Positions 1-50,631 of a stretch of DNA of 50,631 bases are shown piece by piece. Source of the stretch: a virus. The notes beneath the pieces were generated by a model. The model was given only the letters and a program-made list of their open reading frames with translations, made no database searches and was not told the origin of the DNA. The stretch is from IMG/VR virus record IMGVR_UViG_3300046665_000065, positions 1-50,631 of that record; one strand, written 5' to 3'. The translations under genes were made by a program, and so were the position numbers. Each line of letters starts with the position of its first letter. The first letter of the stretch is position 1.

Positions 1-119
1 GTTATACTCTCTCCAACGAGGGGCAGGTATTGAAGAACCGTTTGACGGGGAAGACATACCGTTGTTACTATTCGTGGCCGGAGCGGCTGCGTATCTTTTT
101 CACAGGCAAGAGGTACTAA
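1..119 (+). CDS. 3' part of the small gene at 50399-50623 (copy across the circle junction)
   Basis: This is the C-terminal part of the 74-residue protein encoded complete at 50399-50623. It appears again here because the contig ends overlap. The first full codon starts at base 3 and the stop TAA is 117-119. It is not a separate gene. It shows that the rightward operon continues through the junction into the gene at 121. Confidence 0.9.
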   Translation, partial: YTLSNEGQVLKNRLTGKTYRCYYSWPERLRIFFTGKRY

Positions 120-127
120 GATGAATA
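1..127. repeat. Terminal direct repeat, left copy
   Basis: These 127 bases are identical to 50505-50631. An exact overlap of this length at both contig ends indicates a circular assembly graph whose ends share one k-mer, rather than a biological repeat. The unique genome is then 50,504 bases and the start point is arbitrary, because it cuts the last gene of the rightward operon. A true physical terminal repeat of 127 bp cannot be excluded from sequence alone. Confidence 0.95.
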
Positions 128-300
128 AACTCGATGAAATCCATGCCATGATGATCCAGCAGCTTCGCAATGATCTGACGGACTTCAAAACCTGTCTGAA
201 CGATGGTGTTGTCGATCTAGATAGCCGCCCTGACTGGGAACTTCGTATCCAGCAGACAGAAAGACTGCTGCGCAGCATTGATCGGCCTCATCCTCTGTAG
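121..300 (+). CDS. Small helical protein, 59 aa, function unknown
   Basis: The ATG at 121 follows the stop of the preceding gene by one base, with an AAGAGG ribosome site about 8 bases upstream, so the two are probably translated together. The product begins MNKLDEIHAM and is charged and Gln/Leu/Arg-rich. It is probably helical, with no Cys cluster or membrane segment. I do not recognise the family. It is the last gene before the intergenic region carrying the 372-400 promoter. Confidence 0.6.
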   Translation: MNKLDEIHAMMIQQLRNDLTDFKTCLNDGVVDLDSRPDWELRIQQTERLLRSIDRPHPL

Positions 301-311
301 GTACCTCCGTA

Positions 312-343
312 GTCGCAAAGCGACGTTACCCGGCAAAGCCGGG
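312..343 (+). other. Two adjacent hairpins with AAA loops
   Basis: GTCGC-AAA-GCGAC (312-324) and CCCGGC-AAA-GCCGGG (329-343) are two perfect inverted repeats four bases apart. They lie between the gene ending at 300 and the promoter at 372. There is no T-run, so they are not a canonical intrinsic terminator. They may weaken read-through or protect the 3' end of the upstream message. Confidence 0.6.
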
Positions 344-371
344 CTAATTGCGGGTCAGTCAAAGAAAGTTC

Positions 372-400
372 TTGACAGCCAGCGGGGAATAGTGTATAAT
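372..400 (+). promoter_or_regulatory. Consensus sigma70 promoter for the replication operon
   Basis: TTGACA at 372-377 and TATAAT at 395-400 are both perfect matches, with the ideal 17-base spacer. Transcription should start near 407, giving a leader of about 80 bases before the gene at 485. It points at primase-helicase, DNA polymerase and the genes down to 13436. With no phage RNA polymerase visible, host sigma70-type holoenzyme is the likely user. Confidence 0.9.
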
Positions 401-484
401 TCATATTGTTCCTCCGCTGGTGACTCGTTACTGGTTACTCAATACGCCCTCCGGGGTGAGACTATACCTATAGGAGAGGCCACG

Positions 485-658
485 ATGATTACCAAGTACG
501 TAGTGGTAGCCAAAGAAGTTCATCTAATGCCTCATAACATTACTGAGAAGATTGTTAAGGTCTACGGACCCTTCTCACACCAATACGCTGTCAAAGCCTT
601 AGATCAACTCAAAGGAGATGGACTGGAACTTGAAATCCACGAACTCAGTTACCATTAA
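485..658 (+). CDS. Small protein, 57 aa, function unknown
   Basis: The ATG at 485 has a strong AGGAGAGG ribosome site at 472-479 and is the first gene after the 372-400 promoter. The frame is open further upstream to 278, but those codons lie before the transcription start, so 485 is preferred. The product begins MITKYVVVAKEVHL and looks like a small alpha/beta domain. Its last 41 bases overlap the start of primase-helicase, which suggests translational coupling. No family recognised. Confidence 0.8.
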   Translation: MITKYVVVAKEVHLMPHNITEKIVKVYGPFSHQYAVKALDQLKGDGLELEIHELSYH

Positions 659-2231
659 TTCTCATATTCCTTGTCCCGATCCGAAGTGCGGATCATCCGA
701 TGCAGCTACAGAGTACGATTGGGGCATTAAGTGTTTCTCCTGCATGAAAGCCTTCCCTCACCCGAAAGGAAAAGACATCAACCTGTCAGAGCCCGATCCG
801 TCTGAGTTCTCAACACCCCCACCCGGCCCCGAAACCTTCACCCTTGAGTATGTCCCGTGGCGGGGCGTCACAGCCGATACTATGCGGTTTTACAAGTGCG
901 GTACCAAAGTGGACCCTACTGGTAAGCCCGTTAGTCTAGGATACCAATATCCCGGCGGAGGTATCAAAGTCCGTAGTCTTGCAGATAAGCAGTTCTGGTC
1001 CACCGGGAGCATGTCCGCTCCGGGGTTGTTCGGTCAGGATAAGTTCCCTGCTGCGTCCAGCAAATCCATCACTATTACCGAAGGTGAACTAGATGCGCTC
1101 AGTGTCTTTCAGATGCTTGGGTCTTCGTACCCGGCTGTTTCGGTGCGATCTGCCTCGTCAGCACGCAAAGATTGCCAGCAGGCTTTTGATTATCTCAATA
1201 GCTTCGAAAAGATTTACCTTGCGCTCGATAACGACGAACCCGGACGTAAAGCGTCGAGGGAGGTTGCAAGTCTATTCGATTTCAATAAAGTCTTCGAGGT
1301 CAAACTCGACGCATACAAAGACGCCAACGAATACCTAACCAAGGACAAGCTAAGGGAATTCAAGAATGTTTGGTGGAACGCTAAGCGATATCTCCCTGAG
1401 GGAGTCGTCTCCTCACTTAGTGAGTTTAGACGTATTCTTGACGAGGACAAGGAAAAGCCTTCCATTCCTTATCCGTTCGGGACTCTCCAAGAGCGAACTA
1501 TGGGCATTCGTACAGGAGAGTTCATCCTCGTCACGGCTCCAGAAGGTATTGGAAAGACGGAATTCATCCGGCGACTGGAACACCATCTTCTGTCGACTAC
1601 GGTCGTCCCAATTGGATGCATTCATCTTGAAGAAACCAAGTCACGCCAGCTCAAAGGACTTGCTGGTATCGAACTTGGAGCGCCTGCGCACCTACCTACA
1701 GGCAACGTAAGTCATGAAGAAATTGAAGGTGCGTTGGCCAAGCTTACCAGTGGTCGTGATGACCGCCTTCATATCTACAGCCATTTCGGCTCCGACGACC
1801 CAGACATTCTTCTCGAAACCATTAGATTTCTTGTTTGTGTTTGTGGTTGTAAGTATGTTTTCCTGGATCACATTACTATGGTTGTATCGGGATTAGAAAC
1901 AGATGACGAACGAAGGACTCTCGATTACCTCAGCACGAAGCTCGCTACGATGTGCCATGACCTCGATTTCACGTTGTTCTGCATTAGTCACGTCAATGAC
2001 GATGGAAAAACGAGAGGCTCACGAAACATCTCTAAGGTCGCTAATCTCCGAATTGACCTCAGCAGAAATCTTGTTGCAGAGCTTGAAGAAGACCGCAACA
2101 AGACGTTTGTCACAGTGTCCAAGAACCGTTACGCAGGAAAAACGGGACCGGCTGGTGTTCTAGCCTTCGACGTCGATGAGTTTATCCTGAAAGAAGACTA
2201 CCAAGTTCTACACCTCCCTCCTATGGCATAA
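618..2231 (+). CDS. DNA primase-helicase, T7 gp4-like
   Basis: A 537-residue fusion of primase and ring helicase that unwinds the fork and makes primers for the phage polymerase at 4195. An N-terminal zinc ribbon has Cys pairs within residues 19-45 (CPDPKCGSS, KCFSCMK). A TOPRIM core follows with the Glu in ITITEGELDA (near residue 155) and LALDNDEPG (near 204). The RecA/DnaB-type helicase has a Walker A in VTAPEGIGKTEF (near 310), a Walker B-like VFLDHITMVV and a C-terminal CISHVND/RGSRN stretch. T7 gp4 is 566 residues, so the protein is essentially full length. The ATG at 618 lies only a few bases after AAAGGAG, which is unusually close. A TTG at 630 is an alternative start, but the function call does not depend on it. 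Confidence 0.95.
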   Translation: MDWNLKSTNSVTINSHIPCPDPKCGSSDAATEYDWGIKCFSCMKAFPHPKGKDINLSEPDPSEFSTPPPGPETFTLEYVPWRGVTADTMRFYKCGTKVDPTGKPVSLGYQYPGGGIKVRSLADKQFWSTGSMSAPGLFGQDKFPAASSKSITITEGELDALSVFQMLGSSYPAVSVRSASSARKDCQQAFDYLNSFEKIYLALDNDEPGRKASREVASLFDFNKVFEVKLDAYKDANEYLTKDKLREFKNVWWNAKRYLPEGVVSSLSEFRRILDEDKEKPSIPYPFGTLQERTMGIRTGEFILVTAPEGIGKTEFIRRLEHHLLSTTVVPIGCIHLEETKSRQLKGLAGIELGAPAHLPTGNVSHEEIEGALAKLTSGRDDRLHIYSHFGSDDPDILLETIRFLVCVCGCKYVFLDHITMVVSGLETDDERRTLDYLSTKLATMCHDLDFTLFCISHVNDDGKTRGSRNISKVANLRIDLSRNLVAELEEDRNKTFVTVSKNRYAGKTGPAGVLAFDVDEFILKEDYQVLHLPPMA

Positions 2232-2245
2232 GATAAGAGGCTACC

Positions 2246-2446
2246 ATGCGTGGACTACCCTGCGATATCGGCACCCGAGGGTGCTTGACGAATTGGCCTG
2301 ACGGTCAGAAGATGAAAGAAAAGGAACCCGGATGGACGCTGGCAGGGTACGTCTATTGGAGCATCAACGATGGTGCAGCCACCCCTCTCTACGCCCATGA
2401 CGACGGCAGGGAGTACGAAGGTGGGGTGTTCTGGCCAGATGCTTGA
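2246..2446 (+). CDS. Small aromatic Gly-rich protein, 66 aa
   Basis: The ATG at 2246 follows the helicase stop by 14 bases with AAGAGG upstream. The product contains the pattern GYVYWSINDG and ends in EGGVFWPDA. Alternating aromatic/hydrophobic strands separated by Gly/Asp turns suggest a small beta barrel. It opens a run of six similar small genes (to 3527). Function unknown; it may be a DNA- or protein-binding accessory of replication. Confidence 0.7.
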   Translation: MRGLPCDIGTRGCLTNWPDGQKMKEKEPGWTLAGYVYWSINDGAATPLYAHDDGREYEGGVFWPDA

Positions 2447-2618
2447 GATCGGATCGACCTTCAACTATAGTGTGTGGAATTCGGATGACGATGATTACCA
2501 CGACGAAGAAGTCATAGTTGGTGGTTACATTTATTACGGTGACGAATTATACTACGTAGTCATCAGAGAAAACGGAGACCAAGATGATATCCACCACTCA
2601 GACACCTGGACCGTCTAG
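2439..2618 (+). CDS. Small beta-rich protein, 59 aa
   Basis: The ATG at 2439 overlaps the end of the previous gene by 8 bases. The product begins MLEIGSTFNY and has an acidic DDDDYHDEE stretch, then GGYIYYGDELYYVVIRENGD. The alternation of YY/VV with Gly and Asp resembles its neighbours in this run. The frame is open upstream, but the coupled ATG is the most economical start. No known function. Confidence 0.65.
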   Translation: MLEIGSTFNYSVWNSDDDDYHDEEVIVGGYIYYGDELYYVVIRENGDQDDIHHSDTWTV

Positions 2619-2841
2619 GCAAAGTACTCTGACGGCCCAGTGTAGTGCAAATACACTCTCCCCCGGTACGAGGGTGCGCTACATGGGGAAGTACACCAAT
2701 ACGCTTGGCTTTAAAGACGCTAAGTGGTTTGACGGCATGGTCGCCGGTCTGACCTTCTACGACGGATGCGTTTACTACGTCTGCCTGAGCGATTGCGGCA
2801 AAGAACATGATGTTCGCTGGACTGGAGTTATCAAACTATGA
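2584..2841 (+). CDS. Small beta-barrel-like protein, 85 aa
   Basis: The ATG at 2584 has a GGAG ribosome site 8-10 bases upstream and overlaps the previous gene by 35 bases. The first 25 residues are Ser/Thr-rich and look linker-like. Then comes a compact region, GTRVRYMGKYTN, FYDGCVYYVCLSDCGKEH and a closing V-I strand, reminiscent of an SH3-like fold. Three Cys residues could pair or bind metal. Its N-terminus MISTT recurs in the gene at 3306, which supports duplication. Function unknown. Confidence 0.75.
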   Translation: MISTTQTPGPSRQSTLTAQCSANTLSPGTRVRYMGKYTNTLGFKDAKWFDGMVAGLTFYDGCVYYVCLSDCGKEHDVRWTGVIKL

Positions 2842-3056
2842 AGATCGAAATCCCATATAATGCAGGCGAGTTTCGCAGGTCCTCCACTGGTGACGTCATG
2901 ATCTGCGGCCATATCTGGTGGCCTGTGGAGAAGGTGAACGCCTACCACGTTCTCCGTGTAGACGCCTACGGCGAACCCCAAGGCAACCCGGTCTACGAAT
3001 GGGACCACAGCCATGGGAAGTGGGCGATGTTTGAGCCGAAGCAGAAGGCTGCGTAA
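2838..3056 (+). CDS. Small beta-rich protein, 72 aa
   Basis: The start is coupled to the previous stop (ATGA at 2838). The product includes GDVMICGHIWWPVEKVNAY and HVLRVDAYGEPQGNPVYEW, the same pattern as its neighbours: Gly-X-I-aromatic-aromatic, then a Tyr/Val strand and a Gly turn. Likely a small barrel. No catalytic motif seen. Confidence 0.75.
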   Translation: MKIEIPYNAGEFRRSSTGDVMICGHIWWPVEKVNAYHVLRVDAYGEPQGNPVYEWDHSHGKWAMFEPKQKAA

Positions 3057-3334
3057 TGATTTTCAGTAAAGACACAATCAAGGTCGGTGGGCTGATTACC
3101 GTTCCAGACGGCTTCGTCTCGAAGGGTGCCGGTGAGATCGTCGGGACCACGAACGCAGGTATTCAGGTCATCTACAACAAAGACGGTGGTGGAGCTTCGC
3201 AGGCATTCTATGCTTATGCTTGGCTCAACCAGATGTACGGGGATAAGGAGCCCACGGTCGAGAACCCAGCCGATACGTGCGGTTGCGAAGAAGCAGGACA
3301 GCCAGATGATCTCAACGACAAAATCCCCTTCTAG
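3056..3334 (+). CDS. Small beta-rich protein with C-terminal Cys pair, 92 aa
   Basis: TAATG overlap with the previous gene sets the start at 3056. The order GLITVPDGFVSKGAGEIVG, then GIQVIYNKDGGG and YAYAWLNQMYG, matches a small barrel with a helical end. An acidic tail with CGC (residues about 77-79) ends in DDLNDKIPF. Function unknown. Confidence 0.75.
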   Translation: MIFSKDTIKVGGLITVPDGFVSKGAGEIVGTTNAGIQVIYNKDGGGASQAFYAYAWLNQMYGDKEPTVENPADTCGCEEAGQPDDLNDKIPF

Positions 3335-3527
3335 GAACTCTGCCGAAAGGGCAGCCCAGCGGTTTAATACTGGCGAGATCGCGCATTACGATGGCATCCG
3401 TGTTATCATTCTCGGGGTTGTCTGGTACCGTTACCAAGTCTACTATCCCGTGATGCGGTTGGACCGTAACGATCAACCCACCGGTGAAGTCTTTGAAACA
3501 AACTTTCTAACGAGGATTGCAGCATGA
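3306..3527 (+). CDS. Small beta-barrel-like protein, 73 aa
   Basis: The ATG at 3306 overlaps the previous gene by 29 bases and starts MISTTKSPSR, close to the N-terminus of the gene at 2584. The core is RFNTGEIAHYDGIRVIILG followed by VVWYRYQVYYPVMRLD, again an aromatic beta pattern. It is the sixth and last of the run. An earlier in-frame start at 3126 would overlap too deeply to be likely. Confidence 0.7.
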   Translation: MISTTKSPSRNSAERAAQRFNTGEIAHYDGIRVIILGVVWYRYQVYYPVMRLDRNDQPTGEVFETNFLTRIAA

Positions 3528-3670
3528 ATACAGGATTTACTGGTCTTTACATCGGCCTCGGGTTGTTCGCTCTGGCCGCAGTGTTTCTCTACTTCTTCCC
3601 CACGACCCCGAAGGCCATGTCGGATGAAGAGTTCCAGCGTCGCCTCAAGGAGGGCCATTTCGATGGGTGA
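3524..3670 (+). CDS. Single-pass membrane microprotein, 48 aa
   Basis: ATGA overlap with the stop of the gene at 3306. The product has one hydrophobic segment (residues about 5-26, GLYIGLGLFALAAVFLYFF), then a short charged cytoplasmic-type tail with DEEFQRRLKEGHF. Function unknown. Such small membrane proteins in the early/middle region can be host-takeover or superinfection factors, but nothing here proves it. Confidence 0.7.
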   Translation: MNTGFTGLYIGLGLFALAAVFLYFFPTTPKAMSDEEFQRRLKEGHFDG

Positions 3671-3872
3671 GGTTTCGCGAGAAGACTTACTGTGGTTTGC
3701 AGCGTTCCAGAACGAACGTTCGATGTATCATCGTATCAACTATAAGAATGAAACAGGCGGTTCACGGGCACCCGACGAGATGTACAAGCGTGCTGATGAT
3801 ATCTCAGACGCTGCCTTGAAGGAATACCGACTGAACCCGGACTTCGACAAGAGGTATTTTCCGAATGAATAA
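3663..3872 (+). CDS. Small charged protein, 69 aa, function unknown
   Basis: The ATG at 3663 lies inside the 3' end of the previous gene. The product begins MGEVSREDLLWF, has a middle NYKNETGGSRAPDEMY, and is helical and charged throughout. No motif recognised. The overlap with both neighbours fits the compact operon. Confidence 0.7.
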   Translation: MGEVSREDLLWFAAFQNERSMYHRINYKNETGGSRAPDEMYKRADDISDAALKEYRLNPDFDKRYFPNE

Positions 3873-4035
3873 AGAAGTAACTTTGCCTGACCACGTCAAC
3901 CAGTTCTTGAAGGAGAAGCGGTTGGCTGAGCAGAAGAAGCACGGCGAGCGTGTCGAGGAACGCCAACGTAAGAATTTGTCCTACGACAAGATGATGGCCG
4001 GTTGGGGCGGAGACGGAAGTTACAAGGTTGATTGA
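3865..4035 (+). CDS. Small Lys/Glu-rich protein, 56 aa
   Basis: The ATG at 3865 overlaps the previous stop by 8 bases. The product starts MNKEVTLPDHVNQFL and contains a highly charged helix rich in Lys, Arg, Glu and Gln, ending MMAGWGGDGSYKVD. Probably a helical accessory protein. No family recognised. Confidence 0.65.
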   Translation: MNKEVTLPDHVNQFLKEKRLAEQKKHGERVEERQRKNLSYDKMMAGWGGDGSYKVD

Positions 4036-4198
4036 TGAAGTCGCAGGGCTTCTAGCTGGAGAACGGCTCAAGGAGATTAGTGTAGAGTTGGCTCAGCTTA
4101 AGGTTTTCCTAGAACAGGAACCGGCTAACCAAATCCTTATTAACCTCCTTGAGCGAGAGCGGAAGGAACTCATTAAGGAGTTTATTCGTGCTGTATGA
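4028..4198 (+). CDS. Small helical protein, 56 aa, TTG start
   Basis: The TTG at 4028 overlaps the previous gene by 8 bases and the stop TGA (4196-4198) overlaps the polymerase ATG at 4195. This links three genes in one translational chain. The product is a Leu/Glu/Lys-rich probable coiled coil (LKEISVELAQLKVFLEQE). TTG starts recur in this genome. Function unknown; being joined to the polymerase suggests an accessory role, which is inference. Confidence 0.65.
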   Translation: MIDEVAGLLAGERLKEISVELAQLKVFLEQEPANQILINLLERERKELIKEFIRAV

Positions 4199-6078
4199 AA
4201 GTAGTCTTTGACATCGAGGCCAATGGCCTACAGCCCACTGAGATTTACTGCCTAGTCGCAGAAGACACAACCACCGGAGAGCGTTATGAATTTACTCAGC
4301 CGAGCAAATACCCGGACGATCTTATTCGGTTCGCTAAGGGCGTTGATTGTTGGATTGGCCATTATATCCTTCACTACGATCTGCCTGTTCTCAGGTCTTT
4401 GGTTGATGGATTTGCAGCCGCCTCTGGACACTCAACAGCAGTTGATACTCTCGTTATCAGTCGTTTACTTGATTGCAATATTCTTGGTGGCCATAGCCTA
4501 GAGGCTTGGGGTGAACGCCTAGGCATCAAGAAGAAACACACAGATATCGTTGATTGGGACATCTACGACCCCCGAATGTTGGAGAGGTGCCATTCGGACG
4601 TCTCAGTCAACGTAGGTGTCTATAACAAGTTTAAGAAATATCTCACGGCTCCGTTATGGCAGTCCTCCATCGAGGTGGAACACTTCATAGCAGAGCGGTG
4701 TAGAGAACTCCATGACAATGGCTTTCACTTTGATGTTGACAAAGCCAAGGAGTTGTGCTATAATATCGAGCAAGACCTAGAAAGGTTAGACGATCAGCTA
4801 CTCACCGCTTTCCCCCCTAAAGTCCGCTTACTGCGCGAGGTTACGCCTCGTCTTACGAAATATGGAACACTTAACAAAGCAGATTTCCGTTTTGTCCAAG
4901 ATGGGGATTTGTCCGATTACAACGGCGGATGTTTCAGCCGTATCGCATATGAAGACTTCAATCCAGCGTCAACTCCACAGATTGTCGAAAGACTAAACGA
5001 CGCAGGATGGAAGCCTGTAGAGAAAACGAAAGGTCACACACAGGCCCTTCGTGACAGGGACGCCGAGAAGATCGCTAAGTTCAAGATCACCGGCTGGACT
5101 GTTTCCGAAACCAACCTTGAGACGCTGCCAGATACCGCTCACCCTGCTGCCAAGACTTTGGCCAAACGGATTATGCTGGCATCGCGTCAAAGGACTCTTA
5201 CGGAGTGGATCAATGCCTACAACCCGGAAACGCACCGTATCCACGGTTCCTTTAACGGAATTGGTGCTTGGACACACCGGATGTCCCACACTAACCCAAA
5301 TACAGGGAACATCGCTAGAGAAGATGCTCTCTACGGTGCCGAGATGCGAGGGATGTGGTCATCCCCTGACGGCTCTTATTTGGTCGGCGTGGATGCTGAG
5401 TCGATCCAATTACGGGTATTGGCGCACTACATAAACGATGACAAGTTCACACAATCCCTGCTGACGGGGAAGAAGGAAGACGGTACTGACCCCCATAGCC
5501 TTAACAAGATTGCGCTCGGAAGACCGTGCCAGTCTCGAAATCATGCTAAGACATTTATCTACGCGTGGCTTCTCGGAGCAGGAGTCGGCAAGGTTGCTGA
5601 CATTCTTGAGTGCACTCACGGTGAAGCGTCCAAGGCCGTATCTGATTTCATCGAATTCTACCCCGGCCTCAAACACGTCAAAGACAACATCATCCCAGCG
5701 GATGCCTCACGAGGCTACTTCCAAGGATTTGATGGACGATGGGTCAAGATCGTTGGAGAAGACCTCGGAAGTCGTCAGCACTTTTGCCTAGCAGGCTACC
5801 TCCAGAACGGTGAAGTAACCGTGATGAAGCACGCCATGAAGATTTGGTATCCCCAGCTTAAGGCAGCGGGTGTGCCGTTCAAGATTGTCAACTTCGTCCA
5901 CGACGAATGGCAAACAGAAGTACCGTCGTATGACGTGGGCCTGATCGTAGCTAATGCACAGGCCGACGCGATCCGACTGGCAGGCGAAAGCCTGAACCTT
6001 CGCTGTCCAATGGCGGGCAGCATTCTCTCAGGTCATGGTGGTATTGCCATCGGCCGCAATTGGTTGGATACGCATTGA
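4195..6078 (+). CDS. DNA polymerase, family A (T7 gp5-like)
   Basis: A replicative polymerase of 627 residues with an N-terminal 3'-5' exonuclease. Exo motif I is DIEANGL at residues 6-12, nearly identical to T7. Polymerase motif A is GVDAESIQLRVLAH with the catalytic Asp near 400. Motif B is HAKTFIYAWLLGAG with Lys near 452 and Tyr near 456. Motif C is NFVHDEWQ with Asp near 570. It is about 77 residues shorter than T7 gp5. Whether the thioredoxin-binding segment is retained cannot be decided by eye. It works with primase-helicase (618) and the single-strand-binding protein (6596). The ATG overlaps the previous stop (ATGA). Confidence 0.96.
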   Translation: MKVVFDIEANGLQPTEIYCLVAEDTTTGERYEFTQPSKYPDDLIRFAKGVDCWIGHYILHYDLPVLRSLVDGFAAASGHSTAVDTLVISRLLDCNILGGHSLEAWGERLGIKKKHTDIVDWDIYDPRMLERCHSDVSVNVGVYNKFKKYLTAPLWQSSIEVEHFIAERCRELHDNGFHFDVDKAKELCYNIEQDLERLDDQLLTAFPPKVRLLREVTPRLTKYGTLNKADFRFVQDGDLSDYNGGCFSRIAYEDFNPASTPQIVERLNDAGWKPVEKTKGHTQALRDRDAEKIAKFKITGWTVSETNLETLPDTAHPAAKTLAKRIMLASRQRTLTEWINAYNPETHRIHGSFNGIGAWTHRMSHTNPNTGNIAREDALYGAEMRGMWSSPDGSYLVGVDAESIQLRVLAHYINDDKFTQSLLTGKKEDGTDPHSLNKIALGRPCQSRNHAKTFIYAWLLGAGVGKVADILECTHGEASKAVSDFIEFYPGLKHVKDNIIPADASRGYFQGFDGRWVKIVGEDLGSRQHFCLAGYLQNGEVTVMKHAMKIWYPQLKAAGVPFKIVNFVHDEWQTEVPSYDVGLIVANAQADAIRLAGESLNLRCPMAGSILSGHGGIAIGRNWLDTH

Positions 6079-6362
6079 AAATTTCGCTCGATTACGACGA
6101 GACGTATACTCGTGATCCTCCCCTCTGGAACTTGTTTGTTAATCAAGCCGTAAAGAATGGTCACGATATTCGCTTTGTGACCTTCCGCAGCGGCGATCCC
6201 GCTTTCGACAATTCCGATATTATCGGTAACTCGAAGGCACTAAATATTCCTATTATCTTTACCAGTGGTAAGCGGAAGCGTGTGTTCTGTTATGAACAGG
6301 GCTTCATGGTCGATGTTTGGATCGACGATATGCCAGAAATTATTGTAGAGGACTATTCCTAA
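6075..6362 (+). CDS. HAD-superfamily-like phosphatase, small
   Basis: The TTG at 6075 overlaps the polymerase stop (TTGA). The product begins MKISLDYDETYTRD, carrying the HAD motif I pattern D-X-D-X-T. FVTFRSGD could supply motif II and WIDDMPEI the paired-Asp motif IV. At 95 residues it lacks room for a cap domain. Small HAD proteins next to phage polymerases are often thought to be nucleotidases or nick-end phosphatases; the substrate here is unknown. Confidence 0.75.
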   Translation: MKISLDYDETYTRDPPLWNLFVNQAVKNGHDIRFVTFRSGDPAFDNSDIIGNSKALNIPIIFTSGKRKRVFCYEQGFMVDVWIDDMPEIIVEDYS

Positions 6363-6596
6363 TTGTCAGATAATCAAGAAAAAGAAAACTACAAAGTCGT
6401 TGACATGACGTACACTGAGTCCGCCTCAGTGATGGTGAAGGCCGACACCCACGACGAAGCCGAAGAATATGTCTTCGACACGTTCGGTCAAATCCCCGAT
6501 CTAAAGATTATTAGTATCACAGACGCTGACCCTGATCTCGTTGCAGATGTCAAGGCCGATGCGCAGAATAAACCCGAGAAAGAGGTACTTAATTAA
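6363..6596 (+). CDS. Small acidic protein, 77 aa, TTG start
   Basis: The TTG at 6363 starts directly after the previous stop and the stop overlaps the next ATG (TAATG at 6596). The sequence is strongly acidic, for example HDEAEEYVFDTFGQIPDL and DADPDLVADVKADAQ. The YTESASVMVKADTHDEAEEY part resembles a small ferredoxin-like alpha/beta unit. Placed just before the single-strand-binding protein. Function unknown. Confidence 0.75.
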   Translation: MSDNQEKENYKVVDMTYTESASVMVKADTHDEAEEYVFDTFGQIPDLKIISITDADPDLVADVKADAQNKPEKEVLN

Positions 6597-7096
6597 TGGC
6601 TGGTAAGACGCAGTATTACGAGTTTACGGGTCCGGTACGTTGGGCCAAGGTCTGGCCTGCTCAGGTTGACAGGAAGTTCGCCACTGACAACGCAGGTGGT
6701 AACTGGTCCCTGATCATGACGCTGGATGACAAGCAGCAGAAGCTCTACAACGCTCTTGGCACGAAGACTGGTGCGATCAATGAAGACGATCTCGCGATCC
6801 TCAAGATCAAGGCAAAGAAGAAGGGCAAGGAAATCAATGCGGAAATCGGAGACGTTACATTCCGACGTAATGAGCGCCATCCGAAATTGGGAGAGCTCGG
6901 TTCGCCCGCAGTTTTCGGCGTCAATGAAGGCACGAGCCTTGGAAATGGTTCCGTATGTACTGTCAAGGTCGAGGTATACCCGTATACTTTCGAAGGACAG
7001 TCTGGCAATGCTGCGAGGCTTGTATCCGTCACTGTCAACGAACTCGTTGAATACGTCAAGCCATCCACTGATGAAGACGGCCCCCCGGTACACTAA
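6596..7096 (+). CDS. Single-stranded DNA-binding protein (T7 gp2.5-like)
   Basis: A 166-residue protein with an OB-fold-like order of strands. The core GSPAVFGVNEGTSLGNGSV, then VKVEVYPYTFEGQ and AARLVSVTVNELVEYV, matches the pattern of T7-type phage single-strand-binding proteins. The last residues are acidic (STDEDGPPVH), as in gp2.5, whose acidic tail contacts polymerase and helicase. It would coat single strands at the fork and during recombination with the nucleases at 7291 and 8130. It sits in the replication block and starts with TAATG coupling. Confidence 0.85.
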   Translation: MAGKTQYYEFTGPVRWAKVWPAQVDRKFATDNAGGNWSLIMTLDDKQQKLYNALGTKTGAINEDDLAILKIKAKKKGKEINAEIGDVTFRRNERHPKLGELGSPAVFGVNEGTSLGNGSVCTVKVEVYPYTFEGQSGNAARLVSVTVNELVEYVKPSTDEDGPPVH

Positions 7097-7124
7097 GCTG
7101 CGTAGCAGCGTATAAGGACACTAA

Positions 7125-7298
7125 ATGAAAATCTTTGAAGTCATCTTGAACGACAAGCCTTATACGTGGAAGGCTGACGAGAATACCAAGATCAATAAGA
7201 AGGCCCAGACGGTGACGATTGAGTTTACCCATCCTGAGCAGGGTGTCGTAAAGACTGTCGTCAATCTCGCTCAGGTTCCGGTGTACACGTTTGGCTAG
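7125..7298 (+). CDS. Small protein, 57 aa, function unknown
   Basis: The ATG at 7125 has a TAAGGAC ribosome site upstream, after a 28-base gap containing a short hairpin (GCTGC-GTA-GCAGC). The product begins MKIFEVILNDKPYTWKAD and is probably a small beta sandwich. Its stop overlaps the TTG start of the nuclease at 7291. No family recognised. Confidence 0.7.
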   Translation: MKIFEVILNDKPYTWKADENTKINKKAQTVTIEFTHPEQGVVKTVVNLAQVPVYTFG

Positions 7299-8133
7299 TC
7301 CAGAGGACGTTACGGCTGCGCCTAAGACGAATGACACCTTAGTCCAAGACATATACGACGTCTTTGACAAAGATATTGAGGTCAACCCCGAAGATGTAAA
7401 AGCCTTCGGGGGTGGCTTAGCAAGGATCGTCCATGAACGAGTCACCGAAAGATACAAGCCTCGTCTCAGACTTAGTAACCTTGGTAAGCCTTGCCGTCGT
7501 CAGCTTTGGTATAGTATTAACACTCCTGAGCTTGCCGAAAAGTTGCAGGGTTGGACCAGAATTAAGTTCCTTATCGGAGACATCACAGAAGCCGTCATCC
7601 TTTTCTTGGCCAAGCTATCTGGGCATTCTGTAACCCACGAACAACATGAAGTAGAGATCAACGGTGTACGAGGACATATTGATGCCTTGGTCAACGGCGA
7701 GCTTGTGGATGTTAAGTCTGCTTCTGCTTTTAGCTTCGCTAAGTTTACAGCCGGTCTTAAGCCGGAACAGGATGCGTTTGGCTACCTTAGCCAACTTGGT
7801 AGTTACGGTGCAGCTCTTGGTCATAAACGGGCACACTTTCTTCCAGTTGATAAAGTACTTGGCCATATTCATCTAGATACCCATGAACTACCGGAGGTTG
7901 ATTATGCGAAAGTCGTGGATGAAACGAATGCTATGCTTGCAAAGAATGAACCGCCGCCTCGTTCGTTCGATGATGTCAAAGATGGCGAGTCAGGCAATCG
8001 CAAGCTCGGCACGAACTGTTCGTACTGCGACTTCAAGCACACCTGCTGGCCCGGCCTCCAAGTCTACGGTTATTCGAATGGACCCCGCTTTCTCACTAAG
8101 GTTGTCCGAGCCCCGAAAGTCGACAGGGTATGA
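7291..8133 (+). CDS. RecB/Cas4-like exonuclease with Cys cluster
   Basis: A 280-residue nuclease of the PD-(D/E)XK superfamily. The core is GHIDALV (Asp near 131) and LVDVKSA (Asp near 140, Lys near 142), followed by a Gln helix (YLSQLGSYG). A Cys near 68 (KPCRRQLW) plus C-X2-C-X5-C near 243-252 (CSYCDFKHTC) matches the iron-sulphur arrangement of Cas4/AddB-type nucleases. It sits where T7 has the gp6 5'-3' exonuclease and probably processes DNA in recombination or host DNA breakdown. TTG start, overlapping the previous stop. Confidence 0.85.
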   Translation: MASPEDVTAAPKTNDTLVQDIYDVFDKDIEVNPEDVKAFGGGLARIVHERVTERYKPRLRLSNLGKPCRRQLWYSINTPELAEKLQGWTRIKFLIGDITEAVILFLAKLSGHSVTHEQHEVEINGVRGHIDALVNGELVDVKSASAFSFAKFTAGLKPEQDAFGYLSQLGSYGAALGHKRAHFLPVDKVLGHIHLDTHELPEVDYAKVVDETNAMLAKNEPPPRSFDDVKDGESGNRKLGTNCSYCDFKHTCWPGLQVYGYSNGPRFLTKVVRAPKVDRV

Positions 8134-8495
8134 CCCGTTCCAGCCATCTCCGCCGGACTTATGGTATTACGGAAGAACAGTACGATGAGTTGCTCAGACG
8201 TCAGGGAAGCTGTTGTGGAGTATGCAAAAGATCAGCTAATGAATTTAAAACCCGGCTTTGCGTTGACCATGACCATCACACGGGGGACATCCGAGGACTT
8301 CTTTGTACGTACTGCAACCGTCGAATTATCGGACGGCATCGTACCCCAGACGGGGAAGTTATTCTACAACGAGCAGTTGATTACCTAAAAGGACCCTATA
8401 CCGGATGGATCGTTCCCCCGAAAAAGAAGTCGAAGAAGTCCTCAAGAAAGCGCAAGACTGGTATCACCAGACGTTCGAAAAGAAGTTCGACGTAA
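8130..8495 (+). CDS. Recombination endonuclease VII
   Basis: A 121-residue His-Me-finger nuclease. The zinc ligands are C-X2-C near 29-32 and C-X2-C near 59-62. The catalytic block is VDHDHHTGDIRG (near 45-56) with Asn near 63. The family cleaves branched DNA such as Holliday junctions and replication intermediates before packaging. The C-terminal 30 residues are a Lys/Arg/Ser tail that may bind DNA. It overlaps the previous gene by 4 bases and the next by 91. Confidence 0.9.
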   Translation: MTRSSHLRRTYGITEEQYDELLRRQGSCCGVCKRSANEFKTRLCVDHDHHTGDIRGLLCTYCNRRIIGRHRTPDGEVILQRAVDYLKGPYTGWIVPPKKKSKKSSRKRKTGITRRSKRSST

Positions 8496-8710
8496 TCCGC
8501 CGCTACGATAAGTTCGAAGAGAAATGGACTTGGCAGATCACCAGCCACATCGGCGGTGGGACACGAGCCATGCAATTCGGACTGACTAAAGAATTCGCAG
8601 AAGGTCCTTTCTTTGGGACTATCGTTACTAAACTTCTGCCATGGTTACGAACTACCCTTGTAAAGGCCCATGCCCGGTGGGAGCCCACAGAGATTGTAAA
8701 ACCTGAATGA
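8405..8710 (+). CDS. Hypothetical protein, 101 aa
   Basis: The ATG at 8405 overlaps the endonuclease VII tail by 91 bases. No later start exists before the well-composed region DWYHQTFEKKFDVIRRYDKF, and the stop couples to the next gene (ATGA at 8707). The product is charged and Trp-rich (KWTWQITSHIGGGTRAMQFG). The family is not recognised. The overlap falls exactly on the low-complexity tail of the nuclease, which can tolerate dual coding. Confidence 0.75.
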   Translation: MDRSPEKEVEEVLKKAQDWYHQTFEKKFDVIRRYDKFEEKWTWQITSHIGGGTRAMQFGLTKEFAEGPFFGTIVTKLLPWLRTTLVKAHARWEPTEIVKPE

Positions 8711-9474
8711 GCCGTACCCACCTAATTGTACCTGACTCACACGCACACCCCGATTACAACAATGACAGGGCTGACTGGCTAGGCGAGCTTATCGCTGATG
8801 TCAAGCCTGATGTCCTTGTCCATATCGGAGACTCAGCCGACCTTGCTTCCCTGAGCACTTACGACAAAGGCAAACGAAGTTTTCAGGGAAGGAACTACAA
8901 GGCTGACATCTACAGTCATCTGGACTTCCAAGAACGGATGTTCGCTCCTATTAAACGTCTCAAAAGAAAGCTGCCATTTAGTGTTTTCTGCATTGGTAAT
9001 CATGAGCATCGGATCAGTCGCGCTGTTGATCTTAGTCCGGAACTCGATGGGGCCATCGGCCTCAAAGACCTTGAACTCAAAGAGTGGTATGACGAAGTAG
9101 TCGACTACCAAGGAGGCACACCCGGTGTCATTAACATCGACGGTATCTCTTACGCTCACTATTTCGTGGGTGGTATTGCTGGTCGCCCTTTGGGGGGCAT
9201 ACATGCAGGATATGCTATCGCGACTAAGAAGTTTTCCTCTGCAACTTGTGGTCACAGTCACCTGTTTGATACTAGCGTCCATGTCAACCTCGCTGGTCGG
9301 CCAGTTATCGGGACTGTGGTAGGCTGCTACCAAGACTATACGAACGAGTGGGCTGGTGAAGTCGGCAAGCTCTGGAACCGTGGTGTCGTCATTAAGCGGC
9401 ACGTCGAAGACGGTGGATACGATATCCAGTGGGTTTCGATCAATGCTTTGAAAGAACAATATGGAAAGAAATAA
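8707..9474 (+). CDS. Calcineurin-like metallophosphoesterase
   Basis: A 255-residue phosphoesterase with the full set of metal ligands: PDSHAH (Asp 10, His 12), HIGDSADL (Asp 42), IGNHEHR (Asn 98, His 99), and GHSH near 182-185. Phage members have been linked to nucleotide or DNA-end phosphate hydrolysis; the substrate cannot be read from sequence. It lies downstream of the nucleases in the replication/recombination block. Confidence 0.9.
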   Translation: MSRTHLIVPDSHAHPDYNNDRADWLGELIADVKPDVLVHIGDSADLASLSTYDKGKRSFQGRNYKADIYSHLDFQERMFAPIKRLKRKLPFSVFCIGNHEHRISRAVDLSPELDGAIGLKDLELKEWYDEVVDYQGGTPGVINIDGISYAHYFVGGIAGRPLGGIHAGYAIATKKFSSATCGHSHLFDTSVHVNLAGRPVIGTVVGCYQDYTNEWAGEVGKLWNRGVVIKRHVEDGGYDIQWVSINALKEQYGKK

Positions 9475-9610
9475 CCTCGAATTCATCCAGCGTCTGCTGG
9501 AGATTTACAGCATGGAGGAACTTCTAGAGTTTGATGATCTCCCTGTCGACGAAGCTTTGGAATACCTCGTACAATACGGAGCCCTAAGCTTTGACAACGT
9601 ACCAGTGTGA
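9461..9610 (+). CDS. Small acidic helical protein, 49 aa
   Basis: The ATG at 9461 lies inside the 3' end of the phosphoesterase gene and the stop lies inside the next gene, a chain of overlaps. The product begins MERNNLEFIQRLLEIY and is acidic and Leu-rich (EELLEFDDLPVDEALEYL). Possibly a helical protein-protein adaptor. Function unknown. Confidence 0.65.
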   Translation: MERNNLEFIQRLLEIYSMEELLEFDDLPVDEALEYLVQYGALSFDNVPV

Positions 9611-9989
9611 ACTGAACGAACGTGGCTACGAGTTCCGCGTTCTGGTTTGCGGCGGTCGTGATTACAACGATGGTGACAAGGTCTTCAAGACGCTGAAAGA
9701 CATCTGGTTCAAGTGTAAACCTATGTCCGGGATGGTCATTATCCACGGTGGGGCTAAGGGTGCTGACAGCCTAGCTGGTCAGTTCGCTAACAAGGCCGGT
9801 ATTAACAACACCGAGTTCAAGGCGGACTGGAAACAGTATGGTTTAAAGGCGGGGTATATCCGCAACAAGACGATGCTGGACGAAGGTAAGCCCCACCTAG
9901 TCGTAGCCTTCCCCGGTGGCAAGGGAACAGCTATGATGGTTAAACTAGCCACTGACGCAGGAGTAGAAGTTCTAAATGTCGAAGCCTGA
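9591..9989 (+). CDS. DUF2493/YspA-type SLOG-like nucleotide-binding protein
   Basis: A Rossmann-like protein of 132 residues from a TTG start that overlaps the previous gene by 20 bases. The motifs are VLVCGGRDY at the first strand, IIHGGAKGADSLAG, then YGLKAGYIRNKTML and VVAFPGGKGT. This set is typical of DUF2493, related to the SLOG/DprA fold that binds nucleotides or nucleotide-derived ligands. The phage role is unknown: nucleotide salvage or interference with nucleotide signalling are possible. Confidence 0.85.
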   Translation: MTTYQCELNERGYEFRVLVCGGRDYNDGDKVFKTLKDIWFKCKPMSGMVIIHGGAKGADSLAGQFANKAGINNTEFKADWKQYGLKAGYIRNKTMLDEGKPHLVVAFPGGKGTAMMVKLATDAGVEVLNVEA

Positions 9990-10149
9990 ACGCAAGCAAC
10001 GTCGAGTAGTCTCTAAAGACAGAGTTAACGAAGCTCTTACACTTCACCTGCGGGCTCTGTCCGTACTCGAAGACAACGAAGAAGTCACATCGTTCTATAA
10101 GGTTCCAGAAGGTCTGGACGTAAAGATTGAGGTTGTTAATGACAATTGA
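9976..10149 (+). CDS. Small basic-acidic protein, 57 aa
   Basis: The ATG at 9976 overlaps the previous stop by 14 bases. The N-terminus is basic (MSKPERKQRRVV), followed by a helical region and a closing beta strand (GLDVKIEVVND). No family recognised. The overlap chain continues into the next gene. Confidence 0.65.
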   Translation: MSKPERKQRRVVSKDRVNEALTLHLRALSVLEDNEEVTSFYKVPEGLDVKIEVVNDN

Positions 10150-10291
10150 ATTCTACGGCCGAGAATATGACGTTGCGGAGTTGATTGAAGATCAGAAGCT
10201 GCTACGTGCACTAGAGTATGCTGGTGTGGATAATTGGGAAGGTTATGCCGAGGCGCTTGACTTCCTTAATCAGGAGAATTCGAATGACTAA
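10139..10291 (+). CDS. Small acidic protein, 50 aa
   Basis: The ATG at 10139 overlaps the previous stop by 11 bases. The product begins MTIEFYGREYDVAELIED and is acidic and probably helical, with a WEGYAEALDFL segment. No known family. Kept because both ends are coupled to neighbours. Confidence 0.6.
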   Translation: MTIEFYGREYDVAELIEDQKLLRALEYAGVDNWEGYAEALDFLNQENSND

Positions 10292-10637
10292 TTTCATGAA
10301 GAAGCTAATGCTTGCTGTTACTGGTGCATTTCTTGTCTTCACGCCAGCGATGGCTGCGGACAGGGAGGATTGCCTCGGCAGTCTAACCCAGCTTACTGAG
10401 AACATCTCCAAGAACCCATCTGGTAAGGTCGTTCCGATCTCCCCTGAGGAAATGTCCGCTATTATCGCCAAGAAGGGTCCGCCTCCTGTAGCTGAGCCGT
10501 TTACGTTCAGCCTCGCAAGCACGGATGATCTTGGTATGATTGTTATCCATGACGGTGACTGTATCATGCTCCCGATTGGTCCTGCTCCGATCCTCCAGAT
10601 TTATCAGTTCATGGGGCGTGTCGAGGCTAACCTTTAA
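10284..10637 (+). CDS. Secreted/periplasmic protein with signal peptide, 117 aa
   Basis: The ATG at 10284 has AGGAG about 8 bases upstream and overlaps the previous stop. An N-terminal signal peptide is clear: MTNFMKKLMLAVTGAFLVF, then TPAMA as a type I cleavage site near residue 24. The mature part has two Cys residues (EDCLGS and DGDCIM) that could form one disulphide. An exported protein among replication genes is odd. It may act in the envelope, for example in superinfection exclusion or lysis timing. No family recognised. Confidence 0.8.
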   Translation: MTNFMKKLMLAVTGAFLVFTPAMAADREDCLGSLTQLTENISKNPSGKVVPISPEEMSAIIAKKGPPPVAEPFTFSLASTDDLGMIVIHDGDCIMLPIGPAPILQIYQFMGRVEANL

Positions 10638-10924
10638 TGCCTCGTTGGCCAGCAGGACATAAGAAGCGTACCGACCGGAACTACGACAAGGAAGCCAAGT
10701 GGCAGGCTCAGCCAGAGCAGGTCAAGGCCCGTGTAGCCCGTAACAAGGCCCGTCGTGAGATGGAGAAGGAAGGCCGGGTCCACAAGGGCGACGGCAAGGA
10801 AGTAGACCACAAGAAGTTCCTTGGCGGTAAGGGTGGTAAGGTCGATAAGTCCACTACCTCAGAGAAGAACCTCCGGGTTGTATCCCGTGAGACCAACCGA
10901 AAGAAGCAGCCAAAGCGTGATTAA
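10637..10924 (+). CDS. HNH-like endonuclease, small
   Basis: A 95-residue very basic protein. KEVDHKKFLGG followed about 20 residues later by KNLRVVSRETNRKK resembles the HNH core (D-H ... N ... N). The protein is shorter than most HNH enzymes and the first His pair is less clear, so activity is uncertain. TAATG coupling to the previous gene; the stop overlaps the GTG start of the next. Confidence 0.7.
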   Translation: MPRWPAGHKKRTDRNYDKEAKWQAQPEQVKARVARNKARREMEKEGRVHKGDGKEVDHKKFLGGKGGKVDKSTTSEKNLRVVSRETNRKKQPKRD

Positions 10925-11270
10925 ACTCATAAAATGGGCTCGATCTGTACCGCCTGATATTACTATCTCCGGTATTCCGTGGAAGATTGTCTTTACTGAA
11001 GAGGCTCTTGTCTCTCCTGCTGGAGAGGAAGCGTGGGGACTCTGCCGAAACGGTACTCACGAGATTGCAGTCTCACTGGTCAATCGGTCCTCGATCCGCC
11101 ATTGTTGCAGCACTCTTGTACATGAGTTGTTTCATGCAATCTGGACGGATCGTCGGTTGCCGGATAAGGTTAAAGAAGAAGATGCTGTCCAAAACCTAGA
11201 AGCTGGGTTTGTTGGTCTTTTCGTTGAGAACCCATCATTACTCATCGCCATCCAGAAAGGTCTTAAATGA
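10917..11270 (+). CDS. Zinc metallopeptidase-like protein (HELFH)
   Basis: The GTG at 10917 overlaps the previous stop. The 117-residue product has the zinc-protease motif HELFH at residues 69-73 and downstream acidic residues (KEEDAVQNLEAGF) that could supply the third ligand. Members of this kind appear in phages without known substrate. Four Cys are present. Alternative view: a degenerate, non-catalytic zinc-binding protein. Confidence 0.75.
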   Translation: MIKLIKWARSVPPDITISGIPWKIVFTEEALVSPAGEEAWGLCRNGTHEIAVSLVNRSSIRHCCSTLVHELFHAIWTDRRLPDKVKEEDAVQNLEAGFVGLFVENPSLLIAIQKGLK

Positions 11271-11476
11271 TTACTATTGGTTTTATTACATTATACCTCG
11301 TCAGCGTTGCTATCGCCTTCTATTGGGGCCGTAACTTCGATGACCTGAACTCTGTCTCCGATCTCGAAGCCTTCTACCAGAAGCAGGCCAAGAAGTTCGA
11401 AGACGCCAAGGCTAAGGTCTCGGCTGAGATTGACACCCTCGAAGCTAAGATCACGAACCTTAAGAACCTCATCTAA
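11267..11476 (+). CDS. Membrane-anchored coiled-coil protein, 69 aa
   Basis: ATGA coupling at 11267. One N-terminal membrane segment (ITLYLVSVAIAFYWG, residues about 7-21) is followed by a long heptad-like helix (FEDAKAKVSAEIDTLEAKI). The layout resembles an inner-membrane spanin-type or ATPase-anchor protein, but it lies in the replication operon far from the lysis genes. Function unknown. Confidence 0.75.
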   Translation: MITIGFITLYLVSVAIAFYWGRNFDDLNSVSDLEAFYQKQAKKFEDAKAKVSAEIDTLEAKITNLKNLI

Positions 11477-11610
11477 TGTGGTGGGCCATTGGGCTGTATC
11501 TGTTTATCGGATTTATCATGGGTCTAACAGATTACCTTAGCTGGTCGGACACCCCATGGTGGTCCATTCCCGCTCTGATGATCGCTTGGCCGATTGCCCT
11601 AGTACCATGA
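11476..11610 (+). CDS. Small membrane protein, 44 aa, two hydrophobic segments
   Basis: TAATG overlap with the previous gene and ATGA overlap with the next. The product starts MWWAIGLYLFIGFIMG and ends in IPALMIAWPIALVP, two membrane segments joined by a short Trp/Ser/Asp loop. Function unknown; it may partner with the membrane protein encoded just before it. Confidence 0.7.
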   Translation: MWWAIGLYLFIGFIMGLTDYLSWSDTPWWSIPALMIAWPIALVP

Positions 11611-12032
11611 AGAGTATCTACATCATTGGCAGCCTCCGGAACAAGAACATTCCGGAGGTAGGGAATACCCTACGAGCCCACAGTTGGGACGCATTCGATG
11701 ACTGGTACGGAGCGGGACATGAAGCCGACGATGCGTGGCGAGACTACGAAAACCTACGAGGCCGATCTCACAAGGACGCCCTATACGGCTTTGCTGCAAG
11801 ACACGTCTTTGCATTTGATAAGCATCATCTTGACAGGTGCGACTTGGCTGTTCTTGTTATGCCCGCTGGTAAGTCTGGTCATCTTGAGTTGGGTTATTTC
11901 GTCGGTAGTGGTAAGCCCGGTTTTATATTGTTTGAGGAAGTTCCGGAACGCTACGACGTGATGCACCAGTTCGCTACTGACGTCTTCTACTCTACTGGTG
12001 ATCTATTAACTGGATTGGAGAGTTTTCGCTAA
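11607..12032 (+). CDS. Nucleoside 2-deoxyribosyltransferase-like protein
   Basis: A 141-residue Rossmann-like protein. IYIIGSLRN at the first strand, a conserved WDAFDDWYGAG region, and LAVLVMPAGKSGHLELGYF with the likely catalytic Glu in HLELGY match the nucleoside deoxyribosyltransferase family. The reaction would exchange or release a base from a deoxynucleoside. It starts at the ATG coupled to the previous stop. It is grouped with DUF4406 (12277) and a dNTP diphosphohydrolase (12636). Confidence 0.8.
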   Translation: MKSIYIIGSLRNKNIPEVGNTLRAHSWDAFDDWYGAGHEADDAWRDYENLRGRSHKDALYGFAARHVFAFDKHHLDRCDLAVLVMPAGKSGHLELGYFVGSGKPGFILFEEVPERYDVMHQFATDVFYSTGDLLTGLESFR

Positions 12033-12280
12033 TGCCTTATATCACACAGAAGTCGAGAGACGCATTTGGTATGGGCGTCGGGACTGAGAAGATCACACCC
12101 GGCGAACTAAACTATATGTTGACTGTTCTTTGCAGTGAGTATTTTAAGACGCAAGGCGGTAATTACCAAGCCATCAACGATATCGTAGGTGCCCTTGAAG
12201 GTGCCAAGCTTGAGTTCTACCGCCGAGTAGCTGCTCCCTACGAAGACAAGAAGATCATTGAGAATGGAGACGTATATTGA
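12032..12280 (+). CDS. Conserved small phage protein, 82 aa
   Basis: TAATG coupled. The sequence MPYITQKSRDAF, PGELNYMLTVL, INDIVGALEGAKLEFYRR and AAPYEDKKIIENGDVY follows a pattern I recall from a widespread small phage family without assigned function. It is encoded beside nucleotide-metabolism genes here. The stop overlaps the TTG start of DUF4406. Confidence 0.8.
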   Translation: MPYITQKSRDAFGMGVGTEKITPGELNYMLTVLCSEYFKTQGGNYQAINDIVGALEGAKLEFYRRVAAPYEDKKIIENGDVY

Positions 12281-12639
12281 GCCCTAAGATTTACATCGCC
12301 GGGCCTATGACCGGCTATCCGAACTTTAACTTCGATGCCTTCCACGCCGCTGCCAAGAAGTTCAAGGATATGGGTTGGACGGTCTTCAATCCTGCTGAGA
12401 AGGACGAGGAAGATGGTGTTGTTGACGGTGCTGGATGGTCCGAAGGAGACGATCAGAAGCTGGTGGCCTCGGGCTGGGACTTCCGTGCAGCCTTCACATG
12501 GGACTGCCAGAAGGTTATCGAAGCTGACGCCATTTATGTCCTTAAAGGCTGGGAGGCTTCTTCCGGGGCTACGGCTGAGATTGCTGTCGCCAAGGCCATT
12601 AAGGCCCGCTACCCTGAGTACGAGATTATTTATCAATGA
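12277..12639 (+). CDS. DUF4406, nucleoside-deoxyribosyltransferase-like fold
   Basis: A 120-residue protein from TTG 12277. KIYIAGPMTGYPNFNFDAF and GWTVFNPAEKDEEDG are typical of DUF4406. The C-terminal KGWEASSGATAEIAVAKAI supplies the second half of the nucleotide-binding fold. The activity is not established. It forms a block with 11607 and 12636, which suggests deoxynucleotide turnover. Confidence 0.85.
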   Translation: MSPKIYIAGPMTGYPNFNFDAFHAAAKKFKDMGWTVFNPAEKDEEDGVVDGAGWSEGDDQKLVASGWDFRAAFTWDCQKVIEADAIYVLKGWEASSGATAEIAVAKAIKARYPEYEIIYQ

Positions 12640-13148
12640 ACGCATTTACTGAAGCCGCAGCAGAACAAGTAGCAGACCTCGCGATGACCATCAAGGACTC
12701 ACTAGAGCCCCGGTTCAAGGGCCCGTTCAACCAAGGTCCTCCCGGAACAGAGTTCAATATCGACTCCCAAGAGTGGGAGTATCCGACGTCTAAAGAGTCC
12801 CTCCGTGAGGGTGACGACCCGAATAAGATGGGAGTTAAGTTTGACAATGGTAAATGCCGCGATGATCTCATCCCGCCAGAAGTTGAAGAGGCGCTTGCGA
12901 CAGTGCTTGAATTTGGGGCTCGAAAGTATGCTGAGCGCAATTGGGAGCAAGGCATGCTATGGTCAAGGCCCTATGCGGCTGCTCGACGCCACTTGCGTAA
13001 TTGGTTTGCCAGACGGGACTACGGTAAAGGTCCGGGCAACGACAAAGACTCTGGCTACTCTGACCTCTGGCATGCATGCACAAATATTGCCTTCCTCATT
13101 GCTTACGAAGCCCGAGGCAAAGGCAAAGACGACCGACCTTCAGCTTGA
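12636..13148 (+). CDS. dATP/dGTP diphosphohydrolase-like protein
   Basis: A 170-residue all-helical protein of the phage dATP/dGTP diphosphohydrolase N-terminal family. Signature stretches are GVKFDNGKCRDDLIPPE, LEFGARKYAERNWEQG, AAARRHLRNWFA and a Ser/Asp/Leu-His end (YSDLWHACTNIAFLIAYE). It would convert purine dNTPs to monophosphates and so shift the dNTP pool. In some phages such enzymes accompany base-modified DNA, but the PurZ partner needed for 2-aminoadenine is not seen here. Confidence 0.8.
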   Translation: MNAFTEAAAEQVADLAMTIKDSLEPRFKGPFNQGPPGTEFNIDSQEWEYPTSKESLREGDDPNKMGVKFDNGKCRDDLIPPEVEEALATVLEFGARKYAERNWEQGMLWSRPYAAARRHLRNWFARRDYGKGPGNDKDSGYSDLWHACTNIAFLIAYEARGKGKDDRPSA

Positions 13149-13287
13149 ACCGGGTTGGTTGGCGCGCGATGTCGACAAGGCTGTCAAAGCAACCGAAGAA
13201 TGGAACGCTAGACGAGACATCCACGGCCCGTTTGATGTCTGCAACGACGATCACATGGAATACTACAATCGACAAGCTTACCCGTGA
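13099..13287 (+). CDS. Small protein, 62 aa, start uncertain
   Basis: The frame continues past the 12636 gene and ends at 13287, coupled to the GTG start of the next gene. The C-terminal 40 residues (ARDVDKAVKATEEWNARR, then DIHGPFDVCNDDHMEYYN) have convincing composition. No ATG is available at a sensible place. The TTG at 13099 is the first candidate and the TTG at 13159 the next. Function unknown. Confidence 0.5.
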   Translation: MLTKPEAKAKTTDLQLEPGWLARDVDKAVKATEEWNARRDIHGPFDVCNDDHMEYYNRQAYP

Positions 13288-13436
13288 GTGATTGGACTCA
13301 GGCTGATCTGATCCATGAGATACAGTATCTAATCGACGAGGCCGTGCGAGACGCGAACCGAGAGAAGTGTTGGGACGACGGAGAGTTCTGGAGACAGTTT
13401 ATCACAGAGCTTGAAGAAGTCCTAAAAATACGTTAG
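13284..13436 (+). CDS. Small acidic helical protein, 50 aa, GTG start
   Basis: The GTG at 13284 overlaps the previous stop. The product begins MSDWTQADLIHEIQYLIDE and is helical and acidic with two Trp residues near the end of a helix. It is the last gene of the rightward operon, directly before the two-way terminator. Function unknown. Confidence 0.65.
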   Translation: MSDWTQADLIHEIQYLIDEAVRDANREKCWDDGEFWRQFITELEEVLKIR

Positions 13437-13446
13437 ATAAAGAAAA

Positions 13447-13495
13447 AGCCCCTTAAGAATGCACTTCAAGAGTGTATCCGTAAGGGGCTATTTTT
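13447..13495. terminator. Two-way intrinsic terminator between the converging operons
   Basis: AGCCCCTTA (13447-13455) pairs with TAAGGGGCT (13481-13489), and an inner ATGCACT/AGTGTAT stem extends it. A T-run follows on the plus strand (13491-13495) and an A-run precedes it (T-run on the minus strand). It therefore ends both the rightward replication operon and the leftward virion operon. Confidence 0.93.
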
Positions 13496-13506
13496 ATGTC
13501 TAGACT

Positions 13507-15600
13507 TTACTCAGCTTTGGGCTGCTTCTTCTGGAACTCAGTCTGGATTGCCTTGAAGACTGGCGATCCACCCTCGATCCCGATGATCGGAAGCATACGG
13601 TAGAGTTCGTCTGTGGCGTCCTTGCCCTGAGCCTTCCATACGTCCTTCATGGTGTTCACTGCTGAGTTGAACCCAGCGAGCTTTGAATTAGCTGCCTGAG
13701 TAATAGCAGCGGCACCACCACGTCCACCTTCGTAGTAGAAGGCAGCGGAGTCAGGATTGTACTTCAAAGTGAGGTTGCCGTTGATCTTGTAGTTATCAGC
13801 GGTCTGGTTGATGTTATCAGCCTGAGTATTGTAGACCGACTGGAAGCCATCATTGGCCCAATTGAAGTAGGTCTCCTGAGACGTCTTATCCATTTTACCG
13901 ATAGACTTAGTCACGGTAGGTGAGACAAGATCGTTGAAGACGTTGACTTGGTTCTTCGTCCCGAAGCTGTCAATCAATGTACGGTTGCCTTCGCCAAATA
14001 GGTACTGGACAGCCCGTTTGCTGACACCCGGATCGGCGAACTTCTCCGGCTGGACGATCTGCGTCTTAGCATCGGTGATATGAGCCTTGACCAGAGAACC
14101 GTCGTTGTTGGACTCCTTCTTGAACATATCAAGCGTCTGACGGAGCCAACCCTCACTTTGTGGTTTAGTGCCATCCGAGGCTTTGTTGATCTCAGCCCAG
14201 CCAGCCTGACGTAAACCTTCAATGGCGGTAGAGACCATCTGTGGGCTGTTATTGTACATAGCCAGCAATCCCTGATCACCATAAATCTTACGGCTACCAA
14301 CGATTAGGGCTGCGTTGCGGTCCTTGCGGAGGATCGAGTTCTCACCAGCCTCAGCGGAAGCTTTGTTCCAGTTAGCCGTAGCAACCAGCGTACCATACTT
14401 CTCGTTGACGAGACCGTCTTCGATGTCAGCTAGGTTCTGCATGCCACGGGCACGGATATCGGAGTTCTTACTCGGGCTACCGATCTTACTCGCTACTGTC
14501 TCAGTGGTATTCTGGTTCAGTGGGGAGTTAGCGAACTTATCATACTGGATACCGTACTGTTGCTTGAGGATGGCAAAGGATGAAGTCACCTCAGCCTTCT
14601 GGTCCGGGGTCAACGGCCCACGCTTGCCGGACGAGATATCCTGCAACAGCGTCTGGAAGTCCGCAGGGGTCTTAAGCCCCATGGTATTCGTAGTACCCAG
14701 CGAAATCGTAGACGCAATGTCTGCCGCCTTCTGGATAGCAAGGCTTTCAGCGCGAGCGCTTACAACCGAGTTCGTCTTCTCTTCAAGAGCCAGAGTAGAC
14801 ATCTGAGATTTCTCAGTAGCCTCGCGGGCACGGATACGACCTACTGCCTGCTCGACCTGAGCTCGGTTAGGGGCTGACCCGTCCTGCTTCATGGCTTCGT
14901 AGTTAGGCCAAATCCGGTAGATGGCGTCTGCGTTGCTGCGTTCGAACGTGGTCCACTTATCGTTCTGACCGGCGACCTTGTTCTGTAAAGCAGTGACGTC
15001 ATTGAGCAGGCTAGACCGCAGAGCATTCGCCGGCGTAGTGCCAACGATGTTAGCTACCTTGCTGTCGATGATCTCACCGTAACCGGGGAACTGAGCCTTG
15101 ACCTCACGGACGTAGGCTTCGAGCTTGGCGTAGTAGGCTGAGTTGCTCAGACCACCCTGCTTGTAGCTCTCAGTCAATCCTTCGATACGGTTGCCTAGAC
15201 GGTTAATGGCAATGGGCTGCCCAGCATTAGGATCGGCCTGAGCCAAGGAAACACCCTCAGCCCCGCCTGCTCCCACTGCTTTAGCGATACCCGTAGACTG
15301 GTCAGCAGCGGCTGCGACACCGAAGCTGTCCCTGATCTCGTCAATACCTTTACGGAGAGTATCCGTGGCATTCTGTTGAATGACCTGATCGGTTAGTGTA
15401 AGGGCAGCGCCACCGACGTCTCCGAGACCCTTTGCGAGGGTCCCAGAGGATTGATCGGTCTTGTGTTCAGGCTGGACATACTTCGTAGAGAGTTCCGGAA
15501 CGCTCGCCAGAGGTTGGAGAGACGCCCGGTCCGTACCCTGAGAACTCCCAAGGTACGTAGGATCATTAGTCTTTTGGACCTGTGGATTAAAGCCAGCCAT
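13507..15600 (-). CDS. Internal virion (ejection) protein, gp15-like
   Basis: A 697-residue protein, close to the 747 of T7 gp15, encoded last in the virion operon. It is long, helical and Gln/Ala/Ser-rich, starting MAGFNPQVQKTNDPTYLG, without catalytic motifs. Position beside the giant 15600 gene and the gp14-like gene supports an ejection-complex subunit that would form the tube through the periplasm. Assignment rests on size, position and composition rather than a recognised motif. Confidence 0.7.
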   Translation of the reverse strand: MAGFNPQVQKTNDPTYLGSSQGTDRASLQPLASVPELSTKYVQPEHKTDQSSGTLAKGLGDVGGAALTLTDQVIQQNATDTLRKGIDEIRDSFGVAAAADQSTGIAKAVGAGGAEGVSLAQADPNAGQPIAINRLGNRIEGLTESYKQGGLSNSAYYAKLEAYVREVKAQFPGYGEIIDSKVANIVGTTPANALRSSLLNDVTALQNKVAGQNDKWTTFERSNADAIYRIWPNYEAMKQDGSAPNRAQVEQAVGRIRAREATEKSQMSTLALEEKTNSVVSARAESLAIQKAADIASTISLGTTNTMGLKTPADFQTLLQDISSGKRGPLTPDQKAEVTSSFAILKQQYGIQYDKFANSPLNQNTTETVASKIGSPSKNSDIRARGMQNLADIEDGLVNEKYGTLVATANWNKASAEAGENSILRKDRNAALIVGSRKIYGDQGLLAMYNNSPQMVSTAIEGLRQAGWAEINKASDGTKPQSEGWLRQTLDMFKKESNNDGSLVKAHITDAKTQIVQPEKFADPGVSKRAVQYLFGEGNRTLIDSFGTKNQVNVFNDLVSPTVTKSIGKMDKTSQETYFNWANDGFQSVYNTQADNINQTADNYKINGNLTLKYNPDSAAFYYEGGRGGAAAITQAANSKLAGFNSAVNTMKDVWKAQGKDATDELYRMLPIIGIEGGSPVFKAIQTEFQKKQPKAE

Positions 15601-18600
15601 TATTTTCGTTTCTCTTGGAGTTCATAGTAACGCTTCAATGCAGGGATGCTCTGGAGCTGGTTGGTATTCTTGAGGAAGGACTGGTTAACGCTGTCCACTA
15701 GGGACTCGTTGTTACCCGTAGCCTTCTTGAAGACGTCCAGCTTCTTAGCCTGAGTGAAATCCGCAGCAGCACTTAGGGCGTTGTTACGGTTCATGTAGTC
15801 CGTCATGGTCTGGTATTCACCACGCTGCGCAGCCGCAAAGCCGAGCTTGTAGTTCTCCATCATGATCTTCTCAGTCTTTTCCCACACACCCTTCTGGGCT
15901 TTCTGTAGGTCCAGCTTCTGGTAGGCATCTGAGACCGTCTTAGGCGTCAGACCTAGAGCCAGCATAAAGCTGTCGTAGCTATCAACGTCACCTTGGAACA
16001 TCTCGTTCTTGGAGATGAACTTACCAGTGGTCATGCCGATGTAAGCCTTCTCGATATTGCTGAAACCAGACAGGGTCTCGGCAAGTCCGACGAAGTCATT
16101 CATCTTAAGACCAAGGTTGCTGTCCAACCCGGACCAGATATAAGCTCTGAACGGCTGGGTGGAGTTGTAGACGTTCTTGACGAAGCCGCCTGAGGCACCG
16201 CCGATAACTTCTAGTGCACCCTTCTTACCAGAGATGATATCTGAAATCTGAGTAGCGTTAGGCGCGAACCTCTGGAAATCAGTATCGTGACCGGAAATAG
16301 CGTTCGTTAACATCGCAGGAAGTCCCTCAGAGAAAGCCTGATAGAACTTATCCGTGACGTCGATGTTGTTCTTGAGCGCGTACTGGCGGATATCTTGATA
16401 GTTCAGCATCGGGATCGTACCGAAGGTGATACCACCGAGCGTAGCCGGGACACCGTACATAGTCGAGTACGCAGTGACCGCACGGGCTTTCTCACCCCAC
16501 GTTAACTGCTTACCAACCATCTGTTCGGTGAAGCGGGCATTCCATGTCCAGAACTGAGTGACAGGGCTGAGTAGGCCCTCGTTGTAAGCAGCGTTACTAG
16601 CGCGGGTCATGTTCATGGACAGGGTATCGAAGCGTCGGGTAATGTCACCCATTGCACGATTATCCAGAGCAGCCGTAGCGTTAGCAGCACGCCAATCACT
16701 ATAAGCCGTGAAGAACGCTGTATCGCGAACGATACTTTCACCAGCCTTGAAGAACATCTGGCCCTTGTCGAGGAACGTAGCCGCTCCCGATTTGAACAGG
16801 ACAGGGTCTTGAAGCTGGCTCAGAGTAGCAGTTTCACCACCGATGTTATGCGTACCTGAGTTCTTCCAAGCGTTCCAAGCCTCGGTGAAGTGATCCTTGT
16901 TCCATCCAAGAGCCGCAGCCTTATCAGCAGCCGAAGCAAGGATTGCAGGGTCTTCGGTATAACGATATACGCGGGCCAACGCCGAAGCGGTAGTTCCCTT
17001 GAGACCGTTAAGCGGGGACAATGCGAGAACGTGGGTCAAGCCCTGAGCCTGCTGGAATAGCTGGACAGGATTGAACATACCAATGACCGAGTGGAAGGCA
17101 CCAGCACGAGCGTATGCCGGGGCGTCCTTAATCATAGGCAGGAAGGTTTCTTCAGCCTTGGTAGCAAGCTTAGTGCCACCGATGCTTTCGATCCCTGCGA
17201 CGACCTTCTTCTCAAGACCTTCCATCAGGGCACCGACTTCGTCTCGGGCACCAATGAAGTTCAGGATGTTCTTGCGGCTCACCAAAGCAGCCTGATAAAG
17301 CTCAGGGTTCTTCTTGGCGAAGCCTACGTCAAGGTTGCCTTCCGCGTGACCCATCCAGTACACAGGGTTCTGGCGGAGCTTCTCCTGAGGCAGCTTGCTC
17401 TGGTCGAATAAGAGACCAAACTCCTGCACCCATGACTCAGCAGCCTGCGTCTTGTAGTCGCCCATCCAACGAGCCCGGACGATCTGAGCCACACCCTTTT
17501 GGAGTGCAGTATAGGGATCGTACAGTCGGGAGGGAACATCCGCATAGATCGGGTTCTCTTCCGTGCCTTTGTTGGCGATGGTGTTAAGCTGCTTATCCCT
17601 AGAAGCAAGGAACTTACTGTCCTGCGTCTGGGTCAGATCGTAGCTGGAGAACGTATCCTTCAATCCCGGATAGGCTCTTGCGAGTTCTTCCGAGGACTCA
17701 AAGGTGTTACGTCCAGTAGCGGTCAAGACAAAGGGATGGTCAACAGAGAGGTTTGCACCACCTCCGGTGAACAACTTCTTGAACTCAGGCAGAGTCTCGG
17801 GGAGATTACCTGCGTCGATGAAGTCCTTAAGTCCCTTCTCGTCCCCAGCCTTTAGCAGCTTTCTGGCTGTCTCATACTTCTGGACCCAAGCGGTACCTTC
17901 ACGCTCACCTGCGAACGACTTAACCGAGGTATCTCCGAAGTGGGTTTCACGTCCGAGAGTTCCGGTGCCGATCTGAGGCTGCTTCATGAAGTACTGGTCT
18001 TGGTAGATAACGTGGCCACCCGGACGGTAGACCGAGTTTTCACCGAACTTAATTGCCTTGTCTTCGTATTTGTCAACAACCACAAAGTGGATATTGTCAT
18101 TAATCTTAGTGGCGTCTCGGAGGGGCTTAGACCCAGGATTGTACACCTGAATGATCTGGTATTCACCAGACTTAATCTTGGCGTTGATCTGAGTTTCCTC
18201 GACAGTCGGCGACTTCAGTTTAAACTTAGTCGTGAACTTGCTCTCAGGCATGATATAGATGTTCGCGTCCTGCGTATTAACAGGATCGAAGTTATCTACC
18301 TTCTTGCCGTTGAACCATCCGGTCTTACCAGTGCTTGGAACGCCCACTTCATCGAGCTGCTTAAAAGACAACTGGTAGTTGCGGACACCCTGACGGGCTT
18401 TGTCCCGATGCCAATCCAGTTCTCGAAGGACCCAATCGAAGTCACTCAACCGAGTGAACTGGTCATAGGCTGCGATCTGCTTCTCAGTTGGCAGCTTGCC
18501 GTGCATGGAATTAAAAGCTGTCTCGAACTCTAAAGCAGATTTGTAGAACTGTCCACGTTCACCAGTGGGCTCCATGAAGTCACGGTTGGACTCAAGGATG

Positions 18601-21140
18601 CGCTGGAGGTCATGGCGCTCAGACTTGGACATGCCCTTGAAGGTTTCAGAGGCATCTTCCAGAGCCTTACGCATAATGCTCGGGGCATGGGTGGCGACGG
18701 TGCGGTTGTTCATCTGGAACTCAGACGAGGTAAACGCACTGCTGCGGATGGTATTGCCTTTACCAAGGACACGCCCGGTAACGGTATTTACGAGAGTATT
18801 CCAGAAGCCCTGAGGGGTAGTATTCTCTGAGACGATCAGTCCATCACGGACAGCAGCTTTCGTTTCGTCGGCGTGCTGAATATGTGAGATGTAGAACTGG
18901 TTGCCTTCCTGTTTAACCTCCGAGCCTTTACCAAGACGGTATTGAAACGACCGATAGTGCTCAGCCTGAACGCTCGTATCGAATAGAGTTCCGTCCCGTT
19001 TGCCAAAGCGGCTTTCGACGTAATAAGTATTCGAGGCAGAGTCCCAATGGGAAACCTGATCCAGAATACTGTCGGAGGCTCGGTTGTATCGGTCACGGAC
19101 TACCTGCTTGGCTTGTTCGATGCTACGGGAGTATGCCTCAGCCGTCAGCCTCTCGACCCGAGTAGGATCAAGGATAGCTGCGCCAAGCTCAGTACTTACT
19201 CGTGTGGCTTCGTCTGCGAGACGTTGGGCACGTTCACGAGTCAGCGAGGATGCGTTGTGGAAGAACGATTGCGGGCTGACCAGCGAGGGAACGTTCCGGC
19301 GAATAGCTTCTACGTCACCGCCTTGGACAACCTGCTGGAAACGGTTCGTAAGATTAGTCTCAGCAGCAAGGGTAGCAGCGGCTTCGTGCTGTCCCATCTT
19401 CGAGAGTACATCCTGAGGATGGGTCTCCGCTTGGGCTTTGACGATGTCAGCAAGAGCGACACGGGTTTCAATCTCCGCAGGTTCAACAATCTTAGAGCCG
19501 AAGCGGATGTTCTGCTGCATCTGATCGTCGACACGGGTGATCCGTTCACCGAAGTTCTCCAGAGTAGGCTTTGCAGTCCCTTCTGGGATATGGACAGGGT
19601 ACAGACCTTCGCCCGGCTTGTCCGAGATACGGCCAGCAGGGACGCGGCTTGTAGGCACCATCTTACCCGGACGGATATTGTCCAGATCGGCAACGTGAAC
19701 ACCCTTGTCATCACGGAGAAGGGTGAAGTTCTTATCAGGGTCTAGGCTTTGGCTGAGGGTTTCTGAGTCCTTCTTGGAGACGTAGATGGTCCGTCCCGGC
19801 TGATCCGGGTTGTAATCAACTGTGCCTGACTTGGTCGTATAACTGGTCTTCCGAGTAGGTGCTTCCACAGTAACCGGAATATCACCCACTTCAGGTGTAC
19901 CACGAAGACTAACTTCAGCGCCGTCCTGCGTAAAGACTCTCGGCTTACCATTCTCAACACGGGCTTCTCCTAGACGGGACTGAGTCTCCCAAGGGCGCTT
20001 GACAGCACTCTCAGGCATGTAGAACTTAGCCTCAGGGGTAGGAGACGTACGAAGGATGCTTTCAGCGGTATCGAGGGCTCCTGCGGCAGCACGATCACCA
20101 GCGGTCACCGGGGGTTTCGGACTGGCCTTCAGGACGTCCTGAGCCTCTGCTAGGGCTTTATCCAGCGTCTGGACACCCTGAGCCACGGACTTGCCTCCAC
20201 GTAGTCCAGCAATGGCCTTGAGGCCGGTACCGACAGGGATAATCGAGGCGACGTTAACGACACCGTAGAGGTTGTCTACGTAGGCGTCTGAGGTACTGAA
20301 CTGGACGGCAGCCTGCACAAAGGCAAGGGCACCTTTAGGGTCGGTCTTCCAGAAGTCACTTCCCGGACCAGCAGCAGCCATAAGCGTAGGTTTGAAGTCG
20401 GCATGGGGCAGGAGGTAGAGGTATTGGATTTGCTCCAGCTTATTGCTGCCCGGCAGGAAAGAGTTGCTCGGGGACTCGTTCAAGAGGTTCCGCTGGTTGA
20501 CGTAGGTAGCGATGCCACCAGTGGCTAGATCGGTAATGAGGTTGCCCAGCTTATCCTGCTGGTCGGGGTTATTGAAGCTAACCCAAGGGAGAGCGTCATG
20601 GGCAGCCTTAGCCGTCTCTAGGACATCCTGAGCCTGAGCCTTACGGGAGATAGCACCCTTGGCAACGGCGATGCCGTTCTGGGTCTCCTGAGGGGCCGTA
20701 TCGAACGCCGTCTGAAAGACAAGGTTCTTACCCGGATCACCAGCGACGGCATAGTTCACCATGTTCTTAGCGAACTTGTCTTCGAAGACTGTATCAGGAT
20801 TGGCCTCGGGGGTCGTACCCAGAGTCATCAATCCGTTGACTTCCCCGTCGGTAACAGGGTGGCCTTTGGCTGCGACATCTTTGATGACGTTCAGCTTGTC
20901 CTGACGGAACTCTGCATCGGCGGTAGCAGCAGCCTGCATTCGAGCCTGAGGCTCACCACCTGATCGGAACTGGTCCTTCAAGACCTGATGGCCCGGAGAC
21001 TTATCCCCTAGAGCGAAGTCCGCACGGGCGGCACGGGCACTAAGAGCCGCATCACCCAGCGAGGCGTTTACGTTGGGTTCGCCGTAGTTGAGCGTATCCG
21101 GTGCTTCTACCGGGGCGTCGCCGTATGCGAATTCATCCAT
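15600..21140 (-). CDS. Giant internal virion (ejection) protein, 1,846 aa
   Basis: The largest gene of the genome. T7 gp16 has 1,318 residues, so this is about 40% longer. The sequence is mainly helical, Ala/Lys/Asp-rich, with a middle beta-rich part (RTIYVSKKDSETL, KPLRDATKINDNIHFVVVD). The C-terminal third (from AGAFHSVIGMFNPVQLFQQ) has long amphipathic helices and FTEQMVGKQLTWGEKARAV. I see no clear lytic transglycosylase motif and no T7- or N4-type RNA polymerase motif. It probably enters the host with the DNA. TAATG coupling to the gp14-like gene transcribed just before it. Confidence 0.8.
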   Translation of the reverse strand: MDEFAYGDAPVEAPDTLNYGEPNVNASLGDAALSARAARADFALGDKSPGHQVLKDQFRSGGEPQARMQAAATADAEFRQDKLNVIKDVAAKGHPVTDGEVNGLMTLGTTPEANPDTVFEDKFAKNMVNYAVAGDPGKNLVFQTAFDTAPQETQNGIAVAKGAISRKAQAQDVLETAKAAHDALPWVSFNNPDQQDKLGNLITDLATGGIATYVNQRNLLNESPSNSFLPGSNKLEQIQYLYLLPHADFKPTLMAAAGPGSDFWKTDPKGALAFVQAAVQFSTSDAYVDNLYGVVNVASIIPVGTGLKAIAGLRGGKSVAQGVQTLDKALAEAQDVLKASPKPPVTAGDRAAAGALDTAESILRTSPTPEAKFYMPESAVKRPWETQSRLGEARVENGKPRVFTQDGAEVSLRGTPEVGDIPVTVEAPTRKTSYTTKSGTVDYNPDQPGRTIYVSKKDSETLSQSLDPDKNFTLLRDDKGVHVADLDNIRPGKMVPTSRVPAGRISDKPGEGLYPVHIPEGTAKPTLENFGERITRVDDQMQQNIRFGSKIVEPAEIETRVALADIVKAQAETHPQDVLSKMGQHEAAATLAAETNLTNRFQQVVQGGDVEAIRRNVPSLVSPQSFFHNASSLTRERAQRLADEATRVSTELGAAILDPTRVERLTAEAYSRSIEQAKQVVRDRYNRASDSILDQVSHWDSASNTYYVESRFGKRDGTLFDTSVQAEHYRSFQYRLGKGSEVKQEGNQFYISHIQHADETKAAVRDGLIVSENTTPQGFWNTLVNTVTGRVLGKGNTIRSSAFTSSEFQMNNRTVATHAPSIMRKALEDASETFKGMSKSERHDLQRILESNRDFMEPTGERGQFYKSALEFETAFNSMHGKLPTEKQIAAYDQFTRLSDFDWVLRELDWHRDKARQGVRNYQLSFKQLDEVGVPSTGKTGWFNGKKVDNFDPVNTQDANIYIMPESKFTTKFKLKSPTVEETQINAKIKSGEYQIIQVYNPGSKPLRDATKINDNIHFVVVDKYEDKAIKFGENSVYRPGGHVIYQDQYFMKQPQIGTGTLGRETHFGDTSVKSFAGEREGTAWVQKYETARKLLKAGDEKGLKDFIDAGNLPETLPEFKKLFTGGGANLSVDHPFVLTATGRNTFESSEELARAYPGLKDTFSSYDLTQTQDSKFLASRDKQLNTIANKGTEENPIYADVPSRLYDPYTALQKGVAQIVRARWMGDYKTQAAESWVQEFGLLFDQSKLPQEKLRQNPVYWMGHAEGNLDVGFAKKNPELYQAALVSRKNILNFIGARDEVGALMEGLEKKVVAGIESIGGTKLATKAEETFLPMIKDAPAYARAGAFHSVIGMFNPVQLFQQAQGLTHVLALSPLNGLKGTTASALARVYRYTEDPAILASAADKAAALGWNKDHFTEAWNAWKNSGTHNIGGETATLSQLQDPVLFKSGAATFLDKGQMFFKAGESIVRDTAFFTAYSDWRAANATAALDNRAMGDITRRFDTLSMNMTRASNAAYNEGLLSPVTQFWTWNARFTEQMVGKQLTWGEKARAVTAYSTMYGVPATLGGITFGTIPMLNYQDIRQYALKNNIDVTDKFYQAFSEGLPAMLTNAISGHDTDFQRFAPNATQISDIISGKKGALEVIGGASGGFVKNVYNSTQPFRAYIWSGLDSNLGLKMNDFVGLAETLSGFSNIEKAYIGMTTGKFISKNEMFQGDVDSYDSFMLALGLTPKTVSDAYQKLDLQKAQKGVWEKTEKIMMENYKLGFAAAQRGEYQTMTDYMNRNNALSAAADFTQAKKLDVFKKATGNNESLVDSVNQSFLKNTNQLQSIPALKRYYELQEKRK

Positions 21141-21952
21141 TAGGTGTAACCGTTTCCATATGTACTAGCTGTGTAGCCGTAGTTATTGCCGGACGAGTTA
21201 GAGCCTGAGGCTCCGAAGTAGTTAGTGATCCGGTTGATCGTTGGGTAACTAGCTGTGATCGTATTGCCTAGGCTTGTCAGACCGGCACCGAGGGCGGCGT
21301 TGCCCTGAGAGGTAGCAGCATTACTGTAATCATTGCTAATCTGGCCACCCAAGCCATAAATCTTCTTCTGAGTATCGAGGACTTGGTCTTGGAGGTTCTT
21401 GCTTTGATTGACAAAGTTACTGTTCTGATCCTGAGCATTGAGATAAATGCTCGTGATATTCTTATTGATCGCAAAGAGTTTCTGTCCTAGTTCAAGGTTC
21501 TGCGAGATACCGAGAAGGTTAACCCCGGTCTGTCCGGAGATATCTGCACCTGCCTGAGAGACAGCAGTGCTGCCGGGAGCGGCTGCGCCTTGGTTGGTCG
21601 CATTAGTCAGTGATTGTGATTGTGCGACAATTCCTTGACGAATTGCGTCCCGGCGGCGACGGGTAGCGTCAAGCACCGAGGCCTGCTGTCGGAGTTCATC
21701 CGCTTGAGCCTGCTGGGCAATGACGTCTTTCTGGGTCTGGATTTGAAGCTGCTGCTGATTAGTCTGAAGAGCAAGCTGCTGCTTCTGAACGTCAACGTTA
21801 CCAGCTTGTAGATTAGCGATCTCGCCCTGCTTGGCAGCGGCAGCGGCATTACTAGCAGCAGCGTCGCGCTGAGCGGAGGCATTGGAATACATGCCGTAGG
21901 CAGAGACACCTACGCCGATTGCTCCAATAATTGTTGAGACTGCGAATGCCAT
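21140..21952 (-). CDS. Internal virion protein, gp14-like
   Basis: A 270-residue protein with an N-terminal hydrophobic stretch (VSTIIGAIGVGVSAYGMY), then an Ala/Gln-rich helical coil (QQLALQTNQQQLQIQTQ, DATRRRRDAIRQG) and a Gly/Asn/Tyr-rich tail. This layout is typical of T7 gp14, the ejection protein that inserts in the outer membrane. The next genes downstream are the other two ejection proteins. Confidence 0.8.
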   Translation of the reverse strand: MAFAVSTIIGAIGVGVSAYGMYSNASAQRDAAASNAAAAAKQGEIANLQAGNVDVQKQQLALQTNQQQLQIQTQKDVIAQQAQADELRQQASVLDATRRRRDAIRQGIVAQSQSLTNATNQGAAAPGSTAVSQAGADISGQTGVNLLGISQNLELGQKLFAINKNITSIYLNAQDQNSNFVNQSKNLQDQVLDTQKKIYGLGGQISNDYSNAATSQGNAALGAGLTSLGNTITASYPTINRITNYFGASGSNSSGNNYGYTASTYGNGYT

Positions 21953-22290
21953 TCGAGATATTCTTCCTGTGTCTTACACACGAACTCGCGTTCGATGGTG
22001 GGTACGTCTGTTTCGTGAGTATGAAGTACTGTAGTCCAGATGCATTCGGTCAAAGCCAGAGCAATACGCTTAGTCCCCGCTGGGGAGACAACCGTATAAG
22101 GTGCTTCGATGTCCTTGAAACCGTCGTCTGTGAGAAGACGCATCTTTCCTTTGAGTAGGAAATTCAATTGTTCTTGCTTGTGGACTGCCCCGGTTAGGAC
22201 GCAGCCCGCATAGATTGTAAGCTCTCTGGCGTAGACCCCCGGTGAGAAGATGTGTCTGACCGGGAGTTCTATTTGAGGCATCTTCAGCAT
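21910..22290 (-). CDS. Cupin-like protein in the tail module, 126 aa
   Basis: The ATG ending at 22290 has AGAGG about 5 bases upstream and lies 31 bases after the tail tube B stop. The frame is open upstream, but only inside the tail tube gene. The product has a single-barrel cupin pattern: GCVLTGAVHKQEQLNFLLKG with a possible His/Glu metal pair, then APYTVVSPAGTKRIALALT and VLHTHETDVPT. Its end overlaps the gp14-like gene by 43 bases. Role unknown; possibly a small virion or assembly factor. Confidence 0.8.
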   Translation of the reverse strand: MLKMPQIELPVRHIFSPGVYARELTIYAGCVLTGAVHKQEQLNFLLKGKMRLLTDDGFKDIEAPYTVVSPAGTKRIALALTECIWTTVLHTHETDVPTIEREFVCKTQEEYLEWHSQSQQLLEQSA

Positions 22291-22321
22291 CTCAGCCTCT
22301 ACGGCGAAGACGTCACTAATG

Positions 22322-24469
22322 CTAGGCCGCGGCGTTTGAGGTGTCGAAGGTCGACCAACCAACGAGGTTGAAGGGCAATCCAGAGACGGACATAAACTTG
22401 AACTGAACAGAGGTTCCCGAGCCTCGGACTTTGAGGCGTCGTCTGGCAGCGTCATAGTTAGTCTCCGTATGGGCAATCGTCTGATTGATCGTTTGCTTGT
22501 TAGTCCATTCCCCGGTATTGCCGGATGTCCCATAATTCCAAAGAGCTTGGAACTTGTAGGAGTTAGAACCACTCGCTAGATCACTAAAGACGAAGATGTA
22601 GTTCGTCTGGAAGTTACGTTCACCTTGCGTCAGCACACGGTAGCCCGTAGTGAAGAAGCTAGAGTAATCGACACCCCCGACGATCTTCTGAGTCCAGTCT
22701 AGGTAAGCGACGTTGAAGCATTCTCCGAAGGAGAACTTACCGCCTGAATAGACGAGGTACTTCGTAGCCGTGGTCACCGTAGTTTGGGTAAACCCGTATG
22801 TGATCAGGTTGTTGCCTAGGTTATCGACTACCTGAGTAGCGGTATTATCGACGATGTTATCCGAACCTACGAGACTGCCTGCACCTTCAATGGTAACAAG
22901 GCTTTGAACGTCTACAACAGAGTCCGGTATCGTCCATGTGTAGAATGCACCGATGAGGACATTAAATGATAATACACTGTCGAAGGTATACGTCTCGGTA
23001 AGACTCGCTGAGTCAGCCTGACGGTACAGCCACTGTATTACGTGTGTCCTAGGGTTGTAAGTACCGCGGGCAAAGCGACGGCCATTCGAAGGAAGATCAA
23101 GAAAATAGTCTTTGATCTTTTCGTTGGTCATCGAGACTACAGACAGTCCTTTCTGGGGATCGCTGGTGATCAGATTGATGCCTGTGTTGTTCCACCAAGC
23201 TACACTACCTTGAGCTACGACGAAGCTCGTCCCAGAGATCGAACGATCATCTGAGATGCTAGACACAGTGTAGTCAGTCGCTGCGAAACCTACGCCTTGC
23301 GAACCGGAGATAGCCCAGACGCCGTTAGCACCAAAGACTAGGAGGGTGGGGCCGAGGCTGATCAATCGGAAGATTGTACCTGCACCGGGGATCGAGATGA
23401 TGCCACCGTCGGACGGGAGGAAGTCGAACAACGTCTCCGAGGTCGGATCGTTATCGGACATACAAGACCCGAAGTCGGCGGGCTTCTGGACGATCTTGGA
23501 GAAGTAAATACGAGAGTTATAGCCGACCGTATTGACGCCAGTGTAGAACACACGGCCTGAGTGGAATTCAGTCACAGACGGACGAAGGGTTCCTGAGGTC
23601 TCATCAATACCAGATAGGGTGATCGTAACTCCGGCTTGAGCTAAGGCCACAGCCGCTCGGTTGGTGTTCCAAGGATTTAGCCGGAAGAAGCCACGTGGGG
23701 CTGGGCTTGAGCCACGAGAGTTACTGGCAATGGTGGTGGCCGGAGCATAGATATCCGTGCTGTCTTTGAAAATCCACCAGACGTCAGCGTTACTAGGATA
23801 CGTGTTACCGGCGGCGGTGTAGAACGTCCCAGCGCCAGTAGAGAGCCGATCTCGCCAACCTTGATTGATCAGGTTGTACGTATGGTTAGCGGTCAACGTT
23901 GCCGGTCGATTATCGACTAGTACATTTTCTTCAATACCGATCGTATCTCTGATCTGGAATGTAATGATGCTCGACGTAAACGTACCAGCACCGATGTTGT
24001 ACTTGACGTAGAACGGATCGCAGTACGGATGGACAACGAAGAGATAGCCTAGTCCGGCGGAGAACTGGCATTCGTTGAGATTGAGATTGTCCGTGGTAGA
24101 GCCTGAAGACTGGAATGACGATAACGTAACCGTATTAGCGGATCGTCCAGTTGAGAGTGACAGGGCTGCATTCGTGTTATAGAAATACAGAGTATCACCA
24201 TTCTGATGGACAACGAGGTTGACGTTACCGTCACCACCAGCGTTCTTCCAGTAGTAGGTCGTCTGAGCCTTTTCGGTATTAGAAGCTGTAAACTCAGTGA
24301 AGTTATTCTCGTAGTCAAAGCCGTTACGCCGCGTCACAATGCCGCGCTCAGAAAAGACTACGTTGTCTTGGTCGAAGGCAGCGTTCTGAGGAAAGTTGAG
24401 CGCAGTAGCCTGAGTGATAAAACCACCAATGAAACTGTTCTCAATGGCAGTGGCGGCATTACGCGGCAT
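22322..24469 (-). CDS. Tail tubular protein B (nozzle), T7 gp12-like
   Basis: A 715-residue beta-rich protein; T7 gp12 has 794. The N-terminus SFIGGFITQATALNFPQNA, then DQDNVVFSERGIVTRRNGF, is the usual opening of podovirus nozzle proteins. Repeated Thr/Asn/Gly-rich strands follow. It forms the distal part of the short tail and partners tail tube A (24724). Confidence 0.9.
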   Translation of the reverse strand: MPRNAATAIENSFIGGFITQATALNFPQNAAFDQDNVVFSERGIVTRRNGFDYENNFTEFTASNTEKAQTTYYWKNAGGDGNVNLVVHQNGDTLYFYNTNAALSLSTGRSANTVTLSSFQSSGSTTDNLNLNECQFSAGLGYLFVVHPYCDPFYVKYNIGAGTFTSSIITFQIRDTIGIEENVLVDNRPATLTANHTYNLINQGWRDRLSTGAGTFYTAAGNTYPSNADVWWIFKDSTDIYAPATTIASNSRGSSPAPRGFFRLNPWNTNRAAVALAQAGVTITLSGIDETSGTLRPSVTEFHSGRVFYTGVNTVGYNSRIYFSKIVQKPADFGSCMSDNDPTSETLFDFLPSDGGIISIPGAGTIFRLISLGPTLLVFGANGVWAISGSQGVGFAATDYTVSSISDDRSISGTSFVVAQGSVAWWNNTGINLITSDPQKGLSVVSMTNEKIKDYFLDLPSNGRRFARGTYNPRTHVIQWLYRQADSASLTETYTFDSVLSFNVLIGAFYTWTIPDSVVDVQSLVTIEGAGSLVGSDNIVDNTATQVVDNLGNNLITYGFTQTTVTTATKYLVYSGGKFSFGECFNVAYLDWTQKIVGGVDYSSFFTTGYRVLTQGERNFQTNYIFVFSDLASGSNSYKFQALWNYGTSGNTGEWTNKQTINQTIAHTETNYDAARRRLKVRGSGTSVQFKFMSVSGLPFNLVGWSTFDTSNAAA

Positions 24470-24472
24470 GAA

Positions 24473-24727
24473 TTAAGCTTTCTTTTTAATGCGTTCTTTG
24501 ATCTCAATCTCAGCGGATTGACGTTCAGAGGCGTACTTCTTAGCGGCTACTTCGGCGAAGCTCCACTCAGTATAAGAAGCATCTTTAAGGTGAGCCGGAA
24601 GCTGGCCATGCTCCAGACTGAAGGTAATCAATCCGTAGGGATCGTTACGAGTCATACGAAGGATGTTGCCATTCTCTAGGTCTACAGTCCGGACATTGCT
24701 CTGTCGGACCTCGAAATCATTCATCAT
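24473..24727 (-). CDS. Small protein between tail tubes, 84 aa
   Basis: The start ATG-ATG at 24727 overlaps the tail tube A stop. The product begins [17 protein letters not shown], contains [17 protein letters not shown] and ends in a Lys/Glu-rich helix ([14 protein letters not shown]). Function unknown; a tail assembly or minor virion protein is likely from position. Confidence 0.8.
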
Positions 24728-25497
24728 GTGCGTCCATAATTCGGTAGGCGTTTATAGTAGCTACCGGTATTGATAGCCTGTTTGTCGTCTTGGAGTTTGA
24801 TCCAAGTCTTCCTAGCAGCCTTCTCAGCCTTGTTGTTGGTGACCTGACGAAGCTCGGCAGAAGCCAAAGCCTTAGTCTCGTGCAGCCAGAGCTGGTGGAC
24901 CTGACTATCGAAGGCTGGGGTGAAACCATCGATCAACAGAAACTGAGTGCTGTACTGGCCGTAGGCTAGTGTCTTGCTGGTCTGGAGAGTATCGTCTACG
25001 CCCTTGTCTACACTGCTAAAGAGAATAGTGTTATCGTCGAAGGTCGTGTACCAATCCGGGGAACGATCTGTGTAATACAGGACTTCGAGAGTCGTAGCAG
25101 GGAGAACGAGGTTCATCTGGGCTACGTTCGGATCGTCTAGGTTCAGTCCGTCTTGACGCTTCAAGAACTCATCGAACATAATGGGTTTGAGAAGGGTCCA
25201 ATAAAGCTTTCCATCAGAAGAGTCTGCGATTGTCCGCTTGTACTTGATCCAGTCCACCGACTCAAAGCCGAGAGGACGGTACATAACAATTGGACGTAGA
25301 ACGTCAGTGCTTGCAGTCAATCCGAAGAGACGGTAGTCTTCTGGAAGATCGGCGTTTTGAATTAGATCGTTGTAGACAGTCTCGGCGCAGTAAGCGACCT
25401 GAAGACTTTCAGTGGTATCGAGTACGGAGTTTACTTCGTCCGAGTCCATGCTGGACAAAGTACGTTGGACAATGTCCAGAAGACTGAAACGGATCAT
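24724..25497 (-). CDS. Tail tubular protein A (adaptor), T7 gp11-like
   Basis: A 257-residue protein; T7 gp11 has 196. The N-terminal [22 protein letters not shown] followed by [10 protein letters not shown] is characteristic of podovirus head-tail adaptor tail tube A proteins. It would bind the portal ring (32507) and the nozzle (22322). The stop overlaps the start of the 24473 gene. Confidence 0.9.
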
Positions 25498-25871
25498 TTA
25501 CGTGCCAATGCCATAATGCCAGAGTGAAGGAATAGAAACGCTACGATCCAATTGCTGTAGGTAGCAATCTCACCGGTGAGAGCATCAGTAACACCCCAGC
25601 CGAAGACCTTGTCCCAAAGAATGCACTTACCGTAGTAGACCATCAGCGGAAGTCCGAAGCCAACCTGCATAGCGACAAGCCATCGGTTCTTTAGAAGCTC
25701 AGCCTTCATGCGAAGGATTTGGACTTCAGCGTTGATAATGTTTGAGTCGATCTTTCCATCGACCTTGTACATCTCTAGCTTTGTATCTAGTTTCTTCTGA
25801 GCCCAAGAGTTGAACGCGTCAACAACCTTACCGATAATCGGAATGCTGCTCAGGAAGAAACTAAGCATCAC
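25494..25871 (-). CDS. Membrane protein, probable holin-like component, 125 aa
   Basis: The N-terminus [20 protein letters not shown], then a charged helical stretch, and two hydrophobic segments in the C-terminal half ([19 protein letters not shown] and [16 protein letters not shown]). The arrangement resembles three-segment holin-type proteins known from gene-transfer agents, though I cannot confirm the family. It overlaps the next membrane protein by 11 bases, so the pair may work together in lysis. Confidence 0.65.
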
Positions 25872-26115
25872 TATCCGTCTTCTCTACAGTCTTAGTCTCG
25901 ACTGTTTCGGAGACCTTCTTGTTGTCTGTGTACTTACGCAGCAGAAGGAAAGAAATACCGATAGCAGGAACTGCGTATGGGCGGTACGTCTCAGGGACAA
26001 TAGGGGAAAGATCGTAGCCCGAAGAACTAGCTACGTCCCAGACACCTACACCCGTGGTCGCCACCGCCAAAGCGAAGGTCTTCCATTCACGGATTAACTT
26101 ATCAATTACTTTCAT
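25861..26115 (-). CDS. Holin-like membrane protein, 84 aa
   Basis: Two hydrophobic parts (TFALAVATTGVGVWDVASS and YAVPAIGISFLLLRKYTD) separated by YDLSPIVPETYRP, with a charged C-terminal tail. This is a common layout of small phage holins. It lies between the tail spike and the 25494 gene, about 10 kb from the endolysin (36801) in the same transcript. Confidence 0.75.
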   Translation of the reverse strand: MKVIDKLIREWKTFALAVATTGVGVWDVASSSGYDLSPIVPETYRPYAVPAIGISFLLLRKYTDNKKVSETVETKTVEKTDSDA

Positions 26116-26122
26116 GTATCAC

Positions 26123-26920
26123 CTAAATGTACTGGCCTCTTCCACCATTAATAAAACCAGCGGATGTGCCGGGAAGATCGCCCGAGGGATTGTTGCTTCC
26201 GTAGATAGTGCCGAAGCCATCAATCTGGTATTTAGGGCCAACGGCGTGACCGTAAGTTGTCTGATCCCATGTCATACCGTGGCTGGTAACGTTTCCGCTC
26301 TCGAAAGCGTAGGCAAACCCAGACAAGAACTGAGGTGTGCCCCAGAATTGCATTGTCCCGCTAATGAGGATATTACAACCCCCAGCGGAGGCCGAGAGAA
26401 CATTAGGGGCTGAGCCTAGGGCGATGTATTGAGCGCCCGCAATACCACCAACTGTTTGACCGTTTTTACTAGCCAAAACGTAAGCAGCACCGGCGTTTCC
26501 GAATACAATATCGTTATAGTTGATTTTAGAATACGTCATACTGCATATACCGGCACCGTTGACGCTATCTAGTTTAAGGTACTGAACCTTAAAAGCCGCT
26601 CTCTCAAAACCAAAGAAACTGTTATTGACTGTTGAGACCGAGGTACTCCACTTATCTGAAATATTACCTTGAAAGACAACATCATCGGCAGAGGTCTGCC
26701 CAACAAAGAGACCTGCAAAGGCTACCTCATCGGTAAACGCACTGCCGGGGTTAAGCTGAAGGACAACTTGCCCGCCGCGCAGATCGAAATCTCGTTGGCA
26801 CTTATTCCACGCGTATTGGCGTGTCCGCCATGGTGTTAGAGCAGTAAGGCCATCATTGGTATCATTACCAGTCGGGCTGATGTAACGAGTAGTAGTTGTA
26901 GTAATTTCTGTACGGGCCAT
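26123..26920 (-). CDS. Tail spike-like beta-helix protein, 265 aa
   Basis: The N-terminus RYISPTGNDTNDGLTALTPW is the usual opening of right-handed parallel beta-helix (pectin-lyase-like) proteins. The body has repeating Gly/Asn/Ile strands (GGQVVLQLNPGSAFTDE, GGCNILISGTMQFWG). It is short for a spike with enzymatic activity, so it may be a receptor-binding or fibre-tip subunit. It follows the long fibre gene. Confidence 0.7.
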   Translation of the reverse strand: MARTEITTTTTRYISPTGNDTNDGLTALTPWRTRQYAWNKCQRDFDLRGGQVVLQLNPGSAFTDEVAFAGLFVGQTSADDVVFQGNISDKWSTSVSTVNNSFFGFERAAFKVQYLKLDSVNGAGICSMTYSKINYNDIVFGNAGAAYVLASKNGQTVGGIAGAQYIALGSAPNVLSASAGGCNILISGTMQFWGTPQFLSGFAYAFESGNVTSHGMTWDQTTYGHAVGPKYQIDGFGTIYGSNNPSGDLPGTSAGFINGGRGQYI

Positions 26921-26928
26921 TTAAATCC

Positions 26929-28878
26929 TTACTGAGAACAGTATTCGGTGACTACAACCAGACCAGAAGTACCTGATCCACCAGCAGCAGCCGTTGCAAA
27001 GTTCATACATGCACCACCTGAGCCACCACTCGCGAAACCAGTTCCGTTGATGCCCGTTAATGCAGTCGCTGTTGCGGCTGAAACACCACCAGCACCCACC
27101 ATAGATGATCCGCCAGCGCCTGAAGCCGCTACACCTACAGCCGTATTAGCGTAGGTACCGTTACCACCAATTGCGCCATTAGAGCTTGAGATATCACCTG
27201 TACCGGCAGCACCAGCAGGACCACCTACTAAGAACGTACCGGCGCCGCCGCCGTTGGCAACGCAAAGGGAACCTACACTAGTTGCACCACCAGCAGTATT
27301 AGAAGCACCACCGGCACCGATAGTAACTGCCTTCGATGCACCGATAGTTGCCTTAGACGCCGTTAATCTTGCATAATTTCCTGCGGTACCGCCGCCGCCA
27401 GCAAGACTGAAGCCAGCTACACCAGTAACAGGTCCCCCGCCACCTCCGCCACCCCAACATTCAATAACACAGTACAGCATATTGGCATTAGGGGTGTACG
27501 TTCCAGTAGCAGTAAACGCAGTAGTTCGTATGACACCAACAGCCCCAAGATTAGTTCTATCGGCTGTAGTAGCGACCACAGCCCCGGTTCGACCTTCATA
27601 CGAAGCCACCGAACCAGCACTAGCTAGAGCGCCTACAGTTGTCTTCTTAAAGGCGTTAGACGCCGCACTGTCCTGAATGAGGACGATATCAGCAGAGACG
27701 GGTGATGCCTTAGACGTCAAGGCAGTAATATCCATCGCTGTCGGAATAGCAGAGGAGCCCGTCGCATTAGCGACAATAGTATAAGCCGCTTGAGCGGTTA
27801 AACCAGAAAGGGGTAATCCTGTGGCGTTGGTCAGCGTCCCCGACGAAGGGGTTCCGAGAGCACCGCCATTGATAACGACTGAACCAGCCGTACCAACATT
27901 GACACCAAGCGCCGTAAGGACGCCAGTACCTGCACCAGTAAGGCCAGTAGAAATAGGGAGGCCAGTCAAGTTAGTTGCTACACCAGAGGCAGGCGTTCCA
28001 AGAGCTCCGCTGACGAAATATGCAGCACCAGTACCGACTTCATCCGTGAGCAAAGCCCTAAGGTTCGCGCTCGACGGAGTGGTCAGAAACGTAGCAGCGC
28101 CAGTGGCCAGACCAGAGATACCAGTCGAGACCGGCAGACCAGTAGCATTAGTCAATACTGCGGCGGACGGGGTCCCAAGATTAGGGGTGGTCAGAACAGG
28201 GTTCGTTCCGAAAACCAACAATCCTGTACCAGTTTCATCTGAGATGACACCAGCAAGCTGAGACGATGTAGTAGCTGCGAACTGTGAAAGCGGAGAGCCT
28301 TTGTAGGCCACCGTACCACCAGCGCCGAAATCAGCCGTAGAGCTATCCGTACCTGTGAACGTCAGTGTGTTGCTTACGGTCAGAGTCTTGGTATTTGCAA
28401 TCGTGAGAGTAGCTGAAGCCGCTGGCTGTGTGATGGTGACTTTGTTGACTGTCGTGAAGACAACGTCAGGCAGCGTGCCGATAGTGACAGGGCTGGTGCC
28501 AGATTTAGTTAGGTTTGTACCAGCGGTAATAAGGCTTGAGTCAGAAACCCATCCGAATTGGTAATCGACACCACTAGTTTTGGCAAGAACATCACCGGAG
28601 TTGCCCCCCGCTGGAATGTTACTTACCGTGCCGGTCCCGTAAAAATCACTCAAGTCCTGTAGACGGAGGGGTTCATCTGCATTCACGGGTTTTGGTAGAT
28701 TGAGAATGCGGTAGCTATTCATGTCGAAATTAGCACCCATTTGATTGGGGCTGGTTCCGTCACGAGATAACGTCTTCTCCATGGCTACTTCAATAGCCGT
28801 GTTATTGGCATTGATATTGGCCGTAGCCGAATTCTGGTTCTCCAGATTAGCCAGATCAGTCAGAGTAAGCTTGGCCAT
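26929..28878 (-). CDS. Tail fibre protein with repeats and Gly-rich tip, 649 aa
   Basis: The N-terminal part (LTLTDLANLENQNSATANIN, RILNLPKPVNADEPL) is typical of podovirus fibre attachment regions. The middle has imperfect repeats of the type LGTPSSGTLTNATGLP (several copies between residues about 225 and 360). The C-terminus is a glycine-rich domain (GGGGGGGPVTGVAGF and more). Such glycine-rich tips bind receptors in several phages. It probably defines the host range. Confidence 0.85.
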   Translation of the reverse strand: MAKLTLTDLANLENQNSATANINANNTAIEVAMEKTLSRDGTSPNQMGANFDMNSYRILNLPKPVNADEPLRLQDLSDFYGTGTVSNIPAGGNSGDVLAKTSGVDYQFGWVSDSSLITAGTNLTKSGTSPVTIGTLPDVVFTTVNKVTITQPAASATLTIANTKTLTVSNTLTFTGTDSSTADFGAGGTVAYKGSPLSQFAATTSSQLAGVISDETGTGLLVFGTNPVLTTPNLGTPSAAVLTNATGLPVSTGISGLATGAATFLTTPSSANLRALLTDEVGTGAAYFVSGALGTPASGVATNLTGLPISTGLTGAGTGVLTALGVNVGTAGSVVINGGALGTPSSGTLTNATGLPLSGLTAQAAYTIVANATGSSAIPTAMDITALTSKASPVSADIVLIQDSAASNAFKKTTVGALASAGSVASYEGRTGAVVATTADRTNLGAVGVIRTTAFTATGTYTPNANMLYCVIECWGGGGGGGPVTGVAGFSLAGGGGTAGNYARLTASKATIGASKAVTIGAGGASNTAGGATSVGSLCVANGGGAGTFLVGGPAGAAGTGDISSSNGAIGGNGTYANTAVGVAASGAGGSSMVGAGGVSAATATALTGINGTGFASGGSGGACMNFATAAAGGSGTSGLVVVTEYCSQ

Positions 28879-28886
28879 AATAACCC

Positions 28887-29663
28887 TTAAAGTTTAATCA
28901 TGATATTGACGTAGGTCGTCGGCTGGGTGATACTAAAGGCAGTCTGAGTAACACCGCCATTGAGGGATGATGTTCCGCCTGTAAGCGTAGCGCCACCAGT
29001 CGAAGTAATCGCACCCGCAGCAGCACCAGTGCCGATAAGACTGCCGGGCTGATTGTTAGTATCAAAGTTAATGAAAGGGTTGGCAACCGAGCCTTGAAGA
29101 ATATTGGCTCCTGTGCTAACAACAGTTATCGTTCCAGTCACCGTGACCGCGAATGTCACATTAGGTAGATTGGCAGTACCAAGCGTGATGGTTTCATTAC
29201 CACTCCAAGTGCCAACCGTGCGAGCGGTCAAACCTGAACCAGTGCCAGAGTTGCTGAGTGCGCGTCCTGCACCTAGTGGCAGAGCGAGTGTCTTATGAGC
29301 AGCGTAGTCCGCCGCCGCAGAAGCACCCCTACCACCTGAAACCGGGCATAAAGAATTGCTATAGTTATTCCAATACAACGCAAACAAAGCTGCCGTATCG
29401 GCGTTGGCACGGATCGTAGCACTCGAAGACGCATCTCCGATTGTGCCGTCCGACCATAAAATCCAAGACGTATCTGCGGCGACTTTGTGAGTAGTTTTTA
29501 TGTCACCAGTCGACCAAGCAGAGTTCGTGATAACACTGGTAGCGTCCACCCAAGAACCACTACCAGCACCATCAGATACATAAACACGCCCAGCCAGTGC
29601 CGTATCAGCACCTTTAGGCTCGTGAAGATCGGCACCAGTGAGATTTTTATGTATCGTTGACAT
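28887..29663 (-). CDS. Tail fibre/collar-type protein, 258 aa
   Basis: It starts MSTIHKNLTGADLHEPKG, an N-terminal pattern seen in short tail fibre proteins. The middle resembles a tail collar domain (TSWILWSDGTIGDASS, LPLGAGRALSNSG), and it ends with QPTTYVNIMIKL, the common end of collar-type tips. Probably a receptor-binding or fibre-accessory protein next to the long fibre. Confidence 0.75.
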   Translation of the reverse strand: MSTIHKNLTGADLHEPKGADTALAGRVYVSDGAGSGSWVDATSVITNSAWSTGDIKTTHKVAADTSWILWSDGTIGDASSSATIRANADTAALFALYWNNYSNSLCPVSGGRGASAAADYAAHKTLALPLGAGRALSNSGTGSGLTARTVGTWSGNETITLGTANLPNVTFAVTVTGTITVVSTGANILQGSVANPFINFDTNNQPGSLIGTGAAAGAITSTGGATLTGGTSSLNGGVTQTAFSITQPTTYVNIMIKL

Positions 29664-29664
29664 A

Positions 29665-30054
29665 TCAGACCTTAATCAGTTCATAACCTACGATCAGCGT
29701 GCCGTTGAAGGCAACCGAGGCATGGGCGTTATAAATCTTGAAAGTAATCGTATTAGCGGTCGGAACAGCAGACAACAGAATGGGGACACCCGTAGTGCTC
29801 GTGCCACCAATTACGGTAGCCTGAACAATGTCAGTTGCAGCGACAGCAGAGTTTGTAAGGGTCAAGGTGTAAGTCGAGCCAGCGGCGGTCGTAACCGACT
29901 CTGACGTAATCTTACCTGACGGCTGATTAAGGGTGGCTGCACCAGCCGTAGCGGATGCAGTTTTGGTACCCTTGCCCAGCGAGAACTGGCTTACCTCGAC
30001 ACAAAGACCAATCTTGTCTTCAGTGTTCTCAGGGCCATATTTCGGCTCGGCCAT
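29665..30054 (-). CDS. Beta-rich virion protein, 129 aa
   Basis: Thr/Ala/Val-rich sandwich-like protein: AGAATLNQPSGKITSESV, TLTLTNSAVAATDIVQATV, ITFKIYNAHASVAFNG. No catalytic motif. Its place between the fibre genes and the 30064 protein suggests a virion accessory or head-fibre protein. I do not recognise a named family. Confidence 0.7.
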   Translation of the reverse strand: MAEPKYGPENTEDKIGLCVEVSQFSLGKGTKTASATAGAATLNQPSGKITSESVTTAAGSTYTLTLTNSAVAATDIVQATVIGGTSTTGVPILLSAVPTANTITFKIYNAHASVAFNGTLIVGYELIKV

Positions 30055-30063
30055 TTTAACTCC

Positions 30064-30564
30064 TTACAGCGGGAACGAGTAGGTGATGCGGACGTTGATA
30101 CGACCGGCGGTAAACGCAGCCGTGTCATAGTCAGCGACCAGCGTACCGTTGTTAGCGAGGATCGTACCGAGGAAGGCACCGGCGTTGGACGTACCCTTCA
30201 CGAAGGAAAGGACAGTACCAACAGCCGCCATCGCGGTCTGAGTCAGCGCAGCAGCGGTACCGAGACCATCCGCGTCGTAGACAGTCGTGGTATCAGTACG
30301 AACCAGACCCAGATTAAGGGTAGCGTTCGTACCGGTAACAGCGACAACCGTTTCGACATCGACCTGTTCAATGAGGGCACCCTTATCGAGGCCCGCATTA
30401 TAGTCGAGGATCGTCTGAGTGGCCGAAGTCACATCGACAAGGTTGAGCGCAAACTCAACAGTTCGCTTAGCGGTCAGGGTACGATACTCGCCGGAACGGC
30501 CAGCCTGACCCTCAACCACACCAAGTTTGACGGTGAGACCGTCTGCATTCTGCCAAATAGGCAT
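30064..30564 (-). CDS. Probable head accessory (decoration) protein, 166 aa
   Basis: Encoded 12 bases after the capsid gene. Starts MPIWQNADGLTVKLGVVEGQ and is beta-rich with Thr/Ala/Val strands, ending GRINVRITYSFPL. Position directly after the major capsid gene and beta-rich composition suggest a capsid decoration or virion protein. No motif proves this. Confidence 0.7.
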   Translation of the reverse strand: MPIWQNADGLTVKLGVVEGQAGRSGEYRTLTAKRTVEFALNLVDVTSATQTILDYNAGLDKGALIEQVDVETVVAVTGTNATLNLGLVRTDTTTVYDADGLGTAAALTQTAMAAVGTVLSFVKGTSNAGAFLGTILANNGTLVADYDTAAFTAGRINVRITYSFPL

Positions 30565-30576
30565 ATCTATATCTCC

Positions 30577-31539
30577 TTAAGCTACTGCGGTTGCGTCGGT
30601 GAGGACGGTAACCATGTTCTCAGGACGGTAGAGCTTGAAGTCGTAGCGGCACGTAGTGACGTACTCTTCACGCTGGAGGTCCTTATTATAGTCGGTATCA
30701 ACCTTCGGGGGCTGACGAACGGCACCAATGAAGGGCAGAACATCGGGAGCAGCCGAGAAGAAGATGTTCGCAACACCGTTGGTGGTAACGGTCTGAGAGT
30801 TAACGGTCTCAGTAATGCCCTGCGGCAGGTTCTGCGACTCGTAGACGTCAAAGCCGTATACGTTCTTGACGAAGCGCGTACCAGTCGAGAGACCGGTAGC
30901 GATCACGCCTTCCCAATGGATGTTGTTCGAAACGTTGACGAGGTTCGTCAGAGTCTCAAGCTGATAGCCAACCGAGGGATCAACGATGGCGACGAGGTTA
31001 GTCATCGGCACGTTAGCCTTGGCAAGTGCGAACTTGGCCAGAGCGAAATCCTTAGGCGAGATAGCAGGCAGACCGCCTACGACACCCGAGCCCACGAAGC
31101 GGTGGTTCGCACCGTTAATGGTATTCAGGGACGAAGCCGTCTGACCGTTCGGGCCGATAGCAAGAGCGTCGATTTCCATCGCCTTGGCGATAGCACGGCT
31201 CATCTTCGGAACGAAGGACGAGACAAGACGGTTCATGTAGAACGAGTCCTGCTTCATCTTCTCGGTGATGAAAGTCGCGGACGACTTGTACTTATTGACC
31301 GAGAACGTGAAGTTACCGGTATCCATCCCGGTGTAACGGATAGCCTGACCTTCTGCGAAGTCCAGCGTTTCCATCTGACCGATGCTCGGGATGTTGATGG
31401 TATCACCATCAGGGAAATCCGAGATCATGTCGATGTAACGCATACCAATCAGTTCTTCGAGAAGAACCTCTTTGACCTGAGTCGACCAGATATTTGCACG
31501 AACGAGATGTTCGTTGTTAGCATAGCTAAAACCAGACAT
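30577..31539 (-). CDS. Major capsid protein
   Basis: A 320-residue protein, close to T7 gp10A (345). N-terminal FSYANNEHLVRANIWSTQV, then IPSIGQMETLDFAEGQAI, SFVPKMSRAIAKAMEID, and the C-terminal CRYDFKLYRPENMVTVL are typical of podovirus HK97-fold capsid proteins. It follows the scaffold gene by 12 bases. I see no slippery site for a T7-style gp10B extension. Confidence 0.9.
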   Translation of the reverse strand: MSGFSYANNEHLVRANIWSTQVKEVLLEELIGMRYIDMISDFPDGDTINIPSIGQMETLDFAEGQAIRYTGMDTGNFTFSVNKYKSSATFITEKMKQDSFYMNRLVSSFVPKMSRAIAKAMEIDALAIGPNGQTASSLNTINGANHRFVGSGVVGGLPAISPKDFALAKFALAKANVPMTNLVAIVDPSVGYQLETLTNLVNVSNNIHWEGVIATGLSTGTRFVKNVYGFDVYESQNLPQGITETVNSQTVTTNGVANIFFSAAPDVLPFIGAVRQPPKVDTDYNKDLQREEYVTTCRYDFKLYRPENMVTVLTDATAVA

Positions 31540-31551
31540 TGGTTATCCTTA

Positions 31552-32250
31552 TTACGCTTCGAACGCTTCTTTGAGCGCCATAGCATCTTTGTACATTTGA
31601 GATTGAACTTCCGCAGAGAAGTACTTGACCTTGTCCGTGGCCTTGAGCTTCTCGTAATGACTCCGTGGCTTGTGGCCATCGGCAGTCGGTACGAAACCCG
31701 TAGGTGACAGGGACGAACCCGGAGGAACAAAGCCAGTGTCTTTGCTACCGCTAGGCAGCAGGTTGTAGATCAACTGAGGGCTTCGAGCCGCGAGTTCATC
31801 GAGGTCTTTGGCCGTGAGGCCGTTACTATCTGCGATTGTCTTGAGGGCCTGACCGTAGTTATCGCCGTACTTCTCTACCAGCTTAGCTTTGACAGCAGCG
31901 ACGTTAGCCTCTGCACGCTTCTTGGCTTCACGCTGTTCGAGAACACGTTCGATATCAGCAGTCGTCAGGGTGTTTGTCTCAGACCGTTCAAGCGGCAATG
32001 GTTCTGCCTGCCTTCCAGTGTCTGCGTTCTTCTGTGCCAAGGCTTCCATTCGGTCGAGGATTTCTTGGGTTCGGTCTACCGTGGGCGTCCGGGTCTGGAG
32101 TTCACGGCGGAGTTCTGCTTGTTCAGTTTCAAGACGCTTGATGAAGGAGTCCTTCTCGGAGATCGCCTTGGCGATACCGTCTTCGTCTTTGTACTTCTCA
32201 AGGTAGTCAGCCAACTTCGGGGTCTGAGTTGGTTCGTTAAACAGGGACAT
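31552..32250 (-). CDS. Scaffolding protein
   Basis: A 232-residue highly charged helical protein with long Glu/Lys/Gln stretches (ETEQAELRRELQTRTPTV) and a C-terminal basic helix (YEKLKATDKVKYFSAEV). Size and place between portal and capsid genes match T7 gp9-type scaffolds that guide procapsid assembly. Confidence 0.85.
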   Translation of the reverse strand: MSLFNEPTQTPKLADYLEKYKDEDGIAKAISEKDSFIKRLETEQAELRRELQTRTPTVDRTQEILDRMEALAQKNADTGRQAEPLPLERSETNTLTTADIERVLEQREAKKRAEANVAAVKAKLVEKYGDNYGQALKTIADSNGLTAKDLDELAARSPQLIYNLLPSGSKDTGFVPPGSSLSPTGFVPTADGHKPRSHYEKLKATDKVKYFSAEVQSQMYKDAMALKEAFEA

Positions 32251-32253
32251 GGT

Positions 32254-32514
32254 CTATCCTAATGTGATTAAGTCTTTGATCTTCTTGTAAGCAGAATAAC
32301 TACCGTTACGGTGGGCCTGCTTATGACTCCAGTTCGGGTCCTTGAAATCATCAAGACTTAATGAATTGTTCTGGAGTTGACGTTCGTAATCCTCGATGAT
32401 TTCCTTCAACCGGGTCAGGAGAAGGGTCGAGTTACGCACAACTACCCTGAAGTTTTCTTGGGCCTCAGGGTCTTTGATATGTTGCGTCCATGCGGACGAA
32501 AGGGGATTAGGCAG
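32254..32514 (-). CDS. Small portal-scaffold intergenic protein, 86 aa, probable CTG start
   Basis: The reading frame from the CTG at 32514-32512 gives (M)PNPLSSAWTQHIKDPEAQ, then RNSTLLLTRLKEIIEDYERQ and NWSHKQAHRNGSYSAYKKI. There is no ATG, GTG or TTG before the GTG at 32439, and a stop closes the frame just upstream. AGGAG (minus strand, 32525-32521) sits six bases before the CTG, an ideal spacing. The alternative start GTG 32439 would give 61 residues but has no good ribosome site and would drop a well-composed N-terminus. Probably a small head-assembly protein; function unknown. Confidence 0.7.
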   Translation of the reverse strand: MPNPLSSAWTQHIKDPEAQENFRVVVRNSTLLLTRLKEIIEDYERQLQNNSLSLDDFKDPNWSHKQAHRNGSYSAYKKIKDLITLG

Positions 32515-34339
32515 CGGAAGCTCCTAATGCTGTGGGCTGTGACGCCTGAAGGAGTGGGCCTCCATCGGAGTCGTCAGGGGTAAGACCAGAAGGCGTCTGA
32601 GCCTCCATCTGAGTCTTCTCCTGATGCGCCTGTGCTTCACGCCGTGAGTCTGCTTCCTCGGCGAGACGGATGTTCTGTTGAACAAGACCGTAGTCTTTGA
32701 GGTTGAGGTTCTCTTCGATCAGCTTGGCTACCCCAAAACCTGAGATATGCACGAGGACGGAGGGGTCTTCTCCGAGCTTGCTGTTATAGAAGGCGGTGAG
32801 GTTTTGGACGAGCTCAGCTTGCTCTGCAAAATGTCGAGCAGCAACTGGTTTAATCTTTCCTGCTCCTGTGATGTCAGCAGCGGATAGAGTGTCAAAAATA
32901 GTGATGTCGAATTCGGGGTCGAAGACTGGAATTGTAACGGCCCGCGATAGATTGCGTCGTGCCAGTTCGAGCATTGCATTGAGGAGGGGTTCAAGAATTT
33001 GTTCCTCGAATTGAGCGATCTTATTCTGGAAGATACGGGAAGCTGCGTTCTCAAGTCTTTGGACTTCGTAGGCAGTCTTCTCACCGGGGGTACGGAAACC
33101 CGCAGCCTCCTTGGGTGAACCGGCCATTTCCTCCATCATGCTCTGAAGAGTCATGATCTCCTGATTAGCAGTCAGGACTTGGAAGGGCGGGGCCATCATT
33201 TCTACGTCACCGTCATCGCCAACATGAATACGGGCAAACGGCCCCCACTCGAAGTCGGAGACATAACCCTTGATCTTCAGAGGTGGGAAGGTGATGAGAT
33301 CGAAGACGTCTGCCTTCATGTTCTCGATGTGGTCGATGCGGTACTGAAGACCGACGAGGTTGTCGAGAGGACCCATGGCCCAGAGGTTGTCCTGACGCTT
33401 ACGCCAGCCTGCATGGAAGATGGGAGCCGTACCGAAATAACTCGGGTTGGGCTGCTTGAGGATGATCTTGTGGCGGTCTACAACCGTGATGACGTGGTTC
33501 TCAAGGAACGTGTCACTTTCGGCATCGTAGAGGTCGCCGTAGAAGGTAAGGAGTTCGCAATAGTCGCTCTCAAGGTAAGCCCGGTAGTTCATGAACCCAT
33601 CCATTTGCAGGAAGTGGTCCTCTACCTTTAGGTCACCTTGGCCAAGGTTGGCTGCTGTGTTCCGGAGTTCTTTCAGATAAGTCCAGAGTTCTTCGTAGGA
33701 CTTCTTGGTATCCGGAGTGCTTTGGCTTTCTAAGAGCTTCTTGACTTCACCGATGGTTACCAGTGAGCGAATGATCTTAGGGGCGCGCTTGAAGTTACTG
33801 GAGATGGGGTTCATGACCAGTTCAAGCGGAGAGATACGTTTGGCCGCTGGGCCTACGTAGCCGACCTGCGTCTTATCTTCGAGCTGGACCGACTCGTCCA
33901 CCCATTCGGGCATGACGAAGACGTTGCCGTAGTCGATGTAATCTAGGATTAGTTTGGTGACTTCGTTCTTGAACGAGTCCTGTGAGACGACCCAACCCAT
34001 GTAGTTCAGGATTGCGTCGCGCTTCTCCTTGGAGTTAGCGTCCTTGGAGTCTGCTTCCCAATACAAGTTCTTACGCTTGGGGAAGATGCTGGCCATGTAG
34101 TTAGCGAGAAGGTTATCTCTGATCTGGCACAGCTTGGGAACGGTAGTCTTATTCTTCCAAGGGAGTTTGGAGTTACTCGTCTGGGACGTATCTGTTGCGA
34201 AGATATAAGTCCGGAGTTCTTCCCACTCTTTGATCTTGGGCTGTCGGAAGGTCTGCCACTCTTGGTAACGACGTGCAATGGCGCAGCCTAGGCCATCCGG
34301 GGACCAAATATCCCGAAGGACCATTGTCTTTCCGGCCAT
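32507..34339 (-). CDS. Portal (head-tail connector) protein
   Basis: A 610-residue protein; T7 gp8 has 536. Stretches such as LPWKNKTTVPKLCQIRDNL, NYMASIFPKRKNLYWEA, YIDYGNVFVMPEW and GFRTPGEKTAYEVQRLENA are typical of podovirus portals. The C-terminal Gln/Glu-rich part is disordered-like. It forms the packaging ring and joins tail tube A. It overlaps the terminase stop by one base. Confidence 0.92.
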   Translation of the reverse strand: MAGKTMVLRDIWSPDGLGCAIARRYQEWQTFRQPKIKEWEELRTYIFATDTSQTSNSKLPWKNKTTVPKLCQIRDNLLANYMASIFPKRKNLYWEADSKDANSKEKRDAILNYMGWVVSQDSFKNEVTKLILDYIDYGNVFVMPEWVDESVQLEDKTQVGYVGPAAKRISPLELVMNPISSNFKRAPKIIRSLVTIGEVKKLLESQSTPDTKKSYEELWTYLKELRNTAANLGQGDLKVEDHFLQMDGFMNYRAYLESDYCELLTFYGDLYDAESDTFLENHVITVVDRHKIILKQPNPSYFGTAPIFHAGWRKRQDNLWAMGPLDNLVGLQYRIDHIENMKADVFDLITFPPLKIKGYVSDFEWGPFARIHVGDDGDVEMMAPPFQVLTANQEIMTLQSMMEEMAGSPKEAAGFRTPGEKTAYEVQRLENAASRIFQNKIAQFEEQILEPLLNAMLELARRNLSRAVTIPVFDPEFDITIFDTLSAADITGAGKIKPVAARHFAEQAELVQNLTAFYNSKLGEDPSVLVHISGFGVAKLIEENLNLKDYGLVQQNIRLAEEADSRREAQAHQEKTQMEAQTPSGLTPDDSDGGPLLQASQPTALGASAA

Positions 34340-35880
34340 TAGGCGACACCCCCGAATTTACCGTGGATGAGGTTCTGGGTGGGCATCTGATTTCCAAACG
34401 ATTGTGCTGGGGGAATACATACGTCGATAGCGGACGCTAGTGCATCCTTGACGTCATCGTGGGTGGGTTTAAGAACGACTAGCTCGTCTTCTAGGATTTG
34501 ACAGTTACCACCTTGGTAATGCCATATCTGACGGTTGTCGTATTTAGGCCGAAGGATCGCATTGATGCGTTCGTGCTTCGTGCCTTCGTTCCGGTTGGGC
34601 CGGTAGTCGTCGATTGACAGGGCCAGTCCGTGAACTCTGATGTAGTCTTGCTTCAAGGCTCGGACGATTACTTCCTGAGCGGCTGTGACTTCTGCCCTGA
34701 TCTTCCGGAAGTCCCACTTCCTGTGGAGGTTGAGGATTTCCTTGAAGTACTCGGAGATCATGTCCGACTTAAACCGAACGATCTCCAGTACGAAATATTG
34801 CAGGTGAGAGTCTACTCCGACGACGACAATAGCTGTATAGTCTGCCCGTTTCGCCAAGCTGAAAGCAAAGTCGATACTTGCGAAGACGTTAAGTCGCCGA
34901 CCTTTATAGAACCATGATCCGTTTGCACGACTAAGGTGTGCTTTGTCGTAGTACTGGAAAGCGTCTCTTGGGACACCTCCGGTTGCGGCGTGGTTGGGGT
35001 CGTTGTAGTACTGGGAGTAGAAGGCTCCGATGTCAAGGTACTGTGCTTTCTTTCGTGCTAGAATTTGAGCGTTGAACCCGAACTCATGCCCGGACTTCGT
35101 CTTCTGGCGTGGCCAGAGGAATTCTCCGGTGCCGTCACCACGATCCTCAACCTGACGTTCGAAGATTTCGTAGAGGTTTTCCTCTCCTACGAGTTCTCCG
35201 TTTTCGTCTAGCTCTTCAACCTTGACCTCAAGGAGGTCGTTGTACAGGTCCTGGGGATTGTATCGAGTTCCGAGAACGAGCGTCTCGGACATGGCACCAG
35301 CGATGCTGGCGAGATAGCTGTACTGCTTACGGACCTTGTTACGGCCGTCTTCTGTGTCTGCGTTGTCTTCCACGACGGTATCATCTAGGACGATCTTGTC
35401 GGCGTGCATACCCGTGATGGAGGTAGTCAATCCTGCGGCCCAGATAGTCGGATCGCGGATGTATTCGGCTTTCCGCTTCGGATGATCAACCATGATCTCC
35501 GTCTCAGTCCACTTCTCTCGCTTGCCCTCATCCGGGTGGATCAGGTCAGGCCAGTACTTGCGGACGGCAGGGGAGGTCAGAATATCCTTGATGAACTTCA
35601 ACTGCTTGATGGCCAGAGCGGATGTAGCAGAGATGTACAGGATACGGATGGCTGGGTTGCGGACGATCTCCCAAGCGGCTTTGTAGCCACCACCGATAGC
35701 GGACTTGCCGTGGTCTCGGGGGAGTAGGACGATTTGATGGGGCTTCCGGTCTTCGCGGGTAAGCCAAGAGATCAGCTCCGAGTGGACACTCGGTAAGACA
35801 CGATCAGGATGGACCAACCGGATAAAGGCTTCAAGACTACCTTCGGCGGCCTCTTTGATAATGTCAAACTTTGATCTCAC
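34339..35880 (-). CDS. Terminase large subunit
   Basis: A 513-residue packaging motor. ATPase: Walker A-like LPRDHGKSA (residues 53-61) and Walker B KIVLDDTVVE with Asp 166-167 and Glu 171. Nuclease: ASIDFAFSLA (Asp near 337) and a C-terminal HDDVKDALA acidic site. The RDHGKS variant of Walker A is common in T7-type terminases. The start codon is GTG at 35880, overlapping the stop of the membrane protein upstream. Physical ends of the genome cannot be inferred from it without comparison. Confidence 0.95.
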   Translation of the reverse strand: MRSKFDIIKEAAEGSLEAFIRLVHPDRVLPSVHSELISWLTREDRKPHQIVLLPRDHGKSAIGGGYKAAWEIVRNPAIRILYISATSALAIKQLKFIKDILTSPAVRKYWPDLIHPDEGKREKWTETEIMVDHPKRKAEYIRDPTIWAAGLTTSITGMHADKIVLDDTVVEDNADTEDGRNKVRKQYSYLASIAGAMSETLVLGTRYNPQDLYNDLLEVKVEELDENGELVGEENLYEIFERQVEDRGDGTGEFLWPRQKTKSGHEFGFNAQILARKKAQYLDIGAFYSQYYNDPNHAATGGVPRDAFQYYDKAHLSRANGSWFYKGRRLNVFASIDFAFSLAKRADYTAIVVVGVDSHLQYFVLEIVRFKSDMISEYFKEILNLHRKWDFRKIRAEVTAAQEVIVRALKQDYIRVHGLALSIDDYRPNRNEGTKHERINAILRPKYDNRQIWHYQGGNCQILEDELVVLKPTHDDVKDALASAIDVCIPPAQSFGNQMPTQNLIHGKFGGVA

Positions 35881-36050
35881 GGAAATTTATATCCTCGGAC
35901 TGTGATGTACCAGAAAAGGAAGCTCGTGACGCCAGCGATCAAGAGAGACTTGATGAACCACTTACCGACATCGGCGTAGCGGTCATCCATCCATTCTTTG
36001 ATAGCCTGCTTCATTACTTCCTTCTGGTCCTTAGGGGAGAGGTCGGACAT
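35877..36050 (-). CDS. Single-pass membrane protein, 57 aa
   Basis: The ATG at 36050 overlaps the end of the upstream gene. The N-terminal part is charged (MSDLSPKDQKEVMKQAIKEW) and residues about 31-50 form one membrane segment (FIKSLLIAGVTSFLFWYI). It lies between small virion and terminase genes. Function unknown; a lysis or envelope role is possible given the nearby endolysin. Confidence 0.75.
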   Translation of the reverse strand: MSDLSPKDQKEVMKQAIKEWMDDRYADVGKWFIKSLLIAGVTSFLFWYITVRGYKFP

Positions 36051-36304
36051 TAGTAGAGTCGAGCGTACGTCGCTGTAGCCGTGGTTCCGGTGGACAGCAA
36101 CTGGACAATACTAAAGGGCAGCACGGTTAGACCGACCGCCACGGGGACGATAAGGTTCTGGCCTCCTGAGGTCGTAACGGCGACGTTGCCCGCTACCGTG
36201 GCGATTACCGCTAGGGCGTTCGTATCAGAGAAGCGAACGGTGTCGGAAACGGTCACAGCAACAGCGGAACGATACCCGGTGCCTGCGTAAATACCTGTGG
36301 TCAA
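36050..36304 (-). CDS. Small beta-rich protein, 84 aa
   Basis: Val/Ala/Thr-rich sandwich pattern: SAVAVTVSDTVRFSDTNA, VAGNVAVTTSGGQNLIVPV, GTTATATYARLY. It is similar in style to the virion protein at 29665. It overlaps both neighbours by 1-4 bases. Likely a minor virion protein; no function assigned. Confidence 0.75.
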   Translation of the reverse strand: MTTGIYAGTGYRSAVAVTVSDTVRFSDTNALAVIATVAGNVAVTTSGGQNLIVPVAVGLTVLPFSIVQLLSTGTTATATYARLY

Positions 36305-36825
36305 TTAACAGCTCCTGTGACCCGAGAAAGGTCGTCATCGAGGGATGATGCCTCGGTCGCGAGGCGCTTGGTTTCTTTTTGGATTTCTTCTTTGGAGGGT
36401 CTGCCTCGTCGGCTCCCTGTACCTTCCTTCCAACCGCCATTGACGAGAAATTTATTGGCTTGGTGGAATTCTTTGGAGGTAGGGTCGGACGCCAAAGCCT
36501 TCATATTCATAAGGGCCTTGGCTTTTGTCCGGATTTCCAGTTCACGCCGCCATCTAGCGATGTACGGCTTAAACCAGTTGCAGTCGCAGAGTTTCTCCCA
36601 ATGGTCCCATCCGTCGAGGTTGTTGACGGCAAAGGTGTACTCCGTTGGGTCGTCTGCTTCCATATAGAGACGGTAGAGTGAGGGGTAGCCCGCGTGATCG
36701 CGGTCTTTCAAAGTGTAGACAACCCCGGTCTTATCAGCTAAGACAGTCTCGAAGAAGAGGCCGCGAAGTTTACGCTGGCCGGTAGCAATGCGGAATAGGC
36801 TTAATTCTTCTTCAGCCATTCCCAT
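36301..36825 (-). CDS. Probable terminase small subunit
   Basis: A 174-residue protein with YPSLYRLYMEADDPTEYTF, WFKPYIARWRRELEIRTKA and a basic RRGRPSKEEIQKETKR tail. The helical, basic layout and the place just upstream of the large terminase fit a DNA-recognition subunit. Start may be ATG 36825 or ATG 36819 (MAEEEL); both overlap the endolysin gene. Assignment is by context and composition. Confidence 0.7.
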   Translation of the reverse strand: MGMAEEELSLFRIATGQRKLRGLFFETVLADKTGVVYTLKDRDHAGYPSLYRLYMEADDPTEYTFAVNNLDGWDHWEKLCDCNWFKPYIARWRRELEIRTKAKALMNMKALASDPTSKEFHQANKFLVNGGWKEGTGSRRGRPSKEEIQKETKRLATEASSLDDDLSRVTGAVN

Positions 36826-37382
36826 GCTTTCTGGACAAGTCCGGGAGGGGTAGGTTTCGGGGCCTCTACCACGGGTAACTCTTTATCCGTCGTCTTAGGG
36901 GCCTTGCCGAATACGATGTCTCGTGCCTTGGCCCAATCACCCTCGGGGGCTGGGTAGGGCTTGCCTGCTTCATGACCAGCTTGAGCCTTGAGGAAGGGGA
37001 TACCCATCGGGCCGAGCCAGAAGGCATCGTTCAGGACAGTAGACTCAGTAATGCCGGGGACCCGCGCTTTTACGTACTTGACATACGAAGGGACGTAGTT
37101 GCCACCCGACCACTTGGTAATGGCTTGGAGGAATGTCTTGTTGCGGTAGTTGTCTGAGGTCCGCCAGAGTTCAAGCTGGGCACAGATACCCTGAACCCAA
37201 GTATCGAAGACTGCGATGTTATTGCCCTGACCCATACCATCATTGAGATAGTACGTAATTTTGGAGCCGTACTTCAAAGCGATCTTGTTCGTTGTCGGGT
37301 AGTTCTTGTTGGGACCGGGGCGCTTGCCCGAGATACCCCACATAGCTCCGGGGTTCTTATAGCGGATCGAGGCTGGCTCCAC
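36801..37382 (-). CDS. Endolysin-like peptidoglycan hydrolase, GTG start
   Basis: The GTG at 37382 follows a strong AAAGGAGG site by 7-8 bases. Upstream in-frame codons to 37463 lack one and are rejected. The 193-residue product starts MEPASIRYKNPGAMWG, then VFDTWVQGICAQLELW and LQAITKWSGGNYVPSYVK, with a HEAGKPYP stretch, a layout found in phage cell-wall hydrolases. The C-terminus is Pro-rich, then amphipathic (GLVQKAWEWLKKN). It is the first gene of the leftward operon. No signal peptide, so a holin is needed (25494/25861). Confidence 0.75.
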   Translation of the reverse strand: MEPASIRYKNPGAMWGISGKRPGPNKNYPTTNKIALKYGSKITYYLNDGMGQGNNIAVFDTWVQGICAQLELWRTSDNYRNKTFLQAITKWSGGNYVPSYVKYVKARVPGITESTVLNDAFWLGPMGIPFLKAQAGHEAGKPYPAPEGDWAKARDIVFGKAPKTTDKELPVVEAPKPTPPGLVQKAWEWLKKN

Positions 37383-37454
37383 GGAGGACCCTCCTTTAAA
37401 GATTAGACAAAGAAAATGGGGAGTAGAACCAATAGGTTCCTTTAGGAACGGTTC
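37383..37454 (-). promoter_or_regulatory. Endolysin leader with alternative hairpins
   Basis: In the leader of the leftward transcript, GAACC (37426-37430) can pair with GGTTC at 37435-37439 or at 37450-37454, and GGTTCC (37435-37440) can pair with GGAAC (37445-37449). These pairings exclude each other. The ribosome site itself sits in GGAG-GGTC-CTCC (minus strand, 37394-37384), a small hairpin that would hide it. This suggests control of endolysin translation, which is inference. Confidence 0.5.
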
Positions 37455-37587
37455 TAGCAGCAAGAAAGAAACTAATTGTGAGACAAGGTAAAGGCTGAGA
37501 AGTTATTAATCAATGATATCAATTACTTAGTTATAAGCTATATAGGATATTAATTAATATATAGATATTTAGCTAGACTATAGAGAT

Positions 37588-37616
37588 ATTATATCACTTT
37601 CTGAAAACCTTGTCAA
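37588..37616 (-). promoter_or_regulatory. Consensus sigma70 promoter for the virion/lysis operon
   Basis: On the minus strand TTGACA (37616-37611) and TATAAT (37593-37588) are perfect, spaced by 17 bases. Transcription would start near 37581, leaving a leader of about 200 bases before the endolysin. No other strong leftward promoter was noticed within the 24 kb operon. Confidence 0.9.
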
Positions 37617-37991
37617 GTAAAATCGTACATGGTTTATGATTATTTTTATATGTCAATGTAATCAATGGCTTAGGTTTTAGACAGAATGGGGTATTTCCTT
37701 AAGATTGTCCTAATTGGAGAGTGCCGCGATTGCTATACCCGTAAGTACATGATTTCTATAGAGAAGTTCTGAGCGACTGAAACTCTGGAATTTCTGTGAG
37801 AAAAGGTTGAGGTGCCTTCAACGCTTCTTAGGCCACCCCCCTCCCCCTTGACGGCCTCTGCATATGGAAATGCCTCAGGCTAATTCAAAACAATTGATAG
37901 CAGATAAGTATCTTTATGTCATAACTATGTGTAATAGCTTCGGGAGAAGGCCGCGATTGTTACATATCGGAGAAAGGTGACAGGTAGGAAT

Positions 37992-38087
37992 ATGCAGATC
38001 GGACTTGTTGCGTGGTATCTTTGGGGTGAAGGTGAATTGAAATGCGCTCATTGCACTGGCAGTATCGTTAAGTCACTGATATCCTAG
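37992..38087 (+). CDS. Possible microprotein, 31 aa
   Basis: The ATG at 37992 has TAGGA four to five bases upstream. The product contains LVAWYLWGEGELKCAHC, with one C-X2-C. It is too short to judge by composition and lies upstream of the recognised rightward promoter. Listed as a possibility only. Confidence 0.2.
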   Translation: MQIGLVAWYLWGEGELKCAHCTGSIVKSLIS

Positions 38088-38148
38088 GGATATATCCTCA
38101 GGTGTCCAAGCCGGTAGGTAATCACGGACTTGTGATGACATCTAGGGC

Positions 38149-38192
38149 TTGACAGACCCTGATTTGCATTGCATGTTGTCCACGGAATGCAA
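38149..38192 (+). promoter_or_regulatory. Rightward early promoter with inverted repeat
   Basis: A perfect -35 TTGACA (38149-38154) is followed after 17 bases by CATGTT (38172-38177), only three of six matches to the -10 consensus. An inverted repeat TTGCATT (38164-38170)/AATGCAA (38186-38192) spans the -10 and likely start site. A weak -10 inside an operator-like repeat is what a regulated promoter would show. The regulator is unknown. Confidence 0.55.
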
Positions 38193-38222
38193 CGAAACAC
38201 AAACGAAACAAAGGACAACACA

Positions 38223-38438
38223 ATGTCACTTATTCCAGAACGTGACGGCCCGATTGATTTGGCGGCGAACGTTGAAGCCGCGTTACGGACTATTATTCTC
38301 TGTCTCCCTGAGACTAAGCCCGGTAAAGACTATGACGACGACGTCTACATGATCCATGCTTTCGCAAAGCGTTTGTTAGAGCGCCAGCGCACCTTGCCTC
38401 AACGTATTATTGACGAAGCAGGAAAGAATAAATCATGA
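38223..38438 (+). CDS. Small early protein, 71 aa
   Basis: The ATG at 38223 has AAGGA about 8 bases upstream and is the first gene after the 38149 promoter. The product begins MSLIPERDGPIDLAANVEAA and is helical with a basic end (KRLLERQRTLPQRIIDE). Probably early; no family recognised. Confidence 0.75.
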   Translation: MSLIPERDGPIDLAANVEAALRTIILCLPETKPGKDYDDDVYMIHAFAKRLLERQRTLPQRIIDEAGKNKS

Positions 38439-38536
38439 CCGGGAATGTAACAGGTCTGTTAATGGCCATAGGCTTTGTCTGGTTTATCCTGAGTGCAGGC
38501 GTGTGCCTGTACCTGTATCGGAGGGGGCCATTGTGA
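38435..38536 (+). CDS. Membrane microprotein, 33 aa
   Basis: ATGA overlap with the previous stop. Nearly the whole product is one membrane segment (GLLMAIGFVWFILSAGVCLY) ending YRRGPL. The stop overlaps the GTG of the next small gene. Function unknown. Confidence 0.55.
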   Translation: MTGNVTGLLMAIGFVWFILSAGVCLYLYRRGPL

Positions 38537-38607
38537 CTGACCTTGAGCGTATCCAATACGAAGCACGCATCCGCAACCTTCTCGCCCTACTATGGAGCAA
38601 GCCATGA
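38533..38607 (+). CDS. Possible microprotein, 24 aa, GTG start
   Basis: The GTG at 38533 overlaps the previous stop and has GGAGGGGG about 5 bases upstream. The product is MTDLERIQYEARIRNLLALL followed by WSKP, and its stop overlaps the next ATG. It could be a true coupled microgene or merely a coupling leader. Length prevents a firm call. Confidence 0.4.
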   Translation: MTDLERIQYEARIRNLLALLWSKP

Positions 38608-38837
38608 GACTTCAATCCGACTACGCACTAGAGATTGTCACCATTGATATAGACGACGGCCCGGTACATTGGCTGGCGATGTGGTGGCAAGGCGATGACC
38701 GAAAGAATACTACTCCGATATGGACTAGCCCCACGGCTTATCCGTCCATCCTAGATGCGTATCGCAGTGCAGCTAAATGGGCCATGCTTCACGCTCCAAT
38801 GGAGCTATGCGCCGCAGTGATACAACTCAAAGACTGA
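38604..38837 (+). CDS. Small early protein, 77 aa
   Basis: The ATG at 38604 is coupled to the previous stop; an in-frame ATG at 38592 is an alternative. The product includes LEIVTIDIDDGPVHWLAMW and a helical end with HAPMELCAAVIQLKD. No family recognised. It is followed by the terminator at 38881. Confidence 0.7.
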   Translation: MRLQSDYALEIVTIDIDDGPVHWLAMWWQGDDRKNTTPIWTSPTAYPSILDAYRSAAKWAMLHAPMELCAAVIQLKD

Positions 38838-38880
38838 TCTAATACCGACGCTACCAAGCGGTAGCTTGGGACACAAAAAT

Positions 38881-38913
38881 ACCCCCTAAGGTTTTATCCC
38901 TAGGGGGTTTTTC
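38881..38913. terminator. Intrinsic terminator, probably two-way
   Basis: ACCCCCTA (38881-38888) pairs with TAGGGGGT (38901-38908), followed by a T-run (38908-38913) and preceded by an A-run. It ends the short rightward early operon (38223-38837). On the minus strand it can end the three leftward small genes (39411 to 38944). Confidence 0.9.
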
Positions 38914-38943
38914 TTTGTCTACCATTAAGTGATTTATGACAGG

Positions 38944-39090
38944 TCACAATGGCGTAACGGTAATCACCAATGAGACGTAACCCGGATAACTAGACCTGCA
39001 ATGCCTTATCAGAGAGTCATAGTTATAGAACGTCTTATGGGGATTAATCTCGCTCCCGTCGGCTAACGTCACTGTATTGAGTATAATCAT
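38944..39090 (-). CDS. Small leftward protein, 48 aa
   Basis: On the minus strand TGGAG lies about 8 bases before the ATG at 39090; an ATG at 39096 is an alternative two codons earlier. The product begins MIILNTVTLADGSEINPHK and continues with a compact C-terminal part containing SSYPGYVSLVITVTPL. It overlaps the previous leftward gene out of frame by 47 bases. Unknown function. Confidence 0.5.
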   Translation of the reverse strand: MIILNTVTLADGSEINPHKTFYNYDSLIRHCRSSYPGYVSLVITVTPL

Positions 39091-39229
39091 TATCATCACT
39101 CCACACACGATTGACTGTGTTCTGTTCCACCATGGAAAAGACAAGCCAACCGATTGCAAGCATGAACATGACACTCAGCGTGCCCGCGATCCATGCCATT
39201 GTATGTAGTTCCCCTGCGATATCCGTCAC
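39044..39229 (-). CDS. Single-pass membrane protein, 61 aa, GTG start
   Basis: The GTG at 39229 overlaps the stop of the gene upstream (39226). One membrane segment, residues about 11-33 (AWIAGTLSVMFMLAIGWLVF), then an acidic and basic soluble tail (WSDDNDYTQYSDVSRRERD). Second gene of the small leftward operon. Function unknown. Confidence 0.6.
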   Translation of the reverse strand: MTDIAGELHTMAWIAGTLSVMFMLAIGWLVFSMVEQNTVNRVWSDDNDYTQYSDVSRRERD

Positions 39230-39411
39230 TTGAAATTCCTTTCGGCGAGAGTCACGGCTAACTCATTGGCAAGATTAGATAAATCATCCACGTCACGCTT
39301 GCTTAACGAACGGCAACACAACGCATTCTCGACACACATCAAAGCCAATTCATCTTTGCCCGCCTTGATATACCTAGATGCGTCTAGGACAAACATCTTA
39401 ACTAGCATCAT
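39226..39411 (-). CDS. Small helical protein, 61 aa, first gene of a leftward early operon
   Basis: Starts at ATG-ATG (39411) with TAGGGGG five bases upstream. The product contains FVLDASRYIKAGKDELALM and ALCCRSLSKRDVDDLSNLA, helical throughout. It lies about 50 bases downstream of the leftward promoter at 39461-39489. It could encode a small regulator of the divergent switch, but no helix-turn-helix is obvious. Confidence 0.65.
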   Translation of the reverse strand: MMLVKMFVLDASRYIKAGKDELALMCVENALCCRSLSKRDVDDLSNLANELAVTLAERNFK

Positions 39412-39460
39412 ATCAACCCCCTACATTAAGTGGCGGAATGCCACATTAGAATAACTACCC

Positions 39461-39489
39461 ATTATATCTATGACAGGTCTGTATTACAA
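39461..39489 (-). promoter_or_regulatory. Leftward promoter of the small operon 39411-38944
   Basis: On the minus strand TTGTAA (39489-39484, four of six) and a perfect TATAAT (39466-39461), spacer 17. It faces away from the rightward promoter at 39537-39565. The operator array at 39498-39525 lies between the two. A small GTGGC/GCCAC hairpin (39430-39444) falls in its leader. Confidence 0.75.
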
Positions 39490-39497
39490 GGTGTATT

Positions 39498-39525
39498 TGA
39501 TCACGTTATTGTGATCATCGATCAC
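39498..39525. promoter_or_regulatory. Operator array of three TGATCAC-type half-sites
   Basis: TGATCAC (39498-39504), GTGATCA (39511-39517) and GATCAC (39520-39525) make two overlapping palindromes that share the central half: TGATCAC-N6-GTGATCA and GTGATC-ATC-GATCAC. The array lies between the -35 boxes of two divergent promoters, a classic place for a regulator acting on both. The first palindrome has arms and spacing similar to CRP/FNR-family sites, so a host regulator is possible. Confidence 0.75.
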
Positions 39526-39536
39526 GCGATTGTTAC

Positions 39537-39565
39537 TTGACAAACGCCCAATAGTGTGCTAGACT
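39537..39565 (+). promoter_or_regulatory. Rightward promoter of the 39838 gene
   Basis: A perfect TTGACA (39537-39542), 17-base spacer, and TAGACT (39560-39565, four of six). The -35 directly abuts the 12-base motif CGCGATTGTTAC (39525-39536), which also occurs at 37952. A start near 39572 gives a leader of about 266 bases before the gene at 39838. Confidence 0.75.
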
Positions 39566-39837
39566 GAGTCATGGTATCGGGATACAGTGTTAAACTCCTG
39601 TGTTCGTCACTCACTATACTATACACGCGAGAACATTACATTTCCGTTAACCCGTCTAATCACGCTTTCGTGTATTGCTTATCGTGGATGGCGTGCTATA
39701 AGTGCCTAGTCCCGACTGCCACTAGGCAAAAGGGCAAATACCTCTCTCGGAATAAGCCGGGGTAGGTATCAGGGGAACTATGTTCAAAACCGGGTTTGCT
39801 TCACTAAGTGACGCGCCCTACACCACGGAGAACGAAA
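39566..39837 (+). other. Long leader of the 39838 gene with a perfect hairpin
   Basis: About 270 bases between promoter and gene. TGCCTAGT (39703-39710) and ACTAGGCA (39721-39728) form a perfect 8-bp stem with a 10-base loop and no following T-run, so it is not a simple terminator. A 64-codon frame (39571-39765) starts right at the predicted transcription start but lacks a ribosome site and has unconvincing composition. Regulation by RNA structure is possible. Confidence 0.5.
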
Positions 39838-40686
39838 ATGACCAAAACCTCAGTAGCATCCACTCCCGTTAAGGCTGGCGAAGCACCTGTCAACACTGTC
39901 CCGGCGTTGAACTTCAACGAAGCCCGCGACGCCGCAACGAAGTCTCTTTCGGCGGTTATGAAGGGCGGCAGTGTTTGTGTCACCTTCATTGCCTCGGCCC
40001 TTCTGGTTGGCTATCTCCAGCAAACGGCCATGAAAGTGAAGATGGACGTTATCCGCGATGAATTCATGCTGGCCTTGAAGAAGAAGGGCTTGGGCGGCAC
40101 TCAGGCGAAGAAGTATATGTCTGTCGCGAACAAGATCGCCGTGGCGATGTTCAAAGAATGCTCTTACGGTATGGAAATGGCAGCCTTGATCGCCGCGAAT
40201 ACCCCCGACAAAGCCCATGATGCAGTGACAGGTTTCATCGCCCGCCATACCAAGGGTAAGAAAACCGAACACGGTTTCAAGCTGGACGACGCTCTCGACC
40301 GGCTGAATGTCCTGATGATTTATCTGGGCATGGAACCTGACCCGGCCAAGCCTGAGAAGCTGGGCGAAACCACTACGGACGCCCAGAAGCAGGACAAGCG
40401 GCGGACCAACGCGGCCAAGGCCATCGAAAAGGACGCTGGCATTCTGTCCAAGGTCAATGCCGAAAAGCTTGTGGATACCGTCGCCAGCGTGGTGACATTC
40501 GACAAGCTCGTTACCGCCCATGTCAACAAGATGACCGATGCCAAAAAGATTTTGGCTGAACTCAAGGCCATCGAAGCGGCGTACAAGTCCCGCATCAAGT
40601 CTCTGACTGCGGACATGGGCAAGGCCAAGGCGAAGGCGGAAAAGCCTGCTGAACCTGTCACTTCGCAGGAAGCAGCGGCGGCGTAA
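39838..40686 (+). CDS. Helical Ala/Lys-rich early protein, 282 aa
   Basis: The ATG at 39838 has ACGGAG upstream; an in-frame start at 39808 lacks one. The sequence is largely helical with a hydrophobic patch (VCVTFIASALLVGYLQQ) and basic helices (LKKKGLGGTQAKKYMSVA), ending in a Lys/Ala tail with KPAEPVTSQEAAAA. The N-terminus MTKTSVAST resembles that of the 43482 gene. It is alone between a regulated promoter and a strong terminator, as expected of a highly expressed early effector. No family recognised. Confidence 0.8.
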   Translation: MTKTSVASTPVKAGEAPVNTVPALNFNEARDAATKSLSAVMKGGSVCVTFIASALLVGYLQQTAMKVKMDVIRDEFMLALKKKGLGGTQAKKYMSVANKIAVAMFKECSYGMEMAALIAANTPDKAHDAVTGFIARHTKGKKTEHGFKLDDALDRLNVLMIYLGMEPDPAKPEKLGETTTDAQKQDKRRTNAAKAIEKDAGILSKVNAEKLVDTVASVVTFDKLVTAHVNKMTDAKKILAELKAIEAAYKSRIKSLTADMGKAKAKAEKPAEPVTSQEAAAA

Positions 40687-40705
40687 AGCCTAGGGATACG
40701 GAACA

Positions 40706-40780
40706 AACCCTTAGGGCGCGTTCCCCCGCAAATACTACCTAAGGGTTGACCCTCCGGGATTAAGTTCTCGGAGGGTTTTT
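40706..40780 (+). terminator. Double hairpin terminator after the 39838 gene
   Basis: The final stem ACCCTCCG (40749-40756)/CGGAGGGT (40769-40776) with a T-run (40776-40780) is a canonical intrinsic terminator. Just before it AACCCTTAGG (40706-40715) pairs perfectly with CCTAAGGGTT (40738-40747). Two stacked structures suggest strong isolation of this transcription unit. Confidence 0.9.
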
Positions 40781-40867
40781 CTACGCCTGTATTGCGTACC
40801 AGAATACCACTGGATACCACTCTCAACCTCATCACAGGCCGCGCCGAGCGGGTGGAGAAATCACTAA

Positions 40868-41095
40868 ATGGCATTACTTAAATCCCAAGCTTTATTGCTT
40901 GAGGAATTGCGCGCTGCGGAAGCAGAGCAGTGCTACAAGATGTTAGCCGGGTGGGCACCTCAGGAACCTGTCATCACGCCAATCGTGGAGCTACCCACTC
41001 GAAAGGCAAAAGAGGACACCACCCCGTTTGGCTATGATTACAGCCATCTTCCGTCACGGAATGCCAGTCGGCATAGGATATTCTCAGAGCTTTAG
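40868..41095 (+). CDS. Small early protein, 75 aa
   Basis: The ATG at 40868 has GGTGGAG about 11 bases upstream. The product begins MALLKSQALLLEELRAAEA, continues with a Cys (EQCYKMLAGWAP) and ends in a basic, His-rich part (RNASRHRIFSEL). Isolated between two terminators. No family recognised. Upstream, ATACCACT is repeated twice (near 40803-40821) and may belong to a promoter. Confidence 0.65.
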   Translation: MALLKSQALLLEELRAAEAEQCYKMLAGWAPQEPVITPIVELPTRKAKEDTTPFGYDYSHLPSRNASRHRIFSEL

Positions 41096-41170
41096 CTCGT
41101 TAGTGAATTGTAACGCCTTTAGTTTGAGTAATTAGCCAAGGAAAGGTTCGCCCTTCCGGCTGATCCAAGA

Positions 41171-41215
41171 AGCCCCTCAAGTGTGTGTCTCCGTGCACGC
41201 TTCGAGGGGCTTTTT
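41171..41215 (+). terminator. Intrinsic terminator
   Basis: AGCCCCTC (41171-41178) pairs with GAGGGGCT (41204-41211), extended inward by AAGTGTGTG/TGCACGCTT with some G-T pairs, and followed by a T-run (41211-41215). It closes the unit with the 40868 gene. Confidence 0.9.
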
Positions 41216-41288
41216 GCGTTTAATGAAGGCTTAGTGTGTCGCAATAATGCACTAGGTCATTTAATGGCTAAAAGCCACGGAGATTGAA

Positions 41289-41468
41289 ATGTCTAAGGGA
41301 ATTGAAGGCTCGCTTCGAAACGTTCTGATTTCGGGTGCGAAGGTTTCGTTTGACGGTCGGACTACGGCAGAGGTCGAGACGACCCGCGACACGTCCAAGA
41401 ATTTGAAGGCGCGTCCCAAGAAGAAGCGTGACTACAAACAGGAGCTGGATCAGTTGGTCCTTCCTTAA
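41289..41468 (+). CDS. Small basic protein, 59 aa
   Basis: The ATG at 41289 has CGGAG about 8 bases upstream. A small hairpin TGGCT-AAA-AGCCA precedes the ribosome site. The product starts MSKGIEGSLRNVLISGAKV and ends in a Lys/Arg-rich part (KARPKKKRDYKQELDQL). Possibly nucleic-acid binding. No family recognised. Confidence 0.65.
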   Translation: MSKGIEGSLRNVLISGAKVSFDGRTTAEVETTRDTSKNLKARPKKKRDYKQELDQLVLP

Positions 41469-41759
41469 CTGATACGAATTTGTGGCTTGCTGGGGCAGGG
41501 ATGGGTACGGGGTTACTTTAACCCTAGGCCATTTGACGGTTTCCAACACCGTAGGATAGTCACAACGCTCCGGGTGCGGCTCGGGGCAAAAGAAGGCCGT
41601 AGATGCGGAGCATCGCGTGAAACCGAGGTTTCTGCATGGCTAAGTGGAGTGCAAGCCCGGAATGGCTGCTCCGACTTCTTTCAAGATTTAAGATGACAGG
41701 ACGACGTCAATCACAACAACGGACTAGCATCGGGCTATGTCTGCATCACGGAGACTTCA
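41469..41759 (+). other. Intergenic stretch with no firm gene
   Basis: 291 bases. Two frames (41487-41696, and 41636-41809, which starts MAKWSASPEWLL) are open, but both read as shadow-like or doubtful. GAAAC-CGAG-GTTTC at 41619-41632 is a small hairpin directly before the second one's possible ribosome site. No tRNA-like fold was found. A ribosome site CGGAG at 41747-41751 serves the next gene. Confidence 0.45.
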
Positions 41760-42023
41760 ATGGACATGAAATCGGGATTGTCGCGCGCCATCAAAGACGC
41801 GGCCCATAAGAAGCGCCGTCCGCTTCTAGCTTCCAAAGCTACCTCTGCTATGCTGGCGGTGGCTCAGTGGCACTACGACCGTGCCTGCGAAGCGTGGGAT
41901 ACGTACCAGCATTGTCTGGACGATCAAGGTTTGTTTCACCCGGACTTTATCCCGGCTGTGAAATCTGCACTTAATGACTTTCACCGTCACATCGCCATCG
42001 GCGATAAACTTCTGAGGGCCTGA
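41760..42023 (+). CDS. Small helical protein, 87 aa
   Basis: The ATG at 41760 has ACGGAG about 8 bases upstream. The product begins MDMKSGLSRAIKDAAHKKR and has an aromatic/His helix region (AVAQWHYDRACEAWDTYQH) and a C-terminal helix (LNDFHRHIAIGDKLL). No family recognised. It starts the block leading into the amidoligase cluster. Confidence 0.75.
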   Translation: MDMKSGLSRAIKDAAHKKRRPLLASKATSAMLAVAQWHYDRACEAWDTYQHCLDDQGLFHPDFIPAVKSALNDFHRHIAIGDKLLRA

Positions 42024-42025
42024 GC

Positions 42026-42385
42026 ATGAACCAGTTATCATGGTTTATCTACCTTTCCGATATTCTGGGTAACTTCCAGATCGGACTGAACGTCGTCGGT
42101 TGGGGCTTTATATGTGCCCTGCTGCTGTGGTCGTTCGTGCGTATTATTGACGAGGATGCACGAGATGCTCCAATGCGTCCGCGCTGGTACGGATGGGTAA
42201 TCGGAGTAGCTTGCGCCTCCATTGCGATGGCTCTACCCGGCAAGGACACAATGCGATTGATGGCTGCATCCGAGTTCGGCGAGCGTGTCATCAACTCCGA
42301 GCGTGTCCAAGGCATCGTTGATCCGGGCCTGAAATACGTGGAAAAGTGGCTGAAAGATCAGCTCGCAGAAAAGAAGAAGGATTGA
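42026..42385 (+). CDS. Two-pass membrane protein, 119 aa
   Basis: Starts two bases after the previous gene. Membrane segments: IGLNVVGWGFICALLLWSFV (residues about 19-38) and WYGWVIGVACASIAMAL (about 54-70), then a long soluble helical tail with Lys/Glu (KYVEKWLKDQLAEKKKD). Directly upstream of the cyclotransferase-like gene, so it may place the pathway at the membrane; that is inference. Confidence 0.8.
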   Translation: MNQLSWFIYLSDILGNFQIGLNVVGWGFICALLLWSFVRIIDEDARDAPMRPRWYGWVIGVACASIAMALPGKDTMRLMAASEFGERVINSERVQGIVDPGLKYVEKWLKDQLAEKKKD

Positions 42386-42388
42386 CCA

Positions 42389-42808
42389 ATGACGCATCGC
42401 GTCTTCGTATACGGCACACTCAAGCGTGGCATCCAGAACCACCATCTTCTACGAGGTGCCGAGTATGTCGGGAATGCGTACACGATTGAATGTTTCACGA
42501 TGTTCAACGTAGGCTTCCCTGTCATTCGTACCTCGGAGTCTGAGGAAGCCCGGTCTGTATTCGGTGAGGTCTATGACGTAGACGACACCATTCTGGCGCG
42601 GCTCGACAGGCTGGAGAACAACGGCGTTATGTACGACCGCAAGACCGTACAGATCGCATTCCCTCCCGGTCAGGGTATGGCTAGTGGTGGCCAAGACCTG
42701 ATCGACGAGGCTGGTATCTACATCGGCAATCCTAAGTATTGGGATCAGTGCAGCCCCCAGCCGTACACCAATACGAACGACTTCGGAGAACTAGAATGGC
42801 ATCCGTGA
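42389..42808 (+). CDS. Gamma-glutamylcyclotransferase-like protein (AIG2/GGCT fold)
   Basis: A 139-residue protein with the family hallmark VFVYGTLKRG (residues 5-14), which forms the substrate-binding loop. VYDVDDTILARLDRLENNG carries the catalytic Glu near 76. Family members release 5-oxoproline from gamma-glutamyl amines or peptides. It is encoded with amidoligases and ATP-grasp that would make such bonds, so it may edit or trim the product. Confidence 0.9.
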   Translation: MTHRVFVYGTLKRGIQNHHLLRGAEYVGNAYTIECFTMFNVGFPVIRTSESEEARSVFGEVYDVDDTILARLDRLENNGVMYDRKTVQIAFPPGQGMASGGQDLIDEAGIYIGNPKYWDQCSPQPYTNTNDFGELEWHP

Positions 42809-43005
42809 ATGGATATATCATCTTTGAGGACGGGCACGTCGTAGCCAGGTGTGATACGCTGGCTGAGGCCAAAAGTTACGTCAAAGATGATATCGAGAAC
42901 CGTCACGACGAAACGGTATTCGAAATCTGCAAGATAGGTAAGTGTGTGGCAAAGGCGGTGCTTGTCGTGCCACCACGGCCTAAGAGAAACGTGCAATGGT
43001 CATGA
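42796..43005 (+). CDS. Small protein, 69 aa
   Basis: The ATG at 42796 overlaps the previous gene by 13 bases with CGGAGAA upstream. The product is GYIIFEDGHVVARCDTLAEA, then a helical acidic part and a second strand pair with FEICKIGKCVAKAVLV. A small alpha/beta domain with three Cys. Unknown function. Confidence 0.7.
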   Translation: MASVNGYIIFEDGHVVARCDTLAEAKSYVKDDIENRHDETVFEICKIGKCVAKAVLVVPPRPKRNVQWS

Positions 43006-43349
43006 CCCTAGACCTCACAAAGCCCGTTCAGACACGGGATGGCCGCAAGGTTCGAATAGTCTGTACGGACTACGCAAATACGTATAAACGGCCCATTATA
43101 GGACTCATCGCTGGCTTTGATGATGGGCGCTTCGGCCATGAAATGATGCAGGTGTACGCCTTGGACGGGACGTGTACCACCGCGGCGCAAGACCTCGTCA
43201 ACGTCCCCGAGAAGCGGTGGCTGAACATTTACACGAATAACCCCGGTTTGAAGTACCACACCTCGCGAGAGGCGGCGCGAAAGGAAGGGTTGTCTTCGTC
43301 GTGGTCGAAGTACTACCTCAAAACAATTGAGGTCGATCTATGCCCGTAG
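42996..43349 (+). CDS. Small phage domain protein, 117 aa
   Basis: Starts MVMTLDLTKPVQTRDGRKV, then RIVCTDYANTYKRPIIGLIA and a strand pair (MMQVYALDGTCT). The opening KPVQTRDGRKV pattern followed by an I-G-L-I strand recurs in unassigned phage proteins and fits a small beta barrel. It overlaps the previous gene by 10 bases (a second ATG lies at 43002). Function unknown. Confidence 0.75.
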   Translation: MVMTLDLTKPVQTRDGRKVRIVCTDYANTYKRPIIGLIAGFDDGRFGHEMMQVYALDGTCTTAAQDLVNVPEKRWLNIYTNNPGLKYHTSREAARKEGLSSSWSKYYLKTIEVDLCP

Positions 43350-43510
43350 ATTGTGAATTCCCACATTGTGATTGTCCTCACGAGGGCGATTGCGAAATGC
43401 TTGACGACACCTTCGACGATGAACTCGTCGGGGAAGACTGGATCGACGAAGCCTATCAACTGAAAACGGAGAGAAATCAAAATGACGAAGACTACATCTA
43501 TCGCCTCTAA
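43340..43510 (+). CDS. Acidic Cys-rich small protein, 56 aa
   Basis: The ATG at 43340 overlaps the previous gene by 10 bases. Four Cys and two His lie in the first 18 residues (DCEFPHCDCPHEGDC), a possible zinc site. The rest is strongly acidic (DDTFDDELVGEDWIDEAY). It overlaps the next gene by 29 bases. Within an amidoligase cluster such a Glu/Asp-rich peptide could be a carrier or acceptor, or it could be a host inhibitor. Both are speculation. Confidence 0.65.
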   Translation: MPVDCEFPHCDCPHEGDCEMLDDTFDDELVGEDWIDEAYQLKTERNQNDEDYIYRL

Positions 43511-44417
43511 AGCTGCTGACGCAGCGTCTAAGGCCAAGGCTCTTGTCGCTTCGATGTTCACGCTGGACACCACGAAGATCGACGCGCTTATCAACACGAT
43601 GGCAGCATCCGCGGGTGTTTCCACGGCCCGGTATTTCACGTTCAAGAAGAACGGTGATATCGTTTCACAGAACGAGACCGTGTGCTACCACGCCATCGCT
43701 AATTACTGCGAGTCCGCTGATGGTCTTGGGATCGTCTTCCAAGGTTATGGTGGCTTCGACAATGGCGACCGCTGGCGCAAGGCCAGTGAAGACGATCTCT
43801 TGTGTGACCGTGCGTATCCTTTCGTCAATGCCGATATGGGCCACTACAACGCGGAGTCTCTCGAATGGCTGAAAGCACTACTCGATCCGGAAGGACCGTT
43901 CAAGACGTTGTTGCCGCACATGCTGGAGACCGACCCGGAGAAGGTGCAGGCACGCCGTGCTTTTATCTTCCCGGACGTTTCTTCGATCCCGGCACGCCTG
44001 ACGTGGTGCTTCGCAATCGCCTCGCGGCTTGGTTACGCGAATGCCCGAGTACTCTGGAGATACTTGCATCTCTTGGAGAAGGGCTTGAGCCGTCCAATGG
44101 CGGTGCTGATCGCGTCGGGCTTCGAGGGTGAGATCAAGGTCGGTGAGCCGACGGGTCGCATCATCAAGTCCTATACGGGTGGGTTCCTTGGTGTAGACAC
44201 CACGGCCTACGCAGGACGGTTCCTGTCATGTTCCCCGGTCGAGGACAAGCCGTTCAAGGACCACAAAGTGGGAACCTACAGCAGCAGTAAGGTCTTCGAG
44301 TCGGGTAAGATCGACATGAAGAACCTCACCTTCGACAATTGGGATGCTGTTATCGCTTACACTGAGCAGCGGTATTCCGATCAGGTCAAGACCATCGGCC
44401 TGGAGAAGGCAGCATGA
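43482..44417 (+). CDS. Unknown protein of the amidoligase cluster, 311 aa
   Basis: The ATG at 43482 has CGGAGAG about 8 bases upstream. The N-terminal 40 residues are Ala/Lys/Ser-rich (SIASKAADAASKAKALVA), like the 39838 protein. The body has ARYFTFKKNGDIVSQNE, HAIANYCESADGLGIVFQG, RAFIFPDVSSIPARLTW and RPMAVLIASGFEGEIKVG. Composition is that of a folded globular protein. I do not recognise a family. Location suggests a role in the amide-bond pathway. Confidence 0.8.
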   Translation: MTKTTSIASKAADAASKAKALVASMFTLDTTKIDALINTMAASAGVSTARYFTFKKNGDIVSQNETVCYHAIANYCESADGLGIVFQGYGGFDNGDRWRKASEDDLLCDRAYPFVNADMGHYNAESLEWLKALLDPEGPFKTLLPHMLETDPEKVQARRAFIFPDVSSIPARLTWCFAIASRLGYANARVLWRYLHLLEKGLSRPMAVLIASGFEGEIKVGEPTGRIIKSYTGGFLGVDTTAYAGRFLSCSPVEDKPFKDHKVGTYSSSKVFESGKIDMKNLTFDNWDAVIAYTEQRYSDQVKTIGLEKAA

Positions 44418-44620
44418 CGACTACGTATATGGTCGAAATTGATGGTGAGATGAAGGACGGCGAAACCTTCGAAACCATCAAAGGAGCGCGTGACTTCGTG
44501 AAATCCGAAGCCGAAGACAACGGACAGACTGACTTTGAAGTCGCGATCTACAGCCTTCAATTGGTCGAAACCGGCCACGTTTCGGTTGCTGTCAACTGGG
44601 TACCAGCGAAGGTTAAGTAA
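44414..44620 (+). CDS. Small acidic protein, 68 aa
   Basis: ATGA coupling. The product is TYMVEIDGEMKDGETFETIK, then a helix (ARDFVKSEAEDNGQ) and a strand end (GHVSVAVNWVPAKVK). Small alpha/beta protein between the unknown 43482 protein and the class I amidotransferase. No family recognised. Confidence 0.7.
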   Translation: MTTTYMVEIDGEMKDGETFETIKGARDFVKSEAEDNGQTDFEVAIYSLQLVETGHVSVAVNWVPAKVK

Positions 44621-45253
44621 ATGATGCTCCAAGGCTGGCGATACCATATCGTCGGCGGAGATACCATGATCAATGATATGATGGTGTCGGGTCTTGCAAT
44701 TCCTACGGGGTTGCGGGATGCCGACATTGTCATTTTCTCAGGTGGCACGGATATCTCGCCGAAACTCTACAACGACGTCTCTCATCCGAAAACACAACGC
44801 TCCGACAATGAGCGAGATCGGGTGGAGCAGGCTGCTTTTCAGTTGGCAGTCCAAAAGAAGAAGCTCTGCGTCGGTATTTGTCGCGGGGCTCAGTTATTGA
44901 ATGTCCTGTCGGGTGGTAGTCTATACCAACACGTAGACAAGCACACTAATACCAACCACAAGGTCACCTACGTCAACGAGTCAGGTGAGAAGTACATCGT
45001 TGATGTTACCAGCGACCATCATCAGATGATGCGTACCGGCCCGTCTGGTTTGACGTGGGGTTGGTGTGGCCTATCCACGGTGAAGTCAACCGGACTGAAC
45101 GATACGATCATGGACAAGCATCATTCAGATGACCCCGAGATCGTCTACTACAAGCGCACGAATTCCCTGTGCTTTCAGCCCCACCCTGAATGGCATTTGA
45201 TGTCGTGTAAGTCGTTATTCTTTGATTGCATCAAACGAGCGATGCTGGCCTAA
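44621..45253 (+). CDS. Class I glutamine amidotransferase / gamma-glutamyl hydrolase-like (C26)
   Basis: A 210-residue protein with FSGGTDISPKLYND (residues 39-52), the nucleophile elbow VGICRGAQLLN with Cys 87, and HPEWH supplying His 188 and Glu 190 of the triad. The motif set is that of peptidase C26, which hydrolyses gamma-glutamyl amide bonds or feeds ammonia to a synthase. It is shorter than PuuD-type enzymes (about 250) but has all catalytic elements. It overlaps no neighbour but starts directly after the previous stop. Confidence 0.9.
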   Translation: MMLQGWRYHIVGGDTMINDMMVSGLAIPTGLRDADIVIFSGGTDISPKLYNDVSHPKTQRSDNERDRVEQAAFQLAVQKKKLCVGICRGAQLLNVLSGGSLYQHVDKHTNTNHKVTYVNESGEKYIVDVTSDHHQMMRTGPSGLTWGWCGLSTVKSTGLNDTIMDKHHSDDPEIVYYKRTNSLCFQPHPEWHLMSCKSLFFDCIKRAMLA

Positions 45254-45278
45254 GCCTAACTGGCGGAACGGAGAACAT

Positions 45279-46595
45279 ATGTGCGGTATCGTTGGGGTTA
45301 TGGGATATAACCTCGGTTATGGTGAAGTCAACAAGTTCAAGGACTTGATGGTACTCGCCCAGCTTCGCGGTGAAGAAGGGGCTGGTATGATTGCCATCCC
45401 GAAGAAGGCTACGATCCAGAAATCTCAGGTTCGTGTACGCCGGACGACGTGGTCGAGTGGCCATCTCGTGACGACCAAGGACTTCGACGAGTGCGTCAAG
45501 GGCGATACGAACATCCTGATCGGCCATGCCCGTGCACCCACGAAGGGCGGCAACGATATCAAGAATGTCCATCCCCATGCTTGCGGAGATGTCATCCTTG
45601 TCCACAACGGAACGATGACCTACGTCGATGACTCGTCGATCCCGGCTGGTGCCTCGGACAGCGCATTAATCACTAAGTGCATCGCTGAGAAGGGCGTCCA
45701 AGAATTCGTCAATACATCGTGGGGTGCGTACTGCCTGATCTGGCTGGACCTTCGCGATCAAACGATTAACTTCCTGCGCAACAACGAGCGTCCTTTGAGC
45801 ATCTGCTCGGAGCAGGTCACGTCCCATCCGAATTCATCAACCAGAAACTTCTGGTGGGCCTCCGAAGGGTGGATGCTGAACGTCGCCCTGTCACGTTACA
45901 CCGGCTACGCCAAGGAACGCTTCGTCTTGACGCAGCTTCCGAAGAACGAGCATTGGAAGTTCCCGTTGGACGTCAACCTTCAGTTGGCCAAGCCGGAGGT
46001 GACCATTGTAGAGCGCAAAGTTTTTCCAGTATCCAATCGGGTATACGCTGGCTGGGAGGCGTGGGCGGACGAGAACCAAGTCCCTTTCGAGCGAACACCC
46101 GCGACGAACGCAAGCGGGCTAAACAATACCGGAAGCAACGTCGCCACGACAAACGGGCCTTTTAGCTATATCGCCCCAGAGTTTCGGCAGCGGGGTACTG
46201 GTGTAGACGCTAACGCGCCTTCGAAGACCTACCCTGAGTCGTCACACAACCCGGCGACTATCCTGCACATGAGCTACCAGAAAGCTAAGATGGCGGGTAA
46301 CAAGCGAGAGCTTGACGAACGTGTGGCCAAGGCGATCAAGGAGGCTGCTGACAAGAAGCAGAGTACCTTTCTCAGCGAGGACAAACTCGAATACTTCGCA
46401 ACCAAGGACAAGAAGCGCGTACTCGATCTCGTTACCGCCGGGCCTTGTGTGTGGTGCAGCGAGCAGCCCCAAATCATCGCCGGGCATACCCCTCGTATCT
46501 ACCCGGTACGTTTTACGGAGACACGGGGGGAATACGTTTGTTCCGCCTGCATCCAAGACCTCGACGTCCAGCGGATGGTCGGGATCGCCTCATAA
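45279..46595 (+). CDS. Class II glutamine amidotransferase with C-terminal zinc finger
   Basis: The ATG at 45279 gives MCGIVGVMGYNLGYGE with the N-terminal nucleophile Cys 2, after CGGAG. Glutamine-binding motifs: LRGEEGAGMIAI (29-40), GHARAPTKGG (82-91) and LVHNGTM (108-113). The N-terminal domain would release ammonia from glutamine. No synthase domain of known type follows. A variable region and two Cys pairs, C-X2-C near 390-393 and near 421-424, form a probable zinc finger. Total 438 residues. Ammonia would have to go to a partner in the cluster. Confidence 0.9.
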   Translation: MCGIVGVMGYNLGYGEVNKFKDLMVLAQLRGEEGAGMIAIPKKATIQKSQVRVRRTTWSSGHLVTTKDFDECVKGDTNILIGHARAPTKGGNDIKNVHPHACGDVILVHNGTMTYVDDSSIPAGASDSALITKCIAEKGVQEFVNTSWGAYCLIWLDLRDQTINFLRNNERPLSICSEQVTSHPNSSTRNFWWASEGWMLNVALSRYTGYAKERFVLTQLPKNEHWKFPLDVNLQLAKPEVTIVERKVFPVSNRVYAGWEAWADENQVPFERTPATNASGLNNTGSNVATTNGPFSYIAPEFRQRGTGVDANAPSKTYPESSHNPATILHMSYQKAKMAGNKRELDERVAKAIKEAADKKQSTFLSEDKLEYFATKDKKRVLDLVTAGPCVWCSEQPQIIAGHTPRIYPVRFTETRGEYVCSACIQDLDVQRMVGIAS

Positions 46596-46625
46596 ACTCT
46601 TAATCGTCATCGGAGCTATCCTGCT

Positions 46626-47438
46626 ATGCAGTTCAATCTCGCTAATGTCACTATTGGTGCAGACCCCGAAATCTTCGTCGGCAAGTCCGATGAGATCGTC
46701 TCGGCCCACGCTATGGGTCTCGGAACCAAAGACCAGCCCATGGCTACGGAACATGGATCGGTACAAGTCGATGGACTAGCCCTTGAGGTGAACGTCAAGC
46801 CGAGCAAGTCTCGGTTCGAGTTCATTAAGAACTGTGCGGATGTTATCAAGGACTTGGACGGCCTCGTGAAGAAGGCTGATCCGGAGATGTACTTGATCGT
46901 CCGGCCTACGGCTTTCTTCACGCCGCAGTACCTCGAAAGTCTGCCGGAGGTCGCAAAGGAACTCGGTTGCAATCCTGATTGGAACGCCTATGAGCTACGG
47001 GAGAACGAACGTCCTGATGCGTCTGGCCCATTCCGCACGAGCGGAGGTCATATTCATATTGGCTGGGGTGATGATTTCAATCCGGAAAGTATGGAACACA
47101 TCGGTCTGTGTGCTGAGGTCGCGAAGCAGTTGGATTATTGCGTCGGTATGTCCTCGCTGGATTTCGACAAGGATGCCAAGCGGCGGGAACTCTACGGCAA
47201 GGCGGGATCATTCCGACCCAAGAAATACGGAATGGAGTACCGTACGCTGTCCCCAATGTGGCTCTTGTCAATGCAGCATACATCAATGGTGTATCAAGGC
47301 TGCATCAAAGCACTCCGGTTGCTCAATGAGGACCGTGTACTGGACGAAGAATTCGACGGACTAGCCCGCGATATCATCGACCAGAATATCACTAAGTGGC
47401 GGGAGATGCATCCCGAATTGGAGAAGTCAATCGCATGA
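46626..47438 (+). CDS. COOH-NH2 ligase type 2 (glutamine-synthetase-like fold)
   Basis: A 270-residue amidoligase of the type first noted in phiEco32-like phages. Motifs: GADPEIFVGK (11-20), VDGLALEVNV (48-57), SGGHIHIGWGDD (139-150) and FRPKKYGMEYRTLSPMW (196-212). The acidic and His residues bind metal-ATP and the Arg-rich end binds phosphate or substrate. It would join a carboxylate to an amine, or to ammonia from the amidotransferases. A GGAG site lies about 9 bases before the ATG. Confidence 0.9.
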   Translation: MQFNLANVTIGADPEIFVGKSDEIVSAHAMGLGTKDQPMATEHGSVQVDGLALEVNVKPSKSRFEFIKNCADVIKDLDGLVKKADPEMYLIVRPTAFFTPQYLESLPEVAKELGCNPDWNAYELRENERPDASGPFRTSGGHIHIGWGDDFNPESMEHIGLCAEVAKQLDYCVGMSSLDFDKDAKRRELYGKAGSFRPKKYGMEYRTLSPMWLLSMQHTSMVYQGCIKALRLLNEDRVLDEEFDGLARDIIDQNITKWREMHPELEKSIA

Positions 47439-48307
47439 CGACCTATTCTGGCAAACCCGGCCACGAGTACTTCAACGAGGCGCATTACGCTCAGCACTTC
47501 GAGTCTCGACGCATTCAGTCAATGGCGTGGAACATATCTCACGGCAAGCCTCAGTGGACCGAAGCAGACGAGATGAAACTCGTCGATAAGCTCCACATCG
47601 AATGGTTTGACGAGCCGTTCCATGGCAATCCGTGGACGTACCCTGAGTTGAACTTGGATACTCTGCCTCACCGTCCTTTGCGTCGTCGTGAGTTGGCACC
47701 GTTCAAGATCAACTACGAAACCTTTCAGGAGATCAAGCTTCGGCTGAACAATACTGTTATCTCGATCAAGGGCCATGCCTTCTTGGTATCCAAGATAAAG
47801 CAGTACGCACCGGGTAAGTTCGTTCTGGCTCTGACGGACAGCCTCGGCAAGCTTGTCTCGGTCAAGTACGACGATCTCCAAGACCTTCGGACGATCCCTC
47901 CGATGTACGTTGTATCCGGCATGACTGGCTGGCTGCGTCGTGTACCGGGCCGGGTCTACCAGCAGGGTATCAACCGCCAGAACACGTTCCTCTCGGATGT
48001 GGCTGGGCGTGGTGTCGTAGCCAACCTTGACTGCGCCCGTCTGGTGAAGAACCTCGGCACCCGTGAGAACCGGGTCTGGAACGAAACCATGTCTGGTTTG
48101 GTCAAGCAGGGGGAACTCCCTGTCATCAGGCTGAGCGACGATATCGCCGTGAAACGCGACGAAGACAACTCTATCCTCGCCTGCTACCGTGGGCGATCCT
48201 TGGGTAAAATCTTGGACAATGAAGTTTTTGTCATGGATGAAGACGACCTTTTGCAGGGTTGGATCGAAAGAGCGACTAAGGAAGTCGGACTGGAACTGCG
48301 AGCCTAA
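47435..48307 (+). CDS. Unknown protein of the amidoligase cluster, 290 aa
   Basis: The ATG at 47435 overlaps the ligase stop (ATGA). The sequence starts TYSGKPGHEYFNEAHYAQHF and includes NNTVISIKGHAFLVSKIKQY, MTGWLRRVPGRVYQQGINR and DDIAVKRDEDNSILACYRG. Mixed alpha/beta composition; no known catalytic motif. It sits between two amidoligases and is therefore a good candidate for a substrate-handling or regulatory subunit. Confidence 0.85.
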   Translation: MTTYSGKPGHEYFNEAHYAQHFESRRIQSMAWNISHGKPQWTEADEMKLVDKLHIEWFDEPFHGNPWTYPELNLDTLPHRPLRRRELAPFKINYETFQEIKLRLNNTVISIKGHAFLVSKIKQYAPGKFVLALTDSLGKLVSVKYDDLQDLRTIPPMYVVSGMTGWLRRVPGRVYQQGINRQNTFLSDVAGRGVVANLDCARLVKNLGTRENRVWNETMSGLVKQGELPVIRLSDDIAVKRDEDNSILACYRGRSLGKILDNEVFVMDEDDLLQGWIERATKEVGLELRA

Positions 48308-48317
48308 GGGTGTTATT

Positions 48318-49373
48318 ATGTTTACTGATGTTGTTAAGAAACCGCTATTTGAAGTCTTCAAGCGCCAGAAGAAAGTAGCGGATGTCGGTATTGAGATCGA
48401 GATTGAAGGCGCGGGTCTGCCAGAGAGTGTCTCCCATTGGTCTGCAAAGTCCGAGGGTAGCCTCCAGCAGGGTCTGGAATACATTACGAAGCCCATCAAG
48501 GCCGAGAACGTCAAGCAGTACGTAGACCACCTCAAGGCCGTCCTAGGCGGCTACACGGTCAAGAATACGTATCGTTGCAGCACCCACATCCACGTCAACA
48601 TGCTGCCTGAGGCTGTCGAGGACATCCTTGGGTATTACGTTGTCTTCTCGATGTTCGAGCCTTTGTTGTTGTCACTTTGTGGCAATCAGCGGGACGGCAA
48701 CCTCTTCTGTATGTCGTCGTATGACACAGGAGATTTGACCGACAGCTTCGACCAGATGTGCCGGGCGTTTGAGATGATCGACCAGTACGGCTTCGGGTAT
48801 GAGCGGGGCAAGTACTCGTCTCTGAACTCAGGCCGCTTGGCTGATCTCGGTACATTGGAGGCACGCTGCTTTCCGATGAGCCTTGACGGTACGCAGGTCG
48901 CTGATTGGGTGGGCTGGCTGCTTCGGATGCGTGACATGGTACGGGCTGAGCCGGACAAGACCTTCCGTAGTCTTTGGAAGAACGTCCGTCAGAACCCGAC
49001 GTGGTACGCCAATATCATCTTCGGTCAGGCGATTTACACCATTCCGAACCATGTCTCTTTGGTGGACTTCGGAACGGAATGTGCCTATGAGTTGACGAAG
49101 GTGCTTAAGAAGTACCGGAACAAGACCGCTGAGGAAGCACCTCAAAAAAAAGATCGGCCTAAGAAAGGCTTGGGCAGCATAAACACTCTGAGTGCGGCAG
49201 CCATCAACGATCTCTACGCTTCGATGGCGGCACCGACAGTTAGCGGCAGTGGTGGTGGTTCTTTCTTTACCTCGTCCAGTGGTTCTTGGGCTACTGCTGT
49301 TCCGGTTTCAGCACCGGCTGCTTGGCCGTCTGATCTTCCTCAACCAATCGACGACGTGGAGTCTCAATTCTAA
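48318..49373 (+). CDS. Amidoligase enzyme (PF12224-like)
   Basis: The ATG at 48318, 10 bases after the previous stop, gives 351 residues. Motifs of the second amidoligase type: VGIEIEIEGAG (23-33), SLQQGLEYITKPI (48-60), CSTHIHVNM (87-95) and SSLNSGRLADLGTLEARCF (167-185). It is a glutamine-synthetase-fold, ATP-dependent ligase, distinct from the one at 46626. The C-terminal 75 residues are a Ser/Gly/Pro low-complexity tail, separated from the domain by an A8 run (49144-49151). Confidence 0.9.
   Translation: MFTDVVKKPLFEVFKRQKKVADVGIEIEIEGAGLPESVSHWSAKSEGSLQQGLEYITKPIKAENVKQYVDHLKAVLGGYTVKNTYRCSTHIHVNMLPEAVEDILGYYVVFSMFEPLLLSLCGNQRDGNLFCMSSYDTGDLTDSFDQMCRAFEMIDQYGFGYERGKYSSLNSGRLADLGTLEARCFPMSLDGTQVADWVGWLLRMRDMVRAEPDKTFRSLWKNVRQNPTWYANIIFGQAIYTIPNHVSLVDFGTECAYELTKVLKKYRNKTAEEAPQKKDRPKKGLGSINTLSAAAINDLYASMAAPTVSGSGGGSFFTSSSGSWATAVPVSAPAAWPSDLPQPIDDVESQF
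49143..49151 (+). other. A8 slippery run in the amidoligase gene
   Basis: The frame reads CAA AAA AAA GAT at codons 276-279, so A-AAA-AAA is in the phase of a -1 slippery heptamer. Slipping -1 gives AGA TCG GCC TAA and ends the protein about 281 residues long, removing the low-complexity tail. This could give two forms or be an accidental run. Confidence 0.4.
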
Positions 49374-50197
49374 TGATTATCCATCCGTACAAGCTCGGCA
49401 GCCGTTCGGCTAAGCGGCTCAAAGAAGTCATCAACCAGTCGAGTACTCACTCGCGCATCGCAACGGTCCTGAGACGCCAGCCTCGGGGTAAGAAGTGTCT
49501 CATTGTGAATTGGGGTGGCTCAGCAATCGAGTACCCCGAAGGCAATAACTGGATCATTAACTCCCCTAAGGACGTCGTTGAGATGTCCGACAAGGTTCTC
49601 TTTTTCAATAAGGTAGGCCATGACAAATCTTTCCTTGAATGGACATCTGACCGCTCTACGGCAGCCGAATGGGCAAGTAAAGGTAAAGTGTTCGTCCGGC
49701 ACCTTACACGCGCGTCGTCCGGCAGAGGTATTGATGTATGGTCTCCTGAACGGGGGGAACCTGTACCAAGCGCACCCCTGTATACCCGGCACCAACCGAA
49801 AACGCACGAATACCGAGTACATATGGCTCGGAGCCTCACAGGATGCAGCTTCGAACCAATTCTCGTCCAACGTAAGGTATTCGTTCCAAAGGAAGGAAGT
49901 GCCCCCAAGTCATGGGATGTACGTAGTCACGATAACGGGTTCATCTTTCAAGCATACCCGGACACCACCAAAGTACCGGGGTCCGTACTAGACACCTGCC
50001 GTAAGGCAATGGCTAAGCACTTCGCAGAGATGCACTTTGTGGCTCTGGACGTCCTTTACCATCAGCCTTCCGATACTCCGGTGATCTGCGAGGGTAACAC
50101 CGCACCGGGTCTGGAGAACAATACGGTAGATGTCTATGCTCAGTACTTCCTCGGACTGAACGAAGAATTCAAGAAAGAACGGATGGTGTACCTGTGA
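49373..50197 (+). CDS. ATP-grasp ligase
   Basis: A 274-residue ATP-grasp domain protein. Nucleotide loop FVRHLTRASSGRGIDVW (107-123), EYRVHM (146-151), and the metal/ATP-binding end FVALDVLYH (222-230) with VICEGNTAPGLEN (237-249), Glu 240 and Asn 242. The family makes peptide or amide bonds through an acyl-phosphate. It overlaps the amidoligase stop by one base (TAATG), so the two are co-translated. Confidence 0.88.
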   Translation: MIIHPYKLGSRSAKRLKEVINQSSTHSRIATVLRRQPRGKKCLIVNWGGSAIEYPEGNNWIINSPKDVVEMSDKVLFFNKVGHDKSFLEWTSDRSTAAEWASKGKVFVRHLTRASSGRGIDVWSPERGEPVPSAPLYTRHQPKTHEYRVHMARSLTGCSFEPILVQRKVFVPKEGSAPKSWDVRSHDNGFIFQAYPDTTKVPGSVLDTCRKAMAKHFAEMHFVALDVLYHQPSDTPVICEGNTAPGLENNTVDVYAQYFLGLNEEFKKERMVYL

Positions 50198-50397
50198 ACG
50201 TACAAGAACTGATCCAGCATCTACAGACGTTTCCTCAGAACATTCCGGTTGCTTACAGATGTTACAGTGAGCAGCTTCTTCTGGAATACAACGACATTGA
50301 AACCGAGGAACTCTGCCATCCCCGAGAAGACGGATGGGTTCAGAACAAACGGCCCGACAAGCCGTCCATGTTGTATCTCGTGTTACCGGGGAATTAA
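50194..50397 (+). CDS. Small phage protein, 67 aa, GTG start
   Basis: The GTG at 50194 overlaps the ATP-grasp stop. The product MNVQELIQHLQTFPQNIPV, then YSEQLLLEYNDIETEEL and MLYLVLPGN, follows a pattern (helix, F-P, strand, D-I) I recall from unassigned small phage proteins. No enzymatic motif. Confidence 0.75.
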   Translation: MNVQELIQHLQTFPQNIPVAYRCYSEQLLLEYNDIETEELCHPREDGWVQNKRPDKPSMLYLVLPGN

Positions 50398-50398
50398 A

Positions 50399-50623
50399 AT
50401 GAAGAACGAAATCTTCGTTATCCACAACGTCAACGACAATCTCTATTTCGTCCCGGCAGAACATCCCCAACCGTCGACGAAACGTCAGATCAAGAAGCAG
50501 TCGAGTTATACTCTCTCCAACGAGGGGCAGGTATTGAAGAACCGTTTGACGGGGAAGACATACCGTTGTTACTATTCGTGGCCGGAGCGGCTGCGTATCT
50601 TTTTCACAGGCAAGAGGTACTAA
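50399..50623 (+). CDS. Small basic protein, 74 aa, crossing the circle junction
   Basis: Starts at ATG 50399, one base after the previous stop. The product has EIFVIHNVNDNLYFVPAEH and a basic end with RCYYSWPERLRIFFTGKRY. The last 119 bases are repeated at 1-119. In the circle it is followed directly by the gene at 121. Function unknown. Confidence 0.75.
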   Translation: MKNEIFVIHNVNDNLYFVPAEHPQPSTKRQIKKQSSYTLSNEGQVLKNRLTGKTYRCYYSWPERLRIFFTGKRY

Positions 50624-50631
50624 GATGAATA
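50505..50631. repeat. Terminal direct repeat, right copy
   Basis: Exact copy of bases 1-127. Removing one copy joins 50504 to 1 in frame through the gene at 50399 and into the gene at 121, which shows that the join is correct. Confidence 0.95.

Follow-up and report, generated by a model that had tools for sequence, protein, structure and literature searches.

Which amide bonds does this phage cassette make and break, and on what target? The window, that is, the whole 50,631-nt stretch analysed here (record IMGVR_UViG_3300046665_000065), is a podophage genome carrying an amide-bond cassette at 42389-50197 on the plus strand. A preliminary description had placed six amide-bond proteins within 8 kb; all are present where it put them. 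As a full inventory the set fell short, missing two conserved members, proteins D and I. The cassette and its neighbourhood comprise:

42389..42808, plus strand: GGCT, gamma-glutamylamine cyclotransferase-like (GGACT, AIG2-like), optional member (PF06094, 5.3e-22; phrog_2520, 1.7e-20)
43482..44417, plus strand: protein D, conserved but unannotated, upstream of C26 (72/121 loci by sequence)
44414..44620, plus strand: non-conserved small ORF of 68 aa that overlaps D (ATGA) and directly adjoins C26
44621..45253, plus strand: GAT-I, predicted peptidase C26-type gamma-glutamyl hydrolase, Cys87-His188-Glu190 (PF07722, 1e-21; phrog_7218, 3.5e-40)
45279..46595, plus strand: GAT-II, class II glutamine amidotransferase (Ntn) with a C-terminal CxxC...CxxC motif (PF13522, 1.1e-9; phrog_4736, 1e-43)
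46626..47438, plus strand: COOH-NH2 ligase type 2, phiEco32-like, GS-type (PF14395, 5.2e-8; phrog_3815, 5.4e-70)
47435..48307, plus strand: protein I, conserved but unannotated, lying between the two GS-type ligases (112/121 loci; phrog_11055 of unknown function, 2.9e-9)
48318..49373, plus strand: Amidoligase_2, GS-type putative amidoligase (PF12224, 1.8e-6; phrog_7469, 2.3e-33)
49373..50197, plus strand: RimK-like ATP-grasp ligase (phrog_2599, 4.3e-40)
618..2231, plus strand: DNA primase/helicase, conserved downstream neighbour of the cassette (phrog_239, 3.5e-130)

The sequence bears out the gene overlaps described earlier, with ATGA at 44414 and 47435 and TAATG at 49371-49375. The cassette lies directly upstream of the primase/helicase (618-2231), which is reached across the record ends at the distance found in L004, a near relative; this gene adjoins the cassette in all 51 loci of the first set.

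The cassette is of an already known kind, the phiEco32/RIO-1-type early amide-bond cassette of podophages, as its likeness to phiEco32 had suggested. The window shares with phiEco32, RIO-1 and LUZ24 the COOH-NH2 ligase, the amidoligase, GAT-II, the RimK-like ATP-grasp protein and GGCT beside the primase/helicase. In phiEco32 and LUZ24, however, the order is rearranged, C26 is missing and GAT-II follows the amidoligase, whereas the window has C26 and clear D and I, and its GGCT precedes the ligases instead of following them. It is the fuller form, as found in Zobellviridae and in Sinorhizobium phage phiM6. Zobellviridae PA11, CVT22, Klyazma and CW02 keep the core order of the window (GAT-I, GAT-II, COOH-NH2 ligase, I, amidoligase, ATP-grasp, primase) with proteins roughly 20-45% identical to ours; GGCT was not found in the stretches examined of PA11, CVT22 and Klyazma, and in CW02 it sits on the primase side. 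Phage phiM6 has the same order and lacks none of the window's components, C26, GGCT and D among them, but differs in a second GAT-II and two GGCTs. Finding this order repeatedly in unrelated phages puts it well outside chance.

Phage records with the COOH-NH2 ligase number 316 and viral contigs about 460, while cellular genomes hardly ever have it. Among 84,980 species genomes scanned, only nine loci turned up, all in metagenome-assembled bins on contigs of 4-50 kb; these are probably phage DNA. We accordingly rejected a cellular origin or a bacterial twin cluster.

Family assignment is firm for most members. The COOH-NH2 ligase (32.9 bits against a cut-off of 25 for PF14395), Amidoligase_2 (28.5 against 22, PF12224), GAT-II (38.8 against 27, PF13522) and GGCT (79.1 against 22.8, PF06094) all pass their Pfam thresholds. 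Catalytic residues were counted over up to 121 non-redundant relatives. Motif residues of the COOH-NH2 ligase are invariant in 120-121 of 121, and those of both GS-type ligases together in 119-121; in Amidoligase_2, E26/E28/E30, E54, H90/H92, R125, E181 and R183 are invariant in 120/120. No solved relatives of these two ligases were found by sequence, nor did profile comparison detect any relatedness between them. The ATP-grasp protein of the window alone has neither a Pfam match nor an NCBIfam equivalog, and its assignment comes from phrog_2599, from its relatives (8 of 13 match RimK Pfam families) and from its family profile, which matches solved RimK-type (S6) glutamate ligases in the PDB (8.5e-8). 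Its residues K74, R109, E146, R148, K168, D226, E240 and N242 are invariant in 121/121. Judged by these comparisons its resemblance to RimK is at superfamily level only, and it did not come out as an orthologue of the RimK S6 ligase.

The GAT-II profile matches the glutaminase domains of PurF and GlmS, with no known synthetase domain attached. Asp127 is present in 121/121 and Arg85/Asn110/Gly111 in 119, and the C390/C393/C421/C424 cysteines are conserved. Cys2, named in the preliminary description, is found in 107; the remaining 14 show a gap there, which probably reflects ORF starts set too far downstream. Thus neither failing HMM searches for two or more ligases nor unconserved catalytic residues, the outcomes that would have spoken against that description, were observed.

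GAT-I requires a change of label. The triad reported for it (Cys87, His188, Glu190) holds in 93/93 relatives, but its designation as a class I amidotransferase does not: it scores 78.1 bits against a cut-off of 20.5 for PF07722 (C26) and falls below the threshold of PF00117, the class I GATase family (21.1 against 22.8). Its nearest solved proteins include Lin1909 and PuuD, and its best NCBIfam matches, all below cut-off, are gamma-glutamyl-CDP-amidate hydrolase and PuuD. It is better called a predicted gamma-glutamyl hydrolase. In GGCT, Glu76 is conserved in 58/58.

Both the C26 and the GGCT families cleave gamma-glutamyl bonds, and their distribution carries our main finding. We surveyed 121 non-redundant loci, sampled through one gene, the COOH-NH2 ligase. 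The four-enzyme core of GAT-II, two GS-type ligases and the RimK-like ATP-grasp protein is present in 121/121, the COOH-NH2 ligase by selection; GAT-II and Amidoligase_2 are each found in every locus. C26 is present in 93 loci and absent from 28, its absence being confirmed across whole records for seven virus records. GGCT is present in 58 loci, plus L099 by whole-record search. Each of the 28 C26-less loci has GGCT, 27 of them inside the locus itself and L099 elsewhere in its record, against 31 of the 93 with C26; the window has both. The association is strong (Fisher p=1e-9, before the L099 correction). Simulations of independent evolution on the four-gene tree gave P=0.001 and 0.0005, and a model of dependent rates fits better (LR 15.6, p=0.0036). 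Six well-supported independent differences in C26 can be placed on the tree, numbers too few for the pair test, which fell short of significance. Phylogenetic support for the interchange is thus moderate and model-based.

Every complete cassette copy surveyed keeps at least one of the two types of gamma-glutamyl-cleaving enzyme. Either of C26 and GGCT can apparently stand in for the other, and gamma-glutamyl cleavage therefore appears to be obligatory beside the four-enzyme core. This strengthens the gamma-glutamyl reading proposed earlier. GGCT is indeed part of the cluster, only not of its core, being optional when C26 is present. The suggestion that two amidotransferases deliver ammonia is probable for GAT-II, the only one of the two with a canonical glutaminase site; it is unlikely for GAT-I, which is of gamma-glutamyl-hydrolase type and appears replaceable by GGCT, an enzyme that supplies no ammonia.

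Proteins D and I are regular cassette members overlooked by annotation. Unbiased clustering offered an independent route to D, finding it in 56 loci, and its residues C68 and R182 are kept in 68/69 and 69/69. Its AlphaFold model has a pTM of 0.83. Matches in BFVD at E<=0.001 include CW02 and CVT22, with weaker ones to LAh_8, RIO-1 and GAP52; Foldseek found nothing significant in the PDB. The best VIA match is cofilin-like (Z 4.8), glutamine synthetase reaching Z 3.2, and the D profile matched neither GS-type ligase. Protein I is modelled with a pLDDT of 92.5 and a Tudor/KOW-like barrel around residues 100-155. Its best structural match is weak (Z 4.6 over 51 residues of a Tudor domain); it gave no significant Foldseek match and has no conserved set of catalytic residues. 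The 68-aa ORF at 44414..44620 has no PHROG match and no relatives in other loci, and small ORFs B and E likewise lack conservation among loci. A small carrier or acceptor peptide was rejected as a cassette component: unbiased clustering showed none conserved between D and the ATP-grasp gene.

The chemistry of the cassette, in which amide, probably gamma-glutamyl, bonds are made and broken, is reasonably supported. The best explanation as a whole, and in our judgement a modestly probable one, is a ligase core making amides with a gamma-glutamyl amide re-cleaved by C26 or GGCT. Reading reactions from families, the two GS-type ligases and the RimK-like ligase would form ATP-dependent amide bonds, probably gamma-glutamyl ones; GAT-II would probably feed them ammonia, or work as an Ntn amidohydrolase; and protein I probably serves to tether or bring in the ligases or the target. 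At least one product or intermediate would then bear a gamma-glutamyl amide, which either C26 hydrolase or GGCT would re-cleave for editing, removal of a temporary group or turnover. Such action may be early and cytoplasmic; in the related phage PSA-HP1 the predicted peptidoglycan genes are switched on at once upon infection (PMC7082346). Our best guess for the target, a tentative one, is a cytoplasmic cell-wall precursor peptide; a small molecule ranks second and is doubtful, a host protein third and improbable. The observations of the preliminary description are thus confirmed and its interpretation partly supported; as it noted, no substrate is reported in the literature searched.

Several other readings attach the same enzymes to a definite purpose. 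The three ligases could add unusual peptide links to peptidoglycan side chains against superinfection, with C26 and GGCT cutting existing gamma-D-glutamyl links. Named hosts among the records examined are Gram-negative, and Gram-negative stem peptides contain just such a bond. "Peptidoglycan modification cassette" is the literature's name for the locus in phiEco32, RIO-1, PA11, LUZ24 and CW02 (PMC5498523, PMC11945000), and this role is proposed there as a prediction (PMC10580990, PMC5498523, PMC11945000); as cited in later papers, it goes back to Iyer 2009 and Hardies 2013. Immediate expression of the predicted peptidoglycan genes on infection by the related phage PSA-HP1 (PMC7082346) would fit surface alteration. 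Yet more than a decade of this label has yielded, in the literature we searched, neither a supporting experiment nor a demonstrated reaction, and the window offers no link between the cluster and wall genes. The N-termini have no evident signal peptides, so that wall action would need cytoplasmic precursors. We regard wall modification as possible, short of probable. A small-molecule pathway, which might attach gamma-glutamyl groups to a polyamine or another amine, or protect a phage metabolite with such a group until its later removal, would by analogy recall gamma-glutamylamine metabolism: a GS-type ligase, a C26 hydrolase and a gamma-glutamylamine cyclotransferase occur together, the sub-threshold NCBIfam matches of C26 point the same way, and clustering finds no encoded protein acceptor. 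The PuuA/PuuD pathway and other C26 hydrolases likewise pair a GS-type ligase with a C26 hydrolase, and the GAT-I profile matches PuuD. The cassette, however, lacks the oxidase, dehydrogenase and aminotransferase of that pathway, and has two GS-type ligases from other families plus ATP-grasp and GAT-II. Clustering shows no redox, aminotransferase or export genes conserved with it, and three ligases seem excessive for a single simple amide; we consider such a pathway rather unlikely.

Modification of a host or phage protein, in which glutamates or other amino acids would be attached by the RimK-like enzyme, the tag amidated or lengthened by the other ligases and taken off by C26 or GGCT, is less likely still. 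Among solved structures the ATP-grasp protein comes closest to ribosomal protein S6 glutamate ligases, the predicted barrel of I would be typical of binding modules, and protein modification is a proposed role of related ATP-grasp enzymes from phages, those of the R2K clade. But the RimK similarity goes no deeper than the superfamily, clustering shows no conserved small carrier or acceptor protein, and the substrates of the C26 and GGCT families are small gamma-glutamyl compounds, not proteins. Hypermodification of phage DNA with amino-acid-type side groups might be suggested by the adjoining replication genes and by the amidotransferases used for unusual DNA bases in other phages. It is highly improbable, since ordinary restriction enzymes cut cassette phage DNA: RsaI, HpaI, EcoRV, SmaI and HaeIII cut that of phage tf (PMC3517423), and 11 of 16 enzymes that of the LUZ24-like phage U17 (PMC11945000).

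Making and re-cleaving a gamma-glutamyl amide, the reading we prefer, could also belong to an otherwise unknown, almost virus-only gamma-glutamyl pathway, in which C26 or GGCT would open an intermediate of the four-enzyme core, with I as scaffold and D possibly catalytic. We think this unlikely; if true, its product would be a phage-specific modification without cellular counterpart. Podophages that carry the cassette run into the hundreds, with Pseudomonas, Escherichia, Vibrio and Klebsiella among their hosts. That C26 and GGCT appear interchangeable, with at least one of them in every complete copy, narrows its chemistry to directly assayable reactions, and D and I offer two more handles on it.

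The six enzymes that the preliminary description had read as an amide-bond cluster were all located where it placed them, between 42389 and 50197, and the overlapping starts and stops it reported match the sequence. They are a GGCT-like cyclotransferase, GAT-I, a class II glutamine amidotransferase (GAT-II), a COOH-NH2 ligase type 2, an amidoligase and an ATP-grasp ligase; five of the six exceed curated cut-offs. A Pfam search with the window ATP-grasp protein alone gave no match; the protein belongs to phrog_2599 (4e-40), its relatives match RimK, and the family profile matches solved RimK-type glutamate ligases.

The primase/helicase lies at 618-2231 of the 50,631-base virus record, therefore the cassette precedes it if the genome is circular or permuted; the near relative L004 has this arrangement. 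Among named phages, Zobellviridae (PA11 and CVT22, for example) come closest, their COOH-NH2 ligases being about 45% identical to the window's; a nucleotide search with the window found no close phage record. Other features of the window are:

11556-12032, + strand, PHROG match of nucleoside deoxyribosyltransferase type
12636-13148, + strand, PHROG match of dATP/dGTP pyrophosphohydrolase or lysozyme type
13507-15600, - strand, large frame of 697 aa without PHROG match
15600-21140, - strand, large frame of 1846 aa

The cassette is real, conserved and of an already known kind. CVT22, PA11, Klyazma and CW02 share the order GAT-I, GAT-II, COOH-NH2 ligase, hypothetical gene, amidoligase, ATP-grasp, primase; phiM6 has the entire set with extra copies, while LUZ24 and phiEco32 keep the core, with GAT-II relocated and GGCT present. 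The literature name, 'peptidoglycan modification cassette', is a prediction from comparative genomics (PMC5498523; PMC11945000; PMC10580990). In PSA-HP1, transcripts of such predicted genes were seen immediately after infection (PMC7082346). Our literature search found no demonstrated reaction for the cassette. The COOH-NH2 ligase is present in 316 phage records, and a pattern scan gave 462 viral contigs; only 9 loci turned up among 84,980 species genomes of bacteria and archaea, all in metagenome-assembled bins. Two distant COOH-NH2 ligases (L329 and L330, 29-30% identity), from bins labelled Flavobacteriales and Alphaproteobacteria, probably sit on phage contigs.

We profiled 330 loci and the window; reduction at 90% COOH-NH2 ligase identity, with flanks of 6.5 kb or more required on both sides, left 121 loci. 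GAT-II, amidoligase, ATP-grasp and, by selection, COOH-NH2 ligase occur in 121/121; protein I follows in 112, the peptidase C26-type GAT-I in 93, protein D in 72 and GGCT in 58. Failed profile matches for at least two ligases, or variable catalytic residues, would have refuted the preliminary description; neither outcome was observed. Active sites are conserved over large sets: ATP-grasp K74/R109/E146/R148/K168/D226/E240/N242 in 121/121, GAT-I Cys87/His188/Glu190 in 93/93, GGCT Glu76 in 58/58, the tested positions of both GS-type ligases in 119-121 sequences, and GAT-II D127 in 121/121. Cys2 of GAT-II is present in 107 sequences, the other 14 having gaps at this position. Two diverged ATP-grasp copies share one cassette in L006, and two copies also occur in several other loci (e.g. 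L036, L066, L069, L076).

Among loci chosen by primase, the full core was found in 7/21 with sufficient upstream sequence, and most others had no cassette member within 10 kb; the cassette is thus common, not universal. Two variant clusters (L331, L332) adjoin a close relative of the window primase in the order ATP-grasp, amidoligase, GAT-II, GGCT; no COOH-NH2 ligase was found in them.

When all open frames of the first locus set were clustered without bias, D and I emerged independently, and no small conserved carrier did. Protein I has a high-confidence model (pLDDT 92.5), in which weak matches (Z 4.6, 51 residues) point to a Tudor/KOW-like barrel; its conservation is limited to scattered Gly/Arg, which suggests binding rather than catalysis. 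The D model is fairly good (pTM 0.83), and Cys68 and Arg182 of D are conserved, as is, in most cases, a Glu around position 186, where the window has Ala. Its fold may reach further than sequence detection, given matches to viral models at E<=0.001 (including CW02 and CVT22) and less significant matches to proteins of RIO-1, LAh_8, GAP52 and tf. Between GGCT and D, the window also encodes a 117-aa protein (42996-43349, + strand), relatives of which occur in four further cassette loci (L005, L015, L019, L034).

One assignment changed: GAT-I, previously taken for an ammonia-supplying amidotransferase, scores 78 bits as C26 versus 21 as GATase, the latter below cut-off. Its profile matches solved proteins including Lin1909 and PuuD, and among NCBIfam families it comes nearest to gamma-glutamyl-CDP-amidate hydrolase and PuuD, although both score far under the cut-off; from these similarities we read GAT-I as a hydrolase rather than a supplier of ammonia.

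C26 is missing from 28 loci; GGCT lies within the locus in 27 of these and elsewhere in the record in L099, whereas it is present in 31 of the 93 loci with C26 (Fisher p=1e-9, computed before the L099 correction). Whole-record searches of seven virus records of loci without C26 found none. With relatedness handled by a four-gene tree, simulated independent evolution left about 12 loci lacking both genes versus 0 observed (P=0.001 and 0.0005), and a dependent-rates model fits better (LR 15.6, p=0.0036). The paired test was not significant, and because it had too few well-supported pairs the evidence for interchangeability is moderate. On a plain reading, C26 is dispensable only while GGCT is present, and vice versa. 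Cleavage of gamma-glutamyl bonds is common to the two families, so the pathway probably forms a bond of this kind.

The analysis itself shows the families, residues, gene order, core and C26/GGCT interchangeability. In the pathway we propose, the two GS-type ligases and the ATP-grasp ligase would form one or more amide bonds at the expense of ATP, GAT-II would supply ammonia or act directly by amidohydrolysis, protein I would serve recruitment, and gamma-glutamyl cleavage, via C26 or GGCT, would be obligatory. DNA is an unlikely target, which leaves cell-wall precursors, small amines and host proteins as candidates. New here are a constraint on the chemistry of the cassette and two overlooked members, D and I.
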